Shown one piece after another: positions 1 to 64,000 of a stretch of DNA of 64,000 nt (within the stretch, counting starts at the first letter, position 1; each line of letters opens with the position of its first letter). The DNA is from Melioribacteraceae bacterium (GTDB lineage Bacteria > Bacteroidota > Ignavibacteria > Ignavibacteriales > Melioribacteraceae). Under the pieces are notes generated by a model that worked only from the letters and a program-made list of their open reading frames with translations, was not told the origin of the DNA and did no database searches. Location of the stretch: NCBI GenBank assembly GCA_016342755.1, contig JAEINS010000023.1, positions 1 through 64,000 of the forward strand. Reading direction: 5' to 3'. Made by a program: the position numbers and the translations under genes.

Positions 1-101
1 TAAAATTGACAAAAATATTTTTTAAATTTCTAAAAAATAACTTGGGATATTTATTGTGGGTTATTCAAAGGGTTCTATAAGACAATATTGTCATATTTTA
101 T

Positions 102-1292
102 TTAATAGCCTTTGAAATTATACAAAGGTTTTAAGATGAAGTCAACATCAACGGTATCCTTAATAGCATCAAGGATCATGTCTTTATCTTTATATGCTCT
201 AGGTGATTCATCTAGAGTTGTTTGATGAACGCATGTTGTATAAACACCTTTCATATCATCTTTGAATTGCTCAAGACAAAGTTGCGTCTTTGCTTTATTT
301 CTACTTAAGATTCTTCCGGCACCATGAGGTGCAGAGAAGTTCCAATCACTATTGCCCTTTCCAGTGCAAATAGCGATACCATCTCTCATATTAAATGGAA
401 TAATAACTTTCTGACCTTCATTCGCTGGAGTCGCACCCTTGCGGATAATCTTATTCTTAAAATCTATATAGTTATGATTAGACTGAATCATATTTTCGGT
501 TTTGATATACTTATCACGCTGGTAATCCCAGCTTGTATCTATTCCTTTGTCTTTGATTTCTTGAAAGAACATATATCTTAATATTTCTTCAAGAATAATA
601 AGTCTATTAACTGAAGCAAATTCTTGAGCAACTTTCATGTCCTCAAAATATTCTTCAGCACCCATACCGCGAGGCAAATACTCTAAATCTTTATAAGCAT
701 CTCCTTGAAATGTAGATTTCATTAACTCTTTAGCTTTGTTCTGGTGGTATTTAGCTACTTGTAATCCAAAGTTTCTACTACCAGTATGAATAACTACCCA
801 TTTATCATTATTAGGAGCTTCACCTACTTCGATAAAATGATTTCCGCCTCCGAGTGTACCTAAAGACTTGAATACTCTTCTTTCATCAAGGTTTAATTTC
901 TTAGATACTTCTCCAATCTCATATGCTAATACACCGATAGGAGATATAGATGAATGTATTTTTGAACGAACGTTAAATCCGCTTGGAATACTTCTTCTAA
1001 TGTTTTTATCAAAAGCTTCAAAATCGATCTCAATGTTTCCCATATTATAGGCTAACATCCCACAGTCGATGTCAACACCAACGATATTTGGAATGATAGG
1101 TGTATCATCGTTAAATTTCATAGTAAAACCAACGAATGCCCCAGCACCTTCGTGGGCGTCCGGCATACCAACCATATAAGTTCCTTTGAATGCTGGATGA
1201 TTAAGCATTTTGTAAATCTTCTGAACCAGCTCTTCTTCGATACTGTCTATCATAATTTTTATGTAGTTGTACTTACCGTTATAGGTTAACAT
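102..1292 (-). CDS. rtcB: RNA-splicing ligase RtcB
   Basis: GTP- and Mn-dependent RNA ligase family that joins 2',3'-cyclic or 3'-phosphate ends to 5'-OH ends, the ends left by anticodon nucleases. Visible RtcB motifs in order: MPDAHEG (about residue 43), GVDIDCG (about 72), GTLGGGNHFIE (about 145), HTGSRNFG (about 170) and HGAGR near residue 325, which carries the histidine guanylated in known RtcB enzymes. At 396 residues it is shorter than the usual 400-480. The start codon overlaps the stop of the upstream thg1-like gene in a TAATG arrangement, and the GGAG preceding it lies inside that gene, so the two are probably translated together. The key residues look intact. Identity as RtcB is secure; the tRNA-repair role is inferred from the neighbours. 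Confidence 0.95.
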   Translation of the reverse strand: MLTYNGKYNYIKIMIDSIEEELVQKIYKMLNHPAFKGTYMVGMPDAHEGAGAFVGFTMKFNDDTPIIPNIVGVDIDCGMLAYNMGNIEIDFEAFDKNIRRSIPSGFNVRSKIHSSISPIGVLAYEIGEVSKKLNLDERRVFKSLGTLGGGNHFIEVGEAPNNDKWVVIHTGSRNFGLQVAKYHQNKAKELMKSTFQGDAYKDLEYLPRGMGAEEYFEDMKVAQEFASVNRLIILEEILRYMFFQEIKDKGIDTSWDYQRDKYIKTENMIQSNHNYIDFKNKIIRKGATPANEGQKVIIPFNMRDGIAICTGKGNSDWNFSAPHGAGRILSRNKAKTQLCLEQFKDDMKGVYTTCVHQTTLDESPRAYKDKDMILDAIKDTVDVDFILKPLYNFKGY

Positions 1293-2059
1293 TAAAACTC
1301 CAGATAAATCTCTTCTTCAATATAATTGCGGTCATCCTTAAATGTAGGTATTTCTACATCTAATTCACCGTCCTTAACACATGTTCCACGCTTAAGATGA
1401 GTATCTAGTTCAAACCAGTTAATACCAAAGTCTATGAATAGTTTATATTGAAGCTTTGGACATGATATACCATGCATCTGTTTAGGAGAATACTTGCTTT
1501 GAGCAAGGAGCTGTATTGAATTGCGTTCCCAATCTTGTTGACGCCAGACAAAGTAATTACATACTTCTTCTTTTGTTAGATTGAATACTCGCGCATCAAA
1601 CATAGCTTTATTTAGTTTTTTACTATAAAGATGATATTTGTCTTTTTCTTCTTGTGTTACAATATCGGATTCATCGTTATATTCCAAACTATCAACATGA
1701 TATCCTAAATATTTATTGAAATACAAAGTAGCCATCGATGCAGCTACAGATGCCATCTTCTGTATGTTATTATCAAACCATGCTTCTGTTTCAAACTTAT
1801 TATAATCCACAAGGAGTAGGGATATCTCATCAGATTGAGTATATGCCAGTACACAATTTTGAATATTTTTAGAAAGCTCCAAAGCAGTTTGCTGCATAGT
1901 TTTAATTAGTATGTCGTCAAATGGACGCTCCATACCTTGAGTAAAGGTGTGAAATGCTTTGCCGTCTAACTTTATTATTACAGGCATACGTCTAATAAGC
2001 TTTGTCCGAGTAGCATGCTCAAACATTTTCATTCGATCACCTAATGATGTCTTATCCAT
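1292..2059 (-). CDS. thg1: tRNAHis guanylyltransferase / Thg1-like 3'-5' polymerase
   Basis: Thg1 family enzyme that adds nucleotides to RNA 5' ends in the 3'-to-5' direction. Eukaryotic Thg1 adds G-1 to tRNAHis; bacterial, archaeal and phage Thg1-like proteins repair 5'-truncated tRNAs. Family motifs are present: VIIKLDGKAFHTFT near residue 30 (first metal-binding Asp and P-loop-like segment) and YTQSDEISLLL near residue 75 (second metal-binding Asp and Glu). I chose the ATG at 2059, giving 255 residues, because AGAGGTG precedes it and the upstream extension lacks family features. It overlaps the preceding gene by 8 bases and the following rtcB by one base. Whether it acts on tRNAHis or is a general repair enzyme cannot be decided from sequence. 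Confidence 0.92.
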   Translation of the reverse strand: MDKTSLGDRMKMFEHATRTKLIRRMPVIIKLDGKAFHTFTQGMERPFDDILIKTMQQTALELSKNIQNCVLAYTQSDEISLLLVDYNKFETEAWFDNNIQKMASVAASMATLYFNKYLGYHVDSLEYNDESDIVTQEEKDKYHLYSKKLNKAMFDARVFNLTKEEVCNYFVWRQQDWERNSIQLLAQSKYSPKQMHGISCPKLQYKLFIDFGINWFELDTHLKRGTCVKDGELDVEIPTFKDDRNYIEEEIYLEF

Positions 2060-2423
2060 GAACACCTCTATATTTATGTATAAAACAGATATAATCTTTA
2101 TATCCAAATGTTTGAGCGACACGCATCGCTATCATAAGTTTTTCAAACTTTTTCTTCTTATGCTTTTTCCTCAGCTCAAGAATTTCCTCAACTTGCTCAA
2201 CACTGTGCAAGGCTGTTCCTCCAATGATATTACTATCATCGTCCATCTGTAATATGCTTACAGTCAACGTATGCTCGTTCCAGTCCATGATAAAATGGGG
2301 ACTTATATGTTTATGAACTATTACATATGAACGGCCATATTGCTTATAATATACACAATCAACAGATCCTTCTACTTCAAAGCCAAGATTAACTACATCT
2401 TCATACCAAATTCCTAATTTCAT
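2052..2423 (-). CDS. hypothetical protein, 123 aa
   Basis: Not recognised. A mixed alpha/beta-looking soluble protein with a lysine-rich stretch (KKHKKKKFEK) near residue 88. No signal peptide or membrane segment. Its end overlaps the start of the thg1-like gene by 8 bases and it begins 14 bases after the metallophosphoesterase gene, so it lies in the same transcription unit as the RNA-repair genes. The position makes a link with RNA metabolism possible, but nothing in the sequence shows it. Confidence 0.75.
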   Translation of the reverse strand: MKLGIWYEDVVNLGFEVEGSVDCVYYKQYGRSYVIVHKHISPHFIMDWNEHTLTVSILQMDDDSNIIGGTALHSVEQVEEILELRKKHKKKKFEKLMIAMRVAQTFGYKDYICFIHKYRGVHG

Positions 2424-2437
2424 TTATACTCCTAATT

Positions 2438-3130
2438 TTAGATCATTCTCACAAAATCATTATATAAAGCATTATATTTATACTCTGGCGCATGATGATC
2501 CACATGCATATGTCCGAAAAACCATTGATCGAATTGAATTCTCTCAACCACATTATCAAGAAACTCAGCAGTTTGACACTTTAGATAATTGTCAAACGCT
2601 GATATCTGTGATATAAAAGCTTTCGGTGCTGTATGTGTGATCACATAATCCACCATATTATTGTGTTTTTTAAGGTTGCAAAGTGCAAAATCGACTTCAC
2701 TATATGATGGCTCTTCTTCTTTCCACCATGTAATGCCCTCGATACGATAAGCCTTATCATGCGAGGCTGCACCGCCAAAACAGAAAATCTTCTTCCCTTG
2801 ATATGTGTATATCTGACCACGTTTCAAATGATAAATATTATCAGAGACTTGACCAGCCCTTCCTTCAAGGAAGTCTTCTTCGTCTATTGCATTAAGACGC
2901 TCAAAGTTTTCATGATTACCATCTATAAAACAAACAGTAAAGGGACGGTCATTTAACCAGTCTATCCAATACTTTTCTTCCTTTGTCTGACTAGGACGCC
3001 ACAGCACCCCAAAGTCTCCAGTGATACAGACAATATCATTCTTAGTTAAGTCTTTTCCTTCCGGATAACGCTTGCTGGACAATAAGTGCATAGAATGTTC
3101 ACCGTGTTTGTCTCCAGTATTTACCCACAT
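2438..3130 (-). CDS. calcineurin-type metallophosphoesterase
   Basis: Metal-dependent phosphoesterase of the calcineurin-like superfamily, which includes phosphatases and nucleic acid or cyclic-nucleotide esterases. Core motifs visible in 230 residues: GDKHG at residues 6-10 in place of the usual D-x-H, CITGDFG near 36 (GDxx), IDGNHENF near 70 (GNHE), THTAPK near 165 and FGHMHVD near 207 (GHxH). All main metal ligands appear present. It lies three bases downstream of a small unknown gene and 14 bases upstream of another. Substrate is unknown; in a phage, RNA or DNA end processing or nucleotide scavenging are both plausible. Confidence 0.88.
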   Translation of the reverse strand: MWVNTGDKHGEHSMHLLSSKRYPEGKDLTKNDIVCITGDFGVLWRPSQTKEEKYWIDWLNDRPFTVCFIDGNHENFERLNAIDEEDFLEGRAGQVSDNIYHLKRGQIYTYQGKKIFCFGGAASHDKAYRIEGITWWKEEEPSYSEVDFALCNLKKHNNMVDYVITHTAPKAFISQISAFDNYLKCQTAEFLDNVVERIQFDQWFFGHMHVDHHAPEYKYNALYNDFVRMI

Positions 3131-3133
3131 TTA

Positions 3134-3391
3134 TCACTCCTCTAATGTTTCAAACAATTTATTCCATGCCGATTCAAGTTTATAAAGAGGATGATTTATA
3201 TAGTATATTTCATTGCAGAAATATTCATGCTCTTCTTTATACATATCAAACAGCTTACTATTGAGTAGGCATCGTATCTTGTATTGTGTTCTCAAAATCA
3301 TTTTTAATATTAACATCGATCTCCATAGATTACTATCATCATATAAATCTTCAGCTCTATCGGCTCTAATTTTCGAATTGTTTCTCTTCAA
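3134..3391 (-). CDS. hypothetical protein, 85 aa
   Basis: Not recognised. Small, mainly helical, charged protein with two cysteines and no membrane segment. Ends three bases before the metallophosphoesterase start, consistent with one polycistronic unit. Confidence 0.65.
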   Translation of the reverse strand: MKRNNSKIRADRAEDLYDDSNLWRSMLILKMILRTQYKIRCLLNSKLFDMYKEEHEYFCNEIYYINHPLYKLESAWNKLFETLEE

Positions 3392-3457
3392 TGACTCAAG
3401 GAATACTCCTTGATTAGTTGTTTCGTCTGATATTAAGTCTCCTTATTAGTTGCTATA

Positions 3458-3790
3458 TTAACAGCTTCTATAGTTCTGTTGTAAACTGTAGTCGTTATAG
3501 TATATAACCATTAAGTTATTTATCTGAGCTTGGGTTAAGAACGCTACGTTCTCCATCCATGTCTCATATTCATTACATATATAGTTCATAAACTTTTGTG
3601 CATTATATTCTGATATGCCCGGTATTACAGCAAGAACTCTGTTTATATTAAATTTTCTTTCTATTTTTTCTGCATTTATTGTTTCAAGTTGGGTTGAGTT
3701 TTCAATCCAGAAACTTGTATCATCCAACAAATATTTAAGATCGATTCCAATCATGAATTTATCAGAACCAATATTTTTATTAGTTGTCAT
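3458..3790 (-). CDS. hypothetical protein, about 110 aa
   Basis: Not recognised. Starting at 3790 is preferred over the ATG at 3841 because AGAGGT sits a few bases upstream of it and because it then begins one base after the nucleotidyltransferase stop. The C-terminal half is aromatic-rich. No signal peptide or known motif. Confidence 0.65.
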   Translation of the reverse strand: MTTNKNIGSDKFMIGIDLKYLLDDTSFWIENSTQLETINAEKIERKFNINRVLAVIPGISEYNAQKFMNYICNEYETWMENVAFLTQAQINNLMVIYYNDYSLQQNYRSC

Positions 3791-3791
3791 A

Positions 3792-4793
3792 TTACCTCTT
3801 ACGAATAGAATAGTATAGGTACATTTTTTTAATTGCTTCATCCATGTTATCAGTATCAGTATCTTTGATTAGCTTTACAAAGACATCATCAGTATTTATA
3901 TAGCGCATAAAATCACCCAATTCCTTACCTTGAAGAGGTGGAATAAGCTTCATGACTCTATTTCCATTAAATTTTTCACGATATGCTTTAATTTCTGCCG
4001 CTTTAGCATTAGCGATATCAATTTCAACCATGAACTCTTTGCCAAAATAAACTGATGCTCTTTGCATATAGGCTTCAGGAGTATCATAGTCGTATGTTTT
4101 GTCTGGAAAGTGTTCTTCTAAATACTGAATAAATAATTGATATGACCTTCTTTTACGATTGCGTATACGGTTAATATGATTTAAATTTTCATACGAGAAT
4201 ATATCAGATGAAAAGTACTTACTATTAACAACATACGAGAATACATCTTCCAATTCTTTGAAGCCATCAACATATGCATAGTAATCAAATCCAAGGAACC
4301 TAAATATCTTACTTGGAGTACGCGACACAAGAATATCTTTCATTACATACTTATTGTCAATGCTGGGTACATAAAACAAACCTTTATGACCATACTTAAA
4401 ACCAAGCTTACGAGCTATTCTGCCCATAAAATTGCCTAAATCATTAAATGAAAAGTAATGCATAGCCATTTCAAGCTCTTCAGGCTTAACTTTAATCACA
4501 TCTATTTGAAAGTCATCATAATCGAATGAAGTAACCTCACCATTTCTATGAATAGCATTAGGATTAAATTCATCATTAATCAACTTCAACATATCCAGAT
4601 TCTCGATTCGCGAATCGCAAACCAGAATATCCAGATCGCCGAAATCCTCCTTGTTTGCATATGCAATTACAGGCTCTGCTTTCTTAAAATGTTTTAATAA
4701 TCTAGCTTTAATTTCTTCTGCTACAATAAAATATTCTTCTTTATTTAATCTCTTAGTTTCTATACCATATTTTTTAAGTGCGTTACCACCCAT
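3792..4793 (-). CDS. Pol-beta-fold nucleotidyltransferase-like protein
   Basis: Resembles the minimal nucleotidyltransferase fold. After an N-terminal helix, EDFGDLDILV (about residues 50-59) matches the G-[SD]-x-D-x-D metal-binding signature, and FQIDVIKV (about 96-103) supplies the third acidic residue. The remaining roughly 220 residues are helical and basic (RNRKRRS near 215) and may bind nucleic acid. The start at 4793 is supported by GGAG five bases upstream. The same strand carries RtcB, a Thg1-like protein and a CCA-type enzyme, so a role in RNA end modification is possible. Substrate and partner are unknown, and I do not recognise the exact family. Confidence 0.7.
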   Translation of the reverse strand: MGGNALKKYGIETKRLNKEEYFIVAEEIKARLLKHFKKAEPVIAYANKEDFGDLDILVCDSRIENLDMLKLINDEFNPNAIHRNGEVTSFDYDDFQIDVIKVKPEELEMAMHYFSFNDLGNFMGRIARKLGFKYGHKGLFYVPSIDNKYVMKDILVSRTPSKIFRFLGFDYYAYVDGFKELEDVFSYVVNSKYFSSDIFSYENLNHINRIRNRKRRSYQLFIQYLEEHFPDKTYDYDTPEAYMQRASVYFGKEFMVEIDIANAKAAEIKAYREKFNGNRVMKLIPPLQGKELGDFMRYINTDDVFVKLIKDTDTDNMDEAIKKMYLYYSIRKR

Positions 4794-4873
4794 ATTATCT
4801 CCAAAATATTTAAACACTTCTAGCTTCTCACTCCATACCAGATGCAGCTACATATACTAAGCTGGGAATCGCT

Positions 4874-4930
4874 CCACAGTGTGGACTGCTAGTTGACATC
4901 GTTTTTAATAAAGGGTGCCTATTCGCCCTT
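4874..4930. promoter_or_regulatory. palindrome and hairpin between divergently structured gene blocks
   Basis: In the 183-base gap before the nucleotidyltransferase gene there is a perfect palindrome CCACAGTGTGG (4874-4884) and a 7-base-pair stem (4911-4917 with 4924-4930). No U-run follows the stem on the minus strand, so a simple terminator is not clear. It could be an operator or a 5' leader structure. Confidence 0.4.
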
Positions 4931-4976
4931 GAGTTGCAGGATCTTCTAGAAAAATCTTTTCGAAGTGTTAAAAATG

Positions 4977-5393
4977 TTATTTAGATATTGCTACTCTATA
5001 ATTAGAGTAGTCCGATTTATATTGCTTCTTATCTCCCCAGTATTTTAGTACTGCCGTTAAACCAGAGAACAAAAAACCACCAAACGTTAAAACGAGGAAT
5101 ACAAAATTACTTGTGATAAGAAAGAATGACGCTAATAAAAGACATGCATCGAAGATGCGCTTGTATCGCATAAAGATCGTTTTGAATCGAGGAAATTGAT
5201 ATAAAACAAATATAGCACCAATACATGTAGAATAACCGGCAATAAGTGCACCTCTTGTGAGGGCATCAGCAAATGTAAAACCAATCAAGGAAACAACAAT
5301 AATAGCACCAATAATAAATGAATCAACCGCATTCCATACAGGTTTAATCGGTGGTTTAGGTACAGAACTTTTCTTACTCTTAAGCCAACTCAT
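4977..5393 (-). CDS. small membrane protein, 138 aa
   Basis: Function not recognised. A short proline- and lysine-rich cytoplasmic N-terminus is followed by about four hydrophobic segments (roughly residues 25-45, 48-66, 82-98 and 100-118) and a charged tail. It overlaps the upstream 60-residue gene by four bases (ATGA), implying coupled translation. Small multi-pass proteins like this are common in large phages; a role in superinfection exclusion or host membrane modification is only a guess. Confidence 0.7.
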   Translation of the reverse strand: MSWLKSKKSSVPKPPIKPVWNAVDSFIIGAIIVVSLIGFTFADALTRGALIAGYSTCIGAIFVLYQFPRFKTIFMRYKRIFDACLLLASFFLITSNFVFLVLTFGGFLFSGLTAVLKYWGDKKQYKSDYSNYRVAISK

Positions 5394-5572
5394 GAATTAC
5401 CTCTAGTATTTATTGAGACCGACAGTTTACATGAACCGTCCATGTTCTTAGCACAGTCATCAAAGATTAAAGATTCCAGTTTATTCATAATACGAGCACG
5501 CTCCTCCTTGGATACATCGCCATATCCTTCAGGCTTATTAATTTCATCATTATACTGCTCAACGTAAGTCAT
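5390..5572 (-). CDS. hypothetical protein, 60 aa
   Basis: Not recognised. Small acidic protein, overlapping the following membrane-protein gene by four bases and lying eight bases after its upstream neighbour. Confidence 0.55.
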   Translation of the reverse strand: MTYVEQYNDEINKPEGYGDVSKEERARIMNKLESLIFDDCAKNMDGSCKLSVSINTRGNS

Positions 5573-5580
5573 AAGACCTC

Positions 5581-6012
5581 CTATGTTGTAGCTAATTCGG
5601 TTTTCTCTTTAGTAGAAAATATCTTTTTATAGAAAGGTGTTTTTAGATCTGTATTTTCAGCTTCCAGTTCATTAAGTCTGGACTGAAGTACTTTGTATTG
5701 ATCTTCAGTAATTTCAAGATCTTGTACTTCTACTGTTGGAGTTTCAGTCTTTTCTTCATTCTTCTTAAAGACTATAAGTCTAAGATTACTAGCCTTGCTT
5801 TTTACAGCTCTACCAATATCATTCGGTGAAGTTTCACCAAATGTTGTTGCTTTAGATACAATAGTATTTTTGGCTGAGTATAAATTATCACCAACAGATT
5901 CTCCTATCAGTGATAAACCTTGACGGAATTTACCGACAGGCTTTTGTTTTTTAATTTCTCTTTTTGCTTCAAGTGTTAATGCTTTTTCTGCAATCTTTTT
6001 AAGTATTGACAT
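5581..6012 (-). CDS. hypothetical coiled-coil protein, 143 aa
   Basis: Not recognised. Lysine-rich N-terminus, a central serine/threonine-rich segment, and residues 105-125 with heptad-like spacing (LQSRLNELEAENTDL) that should form a coiled coil. No signal peptide or transmembrane segment. Starts 18 bases after the preceding gene with an AGGAG-type site. Confidence 0.65.
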   Translation of the reverse strand: MSILKKIAEKALTLEAKREIKKQKPVGKFRQGLSLIGESVGDNLYSAKNTIVSKATTFGETSPNDIGRAVKSKASNLRLIVFKKNEEKTETPTVEVQDLEITEDQYKVLQSRLNELEAENTDLKTPFYKKIFSTKEKTELATT

Positions 6013-6030
6013 AATAGTCTCCTTTAATTT

Positions 6031-6297
6031 TTATGAAACAAGCTTCGTTGATTCAGAAACTTCTTCTGTTTTTAATTCATACATTATAATAGCTTCGCCA
6101 AACTCTCCCTTCTCATAATACAGATAGGAATCGTCATAGCTACTTGTAACTAGATATCCTATATTGTTACGATCAAACATCCTGTTTCTAACCATATAGA
6201 ATGAAACAACATACTCCCCAACGGGAGTATTCATGTGGTTAATGTGCATATCTTCAAGATCAAGAGCATCTGCAATAGCTTTTGGAAATACTACCAT
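6031..6297 (-). CDS. hypothetical protein, 88 aa
   Basis: Not recognised. Small acidic protein rich in tyrosine, probably a beta-rich fold. Spaced 12 bases from the upstream gene, preceded by GGAGG, in the same run of short genes. Confidence 0.6.
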   Translation of the reverse strand: MVVFPKAIADALDLEDMHINHMNTPVGEYVVSFYMVRNRMFDRNNIGYLVTSSYDDSYLYYEKGEFGEAIIMYELKTEEVSESTKLVS

Positions 6298-6309
6298 GTC
6301 AACCTCCGT

Positions 6310-6720
6310 TTATGCAGTTAATGCTAACATTCTTGTTTTCTTTAATTCTGCTAATTTCTTTTCATTCGCTTCTCTTCTATGTCTAAGTAATAGTCTTAAA
6401 GAGGGGAGTCTCATTTTTATATTAGCCCTACGAGTAATAGAGTTTTGTTTGTTATAATTATCCAGATTAGATACACTGTCAGCTTTAATACGTGCCACCT
6501 TATCAACATAAGCTTCACGAGCTGTATAGAATACTGTATTGATAGCATTCTTTTCTTTTTTGGTTGCATTATTAGGATGCTCATGTAAGAATTTAACTCT
6601 ATCATGAGGTATACCGGCATTATAAGCAACACCAGCTATTGAATAGCTAAGAGTGCTAAGTAATGTATTTAATTGCGGCTGCAATGTATCATGTTCAGGA
6701 ATTGTTTTAAATTTTCTCAT
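6310..6720 (-). CDS. hypothetical basic protein, 136 aa
   Basis: Not recognised. Strongly basic, mostly helical (clusters such as RHRREANEKK near residue 115), without membrane segments, so nucleic acid or virion binding is conceivable. Begins 10 bases after the upstream gene. Confidence 0.6.
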   Translation of the reverse strand: MRKFKTIPEHDTLQPQLNTLLSTLSYSIAGVAYNAGIPHDRVKFLHEHPNNATKKEKNAINTVFYTAREAYVDKVARIKADSVSNLDNYNKQNSITRRANIKMRLPSLRLLLRHRREANEKKLAELKKTRMLALTA

Positions 6721-6730
6721 AAATTTTCCT

Positions 6731-7132
6731 TTAGTTTACTAATAGATTAGATGTTTTTGAAATAATACTTGATTTGGTTAAATCTGTTACAATATCTACG
6801 AGAGATTTCATATAAGATGTTTGCATCTGGGATATCTCTAATGTTAGATTAAAATAGAGATCTACAAAATCATTCAACGATAACTCTTTGAATAAATCCA
6901 AGTTATTATATATCTCTTTTGAAAGGGCAATGGCTGGTGCATCCATTGATTTGTTTATTTCAACATATATCTCTTTTAAGATGTTTTCGGACCCATGAGG
7001 ATTTTTAATTAGCTCATCCTTCTTTGATGTACATAATATTTTAAATTCTTCTGATTCCAAATAGTCAACACTACTGTTAACATTTTCTATAACTGCATTA
7101 ATTATCTTTATTTTGATTGCTTTAATATCCAA
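6731..7132 (-). CDS. hypothetical helical protein, 133 aa
   Basis: Not recognised. Acidic, almost entirely helical by composition, no membrane segment. It is the first gene downstream of the terminator at 7324-7346 and so probably heads its own transcription unit, which would run through 4977. Confidence 0.6.
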   Translation of the reverse strand: MDIKAIKIKIINAVIENVNSSVDYLESEEFKILCTSKKDELIKNPHGSENILKEIYVEINKSMDAPAIALSKEIYNNLDLFKELSLNDFVDLYFNLTLEISQMQTSYMKSLVDIVTDLTKSSIISKTSNLLVN

Positions 7133-7155
7133 TCTACTCTCCTATTTAAAATGAA

Positions 7156-7192
7156 GGAGAGCCACTTTTCAACTAGTTAAACGTAGCTCTCC
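7156..7192. promoter_or_regulatory. 7-bp inverted repeat in 5' leader
   Basis: GGAGAGC (7156-7162) pairs perfectly with GCTCTCC (7186-7192) over a 23-base loop, just upstream of the gene starting at 7132 on the minus strand. The stem would hide a GGAG-like sequence. It could be a leader structure or a weak terminator; no U-run follows. Confidence 0.35.
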
Positions 7193-7323
7193 ATATAATA
7201 TTAACAAAGCCCAAAGTGCCAGCCTACAGCTCTCTACAGCAGCCAGACGTGTTCACTTTTTAACGAAGTGTCAATAGTTTTCTCAGGTAGAGATTCACAG
7301 ACTTGTGTTATTTTATTAAAATT

Positions 7324-7346
7324 AAAAACCCCGACTAGTGCCGGGG
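7324..7346 (-). terminator. rho-independent terminator
   Basis: Read on the minus strand, CCCCG and CGGGG form a perfect 5-bp GC stem with an 8-base loop, followed by TTTTT and further T-rich sequence. It should end transcripts coming from the genes between 7382 and about 9.5 kb. Confidence 0.8.
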
Positions 7347-7381
7347 CATATATAATATAAGCAGTCTTTCTCGATGTTTCT

Positions 7382-7624
7382 TTAGATACAGCTAAGGGCG
7401 GAAACTTTTAAATTTTGGGAGTCGTCCCATTCCTCGTTGTTATTACCATAACGCAGCTCTTTATAAATAAAGTCACTACTTGCACTATCAGTGCTACTGG
7501 CGCCCCTACTACTGTAAATGTTGTTATCATCTAACCTCTTACCCAGCTTTTTGCACTGGGAAGCTCTGCTATAATGTATTTTTATTTCTTTGATCAACAG
7601 GAAGCTCGTCAGGTTTGCCAGCAT
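7382..7624 (-). CDS. doubtful small ORF, 80 aa
   Basis: Not recognised. It starts inside the 7569-7778 gene with only a weak ribosome binding site and is rich in serine and asparagine. It may be real because it fills the space up to the terminator, or it may be chance. Confidence 0.35.
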   Translation of the reverse strand: MLANLTSFLLIKEIKIHYSRASQCKKLGKRLDDNNIYSSRGASSTDSASSDFIYKELRYGNNNEEWDDSQNLKVSALSCI

Positions 7625-7778
7625 ACCTATAGCTCTTTTCTTTTTGACCAGTAGTTAATTCCGATACTGGAATATATACAGAATCTGCAAACGTATCTCT
7701 ACTTGCAGTTCCAAGTATTTGGCATTCACCATGTAAAGGAGAATTCCAAACACTTCTTACAGTCTTTGCAATACCCAT
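7569..7778 (-). CDS. hypothetical protein, 69 aa
   Basis: Not recognised. Small soluble protein with a good AAGGAG site just upstream of its ATG. Its tail overlaps the doubtful 7382-7624 frame by 56 bases. A further short open stretch, out of frame with the 7893-8222 gene and lacking a normal start codon, lies just upstream (about 7805-7910). Confidence 0.55.
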   Translation of the reverse strand: MGIAKTVRSVWNSPLHGECQILGTASRDTFADSVYIPVSELTTGQKEKSYRYAGKPDELPVDQRNKNTL

Positions 7779-7892
7779 ATTGCTCCTTATTCAACTTTAT
7801 ATGTAGTTTCTACTGTTGTTAAATTACAGATATATCAGAGATGGCTTTTAGTTTTGATCCTTTAGCAGTAACAACAGGATCTACACCTTCTT

Positions 7893-8222
7893 TTAGTGTA
7901 CCTCTCTTTTTAGTAATGATCTATATTTTAAATATTTAAACATCTTCCATCTTTTCCTCAACTCTTCAACAATAAAGGGTGTAGCTACACGTACATATAT
8001 AGATGTAGGCCTTTCCTTAAGACCATCGTTTAAGATTTCGTAAACATTACCAGGTATAATAAAGTTATACTCTTCATTTCCAAATACAATGCAAATGTCA
8101 TCATTATGCATATATAGATCGCATATATTATTTGGAGATGTATCATATTCCTCCGGCATAGAGTATGAGGCTATATGCCCGGTTAAACCGTGCGATTCGT
8201 AAAGTGGACCAGTAAGTAACAT
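7893..8222 (-). CDS. hypothetical protein, 109 aa
   Basis: Not recognised. Soluble protein with several acidic and aromatic residues. Its ATG overlaps the stop of the CCA-type enzyme in a TAATG junction, so the two are probably co-translated. Just past its stop, the minus-one reading frame stays open for about 30 codons. Confidence 0.6.
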   Translation of the reverse strand: MLLTGPLYESHGLTGHIASYSMPEEYDTSPNNICDLYMHNDDICIVFGNEEYNFIIPGNVYEILNDGLKERPTSIYVRVATPFIVEELRKRWKMFKYLKYRSLLKREVH

Positions 8223-9529
8223 TACACAGCCTCCGCTATCATGCTATAAATCTCGTCGGGATCATTAATCCCGTGTTCTATCTGTAATTCTTCACATTTA
8301 CGCTTAATATCACCAAGCTTTTTACCAGGCTGATATCCTCTTTCAATAAGATATCCTCCGGAAACGGCAGGTTTAAAATCTACCACTTCAGGCAATGGAA
8401 CAAATACATACGTCTTGAACTCTTTTCTACCATTTGTATCCGCTCTACACACCTTTTCTAATAGGTCAAGGTATTCGCCCGCCCTATGCTGAAACTTACG
8501 CACAGTAGCTTCTCTGTTGCTCTCAGCAACACTATATGCTTGTGTGTGCAATTCACATACTAACTGAGCCTTCTTCAACATTTCATTTGAAAGTTTAAGT
8601 TCTTCAAACAGATCAGGCATAAGATCAGATCCTACAATTTCATGTTTATGAAATGAACTGTAAGTTTTACCCCTATAATCTCCGCTAGTTATTAAATCTA
8701 CATCTACAGCAGTTGACGGTTTGCCATAATCATGTAAAAATGCGTAGAAACGTGCATCTCTATGACATGCAGTAACAGTTTGAGTAATATGTTTCTTTAA
8801 GGTAACCTCCGGATGATAAATAGGATTTTGATATACCGTCGCAGCATGTTTATATTGTGGAAAATAATATCCCATGAGATCAGTATTCCACATAAATTCA
8901 AGGAATAAGTCTGGTCTAGGCTTTTTGAGAGCTTTGAAGAACTCTGCCATAAATCTTTCGACAGGCTCGTTAATAATCATAACAGCAGCCTCTTTTGAAA
9001 GATCGTATGTCCGTTCTTCTATTGTCCAGATACCGTCACAATTTTGACGGTGTAATCTTACTATTCTGATCCAATCTTCTTTGAATCTATACAATGGGTT
9101 ACCAACCGCGCGCAATACACGATCCTCTAAATCCTTAATACCATCAACAAAATCATATACAATACCATTCTTATCAACACATAAAGCATTGACTGTAAAA
9201 TCACAGGTTAAACAATGATCTTCAATAGATGTACCAATAATAGTTCGATCCCCATTACCTCTAAATACAGAAACTTCAAAAACGTTACCGTTTATATTAA
9301 CAGCTATTGTCTGCATCTTTCCTTGACGGGCTTCACCGCCAATTATGTTACCATCAGGAAATATCTCTTTAAGATCGCATGGTTCACAGAATATATCTAT
9401 ATCGTTCCATGCTCTATTAAGTAATTTATCCCTAACATATCCACCTACGATGTAACTTTTAACACCACAAATGGACAATAAGTCCATAATATACTTAGCG
9501 TCAGAATGTATATCTATAATCTTTTCCAT
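8222..9529 (-). CDS. cca: CCA-adding / poly(A) polymerase-type tRNA nucleotidyltransferase with HD domain
   Basis: Class II tRNA nucleotidyltransferase/poly(A) polymerase family, which builds or repairs the 3' CCA of tRNA or adds A to RNA. Residues 25-50 read YIVGGYVRDKLL then NDIDIF, the GG-x(3)-RD and D-x-D catalytic signatures. FTVNALCVD (about 115) matches the CDFTVNA motif, a basic RNA-binding helical part follows, and an HDYGKP HD-domain motif lies near residue 260. I start it at 9529 because TAGGAG precedes that ATG and the upstream extension is unlike the family. That gives about 435 residues. CCA addition and poly(A) addition cannot be told apart here. Together with RtcB and the Thg1-like protein it completes an apparent tRNA-repair set. 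Confidence 0.88.
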   Translation of the reverse strand: MEKIIDIHSDAKYIMDLLSICGVKSYIVGGYVRDKLLNRAWNDIDIFCEPCDLKEIFPDGNIIGGEARQGKMQTIAVNINGNVFEVSVFRGNGDRTIIGTSIEDHCLTCDFTVNALCVDKNGIVYDFVDGIKDLEDRVLRAVGNPLYRFKEDWIRIVRLHRQNCDGIWTIEERTYDLSKEAAVMIINEPVERFMAEFFKALKKPRPDLFLEFMWNTDLMGYYFPQYKHAATVYQNPIYHPEVTLKKHITQTVTACHRDARFYAFLHDYGKPSTAVDVDLITSGDYRGKTYSSFHKHEIVGSDLMPDLFEELKLSNEMLKKAQLVCELHTQAYSVAESNREATVRKFQHRAGEYLDLLEKVCRADTNGRKEFKTYVFVPLPEVVDFKPAVSGGYLIERGYQPGKKLGDIKRKCEELQIEHGINDPDEIYSMIAEAV

Positions 9530-9546
9530 AACTATACTCCTATATA

Positions 9547-9575
9547 TAGAAAAGCAGACCCTTATAGATCTGCTT
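9547..9575 (-). terminator. rho-independent terminator
   Basis: AGCAGA (9553-9558) pairs with TCTGCT (9569-9574). On the minus strand the stem is followed by TTTTCT, and T5 also follows on the plus strand, so it may work in both directions. It lies between the 9603-9965 gene and the start of the CCA-type gene. Confidence 0.65.
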
Positions 9576-9602
9576 TTTGATGAAAACAATATTTTTACAT
9601 AA

Positions 9603-9965
9603 CTATTTAGTTTCTGACACATCAATAACAGCCAGCAGTTCATCCAACACATTGGAAGTTTTACTGATCTCTGCATTAGGCATGTCTTCAGAAAATAGTA
9701 CTTTATATAAAGCTTTAATATTACCTTGCATTTCTCTTGCTTTCTCAATTCTATATTCACTTTTGATGATAGCTTCAATGCTGAACTTATCATCATCAAT
9801 TATATTCTTATATATATCGACAAGCTTTGCATTATCTGCAATGATTTCATCTTGCAGATTGTCAAATGAAATACCAAACTCTCTTCTGCGTTTGTTTTCT
9901 TTTGTAACTAAGTTATACTTTTGAACATCAGTTTTAGTAAGTGTAGATAATTTTTTAAATGACAT
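9603..9965 (-). CDS. hypothetical protein, 120 aa
   Basis: Not recognised. Helical, charged soluble protein. It is the last gene before the terminator at 9547-9575 and starts 14 bases after the 198-residue gene upstream. Confidence 0.65.
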   Translation of the reverse strand: MSFKKLSTLTKTDVQKYNLVTKENKRRREFGISFDNLQDEIIADNAKLVDIYKNIIDDDKFSIEAIIKSEYRIEKAREMQGNIKALYKVLFSEDMPNAEISKTSNVLDELLAVIDVSETK

Positions 9966-9979
9966 ACTACTTCTCCGTT

Positions 9980-10576
9980 TTAGCTATAAGTTTCAATTTG
10001 ATTAATTTTTAGTCCATAATACTCATCGTCAAGCATTGATAACATACTGCTATCATTTGAGACGGTCTGTGGTGTAGTATTTGCTACTTTATTGGTTGTC
10101 GCTTCTACTTCTGCAACATATCTAGTAATATCCCAGTATTCACTGTCAATAGAACAACCGTAACAGTCGTATATAGTGCTATCACAATCTATAAAATCAA
10201 CAATGAGTTCGTCACCTACTACGGCATTCTCAATGCAAACCAATGTATCCCCTAAGTCAATATAACTTCCGTCACTAGACATAGGAGTTCTTATAATCTC
10301 AGCATCATCGCATTCATGCGTAGATGCTAAGTATATCACCCAATTAAGCTCATAGGATCTTACTTCATCTTCCGTAAGAAAGGAGCCTAATCTGTGATCA
10401 TTTTCATCACACCATACAATATCGTTACGCCAATCATCACCATGTTCATGTTCAAGTGCTCTTTCAGATTTGAACATGTACTTAGTTCTCATCTTAACCT
10501 CCTTAGATGGATCACTTCTTGTTTTATATATAGTAAAATTGCCATGTTTGTCTTTGCATTTCTTCCATAATGCCAT
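9980..10576 (-). CDS. hypothetical acidic protein, 198 aa
   Basis: Not recognised. Begins with a short Lys-rich segment and becomes very acidic with several cysteines around residues 130-145 (CDSTIYDCYGC). An AAGGAG site precedes its ATG. The middle has alternating hydrophobic and acidic residues suggesting beta structure. The acidic character could fit a nucleic-acid-mimic or inhibitor protein, but that is speculation. Confidence 0.65.
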   Translation of the reverse strand: MALWKKCKDKHGNFTIYKTRSDPSKEVKMRTKYMFKSERALEHEHGDDWRNDIVWCDENDHRLGSFLTEDEVRSYELNWVIYLASTHECDDAEIIRTPMSSDGSYIDLGDTLVCIENAVVGDELIVDFIDCDSTIYDCYGCSIDSEYWDITRYVAEVEATTNKVANTTPQTVSNDSSMLSMLDDEYYGLKINQIETYS

Positions 10577-10579
10577 AAG

Positions 10580-10804
10580 CTACTCCTTTTGTTTAATAGA
10601 TAAGCCAAGCCAGCTATCCTCACCAAGGAGAGATACAACAGTTTCTTTTCGTGGCTTGGGTATGGCGGGTCCATTTAGTACAATTTCATAATATTCATCA
10701 TAACTTCTATATTTTTTTCCAATTATTTCTCCTAACTTATTAAATAAATCAACGCTACAACCACACTCACAGTATATATAAGTCCGAACCTTTCCTTTAG
10801 AATT
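10580..10804 (-). CDS. possible small zinc-ribbon-like ORF without a normal start
   Basis: The frame is open for about 75 codons on the minus strand, ending three bases before the 9980-10576 start. It encodes a YCECGC cluster near its beginning and a protein-like composition after it, but has no in-frame ATG, GTG or TTG. An ATG at about 10,817 in the plus-one neighbouring frame runs only 28 codons. It may be a frame-broken gene, a sequencing indel, or a gene with a rare start codon following AAAGGAAAGG. Confidence 0.35.
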   Translation of the reverse strand, partial: NSKGKVRTYIYCECGCSVDLFNKLGEIIGKKYRSYDEYYEIVLNGPAIPKPRKETVVSLLGEDSWLGLSIKQKE

Positions 10805-10817
10805 CTATAAAACATTA

Positions 10818-11384
10818 CTATTCTCCTACATTTAAGAATACAGCATTATCTGGAAGTAAATCCCTCCAATGATCGAGCGTTATATTGCCACCGCACCACA
10901 TATTACGTGTCACGATTTCGCGCCCATCATTCATTTTAATCTTAAATTCAGCTCCGCCGAATCCTTTAAATCCACCATCAACATCAGGACATACAGTATA
11001 TACAGTACCGTCCACTATAATTATTTTCTTCTTACCATCAGAATTTAACTTATCAACCTTCTCACTAAAGTGATTACATATAATACATAACCCCTTCTCC
11101 TTGAGCGTAACAAGGATCTGTTCATTGCAAGTTTCGTTGACAATAGTGCCACCGCATACTTTGCAATCAAAGTAGGACAAGTCTTCGGTTCCTTCGACAC
11201 ATCCAACAGAGATGTAATCATTTTCATCGAACAGATCTTCTCTAAATGATTCAAGATATTCTCTATCATCACTCTCTTCTATAGATCCAGGCAACATATT
11301 GTTATTCTCATCCCGAAGAGTATATTCCAGGATATACTTCTTCTTAAACTTTTTCATTTGTACCATTTTCTCTTTATCAGTCAT
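10818..11384 (-). CDS. hypothetical protein with two CxxC pairs
   Basis: Function not recognised. A lysine-rich start is followed by an acidic middle and two possible zinc pairs, CKVCGG (about residue 80) and CIICNH (about 103). The C-terminal domain is glycine-rich (GGFKGFGGAEF near 140) and resembles the beta-sheet domains of small phage proteins. I start it at 11384, just behind AGGTG, instead of at 11399. One zinc-binding treble or ribbon is likely. Confidence 0.6.
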   Translation of the reverse strand: MTDKEKMVQMKKFKKKYILEYTLRDENNNMLPGSIEESDDREYLESFREDLFDENDYISVGCVEGTEDLSYFDCKVCGGTIVNETCNEQILVTLKEKGLCIICNHFSEKVDKLNSDGKKKIIIVDGTVYTVCPDVDGGFKGFGGAEFKIKMNDGREIVTRNMWCGGNITLDHWRDLLPDNAVFLNVGE

Positions 11385-11391
11385 ATCACAC

Positions 11392-11640
11392 CTACCCAAT
11401 AGATGTGATATTAACAGGATTACCTTCCACTAATATAGTGTAAGTGTTTTCCCATTGTTTGCCTACTTTTTCACTAACAGTACGGTAATTCTTAAGAGAC
11501 TTAGTTAGTCTTGCAAAACATTTCTTAGTAATGTTTATGCATCCATCTTTCCATGAAATGGAACAGCCTACATTTGGATCAGCATTCTTTTCTACGTCAC
11601 CATTAGTAATAAACATGTTATTAATTATTTGATCTTTCAT
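11392..11640 (-). CDS. hypothetical protein, 82 aa
   Basis: Not recognised. Small soluble protein; the start at 11640 is fixed by AAGGAG with good spacing. Its stop lies eight bases before the start of the next gene. Confidence 0.6.
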   Translation of the reverse strand: MKDQIINNMFITNGDVEKNADPNVGCSISWKDGCINITKKCFARLTKSLKNYRTVSEKVGKQWENTYTILVEGNPVNITSIG

Positions 11641-11691
11641 GACAGCTCCTTTTAATTTTATAAACAAGATCTTATTATATCCTAATAATTC

Positions 11692-11787
11692 TCTAAGTCT
11701 GCTTCAGCACCACATTCAAGACATTTAGTTAAAGTACACCCACGCCGCGGGCATACCCTTCCTTGACTTTAATTCATCTAAGTCCAA
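11692..11787 (-). pseudogene. frame-broken small zinc-ribbon ORF
   Basis: A TTG at 11787, preceded by AAGGTG, opens a frame reading LDLDELKSRKG. The neighbouring frame from about 11,760 continues with CP-x(2)-GC and KCLEC cysteine pairs to a stop at 11,692. Joined by one frameshift they would give a roughly 32-residue zinc-ribbon protein. The break may be real decay, a sequence error, or a programmed shift. Confidence 0.35.
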
Positions 11788-11802
11788 TACACCTTAGTTA
11801 TA

Positions 11803-11994
11803 TTATCTAACTACTTTTAATAACTCTAGTTTATAACAAGCATAATGCTCGTCTAACATTTTAGTAGCTTCACTGATATCTCTATCAGCACTTATAAACA
11901 ATACTAAAGGTTTGGATGCACTGCATACATCTAACATATCAACGGTCTCTTTGAGACCAGTATTACATATCATTCTTAAAGCTTTTATTGCCAT
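11803..11994 (-). CDS. hypothetical protein, 63 aa
   Basis: Not recognised. Starts inside the end of the 11963-12106 gene (32-base overlap), as expected for coupled phage genes. Contains a hydrophobic beta-like stretch (PLVLFISADRD) typical of a small Rossmann-like fragment. Confidence 0.5.
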   Translation of the reverse strand: MAIKALRMICNTGLKETVDMLDVCSASKPLVLFISADRDISEATKMLDEHYACYKLELLKVVR

Positions 11995-12106
11995 AAACCT
12001 TAGATATTAAATTATCAGATAGCCTAACACTACCCGCTTTACATGCATCTAATGCTAATGATATTAGTCTTAGTTTAATATTTGTTAATTGTTCTATTTT
12101 ATTCAT
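11963..12106 (-). CDS. hypothetical protein, 47 aa
   Basis: A short gene supported by a strong AAGGAG site eight bases upstream of its ATG and by overlap with the next gene. The product is helical with a basic, leucine-rich N-terminal half (LTNIKLRLISLALDA). No function recognised. Confidence 0.55.
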   Translation of the reverse strand: MNKIEQLTNIKLRLISLALDACKAGSVRLSDNLISKVYGNKSFKNDM

Positions 12107-12109
12107 CGA

Positions 12110-12433
12110 TATACTCCTTGATTGTACGCTATTTAATATTATCTTCCTTACTAATTAGGATACTTTTGGTAACTTGTTGTTATTAAATGATTTACGTGTA
12201 CTATGTAACTAGTACACTAGGGTTGACTTGAAAATAGTACCTGCCCTATATTTTCACAGAAGATATCATGCAGATCATTTTTCTCCCACTTTGGTATGAA
12301 AACGCTCCAATACAGTCAATTTATCCCCACTTTGAGGCTAAAACGACCTACAATTGATAATAAATCCCCACTTAGAGGCTAATCTACATACTAACATGTC
12401 TATTATATAATACATATAACAGTGGAGTTTATC
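12110..12433. other. non-coding stretch with 40-base-spaced repeats
   Basis: I see no convincing gene here. It contains three imperfect copies of a TCCCCACTTTGAGGCTAAA-like element at 12284-12304, 12324-12345 and 12365-12384, about 40 bases apart, and an isolated GGATACTTTTGG at 12158-12169 that matches the repeat family further on. Confidence 0.6.
12284..12384. repeat. three ~20-base direct repeats spaced about 40 bases
   Basis: Copies at 12284-12304, 12324-12345 and 12365-12384 share TCCCACTT and a following GGCTAA or GGTATGAA segment. Regular spacing suggests binding sites (iterons or operators) rather than decay of one gene. Confidence 0.55.
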
Positions 12434-12713
12434 TATCCACATGTAGCAAATCTATCCTCCGGGGTACTTTTGGACCCTATAGGGAGCAACTCTAATAATG
12501 CCTTTTTAGGCTCTATTGTTGCTTTTCCCTTTTTTGGGATACTTTTGGACCCTATAGGAACACCTTGATCTAGCAGTATTCACCTCTATATCGTGGCTTG
12601 CTTTCCTTTTTGGGCCCTTTTTGGTCCTTATTTGGGATACCTTTGGAATAATTGATATCTATCCTCCGGGCTAATAGTTCGTTTTTAGCCCGTTTAATGC
12701 GCTTTATACCCTA
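12434..12713 (-). pseudogene. start-less basic open frames, possible broken gene
   Basis: On the minus strand two open stretches follow each other in different frames: 12570-12710 (about 47 codons, Lys/Arg-rich) and 12434-12585 (about 50 codons, with the motif PIGSKS twice). Neither has an ATG, GTG or TTG start. Their composition resembles the 12729-12923 protein just upstream, so this may be a frame-shifted extension of that gene. The same DNA also contains plus-strand repeat and hairpin units, and the reading frames may be by-products of those. Confidence 0.3.
12462..12558 (+). repeat. repeat-headed hairpin unit
   Basis: GGGTACTTTTGGACCCTATA at 12462-12481 and GGATACTTTTGGACCCTATA at 12537-12556 are near-identical; a shortened copy lies at 12634-12646 and CCCTATAGG recurs at 12709-12717. 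Between the two full copies AGCAAC (12484-12489) pairs with GTTGCT, enclosing GCC/GGC, and is followed by T-rich sequence, like a small terminator. Unit function is unknown. Confidence 0.5.
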
Positions 12714-12728
12714 TAGGTATAAAACTTC

Positions 12729-12923
12729 TTACCAACAAGAGGTCGTGAAGAACCTCCTTTGGAACATTTCTCTGCATTGTTTACCGATCAAATCGGCAGA
12801 TCTGAAGTCCTTTTGGGCTTCTTCTACTCCATTGGGAATTCTTTCCCCTTGTTTCTTTTTACGATCTAGATCTATCCTTTGGTGATTAGATATAGATTCT
12901 CTTAATCTTTTAACTTTGCTCAT
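12729..12923 (-). CDS. hypothetical basic protein, 64 aa
   Basis: Not recognised. Very basic at the start (RLRESISNHQRIDLDRKKKQ), so it probably binds nucleic acid or phosphate-rich partners. The ATG at 12923 is preceded by GGAG with 8-base spacing. It lies just upstream of the repeat-rich, frame-broken stretch. Confidence 0.55.
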   Translation of the reverse strand: MSKVKRLRESISNHQRIDLDRKKKQGERIPNGVEEAQKDFRSADLIGKQCREMFQRRFFTTSCW

Positions 12924-12990
12924 GCTGGAATCTCCGTTGTTACTGATTTGTAAGGGCTTTTATCTCAAGGAGAGATGTCCGCCCTTTTGG

Positions 12991-13022
12991 TTTGTTAGTT
13001 TGTTAGTTTGTTAGTTTGTTAG
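12991..13022. repeat. four tandem copies of TTTGTTAG
   Basis: Four exact 8-base units in a row, followed by GTGGAGG. A simple tandem repeat that could vary in copy number by slippage. It sits between the 13048-13359 gene and the 12729-12923 gene. Confidence 0.9.
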
Positions 13023-13047
13023 TGGAGGACTTATATTAACTTGTATA

Positions 13048-13359
13048 TTATCCTCCGGTGGTTGTTACTGCCAGTTCGTGTGTCTGAGATAACGTGTGTC
13101 CTCTCAGACCGAAGTTGTGTAATTTCTCTTCGGTTAAACCGAAGGTAATATGACGGTTGTTGTGAACCGCTACTCTTATACCACCGCACCGCTGGGCGTG
13201 TAAGCGGTGTTGGTTTGGGTATTTAAGATCCCGTATTGTGACGTTGGCTATGTATCGCCCGTCCTTCAGTGTATTAATAGATCTTATTTTCCCGATTACT
13301 CCCTTTTCTGCGCCTCTATATTTTATAAAGACCAGTCCGGGATGTAGTTTTGTTTTCAT
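13048..13359 (-). CDS. hypothetical protein, 103 aa
   Basis: Not recognised. Basic, histidine-rich C-terminal half and a beta-rich N-terminus (HPGLVFIKYRG) that looks like a small OB- or SH3-like barrel. It ends directly on a CCGGAGGATA sequence, a good ribosome binding site shape for a following gene. Confidence 0.55.
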   Translation of the reverse strand: MKTKLHPGLVFIKYRGAEKGVIGKIRSINTLKDGRYIANVTIRDLKYPNQHRLHAQRCGGIRVAVHNNRHITFGLTEEKLHNFGLRGHTLSQTHELAVTTTGG

Positions 13360-13382
13360 TACTTCTGCTTACCTCACTGTGA

Positions 13383-13565
13383 TTAGTTTAATAAAAACCC
13401 TCTACAAGGAGTAAGGTCACATCTTGAGTAACCCTTTCCTTGCTTTACGAACATTTCTTTTATCTTACCATAGCTCCACTGAAATGAAGCTACGGCATGT
13501 TTCAAACTTCTATAGTTACGGTAATGGAGATTACCACTACTGTCTATAATCTTATATAATTCCAT
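13383..13565 (-). CDS. hypothetical protein, 60 aa
   Basis: Not recognised. Basic and aromatic-rich small protein. Its ATG overlaps the stop of the upstream 119-residue gene (TAATG). Confidence 0.5.
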   Translation of the reverse strand: MELYKIIDSSGNLHYRNYRSLKHAVASFQWSYGKIKEMFVKQGKGYSRCDLTPCRGFLLN

Positions 13566-13924
13566 TAACTCTTTTCATCCGCAAGATCTTTTAGGTTAGA
13601 TGAGTGTTGGTCAGATTCGTATTTGTTCATACGTTCATTTACATGCATTACACTTGCTTCTAAACTGGATAAGTGTGCTACTAATGTTGGATTAGGTTGG
13701 TTTAAGATATCACCAGCTTCTTTGATTGCTTTAGCCATTTCCGGTGCCGCACATACAAATTCTTTAACTAGAGACATTCTTTCTTTTGCTGATTCAATTA
13801 TAGATTTAGTCTCCCCTTCGGTCTGTTCGCCGCCAAACGTTACATTGAGTCCTTTTAATTCATACTTTTCTTTTGATGGGTTAAATTCTACTGATCCGAT
13901 TTCAAATACTATTTCGCTTTTCAT
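13565..13924 (-). CDS. hypothetical protein, 119 aa
   Basis: Not recognised. Acidic soluble protein, probably a beta-rich N-terminal 30 residues followed by long helices. Preceded by AAGGAG and coupled through TAATG to the next gene. Confidence 0.6.
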   Translation of the reverse strand: MKSEIVFEIGSVEFNPSKEKYELKGLNVTFGGEQTEGETKSIIESAKERMSLVKEFVCAAPEMAKAIKEAGDILNQPNPTLVAHLSSLEASVMHVNERMNKYESDQHSSNLKDLADEKS

Positions 13925-13959
13925 AATACTACTCCTTGATTATATTAATTAAATAAGAA

Positions 13960-14282
13960 TTGTTTTGGTCACGGTAAGACAGTACAGTCTATCTCTTTAC
14001 CTAAGTAACATTACTGTTATTCAATAGTCTGGTATTAGTTACTGACCGCTAAGATTGGAATTGTTTTGGGGGATTCACCGACCATTTCCGCGGTAGTCAG
14101 TGAACATAATAACACTCAACTCTAAGAGTACCATCTTGTGTTAATACTTATATAGAGACTCGAACTCTATAAACCCACACTCTGCATCTCTCAACTGGGC
14201 TTGTGACCAGATATTGCTGCATTAAGGCAAGGAGTAGGAACCACCCTACCCCTCTAGGAGTTTTTAACATGAATCTAAAATC
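13960..14282. ncRNA. structured non-coding stretch
   Basis: No gene is seen. A strong hairpin spans 14074-14104 (9-bp stem with one G-U pair), and 14152-14170 forms a 6-bp stem with a TTCGAGT loop on the minus strand, like a tRNA T-arm. A matching acceptor stem could not be found. The stretch may encode small RNAs or decayed tRNAs. Confidence 0.35.
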
Positions 14283-14477
14283 TTAACTTGCTACTACTCT
14301 CCTTTTAATAGGAGATTGAAACTTTATTGGGGAATCCCCCATAGCGGCCGAGCCGGCTTTAGCCCCGGCAACAAATGCATTTTTAAATGTTTTTCCAGTT
14401 TCAATTACATCTGCCATAATTCCAGATGATTTAGTTTCTTCTTTTATAACTTTCGATATTCTGCTAAATAATTTCAT
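14283..14477 (-). CDS. hypothetical protein, 64 aa
   Basis: Not recognised. Helical, with an alanine/glycine-rich middle (FVAGAKAGSAAMG). The start at 14477 is chosen for the GGAG upstream; it overlaps the membrane-protein stop by four bases. Confidence 0.55.
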   Translation of the reverse strand: MKLFSRISKVIKEETKSSGIMADVIETGKTFKNAFVAGAKAGSAAMGDSPIKFQSPIKRRVVAS

Positions 14478-14689
14478 AACTGTCTCCAATTTTTGTGTAA
14501 TTTATTTAAGTTAATTGATAAGTATGGAACGAGTGCCAATGATATCAGCACCCAGTATTCTGTTGAGAAGGGAGCGTCCCATACGAATACGAAGAGGTCT
14601 TCCACAACTAATAAATATGCTATGCCTATACCTACTATCCATGCAGGAAGTATTACTTCAAGTACTTCTAGTTTATCTTTTAATTTCAT
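14474..14689 (-). CDS. small two-helix membrane protein, 71 aa
   Basis: Two hydrophobic segments (about residues 11-27 and 42-58) separated by an acidic loop, with a charged start and tail. GGAG precedes the chosen ATG. The site lies inside the end of the short upstream gene. Pinholin- or superinfection-type roles are possible but not shown. Confidence 0.6.
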   Translation of the reverse strand: MKLKDKLEVLEVILPAWIVGIGIAYLLVVEDLFVFVWDAPFSTEYWVLISLALVPYLSINLNKLHKNWRQL

Positions 14690-14690
14690 A

Positions 14691-14771
14691 CTATTCTCCA
14701 TTTGATTTATGTTTTTTCTTTCGATTGTACACCTTTTTTGATACTTCTACCTTTGGAGGGCGCGTGCTCAT
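14691..14771 (-). CDS. very small basic protein, 26 aa
   Basis: A 26-codon frame with Lys/Arg-rich sequence (KKVYNRKKKHK) ending one base before the next start; its last codons supply the GGAG for that gene. GGAGGG immediately precedes its ATG, closer than usual. Small basic proteins of this look occur in large phages; real expression is uncertain. Confidence 0.45.
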   Translation of the reverse strand: MSTRPPKVEVSKKVYNRKKKHKSNGE

Positions 14772-14793
14772 CCCTCCACGTACTTTGGGTTTC

Positions 14794-15210
14794 TTAGGCA
14801 ACTTTTTTACCGCCACTTTTCCTCCCGTAATCTGATGGAATTTCACCCCATTCGGATGTGTTCCATTTCTTTATTTCAATGCCGTATTTTTCGCATCTGT
14901 CAGCAATCAGGTTAGCTCGTGCTATCAGCATATCACGATCCATCTTAACGTTTTTACCAGGCATTCTGTTTCTAACCCATGCCATAGCAGTTTGTGAATC
15001 AGTGTAAACTACCTTGATTCCGTTTTTCAAGGCGTATCTGACTGCTAGTGAAATACCTAACAGTTCAAAAAAGTTATTGCTATGAAGCTCTGTAGCTGGA
15101 GTATTATGGAAGTCTAATTGATTTCCTTTAAGATCTGTTACTCTAGCTCCACCTATTCCAGGATTTCCACTAGTCCATGCATCTGATGTTATTCCAAATT
15201 CCGGTTTCAT
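14794..15210 (-). CDS. RNase H-fold ribonuclease
   Basis: Ribonuclease H type I family, cutting the RNA strand of RNA:DNA hybrids. Visible acidic residues in order: SDAWTSGNPGIGG (Asp near 9), NNFFELLGISLAV (Glu near 49), YTDSQTAMAWV (Asp near 70) and IPSDYGRK (Asp near 128). These match the D-E-D-D set. 138 residues is the normal length for a minimal domain. An AGGAG-type site precedes the start. In a phage it could remove Okazaki primers or R-loops. Confidence 0.8.
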   Translation of the reverse strand: MKPEFGITSDAWTSGNPGIGGARVTDLKGNQLDFHNTPATELHSNNFFELLGISLAVRYALKNGIKVVYTDSQTAMAWVRNRMPGKNVKMDRDMLIARANLIADRCEKYGIEIKKWNTSEWGEIPSDYGRKSGGKKVA

Positions 15211-15660
15211 TTGATACTCCTATATTTTAATTTGTTCTGAATTCATTCGTTAATTTCAGCGAAGCTGGCTATAAAGCGAAGCTTTAGAGCGCCAAGACCG
15301 AAGGTTGCGGCGGGAGCTAAGCGACCAGAGGCCAAGCTTCTCATTTCACTGCTCATATTCGGCAATTCTGCCTTTTTAAGCTTCACCATTCTGGCGAAGC
15401 CTTTTTGCGAGCGAAGCGCGGAGGCCGAAGGCCGGAGGCCTCTGCGACGCGACTAGGAGGCTTTAGCCGACGCACTTGTACTACGTACAAGAACACACAG
15501 CTTCATCGTGGGTTGTCGCGGAGCATATAGCTCTCCCTCTCCCCCAATCGTGTGTGATTAGGGTCATCCAATATGTATGTGTGTCATCATACTCCATTGC
15601 AACAGCAGCAAGGAGTAAGGCTGTTATGACATTAATGTGTGTCGATATTTATGCTACTGG
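15211..15660. repeat. GC-rich palindromic intergenic element
   Basis: A 450-base gap without a convincing gene. From about 15,255 to 15,475 it is much more GC-rich than its surroundings and full of short repeats built from GCGAAGC, GGCCGAAGGCC and CGGAGGCC. Hairpins include 15268-15290 and GAGGCC/GGCCTC at 15421-15442. A 38-codon ATG frame on the minus strand further on (about 15,480-15,600) lacks a ribosome binding site and I do not call it. Confidence 0.6.
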
Positions 15661-16029
15661 TTACAGTTCTATATCTTTAGACTCGTCTCGATTAAACCAT
15701 TCAACGGCTTCATTAACACTCCACCATGCGATATGTGGATTGTTCCAATACTTCTTCCCCTCCTCATTGAGGTTGTACCCGTCCATGTGACAATTATATT
15801 TTAACATATCACTAACTTTTTTCCTTGTAAATAGATGCGTTTTTCGGGCGCACATCATAGTTTTTAAGAAGTTATGATACTCTGTACCAAATAGACTCTC
15901 ATCTCTAACATCCTTCCATATCTTAACATATTCTTTGTCCATCATTGTTAGTTCAAAAGGGTGTTTCATTATACGTTGTAAAAGAATTGCTTGGTCATGA
16001 AGATTTATCAACGACACAAATTTATTCAC
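15661..16029 (-). CDS. hypothetical protein, 122 aa
   Basis: Not recognised. Helical soluble protein rich in lysine, tryptophan and histidine. It is the last phage-like gene before the bacterial part, and no further phage-type gene is seen upstream of it on its strand. Confidence 0.55.
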   Translation of the reverse strand: MNKFVSLINLHDQAILLQRIMKHPFELTMMDKEYVKIWKDVRDESLFGTEYHNFLKTMMCARKTHLFTRKKVSDMLKYNCHMDGYNLNEEGKKYWNNPHIAWWSVNEAVEWFNRDESKDIEL

Positions 16030-16284
16030 ATCTTCAAACTGAAAATCTTATTGAGGCTGTAAACATTATTTAATTAGGATTTTTTCCATAAAAGGTAGTC
16101 GTTTGGTGTCAATTTTGGTTGTTGTTTCACAACGACTTAGCAGTTGGGAAAAGCATTCCCAAAAGGTATAGTTTAAAAAATATACTGAACGACTTTTTAA
16201 TCAATCCACCTGATCTATTTCATTTTTAACGGGTAACGATTCATTCACATATTCCGCCATGTATCTATAGCACTCGGCATCTTC
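16030..16284. other. junction between phage-like and bacterial DNA
   Basis: No gene is seen. The octamer AACGACTT occurs at 16131-16138 and 16188-16195 with its inverse GTCGTT at 16098-16103. Between the direct copies lie TTGGGAA/TTCCCAA and GTATA/TATAC hairpins. This could be a recombination site, a transcription end, or coincidence. Confidence 0.45.
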
Positions 16285-16440
16285 AGATCAAATATATGTG
16301 ATTCATCATTATACCGCCGGCAGAATTCCCGCTCATGAATATCTGGGCAGGATTAACATCGGTTCTCGGACCATAGGTTTCGTTCGAAAATGTCGGCGTG
16401 ATTGACTATTCCTGGTCAATTTCATCGACTGGAACGACAT
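16285..16440 (-). pseudogene. decayed esterase fragment
   Basis: On the minus strand this stretch resembles two parts of the intact esterase at 33710-34642. One matches its nucleophile-elbow DNA (34060-34100) and the other the segment around 34375-34470, translating as VVPVDEID and then ITPTFSNETYGPR. It has an in-frame TAG and about 270 bases missing between the parts. It is a remnant of a related gene at the edge of the sulfatase cluster. Confidence 0.75.
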
Positions 16441-16536
16441 AAACAAAGATTGAGCAAAAAAAGATGTAGTGAGAGGAACTGTTAAACACGCGTTCTCTAA
16501 TCGCTCTGAATACGTTTATGTCATTCTCCTCCAGGA

Positions 16537-17904
16537 TTACATCTCAATAGGATGCCAGGCTTCGATTTTGGCTTTTAACCTCTCTACGATTTCAGGAAAT
16601 TGCTCGGACACTTCATTCTCTTCATGCGGATCTTCCGCCAGATTGTATAAGCGGACAGGTGCAGTATCCCAATTGTGCGTACGCTTGTACTTTGTTTTAT
16701 CCATGCCGTGGTAACGTATCAGCAGTTTCCAATCCCCCTCGATGCCCCACAGATATTGTAGTGTACTATCCGGATTCTCCAAAGAAATATTGTGAGAGGA
16801 ATGCACACTTCCAAAAACTATTTTACGTTCATTTCGCGCCTTTTCATCCAGAAGGTTTATACCTGGCAGTCCTTCCGGTGCCTTTATACCAGCCGCTGCT
16901 GCAATTGTTGGGAACAGATCAATGGAATGAGCAAAATTCGGATCGTTTTTCGGTTCGATCTTACCCTGCCAATTTAGCATAATCGGCGTGCGAATTCCAT
17001 TCTCATAAGGGGAGGTTTTTGACCTCAGCGCATACTGATTCCACTTTTTCTGATTTGGATCATCTTCACGAGTACTTTTTGCAGCCCACCCATTATCGCA
17101 GATATATACGATCAATGTGTTTTCAAGTGCCCCTTTTTTCTTCAAATACGCTAGTAACTCCCCACATGTTTCATCCAGCCATTCACACATGGCATAATAT
17201 TTTGCCACATCCAGTGCGCGACCCTCTTTTTTATATTTGTTCAACAGACGTGCCGGTGGATTGTGCGGGGTATGAGGCAGAAACACGCCGTACCAGAGGA
17301 AAAAGGGCTTATCCTGCTCAGTAGCCATATCAACAAAATCTGTAACAGGCTTTAATCCTTCACGGCCGATTGCCAACGATTCTTTACTCCCATGCCGACC
17401 CTCCATCTTCATGCCGTGGGTAAAACCGCCATCCTTCCAGGAACCTTCCCACCACTTGCCGGATTGGTGCGTCAGATAGCCGTTCGAAGTCAGCAGCTCA
17501 ATAAACCCAGGATGTTTGTAAAAGTTGTCGCGCAATGGACGATCCCGTTCTTCGCGGCCATCTTTCCTAAGGATAACATCGTTTCCTGTTATGCCATGAT
17601 CAAACGGATGCAGTCCTGTAACCATAGAAGCCAGTGAAGGACGGCACACCGGCGCTGCCAGATAGCCCCTCTCAAACAGTAATCCCTCGCTCGCCAAATT
17701 ATCCAGGTTCGGGGTTTTAATATCAGGGTGTCCCATAAATCCATAATCGGTCCATGCCTGATCATCACTAAGCAGATAAACAATATTGGGTTTTTCATCT
17801 TTAGATTGCTTCATGGTGGCACATGAGTTAAAAAAAATCGTACTGGCTATAAGCAGCAAGATCGAAAAAGTCATCACATTTTTCATATTCGGTATTTTTT
17901 TCAT
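16537..17904 (-). CDS. sulfatase lipoprotein
   Basis: Type I sulfatase (alkaline phosphatase superfamily), hydrolysing sulfate esters on sugars. A lipoprotein signal with the Cys in FFNSC (residue 28) should anchor it to a membrane. Residues 39-48 (PNIVYLLSDD) hold the first metal-binding Asp pair. The modification motif is CRPSL-x(4)-TG starting at Cys87, where the usual Arg of C-x-P-S-R is Leu. SGKWWEG and YICDNGW provide later active-site parts. The start at 17904 has AAAGGA upstream. It is the last gene of the long minus-strand run, 22 bases after the next sulfatase. Substrate is unknown. Confidence 0.9.
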   Translation of the reverse strand: MKKIPNMKNVMTFSILLLIASTIFFNSCATMKQSKDEKPNIVYLLSDDQAWTDYGFMGHPDIKTPNLDNLASEGLLFERGYLAAPVCRPSLASMVTGLHPFDHGITGNDVILRKDGREERDRPLRDNFYKHPGFIELLTSNGYLTHQSGKWWEGSWKDGGFTHGMKMEGRHGSKESLAIGREGLKPVTDFVDMATEQDKPFFLWYGVFLPHTPHNPPARLLNKYKKEGRALDVAKYYAMCEWLDETCGELLAYLKKKGALENTLIVYICDNGWAAKSTREDDPNQKKWNQYALRSKTSPYENGIRTPIMLNWQGKIEPKNDPNFAHSIDLFPTIAAAAGIKAPEGLPGINLLDEKARNERKIVFGSVHSSHNISLENPDSTLQYLWGIEGDWKLLIRYHGMDKTKYKRTHNWDTAPVRLYNLAEDPHEENEVSEQFPEIVERLKAKIEAWHPIEM

Positions 17905-17926
17905 TATCCCAATTTCCTTTATTTGC

Positions 17927-19375
17927 TTAATTTTGTTTGTTTTTATCAGCAGCGGCCTTGTAAGCTTTGTGTCCGGTTGAATTTCCACCAAGTATAGGGT
18001 GGTATTCCTTCGGCAGATCCTTTCGGTGTTTTGCCAGTACCTGCTCCATATTTGGATTGTTTGCTAGATTATTCCACTCATGAGGGTCGTTCAAACGATC
18101 ATAAAGTTCTTCACTGCCGTCGCTGTAATGAATGTAACGGTAATGCTCGGAAACTATAGCCACATTTTCAGGACCAAAACTGCTGCGAGCCGTAAAAGGC
18201 CATGAAATAGTTGGATTCTCCAACAGTAGTTTCAAGGAATTACCTTCGTGTTTTGGATTGGGCTGCTGCCCGGTGAGCTCAATCAGTGTAGGATAAATAT
18301 CCAAAAGTTGGACTGGTTTGTCGCAGACTCCTCCTTTGACAATACCTGGTCCAGCAATGATTAACGGTGTCCCCTCACCGTCCTGCCAAATGCTCCGCTT
18401 GGCCCAGCGCTCTTTTTCACCCAAATGGAATCCATGGTCACTGAATAAGACCACAATGGTATTATCAGCATACGGACTATTATCAAGTGCATCAAGCACA
18501 CGACCGACCTGTGAGTCCATAAACGACACGCAAGCCAAATAGGTCTGCACCAGAGGTTTCCATTGGCCATTTTCAACTACCCATTTCTGAGTGGGTGCAA
18601 TATGTTCCATACTAGTAAGATTAATTCCGTAGCTTGGCACATCGGAAAGGTCTTTTTCAATCACCTTGGGAAGCATTAGTGAATCCAGTGGATAAAGATC
18701 GATCCATTTTTTCGGTGCGTATTGCGGTACATGCGGAGTCATAAAACCCAAGGAAAGAAAAAAGGGTTTATCAAACTCCTGCTCTAATTGTTCCTCGGCC
18801 CAGCTTGCTATTTTATGGTCGGGCATCAGTTCATCTTTTTCCGGAAAAGTTCCCCAGTCCCAAAGTCTAGCACCTGGAAACGGACTTAATTTTTTATCTG
18901 GGAACGGGCCAAAGCCACCGAAATTGCCCGCGTAGTTTTTGAAATAGCGCTTATTACCCTTGTTATGGAACAGCTTGCCGGCAGCTGCCACATAATATCC
19001 CTCACGTTCAAACTTCCGGGGCATAATTTGATCCTCGTCTACAACGGGTGATTTCCACACGGGTGGATTGAGGAAATAAATACCTGTCGTTTCCGGATAC
19101 AACCCGCTCATTAAACTTGCCCGCGAAGGATTGCACACCGGCGACTGGCTATGGGCATTAGAAAAGAGAACCCCACGCTGCGCAAGCCGATCGATATTCG
19201 GTGTTTGTACCTGTGGATGCCCGCCCAGACAACCGATCCAATCGTTCAGATCATCAACTGCAATCAGCAAAACATTGGGGTGCTCCATTGTCTCCTTCGA
19301 AACATCTGTCGAACAGGCAAACAACATCCAGCTGATAAGGGCAAGAGCCATCCAGATCGATTTGTTTTTCATCAT
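17927..19375 (-). CDS. iduronate-2-sulfatase-like sulfatase lipoprotein
   Basis: Sulfatase of the iduronate-2-sulfatase-like type. A lipobox LFAC ends at Cys21; IAVDDLNDWIG holds the metal-binding Asp pair; the formylglycine motif CNPSR starts at about Cys81; AAGKLFH and FSDHGFHLGE follow. Length of about 482 residues is normal. The start at about 19375 is inferred from the signal peptide, since the upstream extension starts with TTG and is not signal-like. The C-terminal tail (HKAYKAAADKN) has a decayed look-alike at 20640-20710. Likely substrate is a sulfated uronate, rhamnose or related sugar, but this is not certain. Confidence 0.9.
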   Translation of the reverse strand: MMKNKSIWMALALISWMLFACSTDVSKETMEHPNVLLIAVDDLNDWIGCLGGHPQVQTPNIDRLAQRGVLFSNAHSQSPVCNPSRASLMSGLYPETTGIYFLNPPVWKSPVVDEDQIMPRKFEREGYYVAAAGKLFHNKGNKRYFKNYAGNFGGFGPFPDKKLSPFPGARLWDWGTFPEKDELMPDHKIASWAEEQLEQEFDKPFFLSLGFMTPHVPQYAPKKWIDLYPLDSLMLPKVIEKDLSDVPSYGINLTSMEHIAPTQKWVVENGQWKPLVQTYLACVSFMDSQVGRVLDALDNSPYADNTIVVLFSDHGFHLGEKERWAKRSIWQDGEGTPLIIAGPGIVKGGVCDKPVQLLDIYPTLIELTGQQPNPKHEGNSLKLLLENPTISWPFTARSSFGPENVAIVSEHYRYIHYSDGSEELYDRLNDPHEWNNLANNPNMEQVLAKHRKDLPKEYHPILGGNSTGHKAYKAAADKNKQN

Positions 19376-19440
19376 AATTTTATTTCCGTTTCTTTTTCCC
19401 TTTGCACCACTTCTTATATGTTGTGTACAATAACTATTAA

Positions 19441-19812
19441 TTTTTATTTGCTTTCTTCGCTTTTTGGTCAGCACCAATTGATATCCTTAGTTTGTTTTAT
19501 TTACTTCAAATAAAATCTTTCTTATTTCATAAAGGTCATCTTTTTTACTTCTGTGCCAAAGGATGATTCTAAACGATACAGATAAATACCTGTACCGGTG
19601 AGATGACCATTTTTGTCTTTGCCATCCCATTTATAGCTATATGATGCCGGAGATAGTTCCTGATCAATTATTGTTTTTACTAGCTGTCCGAGTATGTTAT
19701 AAATTTCAAGCTTTACAAAAGATCTGCCAGACAGGTCAAACGAAATTGTTGTCTCCGGATTGAATGGATTAGGGTAATTGTCATATAGATGAAATTTTTC
19801 TAAGTTGCTTTT
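19441..19812 (-). repeat. sorting-tag cassette, copy 1
   Basis: The 3' end of the esterase gene encoding the FlgD-like sorting domain (19522-19812), plus about 80 bases downstream, is repeated nearly unchanged at 20728-21010 and 22017-22385. Over the domain the copies differ at only a few positions in 280 by eye, while the catalytic parts they are joined to are unrelated. Confidence 0.85.
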
Positions 19813-20586
19813 AATACCGTAATTGACACCTCGCTCAAAATTGACGTCTGTTAAATTACTAATAACGGATGCAATGAAATCAGGAAGGAATTGAAAAATT
19901 TCGTTATTAGAGGTAGCGCTAAGGTTTGCTACTAACTCAGCTCTGTCGCCGATACCAAGTTCAATGTAACGATCTATAATTCCCTGACCATTTTCCGGTT
20001 TATGACCATCTGAAGTTCCAAAAGGTTTGCGATATGCCAGAAATAAAGGGGGAGAATTTACAGTTACCGCAGATAAAAATAGCTCTGAACTAGGCACCCA
20101 TGCAGCGTCTGGGAGTGCCTGTCCAAAATAGGCTGCTATTATGCCTGCTTTTTGACTATGCGCTAATCCCCAACTTGCTATACTTCCACGAGATTGTCCG
20201 CCAATAATAATGTTATTTGCATCTAAATTGTATTGTACGGCATTATCTAAAACCCATTGAAACACATTATAAGAATTCTGCGCAGCACTTTGACCATCTT
20301 CTGATTCCCAGCTAACAATTGCGGTGCCTGCTGCTACTGTAGGGTCGGCCCATTTGGAGCGTACATTATTAGCGGTGGAGCCCTTTGCATGGGAGTAAAT
20401 AAATACCGGAGCAGGATCACTACCATTTGGCAAATAAAGATTCAGCCACTCCATAGAACCTGATCCATAGGATATGTGTGAGTGAGTTGGATTTTTTACT
20501 TGCCCGAAAAGAGAACCGGATATAAGCAAAATCGTGCATGCTAATGCAAGCAAACATTTTGCTTGCGATTTGGAAAGTTTTTTCAT
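19522..20586 (-). CDS. secreted alpha/beta-hydrolase (esterase-like) with C-terminal sorting domain
   Basis: Carboxylesterase-type alpha/beta hydrolase, probably removing acyl groups from a polysaccharide. The signal peptide covers about residues 1-28, and the core begins with HSHISYGSGSMEWLNLYLP. GGQSRGS (about residue 138) is the nucleophile elbow. A downstream acid and His are less clear. After about residue 260 comes a FlgD-like/Por sorting domain (YPNPFNPETTISFDL) of about 90 residues, expected to guide export or surface attachment. It is a paralogue of 24886-25638, with the same signal segment. The start at 20586 follows an ATG-rich leader; 20598 is also possible. Confidence 0.75.
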   Translation of the reverse strand: MKKLSKSQAKCLLALACTILLISGSLFGQVKNPTHSHISYGSGSMEWLNLYLPNGSDPAPVFIYSHAKGSTANNVRSKWADPTVAAGTAIVSWESEDGQSAAQNSYNVFQWVLDNAVQYNLDANNIIIGGQSRGSIASWGLAHSQKAGIIAAYFGQALPDAAWVPSSELFLSAVTVNSPPLFLAYRKPFGTSDGHKPENGQGIIDRYIELGIGDRAELVANLSATSNNEIFQFLPDFIASVISNLTDVNFERGVNYGIKSNLEKFHLYDNYPNPFNPETTISFDLSGRSFVKLEIYNILGQLVKTIIDQELSPASYSYKWDGKDKNGHLTGTGIYLYRLESSFGTEVKKMTFMK

Positions 20587-20639
20587 TGCAATCATCATAG
20601 TATTTGTTTTACAAAAATTTTTCTTAAATCATTCATGAA

Positions 20640-20710
20640 CATTCTATTTCTCATTTACTGTGCTTTAGATTCATTCTTTCAGCGGCAGCCTTGAAAGCTT
20701 TGTATACACT
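20640..20710 (-). pseudogene. sulfatase tail remnant
   Basis: The reading VYKAFKAAAERMN to a stop on the minus strand, and its DNA, resemble the end of the sulfatase at 17927 (HKAYKAAADKN). About 25 of 32 bases match by eye. It directly follows the GH12-like gene end and probably marks an old duplication junction. Confidence 0.5.
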
Positions 20711-20727
20711 AACTATTAAAATCTTCC

Positions 20728-21010
20728 TTATTTCATAAAGGTCATCTTTTTTACTTCTGTGCCAAAGGATGATTCTAAACGATACAGGTAAATACCTGTA
20801 CCGGTGAGATGACCATTTTTGTCTTTGCCATCCCATTTATACTTATATGATGCCCGAGATAGTTCCTGATCAATTATGGTTTTTACTAGCTGTCCGAGTA
20901 TGTTATAAATTTCTAGTTTTACAAAAGATCTGCCAGACAGGTCAAACGAAATTGTTGTCTCCGGATTGAATGGATTAGGGTAATTGTCATATAGATGAAA
21001 CTTATCAATG
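20728..21010 (-). repeat. sorting-tag cassette, copy 2
   Basis: Nearly identical at DNA level to 19522-19812 and 22095-22385. It begins at the stop of the GH12-like gene and ends where the linker sequences of the genes diverge. Here the downstream flank differs from the other two copies. Confidence 0.85.
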
Positions 21011-21981
21011 TAGCTTTGTGTTACTGTTTCATCAATAGCTGAAACTTCATCTGTAGTATTTACTTTAAATTTATCTGTTTTTAAAACTGATGTTCCTGAA
21101 TATACTTCGTAACCTGCATTAATTGTTTTTAACCAAGAGTGATCAGGAGCTATATTTGTATTCGCCAAATCTCTTTGTGCTTGTGGCATATTAGCATATT
21201 GAATATAGTTTTTAGCAACATTAATAACCTCTTTTACATTAACTTTTATATTATAAGGTGCTCCGGCAGGTCCATAAGGAATAAGTTTTACATGTGCTTT
21301 GTTGTCTTTATCGCCAGCACCCACAAAAAACTTATATCGAACGGCATAAGTATAAGTAACACCGTCAACTGTTAGTTCGTATGGTTTTAGGTCACCATTG
21401 GTCTCACGGGCAAAGTACCATATACGGACTCCGGCAGGTGTTGGCTGGTCTGTTAAATTGTCAGCAAAATTATGACTGTGAAGTTTAACAACTAAATCGA
21501 AGTCGCGGTCGGCCTTAACCGGCTCACTGTTTTCTGTGCCATAATTATCAAAGATAAAGTTGACAGAAGACATCCATCCGTCATCACTATCCCAGGCATT
21601 TTCCTGACTGGTGTGCCATACAAAATTCATTTCATTACTTATATCGCTAATTTGAACCGGCATGCCTACTTTGGCCTTATCTCCCGGATACCAAACCCCA
21701 CCTTTTTTTATTCCTCCGCACGTAGCATTAGGATAAGCATCCATTCCAGATCCGCCTTCATCAACATAATCTAAAATAAAACCGCTACCATTTTCGTCAC
21801 TGAAAAGTTCGGGACAGTAATACATTGAACTGAAATCCGTGTCTAAGAAATTTACTAAGCCATAAGATGTAGTTATCATTTTAGTGTTGATAACCGAAAT
21901 GTAATCTTCCTGCGAACAGCTTTGAGCAAACAAATTGTTTACCGCAATTAATACAAATACTAATACTAAAATCATCTTCAT
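20728..21981 (-). CDS. GH12-like secreted beta-glucanase family protein with sorting domain
   Basis: Resembles glycoside hydrolase family 12 (jelly-roll beta-1,4-glucanases and xyloglucanases). YPNATCGG (about residue 81) recalls the YPS-x(3)-G start, and AGYEVYSGTSVLKTDKF (about 298) matches the conserved GFE-x-W-x-GG-x-GL-x(2)-F end that carries the acid/base Glu. At the usual nucleophile strand (E-x-MIW in the family) I read FDLVVKL, with Asp in place of Glu. A signal peptide and N-terminal SCSQEDY precede, and the C-terminal 90 residues are the shared sorting tag. Because the nucleophile is unusual, catalysis is uncertain; a binding role is possible. Confidence 0.65.
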   Translation of the reverse strand: MKMILVLVFVLIAVNNLFAQSCSQEDYISVINTKMITTSYGLVNFLDTDFSSMYYCPELFSDENGSGFILDYVDEGGSGMDAYPNATCGGIKKGGVWYPGDKAKVGMPVQISDISNEMNFVWHTSQENAWDSDDGWMSSVNFIFDNYGTENSEPVKADRDFDLVVKLHSHNFADNLTDQPTPAGVRIWYFARETNGDLKPYELTVDGVTYTYAVRYKFFVGAGDKDNKAHVKLIPYGPAGAPYNIKVNVKEVINVAKNYIQYANMPQAQRDLANTNIAPDHSWLKTINAGYEVYSGTSVLKTDKFKVNTTDEVSAIDETVTQSYIDKFHLYDNYPNPFNPETTISFDLSGRSFVKLEIYNILGQLVKTIIDQELSRASYKYKWDGKDKNGHLTGTGIYLYRLESSFGTEVKKMTFMK

Positions 21982-22016
21982 GCCTTCCTCTATGTTGTGT
22001 GCAATAACAATTATTT

Positions 22017-22385
22017 TATTTTCCCTTCTTCACTTTTTGTAAAGTCCCAGTTAATATCTTTAGTTTGTTTTATATACTTCAAATAAAATCTTTCTTATTT
22101 CATAAAGGTCATCTTTTTTACTTCTGTGCCAAAGGATGATTCTAAACGATATAGATAAATACCTGTACCGGTGAGATGACCATTTTTATCTTTGCCATCC
22201 CATTTATAGCTATATGTAGCCGGAGAAAGTTCCTGATCAATTATGGTTTTTACTAGCTGTCCGAGTATGTTATAAATTTCAAGCTTTACATAAGATCTGC
22301 CAGAAAGGTCAAAAGAAATTGTGGTCTCCGGATTGAATGGATTAGGGTAATTGTCATATAGATGAAACTTTTCTAAGTTGCTTTG
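22017..22385 (-). repeat. sorting-tag cassette, copy 3
   Basis: Third copy of the near-identical tag-encoding segment (22095-22385). It shares its downstream flank (22017-22094) with 19441-19521, so the duplicated unit is longer than the domain itself. Confidence 0.85.
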
Positions 22386-24500
22386 CAATTCTGTTTCAAT
22401 TGCACCAGGAATATGTGTTGGTACAGTTACATGCAGGGAGTTAAAACGGCTTAGCATATAAAATAGAGTACTATTAGTTGGAACAACACCTTCGGTATTA
22501 TGATATTTATAGGGACTTTGAATAAAGGAAGTACCGTCATAAGTAAATCCGGGAAGCATTGAGCCAATACCATCATCGTAAGAACGTTTCATGAAATTTA
22601 CTGACGGAGTAATGGAAGGATCGCCTAAGCCTTGAATATACGATGTAGCATACGGATTTAATCCGGTAAGGAAATGAAAGCCAGATATAGCATATCCGTA
22701 AGCAGTTGTATTGTTCATATAATCGGCAACAGCCAACATAGCAAAAGTTAACTTTTCAACCTGAACAACATTTCCAAAGTTATTGGGTCTGTTAAGTGGT
22801 TGTTCCGGGAAACCGAAAGGGCTTACGTTAAAGCTTGTCCAGTGTGCCATAAATTCGTCTGCCAATCGCTGTACTTGGTCTTTCATGGCTTGAGTACGTG
22901 CAATGGAATAGTACCGACAAATATTTGGCAATGTACCGTTGTCTAACTCAGCATATCTGTTGGGACCGGCGTTGGGTAATGTTCCTGAAATAGCTCTGAA
23001 AACACCATTAACATCATATTCACCATTGTTAATCATGGCATCAGCTTTGTTAAAATACTCAGTTTCGCCAGTTGCATAAGCCATTTCCACGGCAGCAGCC
23101 AAAATATCAACAGACTGTCCTTTATAGCTAACGTTTATATTTATGTCAACTAAATTTTCATTATTAATAGCAAAATCCCATGCTTTTTCGCCGGCAGTTA
23201 AAACTGTAGCTGCAAAAGAGGGATCGCTCTCTTTTAATATTTGGTTTACCATTGCAAAAGATTTAGCAACTCTCGCCGCAGTGTTTGCATCAATATTTTC
23301 TGTCCAGTAGTAAAAAACGCGAGGAGCCACATCTTGGCGGACACGTCCGGTAGGATAACTGCCGTCAGGGTTCTGAGTGTCTAATAAGTTTTGAGCAGCG
23401 ATGCGGATATGAGCTTCAAGGGCTGCTTTGTCGGCAGCATTTTCGGTGTGCATATAAGCCAGGCAGAAATCGCCTAGGGCTTTGGCAGTACGTCCAAGTT
23501 TACTATCGCGGGAATGCGCATCGAATAAAAAGTTATCAGGAGATTCATAAGTTTCACCTGTAAGGGTAAAACGTTCCTTACCATCAATCAATTCCATAGT
23601 TGCTCTACTAAGGGTTTGTCCTCCCGAATAACCCTTGTTGTATTTCCAGAAACCGTCAAACATATCGCTAAAAGATATTGTTCCGCCCTTGGCATACTTT
23701 AAGTTGGAGTAAATGTCTGTGCCGATAGTAACGTTGACTGATAATCCGTTGGCTTCGATATGATAGCTGCCGGTTGCAGTAAGCGATGTCAGGTCAGCTA
23801 TATAGTAGTATTGATCCCATGTTGATGTGGCAGTCCATAAGGTCATTGTTCCTGAGGCTACGACATTGTCTGTGGCATTTTCAATTAATTGATAAGCTGG
23901 ATTACTTATGCTTGTGTTAGAAATTAAAAGAGCTGTTTTGACATGTTCTGGCCTCCAACCCAACTGAGGAACAACCAATGCCTCTTCGTAAGCCAGTTTA
24001 ATGGGGGCAATGTGGAATTGCTGTGTGTTAAGGCCGGTGTAAGTTTCCTGAACAGCAGCGCCAACTGAAGAATAGGAATCGTAGTATGCCTGATCAGGAT
24101 TTGGGTCGGGAGCTGTCGGTTTTTCGTTAATGGCAGTTAAAGCCAGTCCCGAGTTCGCATTTACGATTGAATAGTAACCTTCGCTTTGGGTAAGAGTCCA
24201 TTTTTGTGAGGCAGCTCCAGTCCATGCTTCTGCTATAACACTTTCTCCTGCAACAGTCGAAGCTACGGATAAAACACGTCCTGTTTCTACATTATGAATT
24301 TTGTAAAATTCGTCGCCATTATCAATAATGTTCCACTGACTTTTTGATTTGGAGTAAGAGAACTTTGCCTGTCCGGTTGCAAAAGCCCAGGCAAAACGTC
24401 CGGTACTGCGACTTTCAATTGTATATTCTCTGTTGCTATCGAACTGTGCCGATACTTTTACAACAAATAAGACTAATAATAATAGTATCGATTTTTTCAT
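22095..24500 (-). CDS. GH9-like glycoside hydrolase with ricin-type and CelD_N-like domains and sorting tag
   Basis: Large secreted enzyme of 801 residues. In order: signal peptide (1-19), a ricin-type beta-trefoil, carbohydrate-binding-like (20-145), a CelD_N-type immunoglobulin fold (LGWRPEHVKTALL, about 185-270), an alpha/alpha-barrel resembling GH9 (270-705) with HFLTGLNPYATS and NTEGVVPTNS near the end, and the sorting tag. The Glu in that last motif matches the GH9 acid position, but the usual DAGD motif is not seen at the expected place, so it may be a distant relative or altered enzyme. GH9 members cut beta-1,4-glucans and related polymers. Confidence 0.65.
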   Translation of the reverse strand: MKKSILLLLVLFVVKVSAQFDSNREYTIESRSTGRFAWAFATGQAKFSYSKSKSQWNIIDNGDEFYKIHNVETGRVLSVASTVAGESVIAEAWTGAASQKWTLTQSEGYYSIVNANSGLALTAINEKPTAPDPNPDQAYYDSYSSVGAAVQETYTGLNTQQFHIAPIKLAYEEALVVPQLGWRPEHVKTALLISNTSISNPAYQLIENATDNVVASGTMTLWTATSTWDQYYYIADLTSLTATGSYHIEANGLSVNVTIGTDIYSNLKYAKGGTISFSDMFDGFWKYNKGYSGGQTLSRATMELIDGKERFTLTGETYESPDNFLFDAHSRDSKLGRTAKALGDFCLAYMHTENAADKAALEAHIRIAAQNLLDTQNPDGSYPTGRVRQDVAPRVFYYWTENIDANTAARVAKSFAMVNQILKESDPSFAATVLTAGEKAWDFAINNENLVDININVSYKGQSVDILAAAVEMAYATGETEYFNKADAMINNGEYDVNGVFRAISGTLPNAGPNRYAELDNGTLPNICRYYSIARTQAMKDQVQRLADEFMAHWTSFNVSPFGFPEQPLNRPNNFGNVVQVEKLTFAMLAVADYMNNTTAYGYAISGFHFLTGLNPYATSYIQGLGDPSITPSVNFMKRSYDDGIGSMLPGFTYDGTSFIQSPYKYHNTEGVVPTNSTLFYMLSRFNSLHVTVPTHIPGAIETELQSNLEKFHLYDNYPNPFNPETTISFDLSGRSYVKLEIYNILGQLVKTIIDQELSPATYSYKWDGKDKNGHLTGTGIYLYRLESSFGTEVKKMTFMK

Positions 24501-24651
24501 TATTTAAAATCCTGTTTGAAAATCTATTCATATTTTAAACCTTTATTTGTGATTTATACTACATTATTCATTAATATGTCACACAAAATAGTAGTGTTAA
24601 GTAATATTTAAAGCAGCCATAATAAAGCCGTTACAGTTTTTATAGATCGTT

Positions 24652-24858
24652 TCATTTTTTATCTCCAACCCATTTTGTAATATGTTCATGAATGACTTTC
24701 ACTACGTCATCTTCTGTCATGGATAACCCACCGCCTACGGCATTTTTAGGATTTATACCATGCCCTGCATTTTTTATTTCAATATAAGTGACATCGGCGC
24801 CCACTTTCTTTCCGAGTTTATTTATATACCTGCCTTGTTCTACCGAACTGAAAGCCAT
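24652..24858 (-). pseudogene. C-terminal fragment of an alpha/beta hydrolase
   Basis: 68 residues ending IKNAGHGINPK and then a regular helical tail, which matches the C-terminal part of carboxylesterase-type hydrolases, with the catalytic His in AGHG. No nucleophile part precedes it; the frame opens right after the stop of the next hydrolase. It is most likely a leftover tail. Confidence 0.6.
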
Positions 24859-24885
24859 CGCATTTGTTGTGGGATGATCCGATCA

Positions 24886-25638
24886 TCACTTTGGCTTCAC
24901 GACCGAACGCACAAATTGAGGAAGGAATTGTATTACTTGATTATTCTTTGTGTCGTTAAGGCTGTGCGCCAATTCAGCTTTATCCCCAATGCCAAGTTCT
25001 TTGTATCTCTCCACGACCCTCAAGCCATGTGCTGGATCGTGGATATCCCCCTCGCAACCCGGTTCTTTGCGGTAGGCAAGAAATATAGGGGGAGCGTTTT
25101 TCGTAATCGGCTCTAACAAGCGTTCATTAAACGATTTTCCCGGCAGAGCTTGCCCCATATAAATCCCAACAATGCCTGCGTCCTGTGTATGGGCGAGTTC
25201 CCAGCTTACAAAGCTTCCCCGCGATTGTCCTCCGATAAATATCTTCTCGATATCAAAATTATAGGTCGCAGCATTTTCTTTAACCCATGCGAACATCACC
25301 TTGGCATCCGCCGCGCAGATTTTAAAATCTGATAGTGATTTGACCTTTGCAATTGATTCCCAACTAACAATCGCAGTTCCTTCTTCTACTGTTTGATTAG
25401 CCCAAGAACTTTTAACGTCATCTGCTGTAGAGCCATTATGGTGAGCATATATAAATACTGGGGCGGGATCATTACCCGACGGCAAATAGAGATTCAGCCA
25501 TTGTCTCTCCTCTGGTCCATATGAGACATGCGAGTGAGTCGGTATTTTTTCTTGTCCAAAAAAAGTATTTGGCAATAGCAAAATCGTACAAACTAATGCG
25601 AACAAGCACTTTACAAGTTTTTGGGGAAGTGAATTCAT
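24886..25638 (-). CDS. secreted alpha/beta-hydrolase (esterase-like)
   Basis: About 250 residues with signal peptide (MNSLPQKLVKCLFALV start) and core paralogous to the enzyme at 19522: HSHVSYGPEERQWLNLYLP, then GGQSRGS (about residue 142) as nucleophile elbow. It has no sorting tag. I start it at 25638 because AGGAC precedes that ATG. Its signal segment is almost identical in DNA to that at 26740-26829. A role in deacylating the polysaccharide is likely; the exact ester is unknown. Confidence 0.72.
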   Translation of the reverse strand: MNSLPQKLVKCLFALVCTILLLPNTFFGQEKIPTHSHVSYGPEERQWLNLYLPSGNDPAPVFIYAHHNGSTADDVKSSWANQTVEEGTAIVSWESIAKVKSLSDFKICAADAKVMFAWVKENAATYNFDIEKIFIGGQSRGSFVSWELAHTQDAGIVGIYMGQALPGKSFNERLLEPITKNAPPIFLAYRKEPGCEGDIHDPAHGLRVVERYKELGIGDKAELAHSLNDTKNNQVIQFLPQFVRSVVKPK

Positions 25639-25812
25639 CTTAACCGTCCTATTTTTGGTTGTAAAATTTTTTCTTAAATAATTCATGTGGCTCATCTCCT
25701 TAGTTCTACCAATCCAGCTTCAAGGTTCCACTCGGTAAACTAAAGCACTGCATCATTGCACCTTTGAGATTCCGAACCCCTTCTATCACCTGCTACAACT
25801 GTTGACCATCGA
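25537..25812 (-). repeat. duplicated segment: signal-peptide region plus decayed GH78 tail
   Basis: This stretch matches 26730-27003 in order: the signal-peptide DNA (25550-25640 with 26740-26830), the gap containing ATTCATGTGGCTCATCTC, and then the last codons of the rhamnosidase gene (25705-25812 with 26893-27003). The enzyme tail is decayed here, so the copy at 26.7 kb is the parent or better-kept one. Confidence 0.8.
25705..25812 (-). pseudogene. decayed GH78 C-terminal fragment
   Basis: Resembles the end of the intact rhamnosidase gene (26893-27003), including the sequence CCAATCCAGCT and the region coding for the final LPSGTWELDW-like residues, but with several substitutions and no open frame of its own. 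It shows that a second GH78 gene once lay here or that the end was copied. Confidence 0.7.
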
Positions 25813-25821
25813 ATTGGATTC

Positions 25822-26829
25822 TTAGGGCTTGGGCATTTTGTCGCTTAGGTTCTGTTTAAATAGCCAATCCCACACTTCAGGAGTAATGTCACAGCGGTCG
25901 CTGGCATACTGTGTGATATGGCCCTTCGATTCGTCGTCGCCTGTATAGCGGAAACCGGGAGCGGCATGCCCGATGTCTGGTAGCTCAGTATACTTCATAT
26001 TGCCGTCCATCTTCTTCATCGCCTTGAAAATATCGCGGCTCATTACGGCGGGAACGACAGGATCGTCTTCGCCATGGAACGCCCAGATGGGCACGTCTTT
26101 GATGCGAGCGTAGTCGTACCACGGCGGCAACCCGCCGGAGCTTGGAATAGCGGCGGCAAATAGCTCCGGATTTTCCCAGATCGCCATCCATGATCCGAAA
26201 CCTCCCATGGAATGTCCGAGGACATAGATCCTGTCGCTATCGATCTTGAATTCCTTCTTTAACGTCTCAATGATCTCTAGCACGATTGGCATGTCTCCCT
26301 TCATCTCAAAGTCAGACTTCGATTTCGCCTTTAACTTCTCGATTGCCTTCTGCCAATGCTTAGGCATATTGGCGATATCCTCATCCGTAGGCAATGGTGG
26401 GGCCTTGGCGGGATCCCTCCAGGCGATGGTTGTTTGCGGCACGAGCACAAAGCATGGATGGCGCAACCGCAATTCCTTATCAGCCAAGATGCCGTTCCAT
26501 CTTCGAATATTCCTGATGTTGTTCGAACCCTTGCCGCCCGCGCCGTGAAGACTAAGAATAAGCGGATATGTCTTCTCTGCGTCATAATCGATCGGTTTCA
26601 TAAGGCGATAAGACATGCCGTTGAATTCATGACTCTCGTAAATAGTGAATATCTCTTCCGTGAGACCATGTTTCTTCAGTGTAGCAGAGTCAGGCAGCAT
26701 CTTCCCTACTCCTTCCTTATTCGATTCCGTCGGTATTTTTTCTTGTCCAAAAAAAGTATTTGGCAATAGCAAAATCGTACAAACTAATGCAAACAAACAC
26801 TTTACAAGTGTTTTGGGAAGTGCATTCAT
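25822..26829 (-). CDS. secreted esterase / PHB-depolymerase-like alpha/beta hydrolase
   Basis: 335 residues; signal peptide nearly identical to that of 24886. ILSLHGAGGKG (about residue 98) gives the oxyanion motif, LGHSMGGFGSW (about 205) the nucleophile Ser, HGEDDPVVP (about 263) the acid and PDIGHAAPG (about 297) the His. This is the layout of secreted feruloyl/acetyl esterases and related dienelactone-type hydrolases. It probably removes ester groups that block glycosidases. It lies between the second esterase and the rhamnosidase gene. Confidence 0.8.
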   Translation of the reverse strand: MNALPKTLVKCLFALVCTILLLPNTFFGQEKIPTESNKEGVGKMLPDSATLKKHGLTEEIFTIYESHEFNGMSYRLMKPIDYDAEKTYPLILSLHGAGGKGSNNIRNIRRWNGILADKELRLRHPCFVLVPQTTIAWRDPAKAPPLPTDEDIANMPKHWQKAIEKLKAKSKSDFEMKGDMPIVLEIIETLKKEFKIDSDRIYVLGHSMGGFGSWMAIWENPELFAAAIPSSGGLPPWYDYARIKDVPIWAFHGEDDPVVPAVMSRDIFKAMKKMDGNMKYTELPDIGHAAPGFRYTGDDESKGHITQYASDRCDITPEVWDWLFKQNLSDKMPKP

Positions 26830-26892
26830 AATAATCCTTCTAATTTTTAGTTTATAAAAATTTTTCTTATCTCATTCATGTGACTCATCTCT

Positions 26893-29667
26893 TTATTTCT
26901 GCCAATCCAGCTCCCAGGTTCCGCTTGGCAAACGGAAGCGCTGTATCACCTCACCTCTGACGCTCCGAACCGCTTCTGTTTCATGTGATAGTAGCATGCC
27001 GTCGACATTGATGGCTTTCGGATCAGAACACGGCACATAAACGATTCCTGTGCTATTTGGCGGGATGGTGACAGTCCATTTAATGCTCTCACCGTCCCGT
27101 CGCCATGAACTACCAATGGTTCCACGAATTGAGCGGTATGAAGCATCTACAAAATCCAGCCCTTCCACAAAGGCGGGCTTAAGGATGAACTCCTCGAATC
27201 CTGGATGTTCAGGATCGGGTTTGATTCCCGCAAGCCCTGTATAGAACCAGCTTGCCGGTCCCGCGAAACATGAGTGGATCTGGGACCAGTATCCATTCCA
27301 TTGCTCCCAAATTGTAGTTGCGCCCTGCGCAAGCATATAGCCCCAGCTTGGATATGTCTCTTTATTCATGATTGTGTAGATTGTTTCGTGGTTTTCACTC
27401 TCTTCGAGATAGTCTAACAGGAATGTCGTCCCCGGTAGTCCCGTGTCTAAATGTCCATCACTTTTATTCTCAATTAGATCAATCAGCCTAGCATGTATTT
27501 CCTTGCGCTTTTCTTTTGGTACAGCTCCCACCCAAAGCGGCATTGCCTGGTAGGCTTGCTCCGGTATAAGATAGTACCCAGATTCCTCATTAAAAAAGTT
27601 ACCATGGAAACTTTCTTGCATTGAGGCAATAGTTGCCTCCGCTTTTGCTACCTCCTCTGCCTCTCCAAGGACTCGCCCCATATCAGCATAGGTCTGCCAT
27701 AAGTAGATAAGATAAGCGGTATTGAAAAGTTCCTTCATCTCCCACGTGGGTCCGTTTTTACTGCCCATACCCCGCCGGGGGGCAACCCAATCACCGTGAA
27801 ACTTAGGTGCAGCTAACTCTTTCAACAAAACGCCATCCCGCACCCAGGACTGCAAACGCTCCAAATTTGCCCCAACAGCCGGGAAAGCTAGTTCCAACGC
27901 CCGCCGGTCACCATAGAAAATATATTGCTGCCAGGCAAGTGGCCCAACTATTCCGCCCCATGCTGGGCTCTCAAACCGGTGTTGAACTGGAGCCGTATGA
28001 GGAATCCGTCCCGTTTCGGGCTCGAATACATCGAGCCAGTCCAGAAGCCACTTATGCAAAAACGACTCCGAATCAAATAGATAAGGATATGCAGGCATTG
28101 CCGTTTGACCATCTGCACCATAGCCGTTACGCTCACGCTGGGGACAATCAACATGATACCCGCCCAGATTCAGACAACGAATCGTGTGGACATTGAGCTC
28201 GTGAATCTGGTTAAATAGTTCATTCGAGCAGTTGAAAGTCCCAACAGGATCCAATGCCGTCTCTACCAGCATTGCTTCAAAGTTCTCCAACTCGGGTTGC
28301 TCATCCAGACCTTCAATTGTAACATATCGAAATCCAGCATAATTAAATTTATTCTCGAAAACATCTGTACCGTCACCTCTAGTCACATATGTAGAGATTT
28401 GCTTATAACTTTGATCCTTCTTACTGACATAGTCCGCTGGAAGATCAAAGAAACGCATTACAATTTTTTTATCTCGTGAAACGTTGGGAAAACGTAAGCG
28501 AACAATACCTGCAAGACAGCGACCGAAATCGATCTCATACAAATCCTCGCTCAGCAACCGCACCTTTTCGGCTTTATATGTGGCTCCGATACGATTAGGC
28601 GGACAGGTTCTGGCTGATACTACAATAGGTGGTGTCGAAACGATATTGACAGGGTTCCAGCCTTCTGTTGAGTGCCCAATCTCCTTCCAACTCGAAGATT
28701 CTAGTCGTCCATCTACGGCTTCTCCTCCAAAATTGTTCCATCCCCAGCGACCGATAATAGTTCTATTAGCCTCACGAGCAAACCAATCTAAATCACTTCC
28801 GAAGATCGTTTGAAGTTTATCTCCATCTCGTGTATAAGCTTGCATTCGTATAAGAGGTGTTTTTCCTTCATAAACCTTGAAGCGATTTGGAAGATACCAT
28901 CCACTTGAGCTAGCCAGAGCAATAATATTCTCCCCGGGCTGTAAGAGTTCACCAATCTCGTGAGTAACACATAGACCTCGCTTGTCGAGTTTGGTTACAG
29001 ACGGCGCCAGAGGTTCATTCCCCACACGTTTACCGTTAACATAAAGTTCGTAATAGCCGAGGCAGACCACAGCCAGTGCGACACGATCTGGCACGTTATC
29101 GAGTTTGACAATACGCCTCATCCACCACGTTGGACGTTCTTCGTTCTTATTCTTTTCTTTGTCTGCTGCTGCGGAAATGGTTAACACAGGTGGTGCCATC
29201 CACTCTGCTGTCCAATCTTCTTCTAGAAGTCCGGTTGTAAAATAAGTGATCTCGCTCCATCTACTTTCTTGCCCTTGCTGATCCCATATTCTTACTTGCC
29301 AGTAATATCGTGATCCACTATTTAATTTAACAGACTCAGGAAGCTTAATCTCTTGTCGATCAGAATTAATACTCCCACTCTCCCAGACATCAGGGCTCGA
29401 CAATAAATCAGAACGAGATGCAATGCGGATAGCGAAACTGCTTTGGAAAATATTCTTTCCCTCCGATCGAATCGACCATCTAAATGTTGGTGTTAGGTCA
29501 TCTATACCGGAAGGTATCTCAATACTCGCAATATTGAGATTAATCGGTTCAATGGTTTTGGCTTGCGACAACAAACCTGTTGTCAACATCAAGCAGCAGA
29601 TGAGCAAAATGTAAAACTTGTATTTGCCTTTCATATTAATTAATGGAGCTCGAAGTTTTATGTTCAT
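26893..29667 (-). CDS. GH78 alpha-L-rhamnosidase
   Basis: 924-residue secreted enzyme cutting terminal alpha-L-rhamnose. Signal peptide, then a fibronectin-like start (TPTFRWSI and YYWQVRIWDQQG), a rhamnosidase N-terminal beta domain (about 160-330), and the (alpha/alpha)6 catalytic domain with DCPQRERNGYGADGQ (about 505-520), the family's acid-bearing motif, and GATTIWEQWNGY near 785. Ends in a beta-sandwich. The start at 29667 has AAAGGA upstream. No sorting tag. Rhamnose-rich sulfated polymers such as ulvan or bacterial/algal exudates would fit the sulfatase context. Confidence 0.9.
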   Translation of the reverse strand: MNIKLRAPLINMKGKYKFYILLICCLMLTTGLLSQAKTIEPINLNIASIEIPSGIDDLTPTFRWSIRSEGKNIFQSSFAIRIASRSDLLSSPDVWESGSINSDRQEIKLPESVKLNSGSRYYWQVRIWDQQGQESRWSEITYFTTGLLEEDWTAEWMAPPVLTISAAADKEKNKNEERPTWWMRRIVKLDNVPDRVALAVVCLGYYELYVNGKRVGNEPLAPSVTKLDKRGLCVTHEIGELLQPGENIIALASSSGWYLPNRFKVYEGKTPLIRMQAYTRDGDKLQTIFGSDLDWFAREANRTIIGRWGWNNFGGEAVDGRLESSSWKEIGHSTEGWNPVNIVSTPPIVVSARTCPPNRIGATYKAEKVRLLSEDLYEIDFGRCLAGIVRLRFPNVSRDKKIVMRFFDLPADYVSKKDQSYKQISTYVTRGDGTDVFENKFNYAGFRYVTIEGLDEQPELENFEAMLVETALDPVGTFNCSNELFNQIHELNVHTIRCLNLGGYHVDCPQRERNGYGADGQTAMPAYPYLFDSESFLHKWLLDWLDVFEPETGRIPHTAPVQHRFESPAWGGIVGPLAWQQYIFYGDRRALELAFPAVGANLERLQSWVRDGVLLKELAAPKFHGDWVAPRRGMGSKNGPTWEMKELFNTAYLIYLWQTYADMGRVLGEAEEVAKAEATIASMQESFHGNFFNEESGYYLIPEQAYQAMPLWVGAVPKEKRKEIHARLIDLIENKSDGHLDTGLPGTTFLLDYLEESENHETIYTIMNKETYPSWGYMLAQGATTIWEQWNGYWSQIHSCFAGPASWFYTGLAGIKPDPEHPGFEEFILKPAFVEGLDFVDASYRSIRGTIGSSWRRDGESIKWTVTIPPNSTGIVYVPCSDPKAINVDGMLLSHETEAVRSVRGEVIQRFRLPSGTWELDWQK

Positions 29668-29751
29668 TTAAGTATTCCTTTGTTCTTTTAATTCGCGTTC
29701 CTGAACATCATATTATTTATGTGAACTGTTCTACTATTTTTTTGTTGTCTC

Positions 29752-32700
29752 TCAATCTAATACATAATCAGGGTTCAGAGTCAACTTTGGTGCACCGACT
29801 TTCTTTTCCCAGAGTCGAAGTTTTTTAATTAGCTCCATCCGTTTTTCAGGACTGCTTTCTGAAAGATCATTTTCCTCTTTCGGATCTTCCTTTAGGTTGT
29901 AAAGTTCATAGGTTTCATACTCGACCACTTCGCGAAGTTTCCAATTATTGGAAAAAATGACATTCCGCCAAGGGAACTTCCATTTTGGTGGTTGCAGATT
30001 TTCTTGCAACTGTCCGTATTTTGGATAATAGCAAACAATATCTCGTTCCGGAAGTGTTTTTGTTTTTCCAGTTAGTAATCCTGCCAAACTTTCTCCGTCA
30101 AGTATATAATCTTCAGGACGATTAAGCCCAGCCAAATCGGAAAAAGTAGGATAGAGGTCGATGTGTGTTATTTGCTCATCGGAATGTGATCCAGCCTCAA
30201 TTTTCCCAGGCCATTTGAAAAAGTATGGTACTCGTAATCCACCATCATACACATCACCTTTCTGCCCACGGAATCCTCCAGTAAGATCAGGAGTATATGC
30301 ACCATTGTCAGAAGTAAAGATCACAATTGTATTTTCCTCAATGCCCATCTCTTTAAGTGCAGAAAGCAGTTTGCCAACGCAGTTATCTAAATGTTTCGTC
30401 ATAGCTGCCACAATCGGCATGCGCCCTTTTTTGTGGTCTTTGAACTCCATACCATCAAGCTTGTTTTGGAAATGTGAAATCAGCTCCGGTGGTGCTTCAA
30501 ACGGAGCGTGAATCAGATAGTAGGGCATGTATAGAAAGAATGGCTCTTCCTTTTTCACCGCACCTTTCATAAATTTAATCGCTTCGTAAGTAAAGTATTC
30601 ATTCGAATCCATTCCCTCAGGCAGTTTCAGCGGAGGATCAGACCGACTATCATCATAATGACCGCGGCAAACATGCGCCTCGTCAAATCCATGATAACGC
30701 GGGTGCAGATCTGCACGATAATTTCCCGCGTGCCACTTACCATACATGGCTGTTGTGTAGCCGTTGGCTTTGAAATGTTCCGCAAATGTTGTTTTTTCGA
30801 GAGACAGGCCAGTTAGCTTTGGCACATTATATTTTATAAAATGTTCCTTCCCCTGATGGTGTTCCATAACACGGTAGCCACCCGTTCGCGGTGCGTACTG
30901 ACCACTTAGAATTGCAATACGAGATGGCTGACAAGTCGGGTGTGAGGAATAGCCATTATCAAACCGCATTCCTTCCGTAGATAGACGATCCAGATTTGGT
31001 GTTTCCAGATACTCCGTGCCATAGGAGTGCAGACCGGCAATACCCAGATCATCGGCCAGTATAAATACCACATTCGGTTTTTCATCTGACAAGCTTTTTT
31101 GAATACCATATCCTTCATTATCCAAAACTGGCTGCGAAACTATTTGAATAGTCTGGCCTGGTAATGTTTCGAAAGTCAAGACACCATCTTCAGAGATGCT
31201 GGAACTAACTCTTTTTCCATTTGCATCCATAATATTTGCATTATTAAGTTCCCTGATGTTCAATCGGCAAGTACCACCGCTTCTTGAGATCACGGATAAT
31301 TCTGTTATATTCATTTCTTTCCACTCGGCGGAAATTACAAAGTTTCCGCGGGCCACAAGACCGTCAAAAGATCCAGTGTGCCAGGCCTTTGGCAGCGCTG
31401 GCAATACCGAAATCATACCTTCGTGACTCTGCAGCAGCATTTCCGAAACGCCTGCCATTACACCAAAATTCCCATCGATCTGGAATGGTGGATGAAGCGT
31501 CCATAAATTCGGAACTGTTTTTTCTTCAATAAAATTCTGATAGATTTTGTGTGCCCGGTCTCCATCGGCCAGTCTAGCCCAACAGTTTATGCGATGCGCC
31601 ATAGCCCAACCCGTTGTTATATCGCCACGGAAATTCAAGGTTTTAATTGCGGCGTCCTTCCATTCTGGTGTAGACGAATTGATCAATGTACCTGGATAAA
31701 GCGGACACAAATGTGAAATATGGCGATGATTTTTTTGACCGATTGATGAATAAATTGTCTCCTCACGCCATTCTTTAATCTGACCGGAGTCTCCTATCAA
31801 GATAGGATCGAGTTTCGGAAGTTCGGCACGAATCGTCTCAAGAAACGGTTCATTTTTACCTAAAATTTTCGCCAGTTTAAGTACATCGGTATGGTTTTCC
31901 CAGACAAAACCCTGGTCAAAAGTGCATCCTTTGGTCACATAGTGACGCCCATCTTCAGCCAGGTGACCAGGCTGGCCTTTAAGCTGTTCTTTACTGATTG
32001 GGTTCTCAGGAGAGGCTGACGGACTGACCAGAAGATAATCACCCTGCTCAACAAGTGTTTTGGAAAATAGACGACTCATGCCCAGTAATGCGGGATAGGC
32101 TACATCTTCCAGATATTCCTTATCCAGAGTGTATTCGTAATAATCCATGAGCATTTTTGTGGTGAACCCGCCAGTTCCGGGACCAGAATGCCCGCCCGGC
32201 ATATTGATTTTATACGGTGTTGCTCCCGTTCCAATTGCCCAGCCATTTTCGCCAGGTTCAGATGAAACACGATCTGGATGATGCTTCTCAAGAAATCCAG
32301 CGGCACATTCCTGAGCCTTGGGATAATATGCTTTAAAATAATTGATATATGCCTCGAATGTTTCCGCCAGGTTAGCTGAAAATGCTCCCCAATAGTTCAT
32401 CTGAACATTGATGTTGTGCCAATAACCGCCAGTCCATGGAGTAACTTCGTATTGACTCCATGTACCTTGTAGTCCGGAGGGTAATGTTTTTTCACGTGAG
32501 CTTGCAATTAGTAAATAACGTCCATACTGAAACATCAGCTCTTCGAGATACGTATCTTTTGCATCACCCTGATATCCCTTCAACAATTCATGAGTCGGCA
32601 GTTTAGAAACCGTTGAATTAAGATTTATATCAACCCCATCAAACAGTTCTTTGTAGTCAGCTAAATGTCTCTCTTTCAATTTTTCAGGACCTTTTGCAAC

Positions 32701-33660
32701 AGCATCGGCCATAATTTTTGAAAGGCGCTTATGCGGAAATTTAGATGGGTCGAGTTTTATGCGATTGCTGTTTAAAAATACTTCCGAATTGAATTCATAG
32801 TTGGTTCCTGCTGCAACTATAATTGAGACACTGTTCGCCCCTTCCACTCTTATTGAGCCACCTTCTGCTACTAATGTTCCGCCATTATTCAGCACCTTAA
32901 ACTGTGCTTCAAAATTATTCCCTTCTTTGGGAAGTGCACCAGAGAGGATGATCGTGTTTCCCTTTGCGATAACTGTACCAGTTTTTTTATCTTCTTCACG
33001 CAAGCTCTTCATGTAAGGAATTCGAGGTGCGAGTTTGAATGAAAGCTCACCTGGCTTTTCTGTCTTGAGATTAATTACCATTACCTGATCTGGATAGCTG
33101 ACAAACATTTCACGGGTATGGCTAACGCCGCCTGATAGATAACTGACGTGGGCTATCGCTTCATTCAGGTTTAGTGAGCGTATATATTCCTCCACATTCA
33201 CATGATTAAAATGGATATCGATTTCTGCAAAACTAGTCAGTCCACCCAATCCATAAAGACCTGTATTGAATAAGGTTTTTTCTGTGAGCTGAATACGCTC
33301 AACATCCGTCCGACCAAAGACGTTAGCACCCATGTATCCATTCCCGATAGGATATGACCAGTGTTCCCAGCCCTCGTCATACGGGAAATATATAAACCTT
33401 CTCCCATTATGTGTGGGTTCACTTGCAATATCCAGATTAGTCACCGGTTCACGTTCCCACAATTCATAAATGCGCTTCACATCTGATTTTAAAGTGTCGG
33501 AAGCCTCTTCCATCTGTTCATTATTTAATTCAACTAGCTCAATAGCTTTTGCGTGACTCAACAAAACTGTTGAAAACATCAGACTTATAATGAGTAGAAA
33601 AATATGAATCTTATTGTGTTTCATATTCATAATGAGTGAAGTGTTACATTTTGTATTCAT
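29752..33660 (-). CDS. GH95-sulfatase fusion enzyme
   Basis: A 1,302-residue fusion. Signal peptide is followed by a GH95 domain (about residues 60-840): YPIGNGYMGANVFG, WHNINVQMNYWG (catalytic Asn pair), EWREE-x(11)-HRHISHL (acid Glu region) and PPFQIDGNFG (Asp) match the active site of alpha-L-fucosidase/galactosidase family GH95. From about residue 860 (PNVVFILADDLG) a complete sulfatase follows, with CQPSR at about 908, MYGKWHAG and FTSDNG. One chain could thus remove a sulfate and a neighbouring fucose or galactose. AAAGGA precedes the start. There is no visible frameshift or extra stop between the parts, so the fusion looks real. Confidence 0.92.
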   Translation of the reverse strand: MNTKCNTSLIMNMKHNKIHIFLLIISLMFSTVLLSHAKAIELVELNNEQMEEASDTLKSDVKRIYELWEREPVTNLDIASEPTHNGRRFIYFPYDEGWEHWSYPIGNGYMGANVFGRTDVERIQLTEKTLFNTGLYGLGGLTSFAEIDIHFNHVNVEEYIRSLNLNEAIAHVSYLSGGVSHTREMFVSYPDQVMVINLKTEKPGELSFKLAPRIPYMKSLREEDKKTGTVIAKGNTIILSGALPKEGNNFEAQFKVLNNGGTLVAEGGSIRVEGANSVSIIVAAGTNYEFNSEVFLNSNRIKLDPSKFPHKRLSKIMADAVAKGPEKLKERHLADYKELFDGVDINLNSTVSKLPTHELLKGYQGDAKDTYLEELMFQYGRYLLIASSREKTLPSGLQGTWSQYEVTPWTGGYWHNINVQMNYWGAFSANLAETFEAYINYFKAYYPKAQECAAGFLEKHHPDRVSSEPGENGWAIGTGATPYKINMPGGHSGPGTGGFTTKMLMDYYEYTLDKEYLEDVAYPALLGMSRLFSKTLVEQGDYLLVSPSASPENPISKEQLKGQPGHLAEDGRHYVTKGCTFDQGFVWENHTDVLKLAKILGKNEPFLETIRAELPKLDPILIGDSGQIKEWREETIYSSIGQKNHRHISHLCPLYPGTLINSSTPEWKDAAIKTLNFRGDITTGWAMAHRINCWARLADGDRAHKIYQNFIEEKTVPNLWTLHPPFQIDGNFGVMAGVSEMLLQSHEGMISVLPALPKAWHTGSFDGLVARGNFVISAEWKEMNITELSVISRSGGTCRLNIRELNNANIMDANGKRVSSSISEDGVLTFETLPGQTIQIVSQPVLDNEGYGIQKSLSDEKPNVVFILADDLGIAGLHSYGTEYLETPNLDRLSTEGMRFDNGYSSHPTCQPSRIAILSGQYAPRTGGYRVMEHHQGKEHFIKYNVPKLTGLSLEKTTFAEHFKANGYTTAMYGKWHAGNYRADLHPRYHGFDEAHVCRGHYDDSRSDPPLKLPEGMDSNEYFTYEAIKFMKGAVKKEEPFFLYMPYYLIHAPFEAPPELISHFQNKLDGMEFKDHKKGRMPIVAAMTKHLDNCVGKLLSALKEMGIEENTIVIFTSDNGAYTPDLTGGFRGQKGDVYDGGLRVPYFFKWPGKIEAGSHSDEQITHIDLYPTFSDLAGLNRPEDYILDGESLAGLLTGKTKTLPERDIVCYYPKYGQLQENLQPPKWKFPWRNVIFSNNWKLREVVEYETYELYNLKEDPKEENDLSESSPEKRMELIKKLRLWEKKVGAPKLTLNPDYVLD

Positions 33661-33709
33661 ATAACTAATCCTTTTGTTTTATTCACAAGCGTTTCGGAGA
33701 TGGAATCTG

Positions 33710-34642
33710 CTAGTTAATTATTGAATTTATCCATTCTCCCATTCTAGGATAACTCTCTCCAGTATCTATGTCTTGCTTCACATCAAGAATCCACTTTCCG
33801 TTTATCCATACCTGTTCAGCTTTGTAATTATTTTTATTAATACCAATCCACATTCCAGAATTACCTGCGGCCACGTTTTTTTCCAGAAGAGTAACAGCTG
33901 CAAATGGACTATGACCAGGATCAGCGGGATACAGCTTGCCCATTTTTATTGCAATCGGAATACCCACTTCTCTAAGATTTTCTTCACTGAGATCAGCAAA
34001 CTGTCGTTTATGATACGCACCGTGCCATGCACCTATGACACCTGGAATTTTCAGATCATATATTATGTGATTCATCATGATACCGCCGGCAGAATTTCCG
34101 CTTAGGACTATCTTTTCTGGATCAATTTTGTACTTCTCGTGATTAGCTATTATATAATTAACTGCGTTAATACCATCCTTGACTGCTATTTTGGGTCCTT
34201 GACTTAATGTATAATTGATGCTAATAAAAACTATGTTTTCTTCTGTTAGTCTCGGCATAGAACCGAGAGCTTTCATCTTGCTGCCACTGCTGAATCCCCC
34301 TCCATGTGCATAGATCATAGCAGGATATGGACCATCACCTTCGGGTACCCAGACATCAAATAAATGATTATCCCCGATAAGTTCTGGATTAACTTTGATT
34401 CTTGGACCAAATGCTTCATTTGGAAATGTGGGAGTAATTGTCCATCCCCAGTCGATTTCATCACATGGAACTACCTTTAGCCTAAAGACATCTGCTTCTT
34501 CCTCAGTCAATGTTCCATCTTTGTTTGTATCTGCTTCAGGGTAATTTTTTAGCAAATTTGCTAATTTATCATCTTGAGCTTGAGCAACTATAAATGTGTT
34601 TGCAATCAGGCAAACAATTAGTAAAAATAATTTTGTTCTCAT
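33710..34642 (-). CDS. esterase (alpha/beta hydrolase) with EF-hand
   Basis: 310-residue secreted carboxylesterase-like protein. After the signal peptide comes an EF-hand calcium loop (DTNKDGTLTEEE, about residues 36-47). YAHGGGFSSGS (about 112) is the oxyanion HGGG motif and LSGNSAGGIM (about 176) the nucleophile elbow of the hormone-sensitive-lipase/BD-FAE type. The C-terminal His/Asp pair is not certain. A decayed relative lies at the phage junction (16285-16440). Presumed to remove acyl groups from the polysaccharide. Confidence 0.78.
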   Translation of the reverse strand: MRTKLFLLIVCLIANTFIVAQAQDDKLANLLKNYPEADTNKDGTLTEEEADVFRLKVVPCDEIDWGWTITPTFPNEAFGPRIKVNPELIGDNHLFDVWVPEGDGPYPAMIYAHGGGFSSGSKMKALGSMPRLTEENIVFISINYTLSQGPKIAVKDGINAVNYIIANHEKYKIDPEKIVLSGNSAGGIMMNHIIYDLKIPGVIGAWHGAYHKRQFADLSEENLREVGIPIAIKMGKLYPADPGHSPFAAVTLLEKNVAAGNSGMWIGINKNNYKAEQVWINGKWILDVKQDIDTGESYPRMGEWINSIIN

Positions 34643-34771
34643 AATGTAATCCTATTAAAAAGTTGTATTTGACTATCCAAATTGATTTATTTTCCGAATT
34701 TTTAACCGGCTTATGACAAAGGCAATTCAATTGTGCTCAATTTGTTTTGATTTACATATTTAAATTTTATT

Positions 34772-36190
34772 CTATTTCTCAATCAGAACATTTTCTATTC
34801 TTTTACATTCCCCCCTTAATTTTATTAACATACTTTTATGGTCCTTATCACCAACTAAATTCTTCAACTGATCAGGATCTGATTCCAAATCATGTAAATA
34901 CTCATATTGCGGATTCTGCTCATAATAATTGGCATATACGTAACGCTCAGCACGAATTCCTGTAAACTTCGGAATCTTTTTATTTTCCATTCGATGTTCT
35001 ATAAAAAAGCTATTACGCCATTCGTCAGTTTTCTTATTCGCAACCAATGGCACAAGGCTTTCTCCCTGGTAAAGTTCTGGTTTATTAAGACCTGCATAAT
35101 CAAGTATCGTGGCAGGTATGTCAATATTAAGTGCCATCTTATCCGAAGTGGTATTTGATTTTTTTTGAGGAGTAAGCGGATCATAAATAATCATAGGCAC
35201 ACGCAATGATTCTTCGTAGTGACTCCATTTTCCAGCAAAACCACGGTTACCCATATAATATCCATTATCAGCAGCAAAAATCACAACTGTGTTTTTATCC
35301 AATCCTTTTTCCTTAAGTGCTGCTAGAACTCTTTTTATGACATTGTCATAACCACTTATCATACGGAAATATGCACGCATATTCTTTTGATACTTTTCCT
35401 CGGTATCCCAACGCCAGAAATAACGCAGCCGATTATGCGAATTCTTCATATAATCAGGATGTTGATCATATATCTCAGGATTATTCAATTTAGGCTGTGG
35501 CATTTTCATGTCTTTATACAAATCTGCCACAGCAGCGGGATAAGGATAATGACCTTCGTTGCCAGGTGTTTTATCTTTGTCAACAGCGTGCACAGCATTA
35601 AAACTAATTGAAAGGCAGAACGGTTGATCAATTGATTGCTCATTGATATATTCCACTGCCTGGTCTCCTTTTATTTCTGCTGAATGTCTTCTACTTCCAT
35701 CGGGCATTTCTTCAAAATAAGGAGCATTCCACTTTGAAAATTTATAGTAATCAAACATTTCATTAAGCATACTTTCCTTTTGTTCAATCTTAACACCAAA
35801 CTTTCCGACAAAACCTGTATTATACCCTGACTTCCGGAGCAGATAAGGATAAGAATGTTCCATAAATTCTTTTTTAATCGGGTCTTTCCCAAAAGTATAA
35901 TTGTGTTTACATTCGTACAATCCGGTAAAAATTGACGCCCGGCTAGCTGCACAAATAGAAGTTGTAACAAAGGCATTTGTAAAACGTATACCGTTTTCAG
36001 CCAGTTTATCAATAGTTGGAGTTTTTACAATCGAGTGTCCCGCGCAACCCATTAAATCATTTCGCTGATCATCTACCAATATGAATAAAATATTTGGTCT
36101 GGTTTCTTCAGTTTTGATGATATTTGTACAGCCATGCAGAAAGACTGCTAATACAAGCAAAAGCATTGTTGATTTTAGTTTTTCTATCAT
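34772..36190 (-). CDS. sulfatase lipoprotein
   Basis: 472 residues. Lipobox FLHGC gives a lipid-anchored Cys21; FILVDDQRNDLMG holds the Asp pair; formylglycine motif CAASR begins at Cys80 (Ala replaces the usual Pro, as in several sulfatase families); GYYMGNRGFAGKW and FAADNG follow. Resembles the heparan N-acetylglucosamine-6-sulfatase-like group of bacterial enzymes. Intact frame. Substrate unknown. Confidence 0.9.
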   Translation of the reverse strand: MIEKLKSTMLLLVLAVFLHGCTNIIKTEETRPNILFILVDDQRNDLMGCAGHSIVKTPTIDKLAENGIRFTNAFVTTSICAASRASIFTGLYECKHNYTFGKDPIKKEFMEHSYPYLLRKSGYNTGFVGKFGVKIEQKESMLNEMFDYYKFSKWNAPYFEEMPDGSRRHSAEIKGDQAVEYINEQSIDQPFCLSISFNAVHAVDKDKTPGNEGHYPYPAAVADLYKDMKMPQPKLNNPEIYDQHPDYMKNSHNRLRYFWRWDTEEKYQKNMRAYFRMISGYDNVIKRVLAALKEKGLDKNTVVIFAADNGYYMGNRGFAGKWSHYEESLRVPMIIYDPLTPQKKSNTTSDKMALNIDIPATILDYAGLNKPELYQGESLVPLVANKKTDEWRNSFFIEHRMENKKIPKFTGIRAERYVYANYYEQNPQYEYLHDLESDPDQLKNLVGDKDHKSMLIKLRGECKRIENVLIEK

Positions 36191-36216
36191 AATTGTTTTT
36201 TTAATGAAAAAGTAAA

Positions 36217-38166
36217 TTACTTAAGCAATACTAATTTTTTTGTAAGTACGTTATCACTTGCAGCTAATCTGTAAATGTATATCCCACTTGCTAAGTTGAA
36301 TTCTACACTATTAAAATCAACAGAGTAAGAACCAGCATTCATATCACTATTAACTAAAACAGCTACTTCTTGTCCTAAAAGATTATAAATAGATAATCTC
36401 GCAGAACCTTGTTCTGGAATCGCAAATTTGATTGTAGTAGTTGGATTAAACGGATTGGGATAGTTTGTATATAGTTTGAAATTCAGGGCATTATTCTGGC
36501 TGTCTTTGAATTCAATTGATGTTGGTATATCTCTCATATAGGATTTTATTTCAACACCCACCTTCTCAGCCCAATTCAACCAGGAAGTACCCATGCTATT
36601 TAATTCTCCCGGATGCACGTCAGCCAGGTCGTGTAACTCACACCGATCGTTGGCTAAATTGTAGAGCTCCCATTTTTTCACTCTTTTATGCAGGGAGATC
36701 TTCCAGTCTCCTTTTATCATGCCTGCGTTACCCACATGCTCAAAATAGATTGCGTCATGTTCATTGCCCTGTTGTCCCTGAAACAGGGGAAACAGACTGA
36801 TTCCTTCCAGCGGAGTGATTGCATTTTCATTAAACTGCTGCGGGTAATTCAGCCCGGCAAGGTCGAGGCAGGTAGCCATGATATCGATTACATGAGCGGG
36901 TCGATCCACAAGTGTATTTGAAGCTGAAATTCCTTGTGGCCATTGAGCGATAAATGGAGTACTTATACCGCCTTCGTGGTTGTACAGTTTAAAGTAGCGC
37001 AGAGGAGTATTGCTAGCATTCGCCCATCCCGGTCCTGTCCAGCTAAAGCTAAACCTGGATCCCAATGGCGCATCTGGATCCACCGTCAATTCATTTCGTT
37101 CTGCCCATTTGGGATTTTCGGCACTTGCGCCATTATCCGACAGGAACATAATCAAAGTATTATCCATGAGCCCGTCAGCTTTTAGCTGTTCAAGCACTCT
37201 GCCGATGTTCTGATCCATGCGGTCGATCATCGCTGCATAAACCGCCATAATTTCACTCTGATATTGCTTTTCATCGTCATCCAGGGTATCCCATGCGGGT
37301 AACCCGCGATTATTCCAGTCAGAAAGTTTACGGTCAGAGAGCTGCCAGCTGTCGGAGATCAGCCCCATATTTTTCATACGTTCGTAACGTTCCTGACGCA
37401 GCACATCCCACCCTTCTGTGTATCTGTCTTTATATTTTTCAATATCTTCCTGTGGTGCATGAAGCGGCCAGTGCGGTGCTGTATATGTCAGATACATAAA
37501 AAACGGCTGATCATTATGTTGCTGTTTGTGTTCATCCAGAAAGCCGAGGGCATAATCCGTAAAAGTATCCGTCAAATAAAAATTACCGGCATCTACATCG
37601 GCAGGATCCGGTGCCCAAATCTGATCATCTAACGCCATTTTCATACCATTGGTCAAATCCCAATAGGTGGCAGTTCCCCCTATCAGACCAAAAAAACGAT
37701 CGAAGCCCCGGTCGACCGGCCAGTTTGGCCGTTCTTCGCCCACATGCCATTTCCCGGACATAAGCGTCCGGTATCCGGCAGTTTTCAGCAATTCAGGGAT
37801 GGTTACGCACTGTGCGTTCAACCAGCCCTGTTCAGGCCCTGGTTCGGTTGGTTCAGTTGTCGCCAGTTTTGCCATACCTGCCTGATGCGGGTACAAACCC
37901 GTTAGCAATGAAGCCCTCGTTGGAGAACAACGCGCGGTGTTATAAAATTGCATAAATCGCATGCCATTCTCAGCAAGGTTATCGATATTGGGAGTGTTTA
38001 TTTCGCCGCCATAACAGCCTATATCCGAAAACCCCATATCATCTGCCAGAATGATGAGAATGTTGGGCTTTTTTTCTGATTCTTGGGCAAATGACATCAT
38101 TGATAAAATCAACGATGCCGCTATGATTTGTTTTATGAATGTTAGTCTGTCAAATGTTGAATTCAT
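36217..38166 (-). CDS. arylsulfatase-type sulfatase with C-terminal sorting domain
   Basis: 649 residues. Signal peptide to about 27, ILADDMGFSDIGCYG (Asp pair), CSPTRASLLTG from Cys80, MSGKWHVGEERPNW and FLSDNGAS. Residues about 560-649 form a YPNPFNPTTTI sorting domain that differs from the 19-22 kb cassette. The tag-coding end (36217-36530) is clearly more AT-rich than the enzyme part, which suggests that a foreign sulfatase was joined to a resident tag. Normal sulfatase length before the tag. Confidence 0.9.
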   Translation of the reverse strand: MNSTFDRLTFIKQIIAASLILSMMSFAQESEKKPNILIILADDMGFSDIGCYGGEINTPNIDNLAENGMRFMQFYNTARCSPTRASLLTGLYPHQAGMAKLATTEPTEPGPEQGWLNAQCVTIPELLKTAGYRTLMSGKWHVGEERPNWPVDRGFDRFFGLIGGTATYWDLTNGMKMALDDQIWAPDPADVDAGNFYLTDTFTDYALGFLDEHKQQHNDQPFFMYLTYTAPHWPLHAPQEDIEKYKDRYTEGWDVLRQERYERMKNMGLISDSWQLSDRKLSDWNNRGLPAWDTLDDDEKQYQSEIMAVYAAMIDRMDQNIGRVLEQLKADGLMDNTLIMFLSDNGASAENPKWAERNELTVDPDAPLGSRFSFSWTGPGWANASNTPLRYFKLYNHEGGISTPFIAQWPQGISASNTLVDRPAHVIDIMATCLDLAGLNYPQQFNENAITPLEGISLFPLFQGQQGNEHDAIYFEHVGNAGMIKGDWKISLHKRVKKWELYNLANDRCELHDLADVHPGELNSMGTSWLNWAEKVGVEIKSYMRDIPTSIEFKDSQNNALNFKLYTNYPNPFNPTTTIKFAIPEQGSARLSIYNLLGQEVAVLVNSDMNAGSYSVDFNSVEFNLASGIYIYRLAASDNVLTKKLVLLK

Positions 38167-38224
38167 TAATATTCTGTCTCCATTGCCAATCTGTCTTAAG
38201 AAATATTTCTCTATTTATTTTGTT

Positions 38225-38450
38225 TTAACTCTCCAACTTACTGGCAACCTGTCGAAGAGACTTTTTTAATTCTTCCTGCATTTCATTCTATTCGTCAGCA
38301 TACGACGGATCTGTTGTAAGATAACTCTGTTTATTTACCTCATCAGAAAGATCATATAGCTAATCCTTATCAGAGTAATACGGGTATTTTGCCGAATACC
38401 CGGCCGTCTTTATATATTTCCGTCGATTTATATTTTTCATGCTAATTGAA
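38225..38450 (-). pseudogene. decayed sulfatase C-terminus
   Basis: On the minus strand the frame reads LYDLSDEVNKQSYL, then NEMQEELKKSL and a final stop at 38225-38227, typical of a sulfatase tail, but it is broken by in-frame stops, one of them next to LYDL. No complete upstream part remains; the intact sulfatase at 38470 follows. A remnant of a lost gene. Confidence 0.65.
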
Positions 38451-38469
38451 TAAGCTTCTAATCAAGGAT

Positions 38470-40017
38470 CTATTTTATTCGATTAAGACCGTAGTAAATA
38501 TCTACATCTCCATTGTTTTGTTGCGGTTTTCCAGGCGTGCTGCGGCCATTGTCCGCATAACGCTGAAGTAATGCCGTTAGTTCTTCCACTATTGCAGGAT
38601 ATTGAGCTTGTAAATTTATCTGTTCCCCGATATCCTGACTCAGATCATAAAGTTGTACTTTTGGCAATCCCTTCTTTTTGGCTTCAGCAGGTTTTGGTGC
38701 GCTCCACCCTCCTGATCCGCGGCAAAGTATTAACTTCCAATCCCCCTTACGGATAGCAAAACTCCCGTTACTTGAATGATGGACAGTAGCTTCGCGTTGG
38801 AACTCATCTGATTCATGATTCCTGAAAAGTGGTGTCATATCAAAACTATCTTCACCGGAATTGTCTGCGAGTTTTTGGTTCGTTAGAGATGCGCATGTAG
38901 CCATTAAATCAGTTGTACAAATAGTCTTGTTACTAATTACCCCCGGCTTTATTCCTGCTGGCCACTTTACTATAAATGGAACACGGTGCCCGCCTTCAAA
39001 AATATCGGCTTTATGCCCCCTGAAAATTGAACTTGGATTATGCCCTTTGCTAATTAATTCATTAAAATCGGCACGTGGGGAGCAACCATTGTCGCTGGTA
39101 AAAAACACCAAAGTATTTTCTTCAATTCCAGCCTCTTTTATAACTTTTGCCAATTTCCCCATATAATGATCCACTTCCATTACAAAATCACCATATGGAT
39201 TCAGTCCGCTTTTTCCCTGCCACTTTTCTGTTGGCAAAATTGGTGTATGTGGTGATGGTAATGGCAGGTATAAAAAGAATGGATTTTCTGTTTTGGCCTG
39301 CTCTTTTATGTATTGAAATGATTTCTCAAAGAAATGAGGTGTCACTTCCTCATGCACAAAATCAGGAGAGGTTAATCCATTCCTCCAAAATCCATGTTCA
39401 TCTTTATTTTCTGTGGTATTAACGGGAATAGCTGTTGGCATTCCGTTTTCAACATAAACATAAGGCGGCATATCTAATGAACCGCAGTGACCATAAGCGT
39501 AATCAAAGCCATTACTGTTGGGTGTTTTCTGCACAGGTTTTGAGAAATCAATTGAGTTGTTTTCTTTTTTCGCCCAGTTCCAGCCCAGGTGCCATTTACC
39601 AATATAGGCAGTTGAATACCCTGATTTTTTGAGTAGTGAAGCTACAGTTTCCCTTGCCTCAGAAATCAACGCCGGTGATCTACCATTCAAAACCCCGCGT
39701 TTCAATTTTGTCCGCCAATTATATCTACCTGTAAGAATTCCGTAACGTGTAGGTGTACAAACTGATGATGATGTGTGAGCATCTTTGAAAATCATCCCTT
39801 CAGCAGCCAAATTATCAAGATGCGGTGTTTTTATTTTCGATTCTGGATTGAAAGTTGTTATGTCACCATATCCTAAATCATCAGCCAAAACATAAATTAT
39901 ATTTGGCCTTTGCTGCTCATTTCTTTCAACTGAATCTTTGCAGGAAAAGTTAGTAACTACAGCTATTATAAATATTAATAAGATTAAATTTTTCTTAATC
40001 ATCATACATTTTCTCAT
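38470..40017 (-). CDS. arylsulfatase-type lipoprotein
   Basis: 515 residues. A lipobox TNFSC lies at Cys26; YVLADDLGYGDI contains the Asp pair; CTPTRYGILTGRYNWR starts at about Cys87; IGKWHLGW and FTSDNGCSPR complete the active site. Belongs to the arylsulfatase A-like group, in which galactose- and fucose-sulfate enzymes are known. GAGG lies about nine bases upstream of the chosen ATG. Confidence 0.9.
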   Translation of the reverse strand: MRKCMMIKKNLILLIFIIAVVTNFSCKDSVERNEQQRPNIIYVLADDLGYGDITTFNPESKIKTPHLDNLAAEGMIFKDAHTSSSVCTPTRYGILTGRYNWRTKLKRGVLNGRSPALISEARETVASLLKKSGYSTAYIGKWHLGWNWAKKENNSIDFSKPVQKTPNSNGFDYAYGHCGSLDMPPYVYVENGMPTAIPVNTTENKDEHGFWRNGLTSPDFVHEEVTPHFFEKSFQYIKEQAKTENPFFLYLPLPSPHTPILPTEKWQGKSGLNPYGDFVMEVDHYMGKLAKVIKEAGIEENTLVFFTSDNGCSPRADFNELISKGHNPSSIFRGHKADIFEGGHRVPFIVKWPAGIKPGVISNKTICTTDLMATCASLTNQKLADNSGEDSFDMTPLFRNHESDEFQREATVHHSSNGSFAIRKGDWKLILCRGSGGWSAPKPAEAKKKGLPKVQLYDLSQDIGEQINLQAQYPAIVEELTALLQRYADNGRSTPGKPQQNNGDVDIYYGLNRIK

Positions 40018-40220
40018 TTTTTTTTTGCCTCATAAATCTTACAATGAATTTCATAGCTACAATACTTCTCGGTCTTAACAGCATTATTCTATAATTTGTT
40101 TACTCAGTTAGCATAATATTTCTTTATCAATTATTGGTCTGCTGCCAATCTTTGGTAAATTAGATAGCATAGGGTTGTTGTGATATAATCTCCATCCTAT
40201 ACTTTATTATTCAAATTGTT

Positions 40221-41738
40221 TTATAATTTCATGATTTTTTCTAAATCTAACGGATCATTCATCTCTTTCTGTAATTTGACAAGAGCATAAAACAATGTTT
40301 TTTTCTTCTCTTGGTGTTGAGCATCTGCTGATAAATCAGTTATCTCATTCGGATCGTTTTCTAAATCAAAGAGTTTTATTGTTTTTGATTCTGGATACAC
40401 AATAAGTTTATAATTATCCTTCCTAATCATCCTTTGTTTATCTTTTAAGTAACAACCATAAATTTCCGTATAATTACTTTCTGTTTGTTGACCAGAAATT
40501 AACGGCATCAGGCTATTAAATTCAATGTAGGTTGGTTTCTGCAATCCTGCTATATCAAGAGTAGATGCCATTACATCTTGTAAATAAACATCGTGTTCAA
40601 CTTTTTTATTTTCGGGTACATTTGGGCCTACGATAAATAGAGGAACTCTAATAGAGTGGTCATACATATTTTGTTTTCCAACCAATCCATGATTACCGGC
40701 GGCAAGTCCGTGATCGGCTGTGAAGATAATGTATGTGTTTTCTAATTGATCGGATTTTTTAAGATGATCTATTATTCTTCCAATTTGGCTATCCATGTGA
40801 GAAATAATCGCGTAATATTCTTGTCTAAGTTTTTTTATTGAATATTCTGTTCTTGGAAACGGTGCCAATGCTTCGTCTCTTAACATACGTCCACATCCGA
40901 TAGCATCTTTTTCCGGATACTCTGGCAGGAAACTGCTGGGAACTTGAATTTTTTCTACTGGATACATATCAACAAATTCTTTGGGCGCTTGTCTAGGATC
41001 GTGCGGGGCATTAAAGGCAAGATACATAAAAAACGGGTCCTCTTTTGTTGATGCTTTATCAATAAATGTTATTGCATCATCTCCTAATACTTCGCTCCAA
41101 TGTTTACCCCCTTTCCAGTAGCCGCCATTTTTTTTATCCCATGGCTGCCAAGAGGTATCTGCTAAATTTTTGGGGCGGTTATATCCAAAAGGCATTATCT
41201 CTTCAATGTTTAATAAATCGGTTTTAACAGAATCATTATACTTTTGGTGAACAGATTTATTCCAAAAATGACTTGGCATACCCGGACGTATATGTAACGT
41301 GTTTTGGAAAATAGAATCGGCAGGTGTTTTCACGTGCCATTTCCCAGACATATAAGTATTGTACCCTGCTGATTCCATAAGCTGCGACCACATTTTCCCT
41401 TCGTCAGCAAGTTCGTGTTGTCTATCTTCATATTGGTGGGCATTCCACACAAATCTGCCAGTATTTAACATTGCCCGACTGGCAACACAAACCGCCCCGC
41501 CCCAAGCACCCATATTAAAAGCATGAGTAAATGCAGTTCCTCTTTCAGCAAGGCGATCTAGGTTTGGCGTTTTTATCTCATGATTTCCATAAGCTCCGAC
41601 CGTATTGTAGGCTTGATCATCTGCGAATATAAAAACGATGTTAGGCTGAGCTTGCTTATTTTCTCCTGCACAACTTGTAAAGAGGATTAAAGCATAAAAG
41701 GTTAAAAAAATGGCAATTATGATTGTTGTTTTCTTCAT
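40221..41738 (-). CDS. choline-sulfatase-like sulfatase lipoprotein
   Basis: 505 residues; lipobox LFTSC ends at Cys23. FIFADDQAYNTVG gives the Asp pair, CVASRAMLNTG starts at about Cys84 (Ala for Pro), MSGKWHVK and FTADHGLAAGNHG follow. Such C-x-A-S-R enzymes occur in choline-sulfatase-like and related families. It is the first minus-strand gene below the 840-base intergenic region and could be the first target of the nearby regulator; the TATTTAC array lies 125-165 bases upstream. Confidence 0.88.
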   Translation of the reverse strand: MKKTTIIIAIFLTFYALILFTSCAGENKQAQPNIVFIFADDQAYNTVGAYGNHEIKTPNLDRLAERGTAFTHAFNMGAWGGAVCVASRAMLNTGRFVWNAHQYEDRQHELADEGKMWSQLMESAGYNTYMSGKWHVKTPADSIFQNTLHIRPGMPSHFWNKSVHQKYNDSVKTDLLNIEEIMPFGYNRPKNLADTSWQPWDKKNGGYWKGGKHWSEVLGDDAITFIDKASTKEDPFFMYLAFNAPHDPRQAPKEFVDMYPVEKIQVPSSFLPEYPEKDAIGCGRMLRDEALAPFPRTEYSIKKLRQEYYAIISHMDSQIGRIIDHLKKSDQLENTYIIFTADHGLAAGNHGLVGKQNMYDHSIRVPLFIVGPNVPENKKVEHDVYLQDVMASTLDIAGLQKPTYIEFNSLMPLISGQQTESNYTEIYGCYLKDKQRMIRKDNYKLIVYPESKTIKLFDLENDPNEITDLSADAQHQEKKKTLFYALVKLQKEMNDPLDLEKIMKL

Positions 41739-42579
41739 ATTATGTTGTTCCGTTTATTCCTTTTAATAAAAATTACAACAAAAAAAATATTTGCAAGAAA
41801 TCTATTCTAAAACTAGTGTTTTAATTTACAATCAAAATTAATCCATTTAATTATATATAAGAAAGTAAATAACGGCTATTTACTGTTATTTACATTATTT
41901 ACTTTATTATTAGACATGTTTTCTAATGATAAACATTAACGGAAAATCAAATACAATAACATTACATTACATAATATTTTGGAATATGACCTGACCGCCC
42001 AAATCGCGGTTCATTTATTTAATTCGAAAGCAAAGGAGGATTAAGATTGGAAAAAGCGATTTTTAGCAGAACAGATTTTTGCGCCTCCGGCACCGGAGGC
42101 AATACTGCCATTTCAGGTAGCCAGTCTACTTGTAGCCAGACAGGTGCAGGAAGAGCGTTATTACATTAAAACTGGTACAACTAATGGGGGCAAGTCATCA
42201 AGACATGGTAGTTTAAGGAAAAAAGCTCGAAGAGCTTACCAACATGTTTGAGGATTAGTAAGTTGATATTCGGAGTATTTTGATCTGTTATTTAAAATTT
42301 CAGATCTTTCAAGAACTTCATTCTCAAATACTATTGAGTATATTCATAAAATTGATCATTAGTTAAACTGACAAACCAAACTTAAAGTTTTAAAAGCCTT
42401 CGCTTTTCAAAAAGCATTTTCACATAATTTATTTCTGCTAAACAAAATGTTGCGATTCAATTATGGCACACTTATCTTTACAAAGAAAATTTTAGGGAAA
42501 TTCTCTTTGAATCAATACAAGCAACACCTTAAATTGTCATTAAAAACCTGTTTTATTCTCAATAGCATTAAGATATAAT
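41739..42579. other. long intergenic region between sulfatase gene and regulator gene
   Basis: No certain gene. Holds the phased array at 41865-41902, a perfect 8-bp inverted repeat GCCTCCGG-CA-CCGGAGGC (42083-42100), and a 68-codon start-less open frame on the plus strand (42045-42251, basic C-terminal half). Promoters for the divergent genes on both sides should lie here. Confidence 0.7.
41865..41902. promoter_or_regulatory. phased TATTTAC array, candidate operator
   Basis: GTAAATA (41865-41871) and TATTTAC (41877-41883) form a perfect inverted repeat; two more TATTTAC copies start at 41887 and 41896. Starts are about 10 bases apart, one DNA turn, so a protein could bind them on the same face. 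It lies upstream of the choline-sulfatase-like gene and next to the regulator gene. Confidence 0.6.
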
Positions 42580-43806
42580 ATGTCGGATGATAAAGAAAAA
42601 AAAATCAAATTGCTGAATGATGTCCTTGCAAGCCATGATTTTGTTTCATCTAATACATATAAAAAATTATTGACCTATCTTGTTAATGCTTCCTTTGAAA
42701 ATAGAAGCCCCAAAGAATTGAGTATAGCAATTGATGTTTTTAAAAAGGATCTTAATTTTAATCCAGGCGAAGATTCAACTGTAAGAGCCTACATTAGCAA
42801 TCTTAGAAAAAAGCTGGATAATTATTACAGAAATGAAGGCTCCGAAAACCAAATCAGAATTACTATTCCTAAAGGCGGTTATGAAGTAATATTTTTGAGT
42901 AGTAACGATAAGAAGAAAATTAAATCATCTAATATATTTGCTATCAACAAATATATTATCATCAACTCAACTTTGATCCTTTTTTTATATTTAATAACAA
43001 TCTTTAATCTAGAACACATTCCATTTTGGGCTGATACAGAAAGTTTAACTGATAATGAAATCTGGGATGATTTCATCTCTTCCGAAAATCAAAAGTTAGT
43101 TGTACTTGGAAATGATCTCTTTTTTATTGAAAAAACTAAGACCTCTTTAAAAATTGCAAGGGAACACAATGTAAATTCAAAAGTGGAGTTAGACATTTAC
43201 CAAAATAATAATCCCTCAAAAATAATTACAGAAGTAACACCATATGCATTTTACCCTAAAATGAGTATCTCCACTTTGCCGCTTTTTTATAGTAAATTAC
43301 TCCATAATATGGAACACACCACTAAGCATTCGTATGAAGTTGAGCCAAAAGATTTACTCGAAAAAGATATACTTTTTATCGGAGCTTTTCGAAATCTTTA
43401 TTTTTCAGAATATATTTTTAAAGATAATAAAATCTCATTCAGCACTAAGGTAGGTAACAAATATATTAAAATTGCGGTTGGAGATTCTGTAAAAACCCTA
43501 CAGCGAATTGGTAAACCAAAATCTGAAAATACAGATTACTGTCTGTTCAGAAAAATGCCCGGCCCAAACAACAACACAATATATTTGTTTAGTACATTCT
43601 ATGAATCCGGAATATCAGCTGCGGTGAAATATATGCTTGATGAAAATTCACTAACTGAGCTGGAAGATAAACTGACTGAAAAGTATGATGAAGTTCCAAA
43701 GTACTTTGATGTGATATTCAAGGTTACCGGACATTCCAGAACTGCCTTTAATACAAGTATTGAACACCTTAGTAAAATCAGTTCTGATAAATCGGTCTTC
43801 TGGTAA
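42580..43806 (+). CDS. membrane-anchored winged-helix transcription regulator
   Basis: The only plus-strand gene in the bacterial half. Residues 15-105 resemble the DNA-binding domain found in many acidobacterial/FCB one-component regulators: NRSPKELSIAIDVF, NPGEDSTVRAYISNLRKKL and IPKGGYEVIF. One membrane segment follows (about 125-143, INSTLILFLYLITIF), so residues from about 150 to 408 should be outside the cytoplasm and may sense a ligand. The sensor part is not recognised. This layout resembles CadC/ToxR-type signalling. It is likely to control neighbouring enzyme genes in response to a polysaccharide product. It abuts the convergent 43807 gene. Confidence 0.78.
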   Translation: MSDDKEKKIKLLNDVLASHDFVSSNTYKKLLTYLVNASFENRSPKELSIAIDVFKKDLNFNPGEDSTVRAYISNLRKKLDNYYRNEGSENQIRITIPKGGYEVIFLSSNDKKKIKSSNIFAINKYIIINSTLILFLYLITIFNLEHIPFWADTESLTDNEIWDDFISSENQKLVVLGNDLFFIEKTKTSLKIAREHNVNSKVELDIYQNNNPSKIITEVTPYAFYPKMSISTLPLFYSKLLHNMEHTTKHSYEVEPKDLLEKDILFIGAFRNLYFSEYIFKDNKISFSTKVGNKYIKIAVGDSVKTLQRIGKPKSENTDYCLFRKMPGPNNNTIYLFSTFYESGISAAVKYMLDENSLTELEDKLTEKYDEVPKYFDVIFKVTGHSRTAFNTSIEHLSKISSDKSVFW

Positions 43807-44892
43807 TTAATTCAGATTTCTATTCAAATTACGGTATAGTTGAATGAATTTTATATGCTCTTCAGTTCTATTTATCCCTCTGTATTCTACAATTTTCCAC
43901 GTCTCTTTTGAAGACATTTTTTCTGTTGGTTTAAGTTTTTTGTAAGGTGAATGATATTCCAATTCCAGAAGTGAATTCCCATCACTAGATACTGTATTAT
44001 AAATTTCGATCATTCCATGTTCCGAGTGTGTTAAACTTCTGTCATATTTCTTAAAACGGATAACGAACATTTCTTCATCAGTAAATGCAAAAAGTTTATT
44101 TACAGATGGATGTATCAGTGCTTTACCTAGTCTTCTCATATTACCATCTGATGGGAACTGAGGATCAAAATAAAAATACCCTTTGTTAATTTTGTGAGGC
44201 ATTTTTTGCATCTTATCTTTCAATCGATATTCCATTCTAATATCAGTTTCTGATTCAACTGCGACATATACTTTTGTAAATCCATCCATTCTGGTATTCA
44301 GCCAAAGATCCCAAGCAACTTCTTCATCTCTTATGTTTTCTGCTTCCACATTAAACCTGATAATGCCGTCTTCATCAACAGTAATTGTCTTTTTTAACTG
44401 TAGCCCAGTATATTTACTTTTAGGACTAATTATTTTCGCATATTTATCTGTTAATCTATCTATTAAATGATCGCCGTATATTAAATAAGGATCAGGAGGC
44501 CATCGGGATTCATTGCTGGCAAGTTCCGGAATTACATCCTGTTGTGTCCACCAATCAGTTTGAGGGCCAACCCAAACAATATGCCCGTTAAACGGGAGTT
44601 TCTTATTGTAGATCCTTTCATCAACAGGTTTATCAAATTCATAATTCCACAATTTTGAATCACTTTTCAGAATATTCTCACCACCGTTTCGGTGCACCGC
44701 AACTATTCGTCCACCTGCTTCCGGAAAGATTCCAACTTTTGTTTTCCCTCCAGAAATCCACTTAATTTTCTCAAACTTAGAACGCTCAGGATCAAGATGT
44801 TCTGCCTTGTTTGCACAGCCAGATAACATAAAACCACATATGAACATTATAGTTACTAGTAGTATCACCGAATAGTTGTTATTATTTTTCAT
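43807..44892 (-). CDS. DUF4380-like lipoprotein (mutarotase-fold)
   Basis: 361 residues with lipobox LSGC at about Cys26. The rest resembles DUF4380, a galactose-mutarotase-like beta-sandwich: FPEAGGRIVAVHRNGGEN near residue 55, HIVWVGPQTDWW near 105 and FNVEAENIRDEEVAWDLW near 180. Families like this bind or act on sugars in glycan-degradation loci, but no reaction is proved for it. Its last base directly adjoins the regulator's last base on the other strand, leaving no room for a terminator between them. Confidence 0.72.
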   Translation of the reverse strand: MKNNNNYSVILLVTIMFICGFMLSGCANKAEHLDPERSKFEKIKWISGGKTKVGIFPEAGGRIVAVHRNGGENILKSDSKLWNYEFDKPVDERIYNKKLPFNGHIVWVGPQTDWWTQQDVIPELASNESRWPPDPYLIYGDHLIDRLTDKYAKIISPKSKYTGLQLKKTITVDEDGIIRFNVEAENIRDEEVAWDLWLNTRMDGFTKVYVAVESETDIRMEYRLKDKMQKMPHKINKGYFYFDPQFPSDGNMRRLGKALIHPSVNKLFAFTDEEMFVIRFKKYDRSLTHSEHGMIEIYNTVSSDGNSLLELEYHSPYKKLKPTEKMSSKETWKIVEYRGINRTEEHIKFIQLYRNLNRNLN

Positions 44893-44907
44893 ACCATTCT
44901 CAAATTT

Positions 44908-46338
44908 TTACTCAAACTCTTGAAAAAAACTTTTAACCTTCTGCTCGAATTCTTTTACTATGTTCTCATATCCTTCATCATCAACAAGATTTCTTTTTTC
45001 AAGCGGATCGGCTTCATAGTCATACAATTCACGTGCAACAACCGAAACATTTTCATAATCACCCGTTTCTCTAATTTCAATGTTCAGCCATTCAACATAT
45101 CTATAGCGTCTATCTCTAAATGCATATCCTTCTAATTTTTCTTTCTTCCCTTTTCTGTGAAACTGGCTTACAGCAAATTCTTTTACAGATATTTTGGATT
45201 CATTCATTATTGGTACTAAACTTTGGCCTTCCAAATGATTCGGACTGATGTTTTCAGTTAGTTCACACAACGTTGGAAAAATATCGATAAATTCGGTTGG
45301 CGAATAGCTTATATTATTACCTTTTATCTCTGGCGTCGAAACAATCAGGGGAGCTCTTGTCGCTTGTTCATAATTTGAATGTTTACACCACAACCCATGA
45401 TCTCCCAGGTGCCATCCATGATCTCCCCAGAATACAACTATTGTATTTTTTCTTAGATCAAGTGAGTCTAGAGCTGAAAGCAATCTTCCAACCTCATTAT
45501 CAATATGTGAGACACAAGCATAATAACCATGTATCAGCTCAAGCTGCTGTTCATCTTTAATTTTTTCTTGATAGGGTATATCATCATAATTTCTTAATTC
45601 ACCACTTCTGTGACGAGCAAATTCAGGCGCATTTGCTGCTGGAGCTTGAAAAGGATGTAATACAAAATCCTCTCTGTTATATAAATCCCAATATTTTTTT
45701 GGAGCAACAAATGGCAGATGAGGTTTTTTATACCCAACAGCAAGAAAAAAAGGTTTATCGCTTTTATTCATTTTTGACAAATTGGTTAATGCCTGATCAG
45801 TAATATTACCATCAATAAAATTGCTGTCAGCCATATCTGGGGCTTCAACAGAGATCTTTCCCTTTGAAATCAACCACCTTGGTTTTTGAGGATATTCGTA
45901 AGGGATGCTCCACGAAACCTCATCATGTTTTTTATCAACAGATCTTAAATCAAATATTTTCCCGCTGGCTGCAGTGATATACCCATTCTTCCTAAAGTAT
46001 TGAGGCATAGTAAGCGCATCCGGATTTTTATCTCGTATTAGTGTCTTGAGATCCCATACTTCAGTCCTATCCGGACGTAGGCCCGTTAATAAACTAGCCC
46101 GTGAAGGAGCACACACAGCTTGCTGACAATGGTTATTAGCAAACACTGTACCTTGTTCTGCCAACCTATCAATATTTGGAGTAATGGCAATATCATCACC
46201 AAAACAACCTATATTGGGTTTTAAATCGTCAACAGCAATAAATAATATGTTCTTTTTATCTGACTTTTCCGATGCTGGATTTGCAAGAACACCTTGCACA
46301 ATAAAGCAGCCAAGTATTAGTAGAAATATTTTTTTCAC
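44908..46338 (-). CDS. iduronate-2-sulfatase-like sulfatase
   Basis: 476 residues; signal peptide ends near VLANPA (20). FIAVDDLKPNIGC has the Asp pair; CAPSRASLLTGLRP starts at Cys76; AASGKIFDLRS and FWGDHGWHLGDH follow. Closely related to the sulfatases at 52231 and 54758, with the same KPHLPFVAPKKYWDLYNR segment, and less to 61734. Part of block A. Secreted; no tag. Probable target is a sulfated uronate- or rhamnose-containing sugar. Confidence 0.9.
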   Translation of the reverse strand: MKKIFLLILGCFIVQGVLANPASEKSDKKNILFIAVDDLKPNIGCFGDDIAITPNIDRLAEQGTVFANNHCQQAVCAPSRASLLTGLRPDRTEVWDLKTLIRDKNPDALTMPQYFRKNGYITAASGKIFDLRSVDKKHDEVSWSIPYEYPQKPRWLISKGKISVEAPDMADSNFIDGNITDQALTNLSKMNKSDKPFFLAVGYKKPHLPFVAPKKYWDLYNREDFVLHPFQAPAANAPEFARHRSGELRNYDDIPYQEKIKDEQQLELIHGYYACVSHIDNEVGRLLSALDSLDLRKNTIVVFWGDHGWHLGDHGLWCKHSNYEQATRAPLIVSTPEIKGNNISYSPTEFIDIFPTLCELTENISPNHLEGQSLVPIMNESKISVKEFAVSQFHRKGKKEKLEGYAFRDRRYRYVEWLNIEIRETGDYENVSVVARELYDYEADPLEKRNLVDDEGYENIVKEFEQKVKSFFQEFE

Positions 46339-46339
46339 T

Positions 46340-46972
46340 TTATGTTCCTATCTTATTAAAACCTGTCTTTAGTTTTGTCTGAAGCGGAGTTTGCAAAACA
46401 GCAAAGTATATTCCGCTGCTAACTTCATTATTCAATCCATCACATCCGTTCCAAAGAACATTATTTTGACCAGCCTTGAGATCGTTGTTTAACAGAACGG
46501 CTATCTCTTCACCCAGTGAGTTAAAAATTGTTAATTTCACTTTTGAATCATTAGGAAGAGTGTTAAAGGTATTTGTTGAGGGATTAAAAGGATTTGGATA
46601 ATTATGTATACTAAGTTCTTTCTTTCGTATTTGCTCTGTTACATTAATTGACGATATTGGCTCTGCATAATTAGCATATACATCGTCCAGATAAAAGTCA
46701 TTCATCTCACTGTCAGAACTCTGTAATCGAACTCTTACTTCGCTCGGTGTAAGGTTCCAGGTTAAATTTACTATATCCGTGATCTGGGTCCAATTTGAAG
46801 AATTAATAAATTTATCAATCTGGATAATTTCACTATTTCCCCCAGACGTAATTTTTATATTTATTTGACCAACCGTATTTACGCTGTCAGTTTTCAACCA
46901 TACAGTAAATACATAAAATCCAATAAAAAGACTTATACCTACTGATATATATATTTTGTTTAGTCGATTCAT
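46340..46972 (-). CDS. truncated carbohydrate-binding domain with sorting tag
   Basis: About 210 residues: a hydrophobic start (MNRLNKIYISVGISLFIGF), the last two thirds of a CBM4/9-like sandwich (YVFTVWLKTDS, FYLDDVYANY) and a YPNPFNPST sorting domain. The start at 46972 lies 15 bases after the stop of the 46987 sulfatase. The normal N-terminal strand of the binding domain is missing. It looks like the detached end of a sulfatase-CBM-tag gene such as 54758, now with its own start; it may still be a small secreted binding protein. Confidence 0.6.
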   Translation of the reverse strand: MNRLNKIYISVGISLFIGFYVFTVWLKTDSVNTVGQINIKITSGGNSEIIQIDKFINSSNWTQITDIVNLTWNLTPSEVRVRLQSSDSEMNDFYLDDVYANYAEPISSINVTEQIRKKELSIHNYPNPFNPSTNTFNTLPNDSKVKLTIFNSLGEEIAVLLNNDLKAGQNNVLWNGCDGLNNEVSSGIYFAVLQTPLQTKLKTGFNKIGT

Positions 46973-46986
46973 AATATTGCCGAATT

Positions 46987-48405
46987 TTATTTCGGCTTCA
47001 CTTTGATTGCAGAAACACTCTTCTTCCATTTATTAAGTATTTGCTGAAGTTCTTTTGTTTTTTCCGGTTCAGTCTCAGCAAGATTTTTTGTTTCACCTAT
47101 ATCTTCAGAAATGTTGTAAAGTTCTATTCTCCTAGCATCGTAAAAATCTAGTAATTTATAATCTCCAATTCTAACAGCGCTTACATTTATATCACCAGTA
47201 CTATGGGGTCTGCTTAAAGGCGAATGCCAAAATATAGGTCTGTTTTCATTATCTTGCTCACCACCTTTTAGAGTGGCTAAAAAACTTTTACCATCACAGT
47301 CGTAACTTTTAATTTTCAATCCAGCAGCCTCTATAAGAGTGGGATGTATATCTACACCAGTTATAATTTCGTCAGATTTTGATTTTGTTGAAATATTATT
47401 TGGCCATTTAACAATCAATGGGACTCTCACCCCTCCCTCATAACAATGTCCTTTCCCGGCTCTTAAAGGTAGGTTTGAAGTTGCAAGTGGTCTATAGTTA
47501 TATCCTTTGTTTGATAATCCGCCATGATCAGATGTAAAAACTATGATTGTATTTTTATCAAGACCAAGCTTTTCTAACTCTACCATAACTCTTCCAACAC
47601 TTTCATCAAGACTATGAATCATGGCTGCGTAAACAGCATTGTTTTGCCATCTTTTAGTGTACCCAGTTCCTTCTGTTACAAATTCTTCCCCATCAAATTT
47701 ATAGCTGTCTATTTTTTTCTTGTAATATTCAACTAACTCTTTTTTAGCTTCAAAAGGTGTGTGCACAGAATAGTGTGATAAATAAACAAAGAAAGGATCA
47801 TCTTTATTTTCTTTTATAAACTTAATAGTTTCGTCTGTTAACCTATCAGGTAGATACTCACCTTCTTTACCTCCCTCAACAAGATCCAATATATTTTTTT
47901 CTTTACCCCTTCCTGTATTGTAGGGATAGAAATATGATTGCGGTGCACCTGGATATCCACCAGCTATATTAATTCCAAACCCCTCATCTTCAGGATTATT
48001 TTGATCTTTCCTAGTTAGATGCCATTTACCAGTAAAAAATGTTTTATACCCATTATCTTGAAATGCTTCTGCAATGGTATACTCACTACCAGTCCACTTC
48101 CATTTACCACCTGGAAGCTGAACTCTTGCAGGATATCTTCCTGTAATTAACCCATATCGTGCAGGCACACATCTTGGGTGAACAGTGTAAGCTTGAGAAA
48201 AATTCATTCCTTCTTCAGCAAGTTTATCTATGTTTGGGGTTTCTAAAACTTCAGAACCTTGATATGATAAATCTTTCCACCCCAAATCGTCGGCTAAAAT
48301 AAATACGACATTCGTTTTTTTGTCCTGTCCATTAAGAATGTTGCTCATGTTAAAAAGAAATAGTGTTAAAACGATTCCCGCAATTTTGTATCTGTCTAAA
48401 TTCAT
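46987..48405 (-). CDS. sulfatase (CVPAR type)
   Basis: 472 residues, signal peptide to about NGQ (27). FILADDLGWKDLSY holds the Asp pair; CVPARYGLITGRYPAR starts at about Cys79 (Ala at the fourth position); FTGKWHLTRK and FTSDHGGLSNKG follow. Close paralogue of 56987 over its whole length (FVYLSHYSVHTPF against FVYLSHYAVHDPL). Related to N-acetylgalactosamine-6-sulfatase-like enzymes. In block A, after the CCPTR enzyme in transcription order. Confidence 0.9.
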   Translation of the reverse strand: MNLDRYKIAGIVLTLFLFNMSNILNGQDKKTNVVFILADDLGWKDLSYQGSEVLETPNIDKLAEEGMNFSQAYTVHPRCVPARYGLITGRYPARVQLPGGKWKWTGSEYTIAEAFQDNGYKTFFTGKWHLTRKDQNNPEDEGFGINIAGGYPGAPQSYFYPYNTGRGKEKNILDLVEGGKEGEYLPDRLTDETIKFIKENKDDPFFVYLSHYSVHTPFEAKKELVEYYKKKIDSYKFDGEEFVTEGTGYTKRWQNNAVYAAMIHSLDESVGRVMVELEKLGLDKNTIIVFTSDHGGLSNKGYNYRPLATSNLPLRAGKGHCYEGGVRVPLIVKWPNNISTKSKSDEIITGVDIHPTLIEAAGLKIKSYDCDGKSFLATLKGGEQDNENRPIFWHSPLSRPHSTGDINVSAVRIGDYKLLDFYDARRIELYNISEDIGETKNLAETEPEKTKELQQILNKWKKSVSAIKVKPK

Positions 48406-48500
48406 AAATAATTAAACCTTATCAATTATATTTAAAAAGAAAATGTCATCTATCATAAGAACTAGTTTCCGATTTGCCAGCCTTACTAGATTCTTATATG

Positions 48501-48536
48501 AAGGCGTGCTAGAAGATTATGGGAATAGCAGGCCTT
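48501..48536 (-). terminator. possible terminator hairpin after sulfatase 48562
   Basis: AAGGC-g-TGCTA pairs with TAGCA-g-GCCTT, about 10 bp with one mismatch. It lies just past the stop of the 48562 gene on the minus strand. There is no clear U-run, so termination is uncertain. Confidence 0.4.
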
Positions 48537-48561
48537 TCATTTTATTACTGTTTATCCAAAC

Positions 48562-50241
48562 TTAGTTATCAATCGGATCTTTGTTACGATTACCCCAAGC
48601 CCTTCCATCAACTGGAGAAACATTAGCCCTTTTTCCCCACTCCTCCCATAGTTGCTCTAATTCATTAACTTTTTCAGGGAATTTATCAGCCAGATTGATT
48701 GATTCAATTCTGTCATCTTTTAGGTTATACAACTCCCAAGCAGAAGTAAATGGATAGTTTTTAGTGGCCAGAGAAACTAATTTCCAATCACCATATCTAA
48801 CTCCTCGATTAGCAATATGCTCCCAGAATAGAGGCCTTTTCTCATAGTCTTTGTTTTCAAAACTATTTACTATACTAACTCCTTCGTACGGTATAATTTT
48901 GTTGCCGGAATATTGTTCTGGATACATCGTTTTTGAAATTTCAAGTAAGGTCGGCATTATATCAATCACGTGAAACTGCTGATTTCTAATCTCACCCTTT
49001 TTTTCAATTCCATTTGGCCAATGCACTATAAACGGTGTCGATATTCCCCCTTCGTGCGCCCATTTTTTATAATATCTATACGGAGTATTACTAACATTTG
49101 CCCAGGATATACCATAACTTTCTAATGATTTTGCCGTTCCTAAATCTTTTGTCTCTTTACTTACACCTCTTGAAATTGGCTGCATACATCCACCATTGTC
49201 TGAAAGGAAAAGGATGAGTGTATTTTCAAGCTGATCATTTTTTTCCAAAGTAGAAAGTATACGTCCTATTCCCTGATCCATATTATCAATTTGGGCGGCA
49301 TAAATTGCCATTCGTTTATCCATCTCTTTTTTCTTCTCATTAGATAGATCATCCCAATTTTCAATTTTTCTAGTTTTGCCTGAAAGGATAACATCATCAT
49401 CAATTAGATTGAGCTTTTTCATTTTAGCTAAACGTTTTTCTCGTAAAACATCCCAACCTTCAAGGTATTTTCCCTGATACTTTTTAATATCTTCTTCTTT
49501 AGCCTGAATTGGCCAGTGTGGTGCATAATGAGCAACATATAGGAAAAAAGGATTTTCCTTTCCAGAACTTATATGACTTTCAATAAAACTGCAGGAACTG
49601 TCATTTACCGCATCGGTAAAATAATAATTACTTCCCGGTTGAATATGTTTGTTACCGCTGTATAAATTTGTCGGCCTAAAATAATCCGATGCCCCTTTTA
49701 ATATTCCATAAAATTTATCAAATCCCCTTTGTAAAGGCCAGTTATGTTTAGGACTGTCTTGATCACATTCCTCATCTTTATTAACGTGCCATTTACCAGA
49801 AACATAGGTGGAGTATCCAGATTGTTTAAGAACTTCACCCAATGTAACGCAGTTACTGTTTATTTCTCCTTTATATCCCGGACGACCTAAATCGACCTTG
49901 GTCATCCATCCGAGACCTGTTTGATGAGGATATAATCCTGTTAGAAGTGAAGCTCGAGTGGGACAACACCTAGCTGTATTATAAAACTGTGTATACTTTA
50001 ATCCTTCAGATGCAAGCTTATCGAGGTTTGGAGTTTCTATTTCACTGCCATAACAACCAAGATCAGAATATCCCATATCATCGGCCATTATCACTATAAT
50101 ATTTGGTCTTACCTCTTTTTTGTTTGATACGGTGATAGAGGACAAAATTAACAGTATAAAACCACCGAACATAATTATTAACATTAAACTTTTATTTTGT
50201 AAAATCTGCTTCATAGAGTAACTCAATTTATTTGGATACAA
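48562..50241 (-). CDS. arylsulfatase-type sulfatase (CCPTR type)
   Basis: 559 residues (or 550 if it starts at 50214; neither start has a clear ribosome binding site). N-terminal membrane-spanning signal (about 20-36), IMADDMGYSDLGCYG, CCPTRASLLTGLYPHQTGLGWM from about Cys92, VSGKWHVNK and FLSDNGG. Close paralogue of 60097, with matching KHNWPLQRGFDK and insert near the middle. Heads a transcription unit behind the terminator at 50248-50289. Confidence 0.9.
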   Translation of the reverse strand: MYPNKLSYSMKQILQNKSLMLIIMFGGFILLILSSITVSNKKEVRPNIIVIMADDMGYSDLGCYGSEIETPNLDKLASEGLKYTQFYNTARCCPTRASLLTGLYPHQTGLGWMTKVDLGRPGYKGEINSNCVTLGEVLKQSGYSTYVSGKWHVNKDEECDQDSPKHNWPLQRGFDKFYGILKGASDYFRPTNLYSGNKHIQPGSNYYFTDAVNDSSCSFIESHISSGKENPFFLYVAHYAPHWPIQAKEEDIKKYQGKYLEGWDVLREKRLAKMKKLNLIDDDVILSGKTRKIENWDDLSNEKKKEMDKRMAIYAAQIDNMDQGIGRILSTLEKNDQLENTLILFLSDNGGCMQPISRGVSKETKDLGTAKSLESYGISWANVSNTPYRYYKKWAHEGGISTPFIVHWPNGIEKKGEIRNQQFHVIDIMPTLLEISKTMYPEQYSGNKIIPYEGVSIVNSFENKDYEKRPLFWEHIANRGVRYGDWKLVSLATKNYPFTSAWELYNLKDDRIESINLADKFPEKVNELEQLWEEWGKRANVSPVDGRAWGNRNKDPIDN

Positions 50242-50247
50242 TTCGAA

Positions 50248-50289
50248 TTAAAAAAGCATGGAAAGTCTTGAAGATACCTTTCCATGCTT
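50248..50289 (-). terminator. strong rho-independent terminator
   Basis: A perfect 12-bp stem (50254-50265 with 50278-50289) with a 12-base loop, followed on the minus strand by a run of six T. It ends the transcript of the GH10 gene and separates two transcription units of the cluster. Confidence 0.9.
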
Positions 50290-50305
50290 ACTGTGGGAGT
50301 AAATC

Positions 50306-52222
50306 TTATTTCATCAGCATCATTTTTATAGATTGTGATTGGCCATTCACATTTAATTGAGCCAAGTAAATACCGCTTGTTACATTTTGATTATTATAAT
50401 TTTTTCCATCCCATTCTACACTGTAACGACCACTATTCTGACTCTTATTAACCAATGTTTTCATTTGTCTTCCCAATGCATCATAGATAGTTAAATTCAC
50501 AAAACCATTTTTTGGAATTTCATAAGAAATTTTCGTAGAAGGATTGAATGGATTAGGATAATTTTGAAGTAATTTCATTTCAGACGGTAATGCTATATTC
50601 ACCTCATCATCAATATCAGTTAATTTTCCAGCTTCTAAAACTTCTTGCACAGCATAATATGCAGGTTTCGCGTTGCCGGTTTCATAAAACAAGACCGGAT
50701 TTTGATGCCCAGCTTGTCCAAAACCGTCTCTTAGCATCCAAAGGTTCCAGCTTACAACTCCTGATTCTCTTTTTGAAAGTACAGCTTCAACAATTGCTCT
50801 GAATGTTTCTGCTTGTTCTTCAAATTTACCTTCATTACCGTTTCTTAGGAAAACATTATTTTCTGTTACGTGAAACTCTAAATCATTTGAATGACACCAA
50901 TCTATAAGATTCTCTAATGCAGTTATATTATTAACTCCACTCGCATTACTCATTTTTTCCCAGCCAACATCAACATGTCCTTGATAACCAATTCCGTCAA
51001 CTCTAAGTCCATTTTCTCGTAAGTACAAAACTAGTGCTTTAATCTTATCCCAAGCGGCATCTTCCATATCGCCATGTTGATTAATGATTTGCTTAATATT
51101 TGGTGCATACTCATTAGCTAGTTCAAATGCTCGTTTTATATAAATAGGTGGTCTTAATGAATGAGTAGTATCATAACCAATTATTGGCCATGGGTTTTCC
51201 CATTTCTCAGTACCTTCTCTAGGGCCAAACCATTCCCCAGTTGTTTTATTAACAGTTTCGTTAACAACATCCAGCCAAAGTATGTGTTCATATTGATTAT
51301 AACGTTTACATTGCTCTGTCATATACTCTTCAAGATTTTGTAAAAGTTCTTCAGCTGTTCTGTGGTCTTCTCTTGCCCATTTTGAACATTGTGGACTTAT
51401 TGGTGCGTGCATCCTAATGACTTGATTGTTTTCTGCAGCTTTTTCAACCCATGTGTCAGATTTCTCCCATCTCCATTCACCAGGCTGAGGATGAATATAT
51501 GATTGTTTAAAATCATTATTTGGTGTAATGTAACTAAACTCTCTATTTAGTATTTCTTCTGATATAGTTCCAATTTGATTAAAACCTATTGAGCCTCCAA
51601 TGTAAACATTTCCATCAGGATATTTATCTGCTACTATATCCTTAAAACGTCTACCTGTAGGAATTTCCATCGGGTCAGGAATTCCATCATCGCAAACCAA
51701 TGATATATCGTCCATAATAAAACTAGCAACTTGCTGACCACACATTAATCTTACCAGTATAGTATCCCTGTATAAACTTTCTGGATTAAAAGTATACTCA
51801 ACTGTTCTGGGTGAAATTGAAACTGTAAACTCTTCGCTTGAATAATATTTTTTTTCACCTGATTCACTAATACACTTTAACGAAAGTTTAAATGGTTTTG
51901 AAAAAGAGCTTTCAGTTCTAACTTTTGCTTTTAGTATTAGATCACCATCAGGAATATTTATAAGTGGCTCACTCATTAATTGAACTTTGGCAATGTTATC
52001 TGCCTGAGGTGTTATAACAGTTACTTTAGCTGAATAATCTCCGGTAAGAGCTAAGTTTCCGGACACTCTCTCTACTTCACCTTCTCCGCCACCCCATGCA
52101 TTTAACCACCAGCCAACATTAAGACTATCCTCAAAACCTGGATTAGTTAATAAATTTGTTTGTGCAATTAAATGATTGACTGCAAAAAAAGTAACTATAA
52201 CAAAAACAATTGATCTAAACAT
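50306..52222 (-). CDS. GH10 endo-xylanase-like enzyme with CBM and sorting domain
   Basis: 638 residues. Signal peptide to about 20; CBM4/9-like sandwich (NLLTNPGFEDSLNVGWW, about 22-180); GH10 barrel (about 190-530) with the WLDVVNETVN acid/base Glu near 320 and EFHVTENNVF nucleophile Glu near 452; ends with YPNPFNPSTKI sorting tag. GH10 enzymes cut beta-1,4-xylan and mixed-linked xylans. Both catalytic Glu are present. It shows that xylose is in the target polymer or in a co-degraded one. Ends at the terminator 50248-50289. Confidence 0.92.
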   Translation of the reverse strand: MFRSIVFVIVTFFAVNHLIAQTNLLTNPGFEDSLNVGWWLNAWGGGEGEVERVSGNLALTGDYSAKVTVITPQADNIAKVQLMSEPLINIPDGDLILKAKVRTESSFSKPFKLSLKCISESGEKKYYSSEEFTVSISPRTVEYTFNPESLYRDTILVRLMCGQQVASFIMDDISLVCDDGIPDPMEIPTGRRFKDIVADKYPDGNVYIGGSIGFNQIGTISEEILNREFSYITPNNDFKQSYIHPQPGEWRWEKSDTWVEKAAENNQVIRMHAPISPQCSKWAREDHRTAEELLQNLEEYMTEQCKRYNQYEHILWLDVVNETVNKTTGEWFGPREGTEKWENPWPIIGYDTTHSLRPPIYIKRAFELANEYAPNIKQIINQHGDMEDAAWDKIKALVLYLRENGLRVDGIGYQGHVDVGWEKMSNASGVNNITALENLIDWCHSNDLEFHVTENNVFLRNGNEGKFEEQAETFRAIVEAVLSKRESGVVSWNLWMLRDGFGQAGHQNPVLFYETGNAKPAYYAVQEVLEAGKLTDIDDEVNIALPSEMKLLQNYPNPFNPSTKISYEIPKNGFVNLTIYDALGRQMKTLVNKSQNSGRYSVEWDGKNYNNQNVTSGIYLAQLNVNGQSQSIKMMLMK

Positions 52223-52230
52223 TTTTTAAC

Positions 52231-53652
52231 CTATCCTCTATTTTGCGCAAAATACTCATTCATATAATCTTCTAATTCCTTTCTTATCTCTTTATACTCA
52301 GGTTCATTGATATGATTTTTCTTTTCAAGTGGATCATTTTTATAATCATATAACTCAGCAGCATAAACTTTTTCCAAACTAAATTTTTCACCATCTCTCA
52401 CAGCTTTCGGGACCCAAACGGTATAACGAAATTGTTCTGTTCTAAGTGTATATCCTTCTAATTTCGCTTTTCCATCTTGTCTTGAAAATTGAGAAACAGC
52501 ATAGTTTTTAACCTTTGTTTTTTCGCTTTTCATTATTGATGAAAGACTAACACCGTCAAGATTGTTTGGAATTTCTACTCCAGCTAAATCGCACAATGTT
52601 GGGAAAACATCTACAAATTCAGTTGGTGAAGAATTTTTAATACCACCTTTTGTATCAGGAGAGGAAAAAATTAGTGGAACTCTTGTTGACTGCTCAAAGT
52701 TTGTATGTTTACACCACATTGAATGATCACCTAAGTGCCATCCATGATCACCCCAGAAAACAATAATAGTATTTTCTTTTAAGCCTAATTCGTCCAATGC
52801 TGTAAAGTATTGCCCAACTAGATCATCAATAAATGAAACACAAGCGTAATAACCATGAATCATTTCTAGCTGCATTTCTTTTGGTAATGGATCGTTTTCT
52901 GGAATATTATCATACCCACCCCTTAGCTCCCAACTTGGCTGGAATGCAAATTCTGGAGTATTTTCTGAATATTCTTGAAATTCAGCTAATTCGAATTCTT
53001 CCCTATTGTAGAGGTCCCAATATTTTTTTGGAGCAACGAAAGGTAGATGCGGCTTTTTAAATCCAATCCCTAAAAAGAATGGTTTTTCACCTTTGGCAAG
53101 AGTATTTAGCAAATCTAATCCACCAGCAGCAATTTCACCATCAACAAATTTTTCATTCGGTAAATCTGGTGCTTCAGTTATTACACGTTTATCTGAGATT
53201 AACCATCTTGGAGTTTTTTCAAAAATATGAGGGATTGACCATGATGCTTCGTCATGTTTTTTATCTACAGCTCTAAAATCAAATATTTTTCCAATGCTCG
53301 CTGTTTCATAACCCTGAGATATAAGATATTGAGGAAGTGTTTTAATATCAGGATTCATATCACGCATTTGTGTTTTAAGATCCCAAACTTTTGTATAGTC
53401 AGGTCTTTTTCCAGTCATTATACTTGCTCTAGATGGAGCACATACTGCTTGCTGGCAATGAGCATTCTCAAATACTGTTCCCATTGCAGCTAGTTTATCA
53501 ATATTCGGTGTAATTACTTTAGTATCACCGTAACAGCCCAAAACTGGTTTAAGGTCATCAACGGCTATAAATAGAATATTCTTTTTGTCATTATTTTCAC
53601 TAGCAAAAACTGAGAAGTAAACTAAGAATATAGCAATCATTATTTTTTTCAT
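52231..53652 (-). CDS. iduronate-2-sulfatase-like sulfatase
   Basis: 473 residues; signal peptide about 1-18. IAVDDLKPVLGCYGD has the Asp pair; CAPSRASIMTGKRP starts at Cys71; IGKIFDFRAVDKK and FWGDHGWHLGDH follow. Paralogue of 44908 and 54758. Starts after a short gap from the 53726 esterase gene and stops eight bases before the GH10 start, consistent with one transcript. Confidence 0.9.
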   Translation of the reverse strand: MKKIMIAIFLVYFSVFASENNDKKNILFIAVDDLKPVLGCYGDTKVITPNIDKLAAMGTVFENAHCQQAVCAPSRASIMTGKRPDYTKVWDLKTQMRDMNPDIKTLPQYLISQGYETASIGKIFDFRAVDKKHDEASWSIPHIFEKTPRWLISDKRVITEAPDLPNEKFVDGEIAAGGLDLLNTLAKGEKPFFLGIGFKKPHLPFVAPKKYWDLYNREEFELAEFQEYSENTPEFAFQPSWELRGGYDNIPENDPLPKEMQLEMIHGYYACVSFIDDLVGQYFTALDELGLKENTIIVFWGDHGWHLGDHSMWCKHTNFEQSTRVPLIFSSPDTKGGIKNSSPTEFVDVFPTLCDLAGVEIPNNLDGVSLSSIMKSEKTKVKNYAVSQFSRQDGKAKLEGYTLRTEQFRYTVWVPKAVRDGEKFSLEKVYAAELYDYKNDPLEKKNHINEPEYKEIRKELEDYMNEYFAQNRG

Positions 53653-53725
53653 TTTCTCTCCATTACATTGGTCGATTTTACAAGCAGTAATAGTTGATTA
53701 CATACTTAATGTGTCACCAATTAGT

Positions 53726-54718
53726 CTATTCTACTTTTAAACTTTGCAGTTCTACAATAGATTCAAAAGCCAATTCTTCCAAAGGTTTATCATTTACCTT
53801 GGCACCCCAAACCCCGTGTCCTTTTCCCTCTAGTGGGTAATAAACTAAAGGCACGCCATTAGCTTCATATATTGTCTTTAACTCCTCGGCCTTACTAAAT
53901 GGTACTTTAGGATCTTTTGTGCCATGAGCGATAAATAACGAAGGATCATTTTCGTCAAAACGCTGATGTTTATAAATCCTCTCCAGTATATCAAGTGCGG
54001 TTTTTGACCCCCAGAGGTTTACAATAGTCCGAATTTTATAGGATTGTTCTAAATTTGTACTTGAAATTGTTTTGTCAATATTTATATCAATTTCATCTCT
54101 GTAATCTTCATGTTCTGATATGCCTATGGCAATGGCAGACATTGCACCAGCTGATGCCCCACCAATTGTAATATAATTTGTATCAATATTATAGGTGCCG
54201 GCATTTGCAATTACCCAGCGGAGTGCAGCTTTAGCATCACGAATAGCAGGATATATTGCTAAAAATTGAGCAACTCTTTGTTCAGGTAAGTTCTCAGTAT
54301 TTTCAACCCACTCAATGGGTACAGTACCTTTATGTTTCTTAAGTCTGTAATCAACAGAAATAAAGACCCAACCTCTTGATGTGTAATGATTTGCCCATCT
54401 TATTATTTGTCCTTGTTGTTTACTACCGCCTGAAAAACCGCCACCATGAATAAACATAAAGACAGGACGGTTCTTTATATCATTATCCGGGACATAAATA
54501 TCCATCTTCAATGGCATAGTTTCGGCATCAGCACTATTTATACTTTTATGACTAAGTCCCTCGGCATAAACTAAATCGTGCTCAACAATCACTTTATAAG
54601 TTGAATCAGATTTTATTACAGGAATATTACCTTCGGTTTCAGACGCATTAACTACCTCACACGCAAAAACTCCAAGAGCAAAAACTATTGGTAAAACAAT
54701 ACAAATAAACTTCTTCAT
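53726..54718 (-). CDS. secreted carboxylesterase (BD-FAE-type alpha/beta hydrolase)
   Basis: 330 residues with a signal peptide. MFIHGGGFSGGSKQ (about 97) is the HGGG oxyanion motif, IGGASAGAMSA (about 190) the nucleophile elbow, HGTKDPKVPF (about 264) the acid, and EGKGHGVWG (about 300) the His. All triad parts are visible. Such enzymes remove acetyl or feruloyl groups from hemicelluloses, fitting the GH10 xylanase nearby. Confidence 0.85.
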   Translation of the reverse strand: MKKFICIVLPIVFALGVFACEVVNASETEGNIPVIKSDSTYKVIVEHDLVYAEGLSHKSINSADAETMPLKMDIYVPDNDIKNRPVFMFIHGGGFSGGSKQQGQIIRWANHYTSRGWVFISVDYRLKKHKGTVPIEWVENTENLPEQRVAQFLAIYPAIRDAKAALRWVIANAGTYNIDTNYITIGGASAGAMSAIAIGISEHEDYRDEIDINIDKTISSTNLEQSYKIRTIVNLWGSKTALDILERIYKHQRFDENDPSLFIAHGTKDPKVPFSKAEELKTIYEANGVPLVYYPLEGKGHGVWGAKVNDKPLEELAFESIVELQSLKVE

Positions 54719-54757
54719 AATACAATCCTTTATATGGTTTATTTTTATTCTAATATG

Positions 54758-56980
54758 TTATCTTAATAATACTAGCTTTCTAGAAATTTTTGTAAAATGA
54801 GTTTCCAATGTTGCATAGTAAATGCCACTGCTTACTTCTCTATTGTTTTGATCCTTACCATTCCAGACAGTTAAATTCTCACCTTTGTTGGCTTCTTCAT
54901 TAACAATTACTTTTACTAACTGTCCAATTGAATTGTAAATAGCTAACCTTACCTTTGAAGCTTCTGGAAGCACATAAGATATATTGGTTGAAGGATTAAA
55001 TGGATTAGGCCAATTCGTAAGATTTATGTCGTAACTCTTAATAATAGTTTTATCTTCTTCTAAAGAAGTGGTTAAGCCAGTACTGAATAAACATTGATCA
55101 AGATAGTAGCTTTCTTTATGGTTTACTCCTGGAAATACAATAAAAGCTTTTTCTAGTTCCCCTTGCCAGCTTAGCTTAATTTCACCAGTAATTTTTTTGT
55201 ATTCACTACCACAAGTATCTTGAGCAAATGTAAAGAAATTAGTTATTCCATTTGATGTAATCTTTGCCATTATCTTAACAGCAATATCATCACCAGAAAA
55301 ACTTTTAAAGGCTCCTTCTGCGCTATAATTTCCTTGTCCTCTTTCTTTTAATATCGATAAAATGTCCTGTTGTGGTCCGGCATAATTCTCAGTTCTGTTC
55401 GCTACATTTAACTCCATGAGTCCTTCATATGAATTCCCAAATTTTACGCTCACATCGCATTTCAATGCTTCCCATCCAAGCAATCCACTCTCAAATCCTG
55501 GATTTTTAATTAAATTTTCTCTTGTTGTATCAATTGGTGATGAGAATTCTTGCCCTTCTAAAAATTCTTTTATATAATTTTGAAGAAGTTCAACCTCAGA
55601 TGAGTATTCAGGTAAATCTGCAGCGTTAATAGTTTCTAGTGGATCATTTTTATAATCGTATAATTCCCTAGCAACAACTTTTTCTCGGTCATACGGTTCA
55701 AAACCATATTTATAATTTATTGGTATCCATTCTGTATATCTGAATTGTTCTGTTCTTAGTGAATATCCTTCTACACGTCCGTGCCCAGAAGCAGTTCGTT
55801 TGTATTGAGTAACAGCATAATCTTTGACACTATTTTGCGAACCATCCATAATTGGACTTAAACTTTTTCCATGTAAATTTTCTGGAATTTCTATTCCAGC
55901 TAAGTCACATAATGTTGGAAAAATATCCACGAATTCGGTAGGAGAAGAATTAAAATTATTTGTACTATAGCCATTTGCGGAAATAACCATTGGTGATCTT
56001 GCAGCTTGTTCAAAATTGGAATGTTTACACCACATTGCATGATCGCCCAAATGCCAACCATGATCACCCCATAAAATAACAACTGTATTTTCTCTTACAC
56101 CTAATTCGTCTAATTTATTGAGTAAACGACCAACTTGATTATCTATATGAGATACACATGCATAATAACCATGAATAAGTTCTTTTTGTTTATCTATTGG
56201 AACTAGTCCTTCTGATGGAATATCAACATAATTGTTCCTTAATTCCCATCCAGGTTGATATGCAAATTCAGGTCCATCTTTCGAAAATTCTTGAAAAGGT
56301 TCTACTTCAATTTTATTTCGATCGTATAAATCCCAATATTTTTGAGGAGCTACAAATGGAAGGTGAGGCTTTTTAAATCCTACAGCAACAAAAAAAGGTT
56401 TATCCTTATTTGCCAATTGTTCTAATTGTTCGATACCCTGCGTTGCAATTTGTGCATCATTATACTGCATTTCATCAACATCTGAGGCTTCGGTTGAAGT
56501 TCTTTCTGAATTAACTAAATATTGGTTGGGAGATGGTTCCTTTTCAAATTGCCGGGTCCATGAAATCTCATCATTACCTGAATCGACAGATCTAAAATCA
56601 AATATTTTACCTCGAGCAACCGTTTCATAACCATTTTCTTTAAAGTGTTGCGGTAATGTTAATATATGAGGGTTTTCATCACGTATAAGTGTTTTTAAAT
56701 CCCAAATTCTTGTTCTGTCTGGGCGCAAACCAGTTAACAAACTTGCTCGAGATGGACCGCATACAGCTTGTTGACATTGAGCATTAGTAAACGTAGTCCC
56801 TTCACTAGCTAATCGGTCAATGTTTGGAGAGATAGCAACTGTATCGCCATAACACCCCAACATCGGTTTTAAATCATCGACCGCGATAAATAAAACATTC
56901 TTTTTCTCTTGAGAGAATAGTAGTGAATTAGAAAATAGTAGAATAAAAAAAGCTATTCTAGAAGAATAATTCTTTAACAT
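54758..56980 (-). CDS. sulfatase-CBM-sorting tag protein
   Basis: 740 residues: signal peptide to about 24, iduronate-2-sulfatase-like domain (25-475) with FIAVDDLKPMLGCYGD, CGPSR from about Cys74, and WGDHGWHLGDH; CBM4/9-like domain (NLIKNPGFESGLLGW, about 490-640); YPNPFNPST-like sorting domain (here WPNPFNPST) to the end. The tag should place the enzyme at the cell surface. The three-part arrangement appears split in block A (44908 and 46340). Stops just above the esterase gene. Confidence 0.9.
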   Translation of the reverse strand: MLKNYSSRIAFFILLFSNSLLFSQEKKNVLFIAVDDLKPMLGCYGDTVAISPNIDRLASEGTTFTNAQCQQAVCGPSRASLLTGLRPDRTRIWDLKTLIRDENPHILTLPQHFKENGYETVARGKIFDFRSVDSGNDEISWTRQFEKEPSPNQYLVNSERTSTEASDVDEMQYNDAQIATQGIEQLEQLANKDKPFFVAVGFKKPHLPFVAPQKYWDLYDRNKIEVEPFQEFSKDGPEFAYQPGWELRNNYVDIPSEGLVPIDKQKELIHGYYACVSHIDNQVGRLLNKLDELGVRENTVVILWGDHGWHLGDHAMWCKHSNFEQAARSPMVISANGYSTNNFNSSPTEFVDIFPTLCDLAGIEIPENLHGKSLSPIMDGSQNSVKDYAVTQYKRTASGHGRVEGYSLRTEQFRYTEWIPINYKYGFEPYDREKVVARELYDYKNDPLETINAADLPEYSSEVELLQNYIKEFLEGQEFSSPIDTTRENLIKNPGFESGLLGWEALKCDVSVKFGNSYEGLMELNVANRTENYAGPQQDILSILKERGQGNYSAEGAFKSFSGDDIAVKIMAKITSNGITNFFTFAQDTCGSEYKKITGEIKLSWQGELEKAFIVFPGVNHKESYYLDQCLFSTGLTTSLEEDKTIIKSYDINLTNWPNPFNPSTNISYVLPEASKVRLAIYNSIGQLVKVIVNEEANKGENLTVWNGKDQNNREVSSGIYYATLETHFTKISRKLVLLR

Positions 56981-56986
56981 GGCAGT

Positions 56987-58390
56987 TTATTTCCCTTTAA
57001 TATAGGCGTTTACATCTTTCCGCCAGTCTTTAATTTTATTATACAATTCTTTAGCTTTTTCAGATTCTTCGGCAATTAAGTTTTTTGTTTCTCGAAAATC
57101 ATTTTTGATATTATATAATTCTTGCCTTCCTTCATCATAAAAATCAAAAAATTTATAATCACCTTCTCTAATTACAGTTACATTAGTATCGCCAGTTGAA
57201 AATGGTCGCCCAACAGGTGAATGCCAAAAAATCTCTCGATTATTGTTATTAAATTCTTTTCCTATAAGTGCTGGGTAAAAACTTTCCCCATCTAGTTTAG
57301 CTTTTTCAGTTTTTCTGATTTGAGCAGCATCTAAAAGTGTAGGATAAAAATCCAGACCATAAACTACCTGGTCATTCATACTACCTTGTTTCACAATATT
57401 TGGCCATTTTACAATTAGTGGAATTTTAATACCACCTTCATAACAATGCCCTTTACCTGCACGTAATGGAAGATTTGAAGTTGCTAGTATTCTATCATTA
57501 TATCCTTTATTTGACAATCCGCCATGATCTGATGTAAAAACTATTATTGTATTTTCATCAAGATTAAGTTCTTTTAGAAGATTTATTATTCTCCCAACAT
57601 TATCATCCAAATTTTTAATCATTCCAGCATATACTTCATCGTTTTGTTTTGTTCTGGTATACCCTGTTCCTTCTTTGATAAAATCGGGTCCATCCCAATT
57701 CATCTTATCTATTTTTTCTTTGAAATAAGCTGAATCTTTATCTTTTGCCTGTAATGGATCATGAACAGCATAATGAGATAGATATACGAAAAACTGCTGA
57801 TCTTTATTTTCTTTGATAAATTTTATTGTTTCATCTGTGAGACGATCATTTAGGTACTCTCCCTCTGGAGCATCATCAAGTCCTTCAATCCCAGCTTTTT
57901 TGGCATGCCAAGGTTGTACAGCTTTATTATAAGGAGCAAAAAATGATCTTGGAGAACCAGCTTTACCTCCGCCAATGTTTATATCAAAACCAACATCTTC
58001 AGGATAAATACCATCTTTACTTTTTGTTAAATGCCATTTACCAGCAAAAAAAGTTTTATAACCAGCATCCTTAAATGCTTGAGACATAGTGTATTCATCA
58101 CCAGACCAATCCCATTTACCTGGACATCCAACTCTGGCCGGGTATCGCCCAGTTATCATACCATATCTTGATGGTACACAACGTGGATGGGGAGAATAAG
58201 CTTGGGTAAAAATCATCCCTTCTGCGCCTAGTTTATCTATATTTGGTGACTCGTAAACTTCAGAACCCAAACAGGAAAGATCCTTAGCGCCTAAATCATC
58301 TGTTAAAATGAATACTACATTGGGGTTTTCTGATTGACCATAAACTGATAATGTCAGAAACCATAATACCGCAATTATTTTTTTACTCAT
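56987..58390 (-). CDS. sulfatase (CVPSR type)
   Basis: 467 residues; signal peptide to about 20. FILTDDLGAKDLSCLG has the Asp pair; CVPSRYGMITGRYPAR starts at Cys71; FAGKWHLTKSKDG and FTSDHGGLSNKG follow. Close relative of 46987. Stops seven bases before the start of 54758 and begins 13 bases after the stop of 58404, so translation is probably linked. Confidence 0.9.
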   Translation of the reverse strand: MSKKIIAVLWFLTLSVYGQSENPNVVFILTDDLGAKDLSCLGSEVYESPNIDKLGAEGMIFTQAYSPHPRCVPSRYGMITGRYPARVGCPGKWDWSGDEYTMSQAFKDAGYKTFFAGKWHLTKSKDGIYPEDVGFDINIGGGKAGSPRSFFAPYNKAVQPWHAKKAGIEGLDDAPEGEYLNDRLTDETIKFIKENKDQQFFVYLSHYAVHDPLQAKDKDSAYFKEKIDKMNWDGPDFIKEGTGYTRTKQNDEVYAGMIKNLDDNVGRIINLLKELNLDENTIIVFTSDHGGLSNKGYNDRILATSNLPLRAGKGHCYEGGIKIPLIVKWPNIVKQGSMNDQVVYGLDFYPTLLDAAQIRKTEKAKLDGESFYPALIGKEFNNNNREIFWHSPVGRPFSTGDTNVTVIREGDYKFFDFYDEGRQELYNIKNDFRETKNLIAEESEKAKELYNKIKDWRKDVNAYIKGK

Positions 58391-58403
58391 TTATAAAACC
58401 CAC

Positions 58404-60068
58404 TTACATTTTAATTTTAACAATTTCGCTATCTTGAAATCCAATTCGGTTTGCCATTAGATAAAGATATTTACCTTCAATCTTTTCAAGAGGTTTATGA
58501 TATAATTTCCAGCCACTATCCAAATCTGGGAGAAAGTCATTATCAGAGATTAGATAACCAATTGAAGAGTTTTCAGTACTACATGATACCTCTATGATAT
58601 CATCAGATTTATCAATATTCGGTTTTTCTGTTTTTGGCTGAATTCCATTGGGCCACATTTCATTGTATAGTTCTAGTTCAGGAGTATCTCCTAAATCACC
58701 TACTTCATTCTGCCACTTAGCAAGTTGATTTCTCAACAAACTTATTTCATTCTCGAATTTTGGATCATCTATCAAGTTGTTTAATTGATAAGGATCTTTT
58801 TCACAATCGTAAAATTCTTCTTCTGTTTTGTTCTGCCTAAACCAATAACTCTGTTGATCGTTAAGTTTTCCTTCTTCATTCAATCTGATAAGTTCGTTTG
58901 TCATATCAATATTTTTGCGATAGGAGACATCCTTATATGCTGGTCTATCTGTAAAGTAATTTTTAACAAACATATACTTACCATACTTAATACTTCTTAT
59001 TCTATCAGAAAATTCATCAAAACGATCACCAGAGCCATAAACAAATTCGCGAGGATTCTCAGATTTATATTTTCCTAAGAATGCTTTACCCTGCATATAT
59101 TCAGGCGGCTTAAGACCTATTAATGATAGCATTGTTGGAGCAATATCTACAAAGGAAATTGGATCAGTTACTCTGCCTGCATTTTCACCTTTTGGAAAAC
59201 GAACCATAAATGGAACTCTTAACCCAGATACATAATGTTCCCTTTTGCCTCTAGGTAACGGACCTCCATGATCACTAAAGAAAAAGATAATTGTATTATC
59301 TAATTCACCAGCCTCTTCTAACTCTTTGAGTTTCGATCCAATTTCTTTATCAAGCAATTCAATATTTGAATAATTTCTTGCTACATCATTTCTTACAATC
59401 GGGTTTTCCGGGAAATAATCAGGTAAAGGAACTGATTCGGGATCTACTGTTAAATCAAGATCTTTATTCATCCACATACGAGATTCATGAGTTACATTAT
59501 GATTAAACACGGAAAAGAATGTCTGACCTTCTTCCCGATTTTTCCAATGCGCATCATTACCATTTTGATCCCAAGCCGTGACTGGTGCTGCAAACTGATA
59601 ATCACATTTTTGTTTATTCGTACAAAAATATCCTATCTCTCTCATATACTCAGTGAAACACTTTACTGGATTTGGAACAACAGTTGAATATTTGGGAACA
59701 TTCTCGCCATTTATATCAAAGGCTTTTGATTGTTTTTTATATTCTCTTTCACCCCATCCCATTACATCGTGGGCTGTCCGCATATTATGGGTTCCAATAG
59801 AAACTGGATACATCCCTGTAATAAGTGATGAACGTGAAGGAGCACATACACCAACTGTTGTATAAGCATTTTCGAATATTAAACTTTCATTTGCCAGTTT
59901 ATCAAGATTTGGTGTTCTTGCAGTAGAATCACCATAAAACGATAATGTTGGACTTATATCTTCACAAGTCAGCCAAAGTATATTAAGTTTTTTTTCATTT
60001 TGTTCTACAACATTGCTGCACCCAGCAAATAATATAAAGGAAAGAAAAACTACTACAATTTTATTCAT
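58404..60068 (-). CDS. heparan N-sulfatase-like sulfatase lipoprotein
   Basis: 554 residues; lipobox LFAGC gives Cys17. WLTCEDISPTLSFYGD is typical of the N-sulfoglucosamine-sulfohydrolase-like group, where CED replaces the usual DD; CAPSRSSLITGMYP starts at Cys75; FFSDHGGPLPRGK follows. The last about 80 residues (DIIEVSCSTENSS and ILWL-like strands) form a small beta domain after the sulfatase. In block B only; block A has no counterpart. Confidence 0.9.
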   Translation of the reverse strand: MNKIVVVFLSFILFAGCSNVVEQNEKKLNILWLTCEDISPTLSFYGDSTARTPNLDKLANESLIFENAYTTVGVCAPSRSSLITGMYPVSIGTHNMRTAHDVMGWGEREYKKQSKAFDINGENVPKYSTVVPNPVKCFTEYMREIGYFCTNKQKCDYQFAAPVTAWDQNGNDAHWKNREEGQTFFSVFNHNVTHESRMWMNKDLDLTVDPESVPLPDYFPENPIVRNDVARNYSNIELLDKEIGSKLKELEEAGELDNTIIFFFSDHGGPLPRGKREHYVSGLRVPFMVRFPKGENAGRVTDPISFVDIAPTMLSLIGLKPPEYMQGKAFLGKYKSENPREFVYGSGDRFDEFSDRIRSIKYGKYMFVKNYFTDRPAYKDVSYRKNIDMTNELIRLNEEGKLNDQQSYWFRQNKTEEEFYDCEKDPYQLNNLIDDPKFENEISLLRNQLAKWQNEVGDLGDTPELELYNEMWPNGIQPKTEKPNIDKSDDIIEVSCSTENSSIGYLISDNDFLPDLDSGWKLYHKPLEKIEGKYLYLMANRIGFQDSEIVKIKM

Positions 60069-60096
60069 TGAAAACTATCCTTATTGAAGTTACTTA

Positions 60097-61734
60097 TTAA
60101 ATTCCAGCTTTAATCTTATTTGGCCAGTTTCTTCCGTCAAGCGGATAAACATTATTATTCTTGGCCCATTCTTCCCACAGCGATTCTAGTTCTTTTGCTA
60201 TTTCGGGATGTTTCTTAATTACATTTTTGGTTTCGGTTCTATCAACAGATAAATCATATAATTCCCAATCAGATGTGTATGGTTGTTTCTTCTTACCAAG
60301 TGAAACCAATTTCCATTGTCCATTCCTAACAGCTCTATTAACATTATGTTCAAAAAATAATGGCCCTCTTTCAAATACTTTGTTTTCAAAGTTTGATGAT
60401 AGATTCACTCCTGACAATTCATGGATCACCCTTCCATTCACTTCAAAGGGATATTGAGATTTAGTGATGTCTAAAATGGTCGGCATAATATCTATTACGT
60501 GACCAATTTGTTTTACAACTTTATTGTTTTCTTTAATCTTATTTGGCCAATGAACTATTAATGGAGTTGCAATTCCTCCTTCGTGAGTGTACGATTTATA
60601 TTTTCGAAAAGGCACATTACTGTATGAGGCCCAGTTTTTCCTGTAACTCTGCCGAGGATTTTCCTGTCCAAGCATCGCAAGCTGTTCTAATGTAAGTTCG
60701 GGACCTTCAACTTCCGCATTACCGCCATTATCTGTTAAAAAGAAGATTAATGTGTTTTCCAGCTCACCATTTTTTTCTAATGTTTCTATTACTTTCCCAA
60801 CTCCTTGATCCATACAGTCGATCTGAGCTGCATATACTGCCATGCGGGCATCCCAGATTTTCTTTTCATCATCGGTTAAGGATTCCCATTCAGCTATTTG
60901 CGGATCTTTTTTTGAGAGTGGATAAGATTTATCTATTAAGCCATATTTAAGCATAAATTGATATTTTTTTTCACGAAGTTTATCCCACCCTTCCATAAAT
61001 TTTCCGCGATACTTTGCTATATCTTCTTCCAAGGCATGCAATGGACGATGAGGTGCGTAATATGATAAATAAAAGAAAAACGGGTTTTCTTTATGGCTTT
61101 GAAAATGTTCATTCAAATATTTTACTGTAGAATCGGTAACGTTAGTGGTCAGATAAAAATCATCCTCAGGTTCTATTATTGTATTTCCACTTACAAGACT
61201 TCCCGGGACGTAATAGCCGCCGCCACCTTTCAAATGACCGAAGTATTTATCAAATCCACGCTGAAGCGGCCAGTTGTGTTTCGGTCCTTCTTCAGTCATA
61301 TATTTATCTTTAGTAAGATGCCACTTCCCAGCTGCATAGGTCGAATAACCATTTTGTTTTAGTACTTCAGCAATCGTAACACAATTTTTATTCAGATCTC
61401 CTGTATATCCGGGTTGCCCCAAATCGGCAACTGTCATCCAGCCCATGCCAGTCTTATGCTGATATAATCCAGTTAATAAAGAAGCCCGTGTAGGACAGCA
61501 TCTGCCAGTATTATAAAACTGATTATAAACAATTCCGTTTTGTGCAAGTCGATCTATGTTTGGGGTTTCAATTTCTGATCCCATAAAGCCAAGATCAGAA
61601 TAACCCATGTCGTCAACCAGGATCAAAACTATATTTGGATTTTCAACTAGTCTTTCATCCTTGTTATTACAACCGTTCAATAGAAAAACTGATACGCTGA
61701 AAACAGAAAATAAAATGTTGAATATTGATTTCAT
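60097..61734 (-). CDS. arylsulfatase-type lipoprotein (CCPTR type)
   Basis: 545 residues; lipobox LLNGC ends at Cys22. ILVDDMGYSDLGFMG holds the Asp pair; CCPTRASLLTGLYQHKTG starts at about Cys79; AAGKWHLTKD and FLTDNGG follow. Paralogue of 48562 in block A. Its ATG shares one base with the stop of the 61734-63134 gene (TAATG), so those two are co-translated. Confidence 0.9.
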   Translation of the reverse strand: MKSIFNILFSVFSVSVFLLNGCNNKDERLVENPNIVLILVDDMGYSDLGFMGSEIETPNIDRLAQNGIVYNQFYNTGRCCPTRASLLTGLYQHKTGMGWMTVADLGQPGYTGDLNKNCVTIAEVLKQNGYSTYAAGKWHLTKDKYMTEEGPKHNWPLQRGFDKYFGHLKGGGGYYVPGSLVSGNTIIEPEDDFYLTTNVTDSTVKYLNEHFQSHKENPFFFYLSYYAPHRPLHALEEDIAKYRGKFMEGWDKLREKKYQFMLKYGLIDKSYPLSKKDPQIAEWESLTDDEKKIWDARMAVYAAQIDCMDQGVGKVIETLEKNGELENTLIFFLTDNGGNAEVEGPELTLEQLAMLGQENPRQSYRKNWASYSNVPFRKYKSYTHEGGIATPLIVHWPNKIKENNKVVKQIGHVIDIMPTILDITKSQYPFEVNGRVIHELSGVNLSSNFENKVFERGPLFFEHNVNRAVRNGQWKLVSLGKKKQPYTSDWELYDLSVDRTETKNVIKKHPEIAKELESLWEEWAKNNNVYPLDGRNWPNKIKAGI

Positions 61735-63134
61735 TATTTTCTCACGCTTGCTAGAAGTTTGGAATGTTTTTTCACAATCTCTTTATATTCCGGAAGTTCT
61801 GCAACATTAGTATTTTCATCGGGATCATTTTTATGATCGTAGAGCATGCGGTCATAAATTTCACCGGAATCATTAACAAACTCCGTATATAAATATTTTT
61901 CTGTTTTTACAGATTCTCCATCATGAAATCTGCTGTATACAGCATCTTTCCAGTTTTCAGCATTTCCATTTAAAAGTGGCGATAGATCATCACCTTGTAA
62001 ATGTTCAGGTAAACTAAGTCCAGTCAAACTGCACAAGGTTGGATAAACATCAATAAACTCAGTTAGTTCGGAGATTCTAATATTATTTTTTAATCCAGGA
62101 ACTTTAATAAGCATTGGAGATTTTAACGATGTATCATAGTTGCTATGTTTACACCAAAGAGAATGTTCTCCTAATTGCCAGCCATGATCCCCGACAAAAA
62201 CTATCACTGTATTTTTATCGAGTTCAAGATCTACAAGTGCCTCCATTACCTTTCCTATTTGGGCATCGATATAACTTGTACATGCATAGTAACCATGGAT
62301 AAGTTCTTTGGCTTTTTCATCACTAACAGGACCCTCATTGGGAATATCGGTATATGCTCTTAGCTCACCCCATGTATGCATCGATGCTTCGGGAGCATCT
62401 TTAGGAATAAATGGATTATCTGCTAATTTTATATCTTCCCGATTATATAAATCCCAATATTTTTTTGGCGCATTAAATGGCAAATGAGGTTTTCTAAGTC
62501 CATAGGCAATAAAAAACTTTTCGCCAGTTTCCTTAAACTTTTTTAGATCTTTTATTGTTTTATCAGTTACAATTCCATCCCAATAAGCATTATCATCTAC
62601 ATCAGCATTTTCTGTAGAAGCAGCAAGATATTTGTTATCAGTTTTATTGTTCTGTATTGCTTCACTAATATTTTTGGCTGACTGATAGTCTCTCCAACGT
62701 CCATCCGGCTGGTGCGGATCTTCACTCCAGGAATCTTTACTATCAGTTAAATGATGAAATATTTTACCATTAGATAAAGTGGTGTATCCATTTTCTTTAA
62801 AATAAGCTGGAAGTGATGGAATTTCAGGAGCATCTTTCTCAAGCCAAGTAAAATAGTTTACAAATCTATTACGTTCCGGTCTTAGACCGCTTAATATGCT
62901 TGCCCTAGAAGCACCGCATACTGGAACCTGACAATACGCATTTTCAAAAAGATATCCCTCTGAGGCTAGTTTATCAATGTTTGGACTCTTAACTTCATCA
63001 ACACCATAACAATTTAATTCAGGTCTCAAGTCATCAACGATAATAAACAAAACGTTCGCATCGTCCGATTGTGCTAAACTGTTTAAGAATATTCCAGAAA
63101 CAATTAAAACCAGCACCACTTTAATCAAATTCAT
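61734..63134 (-). CDS. iduronate-2-sulfatase-like sulfatase (CGASR type)
   Basis: 466 residues; signal peptide to about SLAQ (22). FIIVDDLRPELNCYGV has the Asp pair; CGASRASILSGLRP starts at Cys73 (Ala for Pro); NGKIFHHLTDSK and FVGDHGWQLGEHS follow. More distant than 44908, 52231 and 54758 within this type, with a longer insert near residue 140. Intact. No tag or lipobox. Confidence 0.9.
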   Translation of the reverse strand: MNLIKVVLVLIVSGIFLNSLAQSDDANVLFIIVDDLRPELNCYGVDEVKSPNIDKLASEGYLFENAYCQVPVCGASRASILSGLRPERNRFVNYFTWLEKDAPEIPSLPAYFKENGYTTLSNGKIFHHLTDSKDSWSEDPHQPDGRWRDYQSAKNISEAIQNNKTDNKYLAASTENADVDDNAYWDGIVTDKTIKDLKKFKETGEKFFIAYGLRKPHLPFNAPKKYWDLYNREDIKLADNPFIPKDAPEASMHTWGELRAYTDIPNEGPVSDEKAKELIHGYYACTSYIDAQIGKVMEALVDLELDKNTVIVFVGDHGWQLGEHSLWCKHSNYDTSLKSPMLIKVPGLKNNIRISELTEFIDVYPTLCSLTGLSLPEHLQGDDLSPLLNGNAENWKDAVYSRFHDGESVKTEKYLYTEFVNDSGEIYDRMLYDHKNDPDENTNVAELPEYKEIVKKHSKLLASVRK

Positions 63135-63266
63135 TTTTCTTTCCTTCTTGAAGACATGATTAAGGTAAATATTATCATCAGGAATAAAACAATAACATCA
63201 AATAATATTATTTCAGTTTCTAACATCGCAACTACCTAATAAAAAGTTATTAAGTGATTCTTAAAA

Positions 63267-64000
63267 TTATAGTTCAAATTTCCCGGGTAAATTTTCTAAA
63301 TACTTTTTAAGCTCAGTTTGCATCTCCTTCAGCTTGGCTTGGTATTTTTTTTCTTTGGCAAGATTTTTAAGTTCACCAGGATCTTCGGTAATGTTATATA
63401 ATTGATCCGCTTCGTAATAGGCAGGATATTTGCCCGTAGATTCTTTTTCTGCATCACCGCCTCCAGGTAAAATTTCAAGATGGCTAAAGGGTTTGGTTGG
63501 ATCTTCATTTACGATATTTACTTTTCTGAAACGTCTTGCGTCATTGTATTCATCAAGAACTTTCTGTCTTTCCTCTACTGTCCAATTCATTGCATATTCA
63601 GGATAACGCACCGCCAAGTATTTATAATCCCCCTTTCTTACTCCGCGCGCAAAACCAAGTTCAAAATAAAGTGATTCATGAATTTCACTATTTGATCCTT
63701 CAAGACTTGGCAAAAAACTTCTTCCATCAAAATAATTTTGATCATATTTATAATTGGCTATGTCAAGAATAGTTGGTGCAAAATCTATATTGGAAACGAG
63801 AGTATTATTAATATTACCACATTGGAAGCCGCCTTTTTTCCAAACTAAACTTGGATCGTAAACTCCGCCTTGATAAAGTGTTCCTTTCGCATTCTGACCG
63901 TGATCGCTAAAGAAAAATATTATTGTATTATCAAGTTCACCCATCTCTTCTAATTTGGTATAAAGTGCATGCAGTGCATCATCGATCCATAGTATATTCT
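63267..64000 (-). CDS. sulfatase, C-terminal part (cut by window edge)
   Basis: The frame remains open to the window end and reads ILWIDDALHALYTKLEEMGELDNTIIFFFSDHG before the rest, so it is the last about 245 residues of a sulfatase whose formylglycine motif lies outside. FFSDHGQN with the following GVYDP and FAPTILDIANY fits an arylsulfatase-type enzyme. It ends about 130 bases before the start of the 63134 gene. Count it as the 17th sulfatase. Confidence 0.88.
   Translation of the reverse strand, partial: NILWIDDALHALYTKLEEMGELDNTIIFFFSDHGQNAKGTLYQGGVYDPSLVWKKGGFQCGNINNTLVSNIDFAPTILDIANYKYDQNYFDGRSFLPSLEGSNSEIHESLYFELGFARGVRKGDYKYLAVRYPEYAMNWTVEERQKVLDEYNDARRFRKVNIVNEDPTKPFSHLEILPGGGDAEKESTGKYPAYYEADQLYNITEDPGELKNLAKEKKYQAKLKEMQTELKKYLENLPGKFEL

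What the first reader, a model, noticed from the sequence alone, without database searches (positions are those of the whole stretch)
16030..16540. Abrupt join of phage-like DNA to a bacterial sulfatase cluster
Phage-style genes end at 16,029 and secreted enzyme genes begin at 16,537. Between them is a decayed esterase fragment, which shows that the bacterial side was already worn here. Options are a prophage edge, host DNA carried in a phage, or a chimeric assembly. No integrase or complete att pair is visible.
Basis: partly seen in the sequence, partly recalled or inferred. Interest (0 to 1): 0.75.

Follow-up and report, generated by a model that had tools for sequence, protein, structure and literature searches.

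The report
Huge-phage fragment beside bacterial sulfatase island
A stretch of DNA that looks like part of a giant bacterial virus ends inside a dead recombination gene next to sugar-and-sulfate-digesting genes of an uncultured bacterium; it is probably a real scar in the bacterial genome, but only sequencing reads can exclude an assembly error.

Summary
The join is in the sequence, but at about 15,939-15,947, not 16,030. Left of it is a 15.9-kb block of small minus-strand genes of huge-phage type (RtcB, Thg1, phosphoesterase, a 'MGGNALK' nucleotidyltransferase, CCA-adding enzyme). Three of them keep the same order in a 484-kb phage record. Right of it are the last 43 codons of a tyrosine recombinase found in related Ignavibacteria, then a broken esterase copy, then a sulfatase/glycosidase island of unusual composition. 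I found no second recombinase 3' end, no att pair and no terminase in the bin. Window base 1 is the contig end and the end of a two-copy IS-like repeat. Gene order in 2 of 5 relatives assigns the other copy to a host locus and leaves contig C32 as this block's neighbour. That favours phage DNA resident in this bacterium over a chimeric contig, but the genome is probably a metagenome bin with some foreign contigs, and no reads were available. Best reading: an illegitimate-recombination scar of huge-phage DNA in an accessory region. Modest interest: a known kind of event in a host whose phages are little known.

The parts
1..77 (.). right end of a two-copy IS-like repeat (terminal TTATTCAAAGGGTTC, then TA); contig end
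   Evidence: 75 bp identical to the start of contig C25; a pattern for both ends gives exactly 4 sites in the 4.73-Mb bin, all within 80 bp of contig ends C16, C25, C26, C32; reversed-pattern control 0
102..1292 (-). RtcB RNA ligase
   Evidence: PF01139 E 4.6e-66; phrog_1075 E 2.2e-122; 651 phage records
1292..2122 (-). Thg1, tRNA-His guanylyltransferase
   Evidence: PF04446; phrog_4717 E 1.2e-81; 32 IMG/VR loci; in 2 of 391 genomes of the class, own included
2438..3130 (-). calcineurin-like phosphoesterase
   Evidence: PF00149; phrog_1649; 209 phage records
3792..4817 (-). nucleotidyltransferase; true start probably the inner MGGNALK, as in phage homologues
   Evidence: phrog_24943 E 5.3e-36; LR756504, LR756508, L030, L034
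8222..9799 (-). CCA-adding tRNA nucleotidyltransferase (the ORF probably starts too far upstream)
   Evidence: PF01743, PF12627; phrog_2244
14794..15210 (-). RNase H-like protein (weak)
   Evidence: phrog_531 E 1.5e-5; no Pfam match at 0.001
15661..15945 (-). phage-side ORF at the edge (starts MMDKEYVKIW), possibly cut by the join
   Evidence: ORF; no homologue in the phage records or IMG/VR patterns
15939..15947 (.). the join; CATCAT at 15,940-15,945 may be a short overlap (conjecture)
   Evidence: ungapped base comparison with 4 relatives' recombinase genes (a fifth had no anchor); agreement falls off to the left
15942..16073 (+). 3' remnant of a tyrosine recombinase, 43 codons plus stop
16254..16444 (-). 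esterase (BD-FAE-like) pseudogene in pieces
   Evidence: tblastn with the 33,710-34,642 protein, E 3.4e-10 and 5.7e-8; DNA 80% over 102 bp and 74% over 89 bp
16537..17991 (-). sulfatase, first intact gene of the bacterial side
   Evidence: PF00884 E 7.7e-46
17927..41738 (-). rest of the sulfatase / glycoside hydrolase island, GC up to 0.495 in 1-kb windows

Best explanation
A piece of a huge-phage-type genome (15.9 kb here) lies in an accessory region of the chromosome of a Melioribacteraceae bacterium (Ignavibacteria). Its right edge is an illegitimate-recombination scar: phage DNA was joined, perhaps through a few shared bases, to the inside of a tyrosine recombinase gene, of which only the last 43 codons remain. 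That recombinase type is common in relatives, so the spot was probably already the worn edge of a mobile island, beside an esterase pseudogene and an acquired sulfatase island. An IS-like element also present in a host locus lies just downstream of the phage rtcB gene. Shown: gene content and order, the remnant, the esterase pieces, the four repeat ends. Inferred: that the DNA is chromosomal, that the join was illegitimate, the order of events, the link to contig C32, and the taxon (from names of relatives).
For: Phage origin: CCA, nucleotidyltransferase and Thg1 follow one another, same order and strand, in the 484-kb phage record LR756508, and nucleotidyltransferase then Thg1 in IMG/VR contigs L030 (247 kb) and L034 (50 kb). 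As a control, 22 bacterial-side proteins hit none of those 8 loci nor the 32 Thg1 loci at E 1e-3. Thg1 and the nucleotidyltransferase each occur in 2 of 391 genomes of the class, own included. ORFs of 60 aa or more average 155 aa left of the join and 425 aa right of it on C26. Bacterial side: in a search with 14,000-18,500, 26 of 78 relatives (27 of 79 with own) match, and every listed match in a relative lies in 15,906-16,076. Best named hits are Ignavibacteriae, Melioribacteraceae, Stygiobacter and Melioribacter MAGs among others. Residence: exactly four repeat ends in the bin; the genes at the C16 and C25 ends are adjacent and divergent in 2 of 5 relatives that hold the radical-SAM gene, which leaves C32-repeat-C26. 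The join has no repeat in the bin.
Against: No read evidence. The genome looks like a metagenome bin (smallest of 56 contigs 2,029 bp), and contigs C10 and C5 look foreign. No terminase, so if more phage is present it is not in the bin. In 3 of 5 relatives with the radical-SAM gene the esterase gene is not beside it. C32 is only partly phage-like: 0 of its 11 ORFs hit the phage loci I fetched, its SSB matches are generic, protein 757-1782 has no phage match and a bacterial relative, its WD40/PEGA lipoprotein looks bacterial, and composition does not decide, since the foreign contig C5 resembles the phage block as much. Of 29 phage-side ORFs only 5 hit the phage loci. The nucleotidyltransferase also occurs in one GC-rich bacterial genome among bacterial-looking neighbours. 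The recognisable phage genes are intact, unlike an old fossil.
Confidence: 0.52

Rival explanations
1. Chimeric contig: DNA of a free huge phage from the same sample was misjoined to a bacterial contig.
For: The bin holds foreign-looking contigs; the recognisable phage genes are intact; no terminase in the bin; lytic jumbo phages do turn up in bacterial assemblies (PMC12768965, passages).
Against: Contig ends overlap by up to 77 bp, so this is a k=77 type assembly; a misjoin would need a shared word, and the join has no repeat in the bin. The phage block also ends in a repeat shared with host contig C25, so a free phage would have to carry that host element as well.
Confidence: 0.3
2. Edge of a complete huge prophage integrated site-specifically in the 3' end of a recombinase gene; the 43-codon piece would be the displaced 3' end.
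For: Only a gene's 3' end remains at the edge, as in integration into gene 3' ends (recalled). One sequence over 200 kb was called a prophage among the huge phages of PMC7162821 (passage).
Against: The predicted second copy of the 3' end is absent from the bin; the nearest own recombinase C-terminus is 74% identical over 34 aa. No integrase among the 20 phage-side proteins scanned.
Confidence: 0.1
3. Bacterial DNA carried in a phage genome.
For: Phages can carry host genes (recalled).
Against: About 59 kb of C26 right of the join would be cargo; the far contig end shares its end repeat with 10 other contig ends of this genome.
Confidence: 0.04

Closest known systems
Uncultured huge phage record LR756508.1, 484 kb (that it belongs to the study PMC7162821 is recalled; the accession is not in its main text)
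   Same: CCA-adding enzyme, MGGNALK nucleotidyltransferase and Thg1 in the same order and strand
   Different: 25-36% protein identity only; there the three genes touch, here other genes lie between them; here the block is joined to bacterial DNA and the window has no tRNA genes
Tyrosine recombinases of Ignavibacteria, e.g. in Ignavibacteriae bacterium NAT134 (G031)
   Same: 43 C-terminal residues 90.7% identical; same protein found in the named record
   Different: here only aa 325-367 remain; the part with the HTLRH box is gone
Lytic phages found in bacterial assemblies (PMC12768965; passages seen)
   Same: phage DNA, jumbo phages included, inside a bacterial assembly
   Different: [quoted passage not shown] here one contig holds both
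Huge prophage noted in PMC7162821 (passages seen)
   Same: recognised by transition into flanking bacterial sequence
   Different: over 200 kb there; 15.9 kb here, up to about 23 kb plus the repeat if C32 belongs

Membership tests
Huge (jumbo) phage genome | tRNA / RNA-repair gene block as in huge phages | tested here: met
   order CCA-NTase-Thg1 as in LR756508; NTase-Thg1 in L030 and L034
Huge (jumbo) phage genome | packaging genes (terminase large subunit) | tested here: not met
   PF03354 and PF03237 absent from the bin; they ring in 3 and 6 of 14 control genomes. PF07230 portal rang nowhere, so uninformative. The rest of the phage may lie outside the bin
Huge (jumbo) phage genome | genome over 200 kb | not testable with these tools
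   the phage block starts at a contig end
Site-specifically integrated prophage | att pair or duplicated gene 3' end | tested here: not met
   no second copy of 15,500-16,100 in the bin
Site-specifically integrated prophage | integrase gene in the phage part | tested here: not met
   none among 20 phage-side proteins against PHROGs; among 13 PF00589 matches in the bin the only one in 1-64,000 is the remnant
Tyrosine recombinase | PF00589 match over the curated cut-off | tested here: met
   28.0 bits, cut-off 27.1, positions 139-170 of 172
Tyrosine recombinase | complete catalytic set | tested here: not met
   fragment keeps LLGH and the Y of QIYSHL but begins at SLLVQ, after HTLRH (which residues are catalytic is recalled)
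Insertion sequence (IS630-like) | terminal inverted repeats with TA flanks | tested here: met
   left and right ends share 16 of 17 terminal letters incl. TA; C32 end 15 of 17. The IS630 name is recalled, not tested
Insertion sequence (IS630-like) | transposase gene | not tested
   the interior of the repeat is not between the contig ends seen; I ran no transposase search

The most novel reading that the evidence does not exclude
The block is the edge of a resident huge prophage or phage-plasmid of Ignavibacteria that carries a host IS element and sits in a catabolic island, the rest being outside the bin. A 63-bp relic of a related phage gene in contig C23, about 1 kb from a tRNA-Arg gene, would be an older trace of the same phage lineage in this host.
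Probability: 0.22. Interest if true: 0.6.

Novelty: new member of a known kind. Interest (0 to 1): 0.35.

Why it matters
Huge phages are known mainly as free genomes; one study reports a single sequence over 200 kb that it calls a prophage (PMC7162821, passage). A real chromosomal piece would tie a huge-phage lineage to a named host group, the Ignavibacteria, for which my two paper searches listed nothing on phages of this kind (listings only, open-licence library). It also shows a general trap: at such an edge the last 'phage' ORF can be half antisense of a bacterial gene, and a short integrase remnant can hide on the other strand.

Tried and rejected
Considered and rejected: (a) the phage boundary at 16,029, rejected. 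(b) Integration into a recombinase 3' end with a duplicated core, not supported: no second copy in the bin. (c) The two truncated recombinase pieces in the bin being halves of one gene: the partial PF00589 match at C46:10,017-10,256 is only 24% identical to the relative's recombinase. (d) Composition as proof that C32 belongs with the phage block: rejected, because C5, a foreign-looking contig, correlates with the block as well (0.73 against 0.71). (e) Pairing of repeat ends by target-site duplication: all four ends carry TA, so it cannot pair them. (f) IMG/VR scans with RtcB, the edge ORF, the nucleotidyltransferase, the phosphoesterase, the C32 SSB and CCA gave no relative; single-protein scans find close relatives only, so this is weak. 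(g) The T4 portal family rang in no control, so its absence means nothing. (h) The GC-rich non-coding stretch 15,235-15,665 folds only a little better than shuffles (z -2.2, 3 of 100 shuffles as good). (i) Paper searches for integrated lytic-phage fragments and chimeric contigs gave general papers only (listings).

The link of LR756508 to PMC7162821 is now marked as recalled.

Full report
Where the window lies. The window is bases 1-64,000 of contig C26 (75,687 bp) of a 4.73-Mb genome in 56 contigs, estimated 100% complete and 0.48% contaminated. The smallest contig is 2,029 bp and contig ends share up to 77 bp, which I read as a k=77 assembly of a metagenome bin.

Left side. From 102 to about 15,940 the genes are small and mostly on the minus strand: 27 ORFs of 60 aa or more average 155 aa, against 425 aa for the rest of C26. 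Recognised: RtcB, Thg1, a phosphoesterase, a nucleotidyltransferase of a phage family, a CCA-adding enzyme and a weak RNase H. Of the 20 phage-side proteins scanned against PHROGs, 7 had a match at E 0.01, one of them of unknown function. The window has no tRNA gene. In the 484-kb phage record LR756508 CCA, nucleotidyltransferase and Thg1 lie at 18,849-19,976, 20,001-20,888 and 21,037-21,690 of the fetched stretch, the same order and strand as here; in L030 and L034 nucleotidyltransferase precedes Thg1 by about 2-3 kb. The homologues start MGGNALK or close to it, as the window protein does after an upstream extension. As a control, 22 bacterial-side proteins hit none of those loci. Against this, only 5 of 29 phage-side ORFs hit the fetched phage loci. 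Thg1 and the nucleotidyltransferase are each in 2 of 391 genomes of the class, own included; the other nucleotidyltransferase lies in a 0.6-GC genome among bacterial-looking genes, the other Thg1 in an AT-rich block.

The join. A DNA search with 14,000-18,500 in 79 family genomes matched 27, own included; every listed match in a relative lies in 15,906-16,076 (at most three candidates per genome were scored). In frame, 15,942-16,070 reads SLLVQKGVSLYVVKELLGHEDLSTTQIYSHLQTENLIEAVNII, then a stop at 16,071. It matches PF00589 at its C-terminal end and residues 325-367 of a 367-aa recombinase of G031 at 90.7%. Compared base by base without gaps with four relatives, agreement falls off left of about 15,939-15,947. 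The phage ORF on the other strand begins MMDKEYVKIW with its start codons at CATCAT, 15,940-15,945; these six bases also occur in one relative's recombinase (L048), so a few-base overlap at the break is possible but cannot be shown without the unbroken phage sequence. The ORF has no known homologue.

Between the join and the sulfatases. After the recombinase stop come pieces of an esterase: residues 55-89 and 170-207 of the 33,710-34,642 protein, in two frames with a stop, at 16,444-16,254. DNA identity to that gene is 80% over 102 bp and 74% over 89 bp. The sulfatase gene then ends at 16,537.

Right side. Sulfatases, GH78-like rhamnosidase, GH95, GH9 and GH10 proteins with type IX secretion tails follow. 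From about 16 to 42 kb GC reaches 0.495 and tetranucleotides are further from the host mean than 97-99% of 124 host pieces; from 43 kb on they are near the host. So this part too was probably acquired. At C26:73,560-74,771 there is an intact tyrosine recombinase, minus strand, 58% identical to the remnant over 38 aa, and the contig ends in a repeat shared with 10 other contig ends.

The left end. C26 and C25 begin with the same 75 bp; C16 and C32 carry the mirror-type end, 96% identical over 79 bp. A pattern for both kinds of end occurs exactly four times in the bin, all at these contig ends, with 0 for the reversed control. This is a two-copy element with inverted ends and TA flanks, IS-like; its interior is not in the contigs I saw. 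Which ends belong together? In G046 and G031 the esterase gene of the C16 end and the radical-SAM gene of the C25 end are adjacent and divergent. In the three other relatives with that radical-SAM gene (G010, G045, G036) they are not. The simplest reading is C16-repeat-C25 and, by elimination, C32-repeat-C26. C32 (7,183 bp) has two SSB genes and small ORFs but also bacterial-looking genes, and none of its 11 ORFs hit the phage loci I fetched, so it is not firmly phage.

Is the phage resident? For: the phage block ends in an element that also sits in a host locus; the join lies in a family-typical recombinase; the join is no repeat in the bin; and a 63-bp, 89% copy of the start of phage gene 3,458-3,841 lies in an intergenic region of host contig C23, 967 bp from a tRNA-Arg. 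Against: no reads; foreign-looking contigs in the bin (C10, C5; the judgement of their genes is by eye); no terminase.

How it most likely arose. Inference: DNA of a huge phage that infects this lineage entered the chromosome, or a resident phage genome was cut down, by end-joining within an old island integrase gene; the spot tolerated damage, as the esterase pseudogene shows. No function follows from the join itself. The phage genes are intact where recognisable, so RNA-repair enzymes may still be made, which is untested.

Comparison. Phage DNA in bacterial assemblies is well known: PMC12768965 (passages) reports over 100,000 lytic phages in assemblies as separate contigs, and PMC7162821 (passages) one huge prophage. 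RtcB and RNA repair in jumbo phages are described in PMC7824862 (passages). This case is therefore a new member of a known kind. My odds: real join by illegitimate recombination 0.52, chimera 0.30, site-specific prophage edge 0.10, bacterial DNA in a phage 0.04.

Noticed in passing
14174-14228 (minus): Match to the type-P1 twister ribozyme (Rfam RF03160), 39.4 bits, E 1.1e-5, below the gathering score of 67.2; conserved core letters are present but the internal hairpins are shortened.
   Followed up: partly
G000 contig C23:10749-10811 (L043): 63 bp, 89% identical to the start of phage gene 3458-3841 (23 aa, 87%), in an intergenic region of a host contig 967 bp from a tRNA-Arg gene: a relic of a related phage?
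   Followed up: partly
29752-33660 (minus): 1,302-aa protein that joins a GH95 glycosidase and a sulfatase in one chain.
   Followed up: no
19440-22312: Three copies of a 300-nt repeat (80-93%) over the C-terminal secretion tails of neighbouring genes and the sequence behind them.
   Followed up: no
G000 contigs C10 and C5: Strongly deviating codon use and GC; gene starts look foreign to this host, so the bin probably holds some contaminating contigs.
   Followed up: partly
L164/L165 (G124:C7:82001-122000): A class relative's contig passes from GC 0.35-0.41 to GC 0.22-0.32 and carries a Thg1 gene and an RNase H-like ORF in the AT-rich part; possibly another phage-bacterium transition.
   Followed up: no
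L003:9560-10771 (C26:73560-74771, minus): Intact 403-aa tyrosine recombinase beyond the window, its 3' end facing the sulfatase cluster like the remnant at 15,942.
   Followed up: partly
15235-15665: GC-rich non-coding stretch with short repeated motifs between phage-side genes; folds only slightly better than shuffles.
   Followed up: partly
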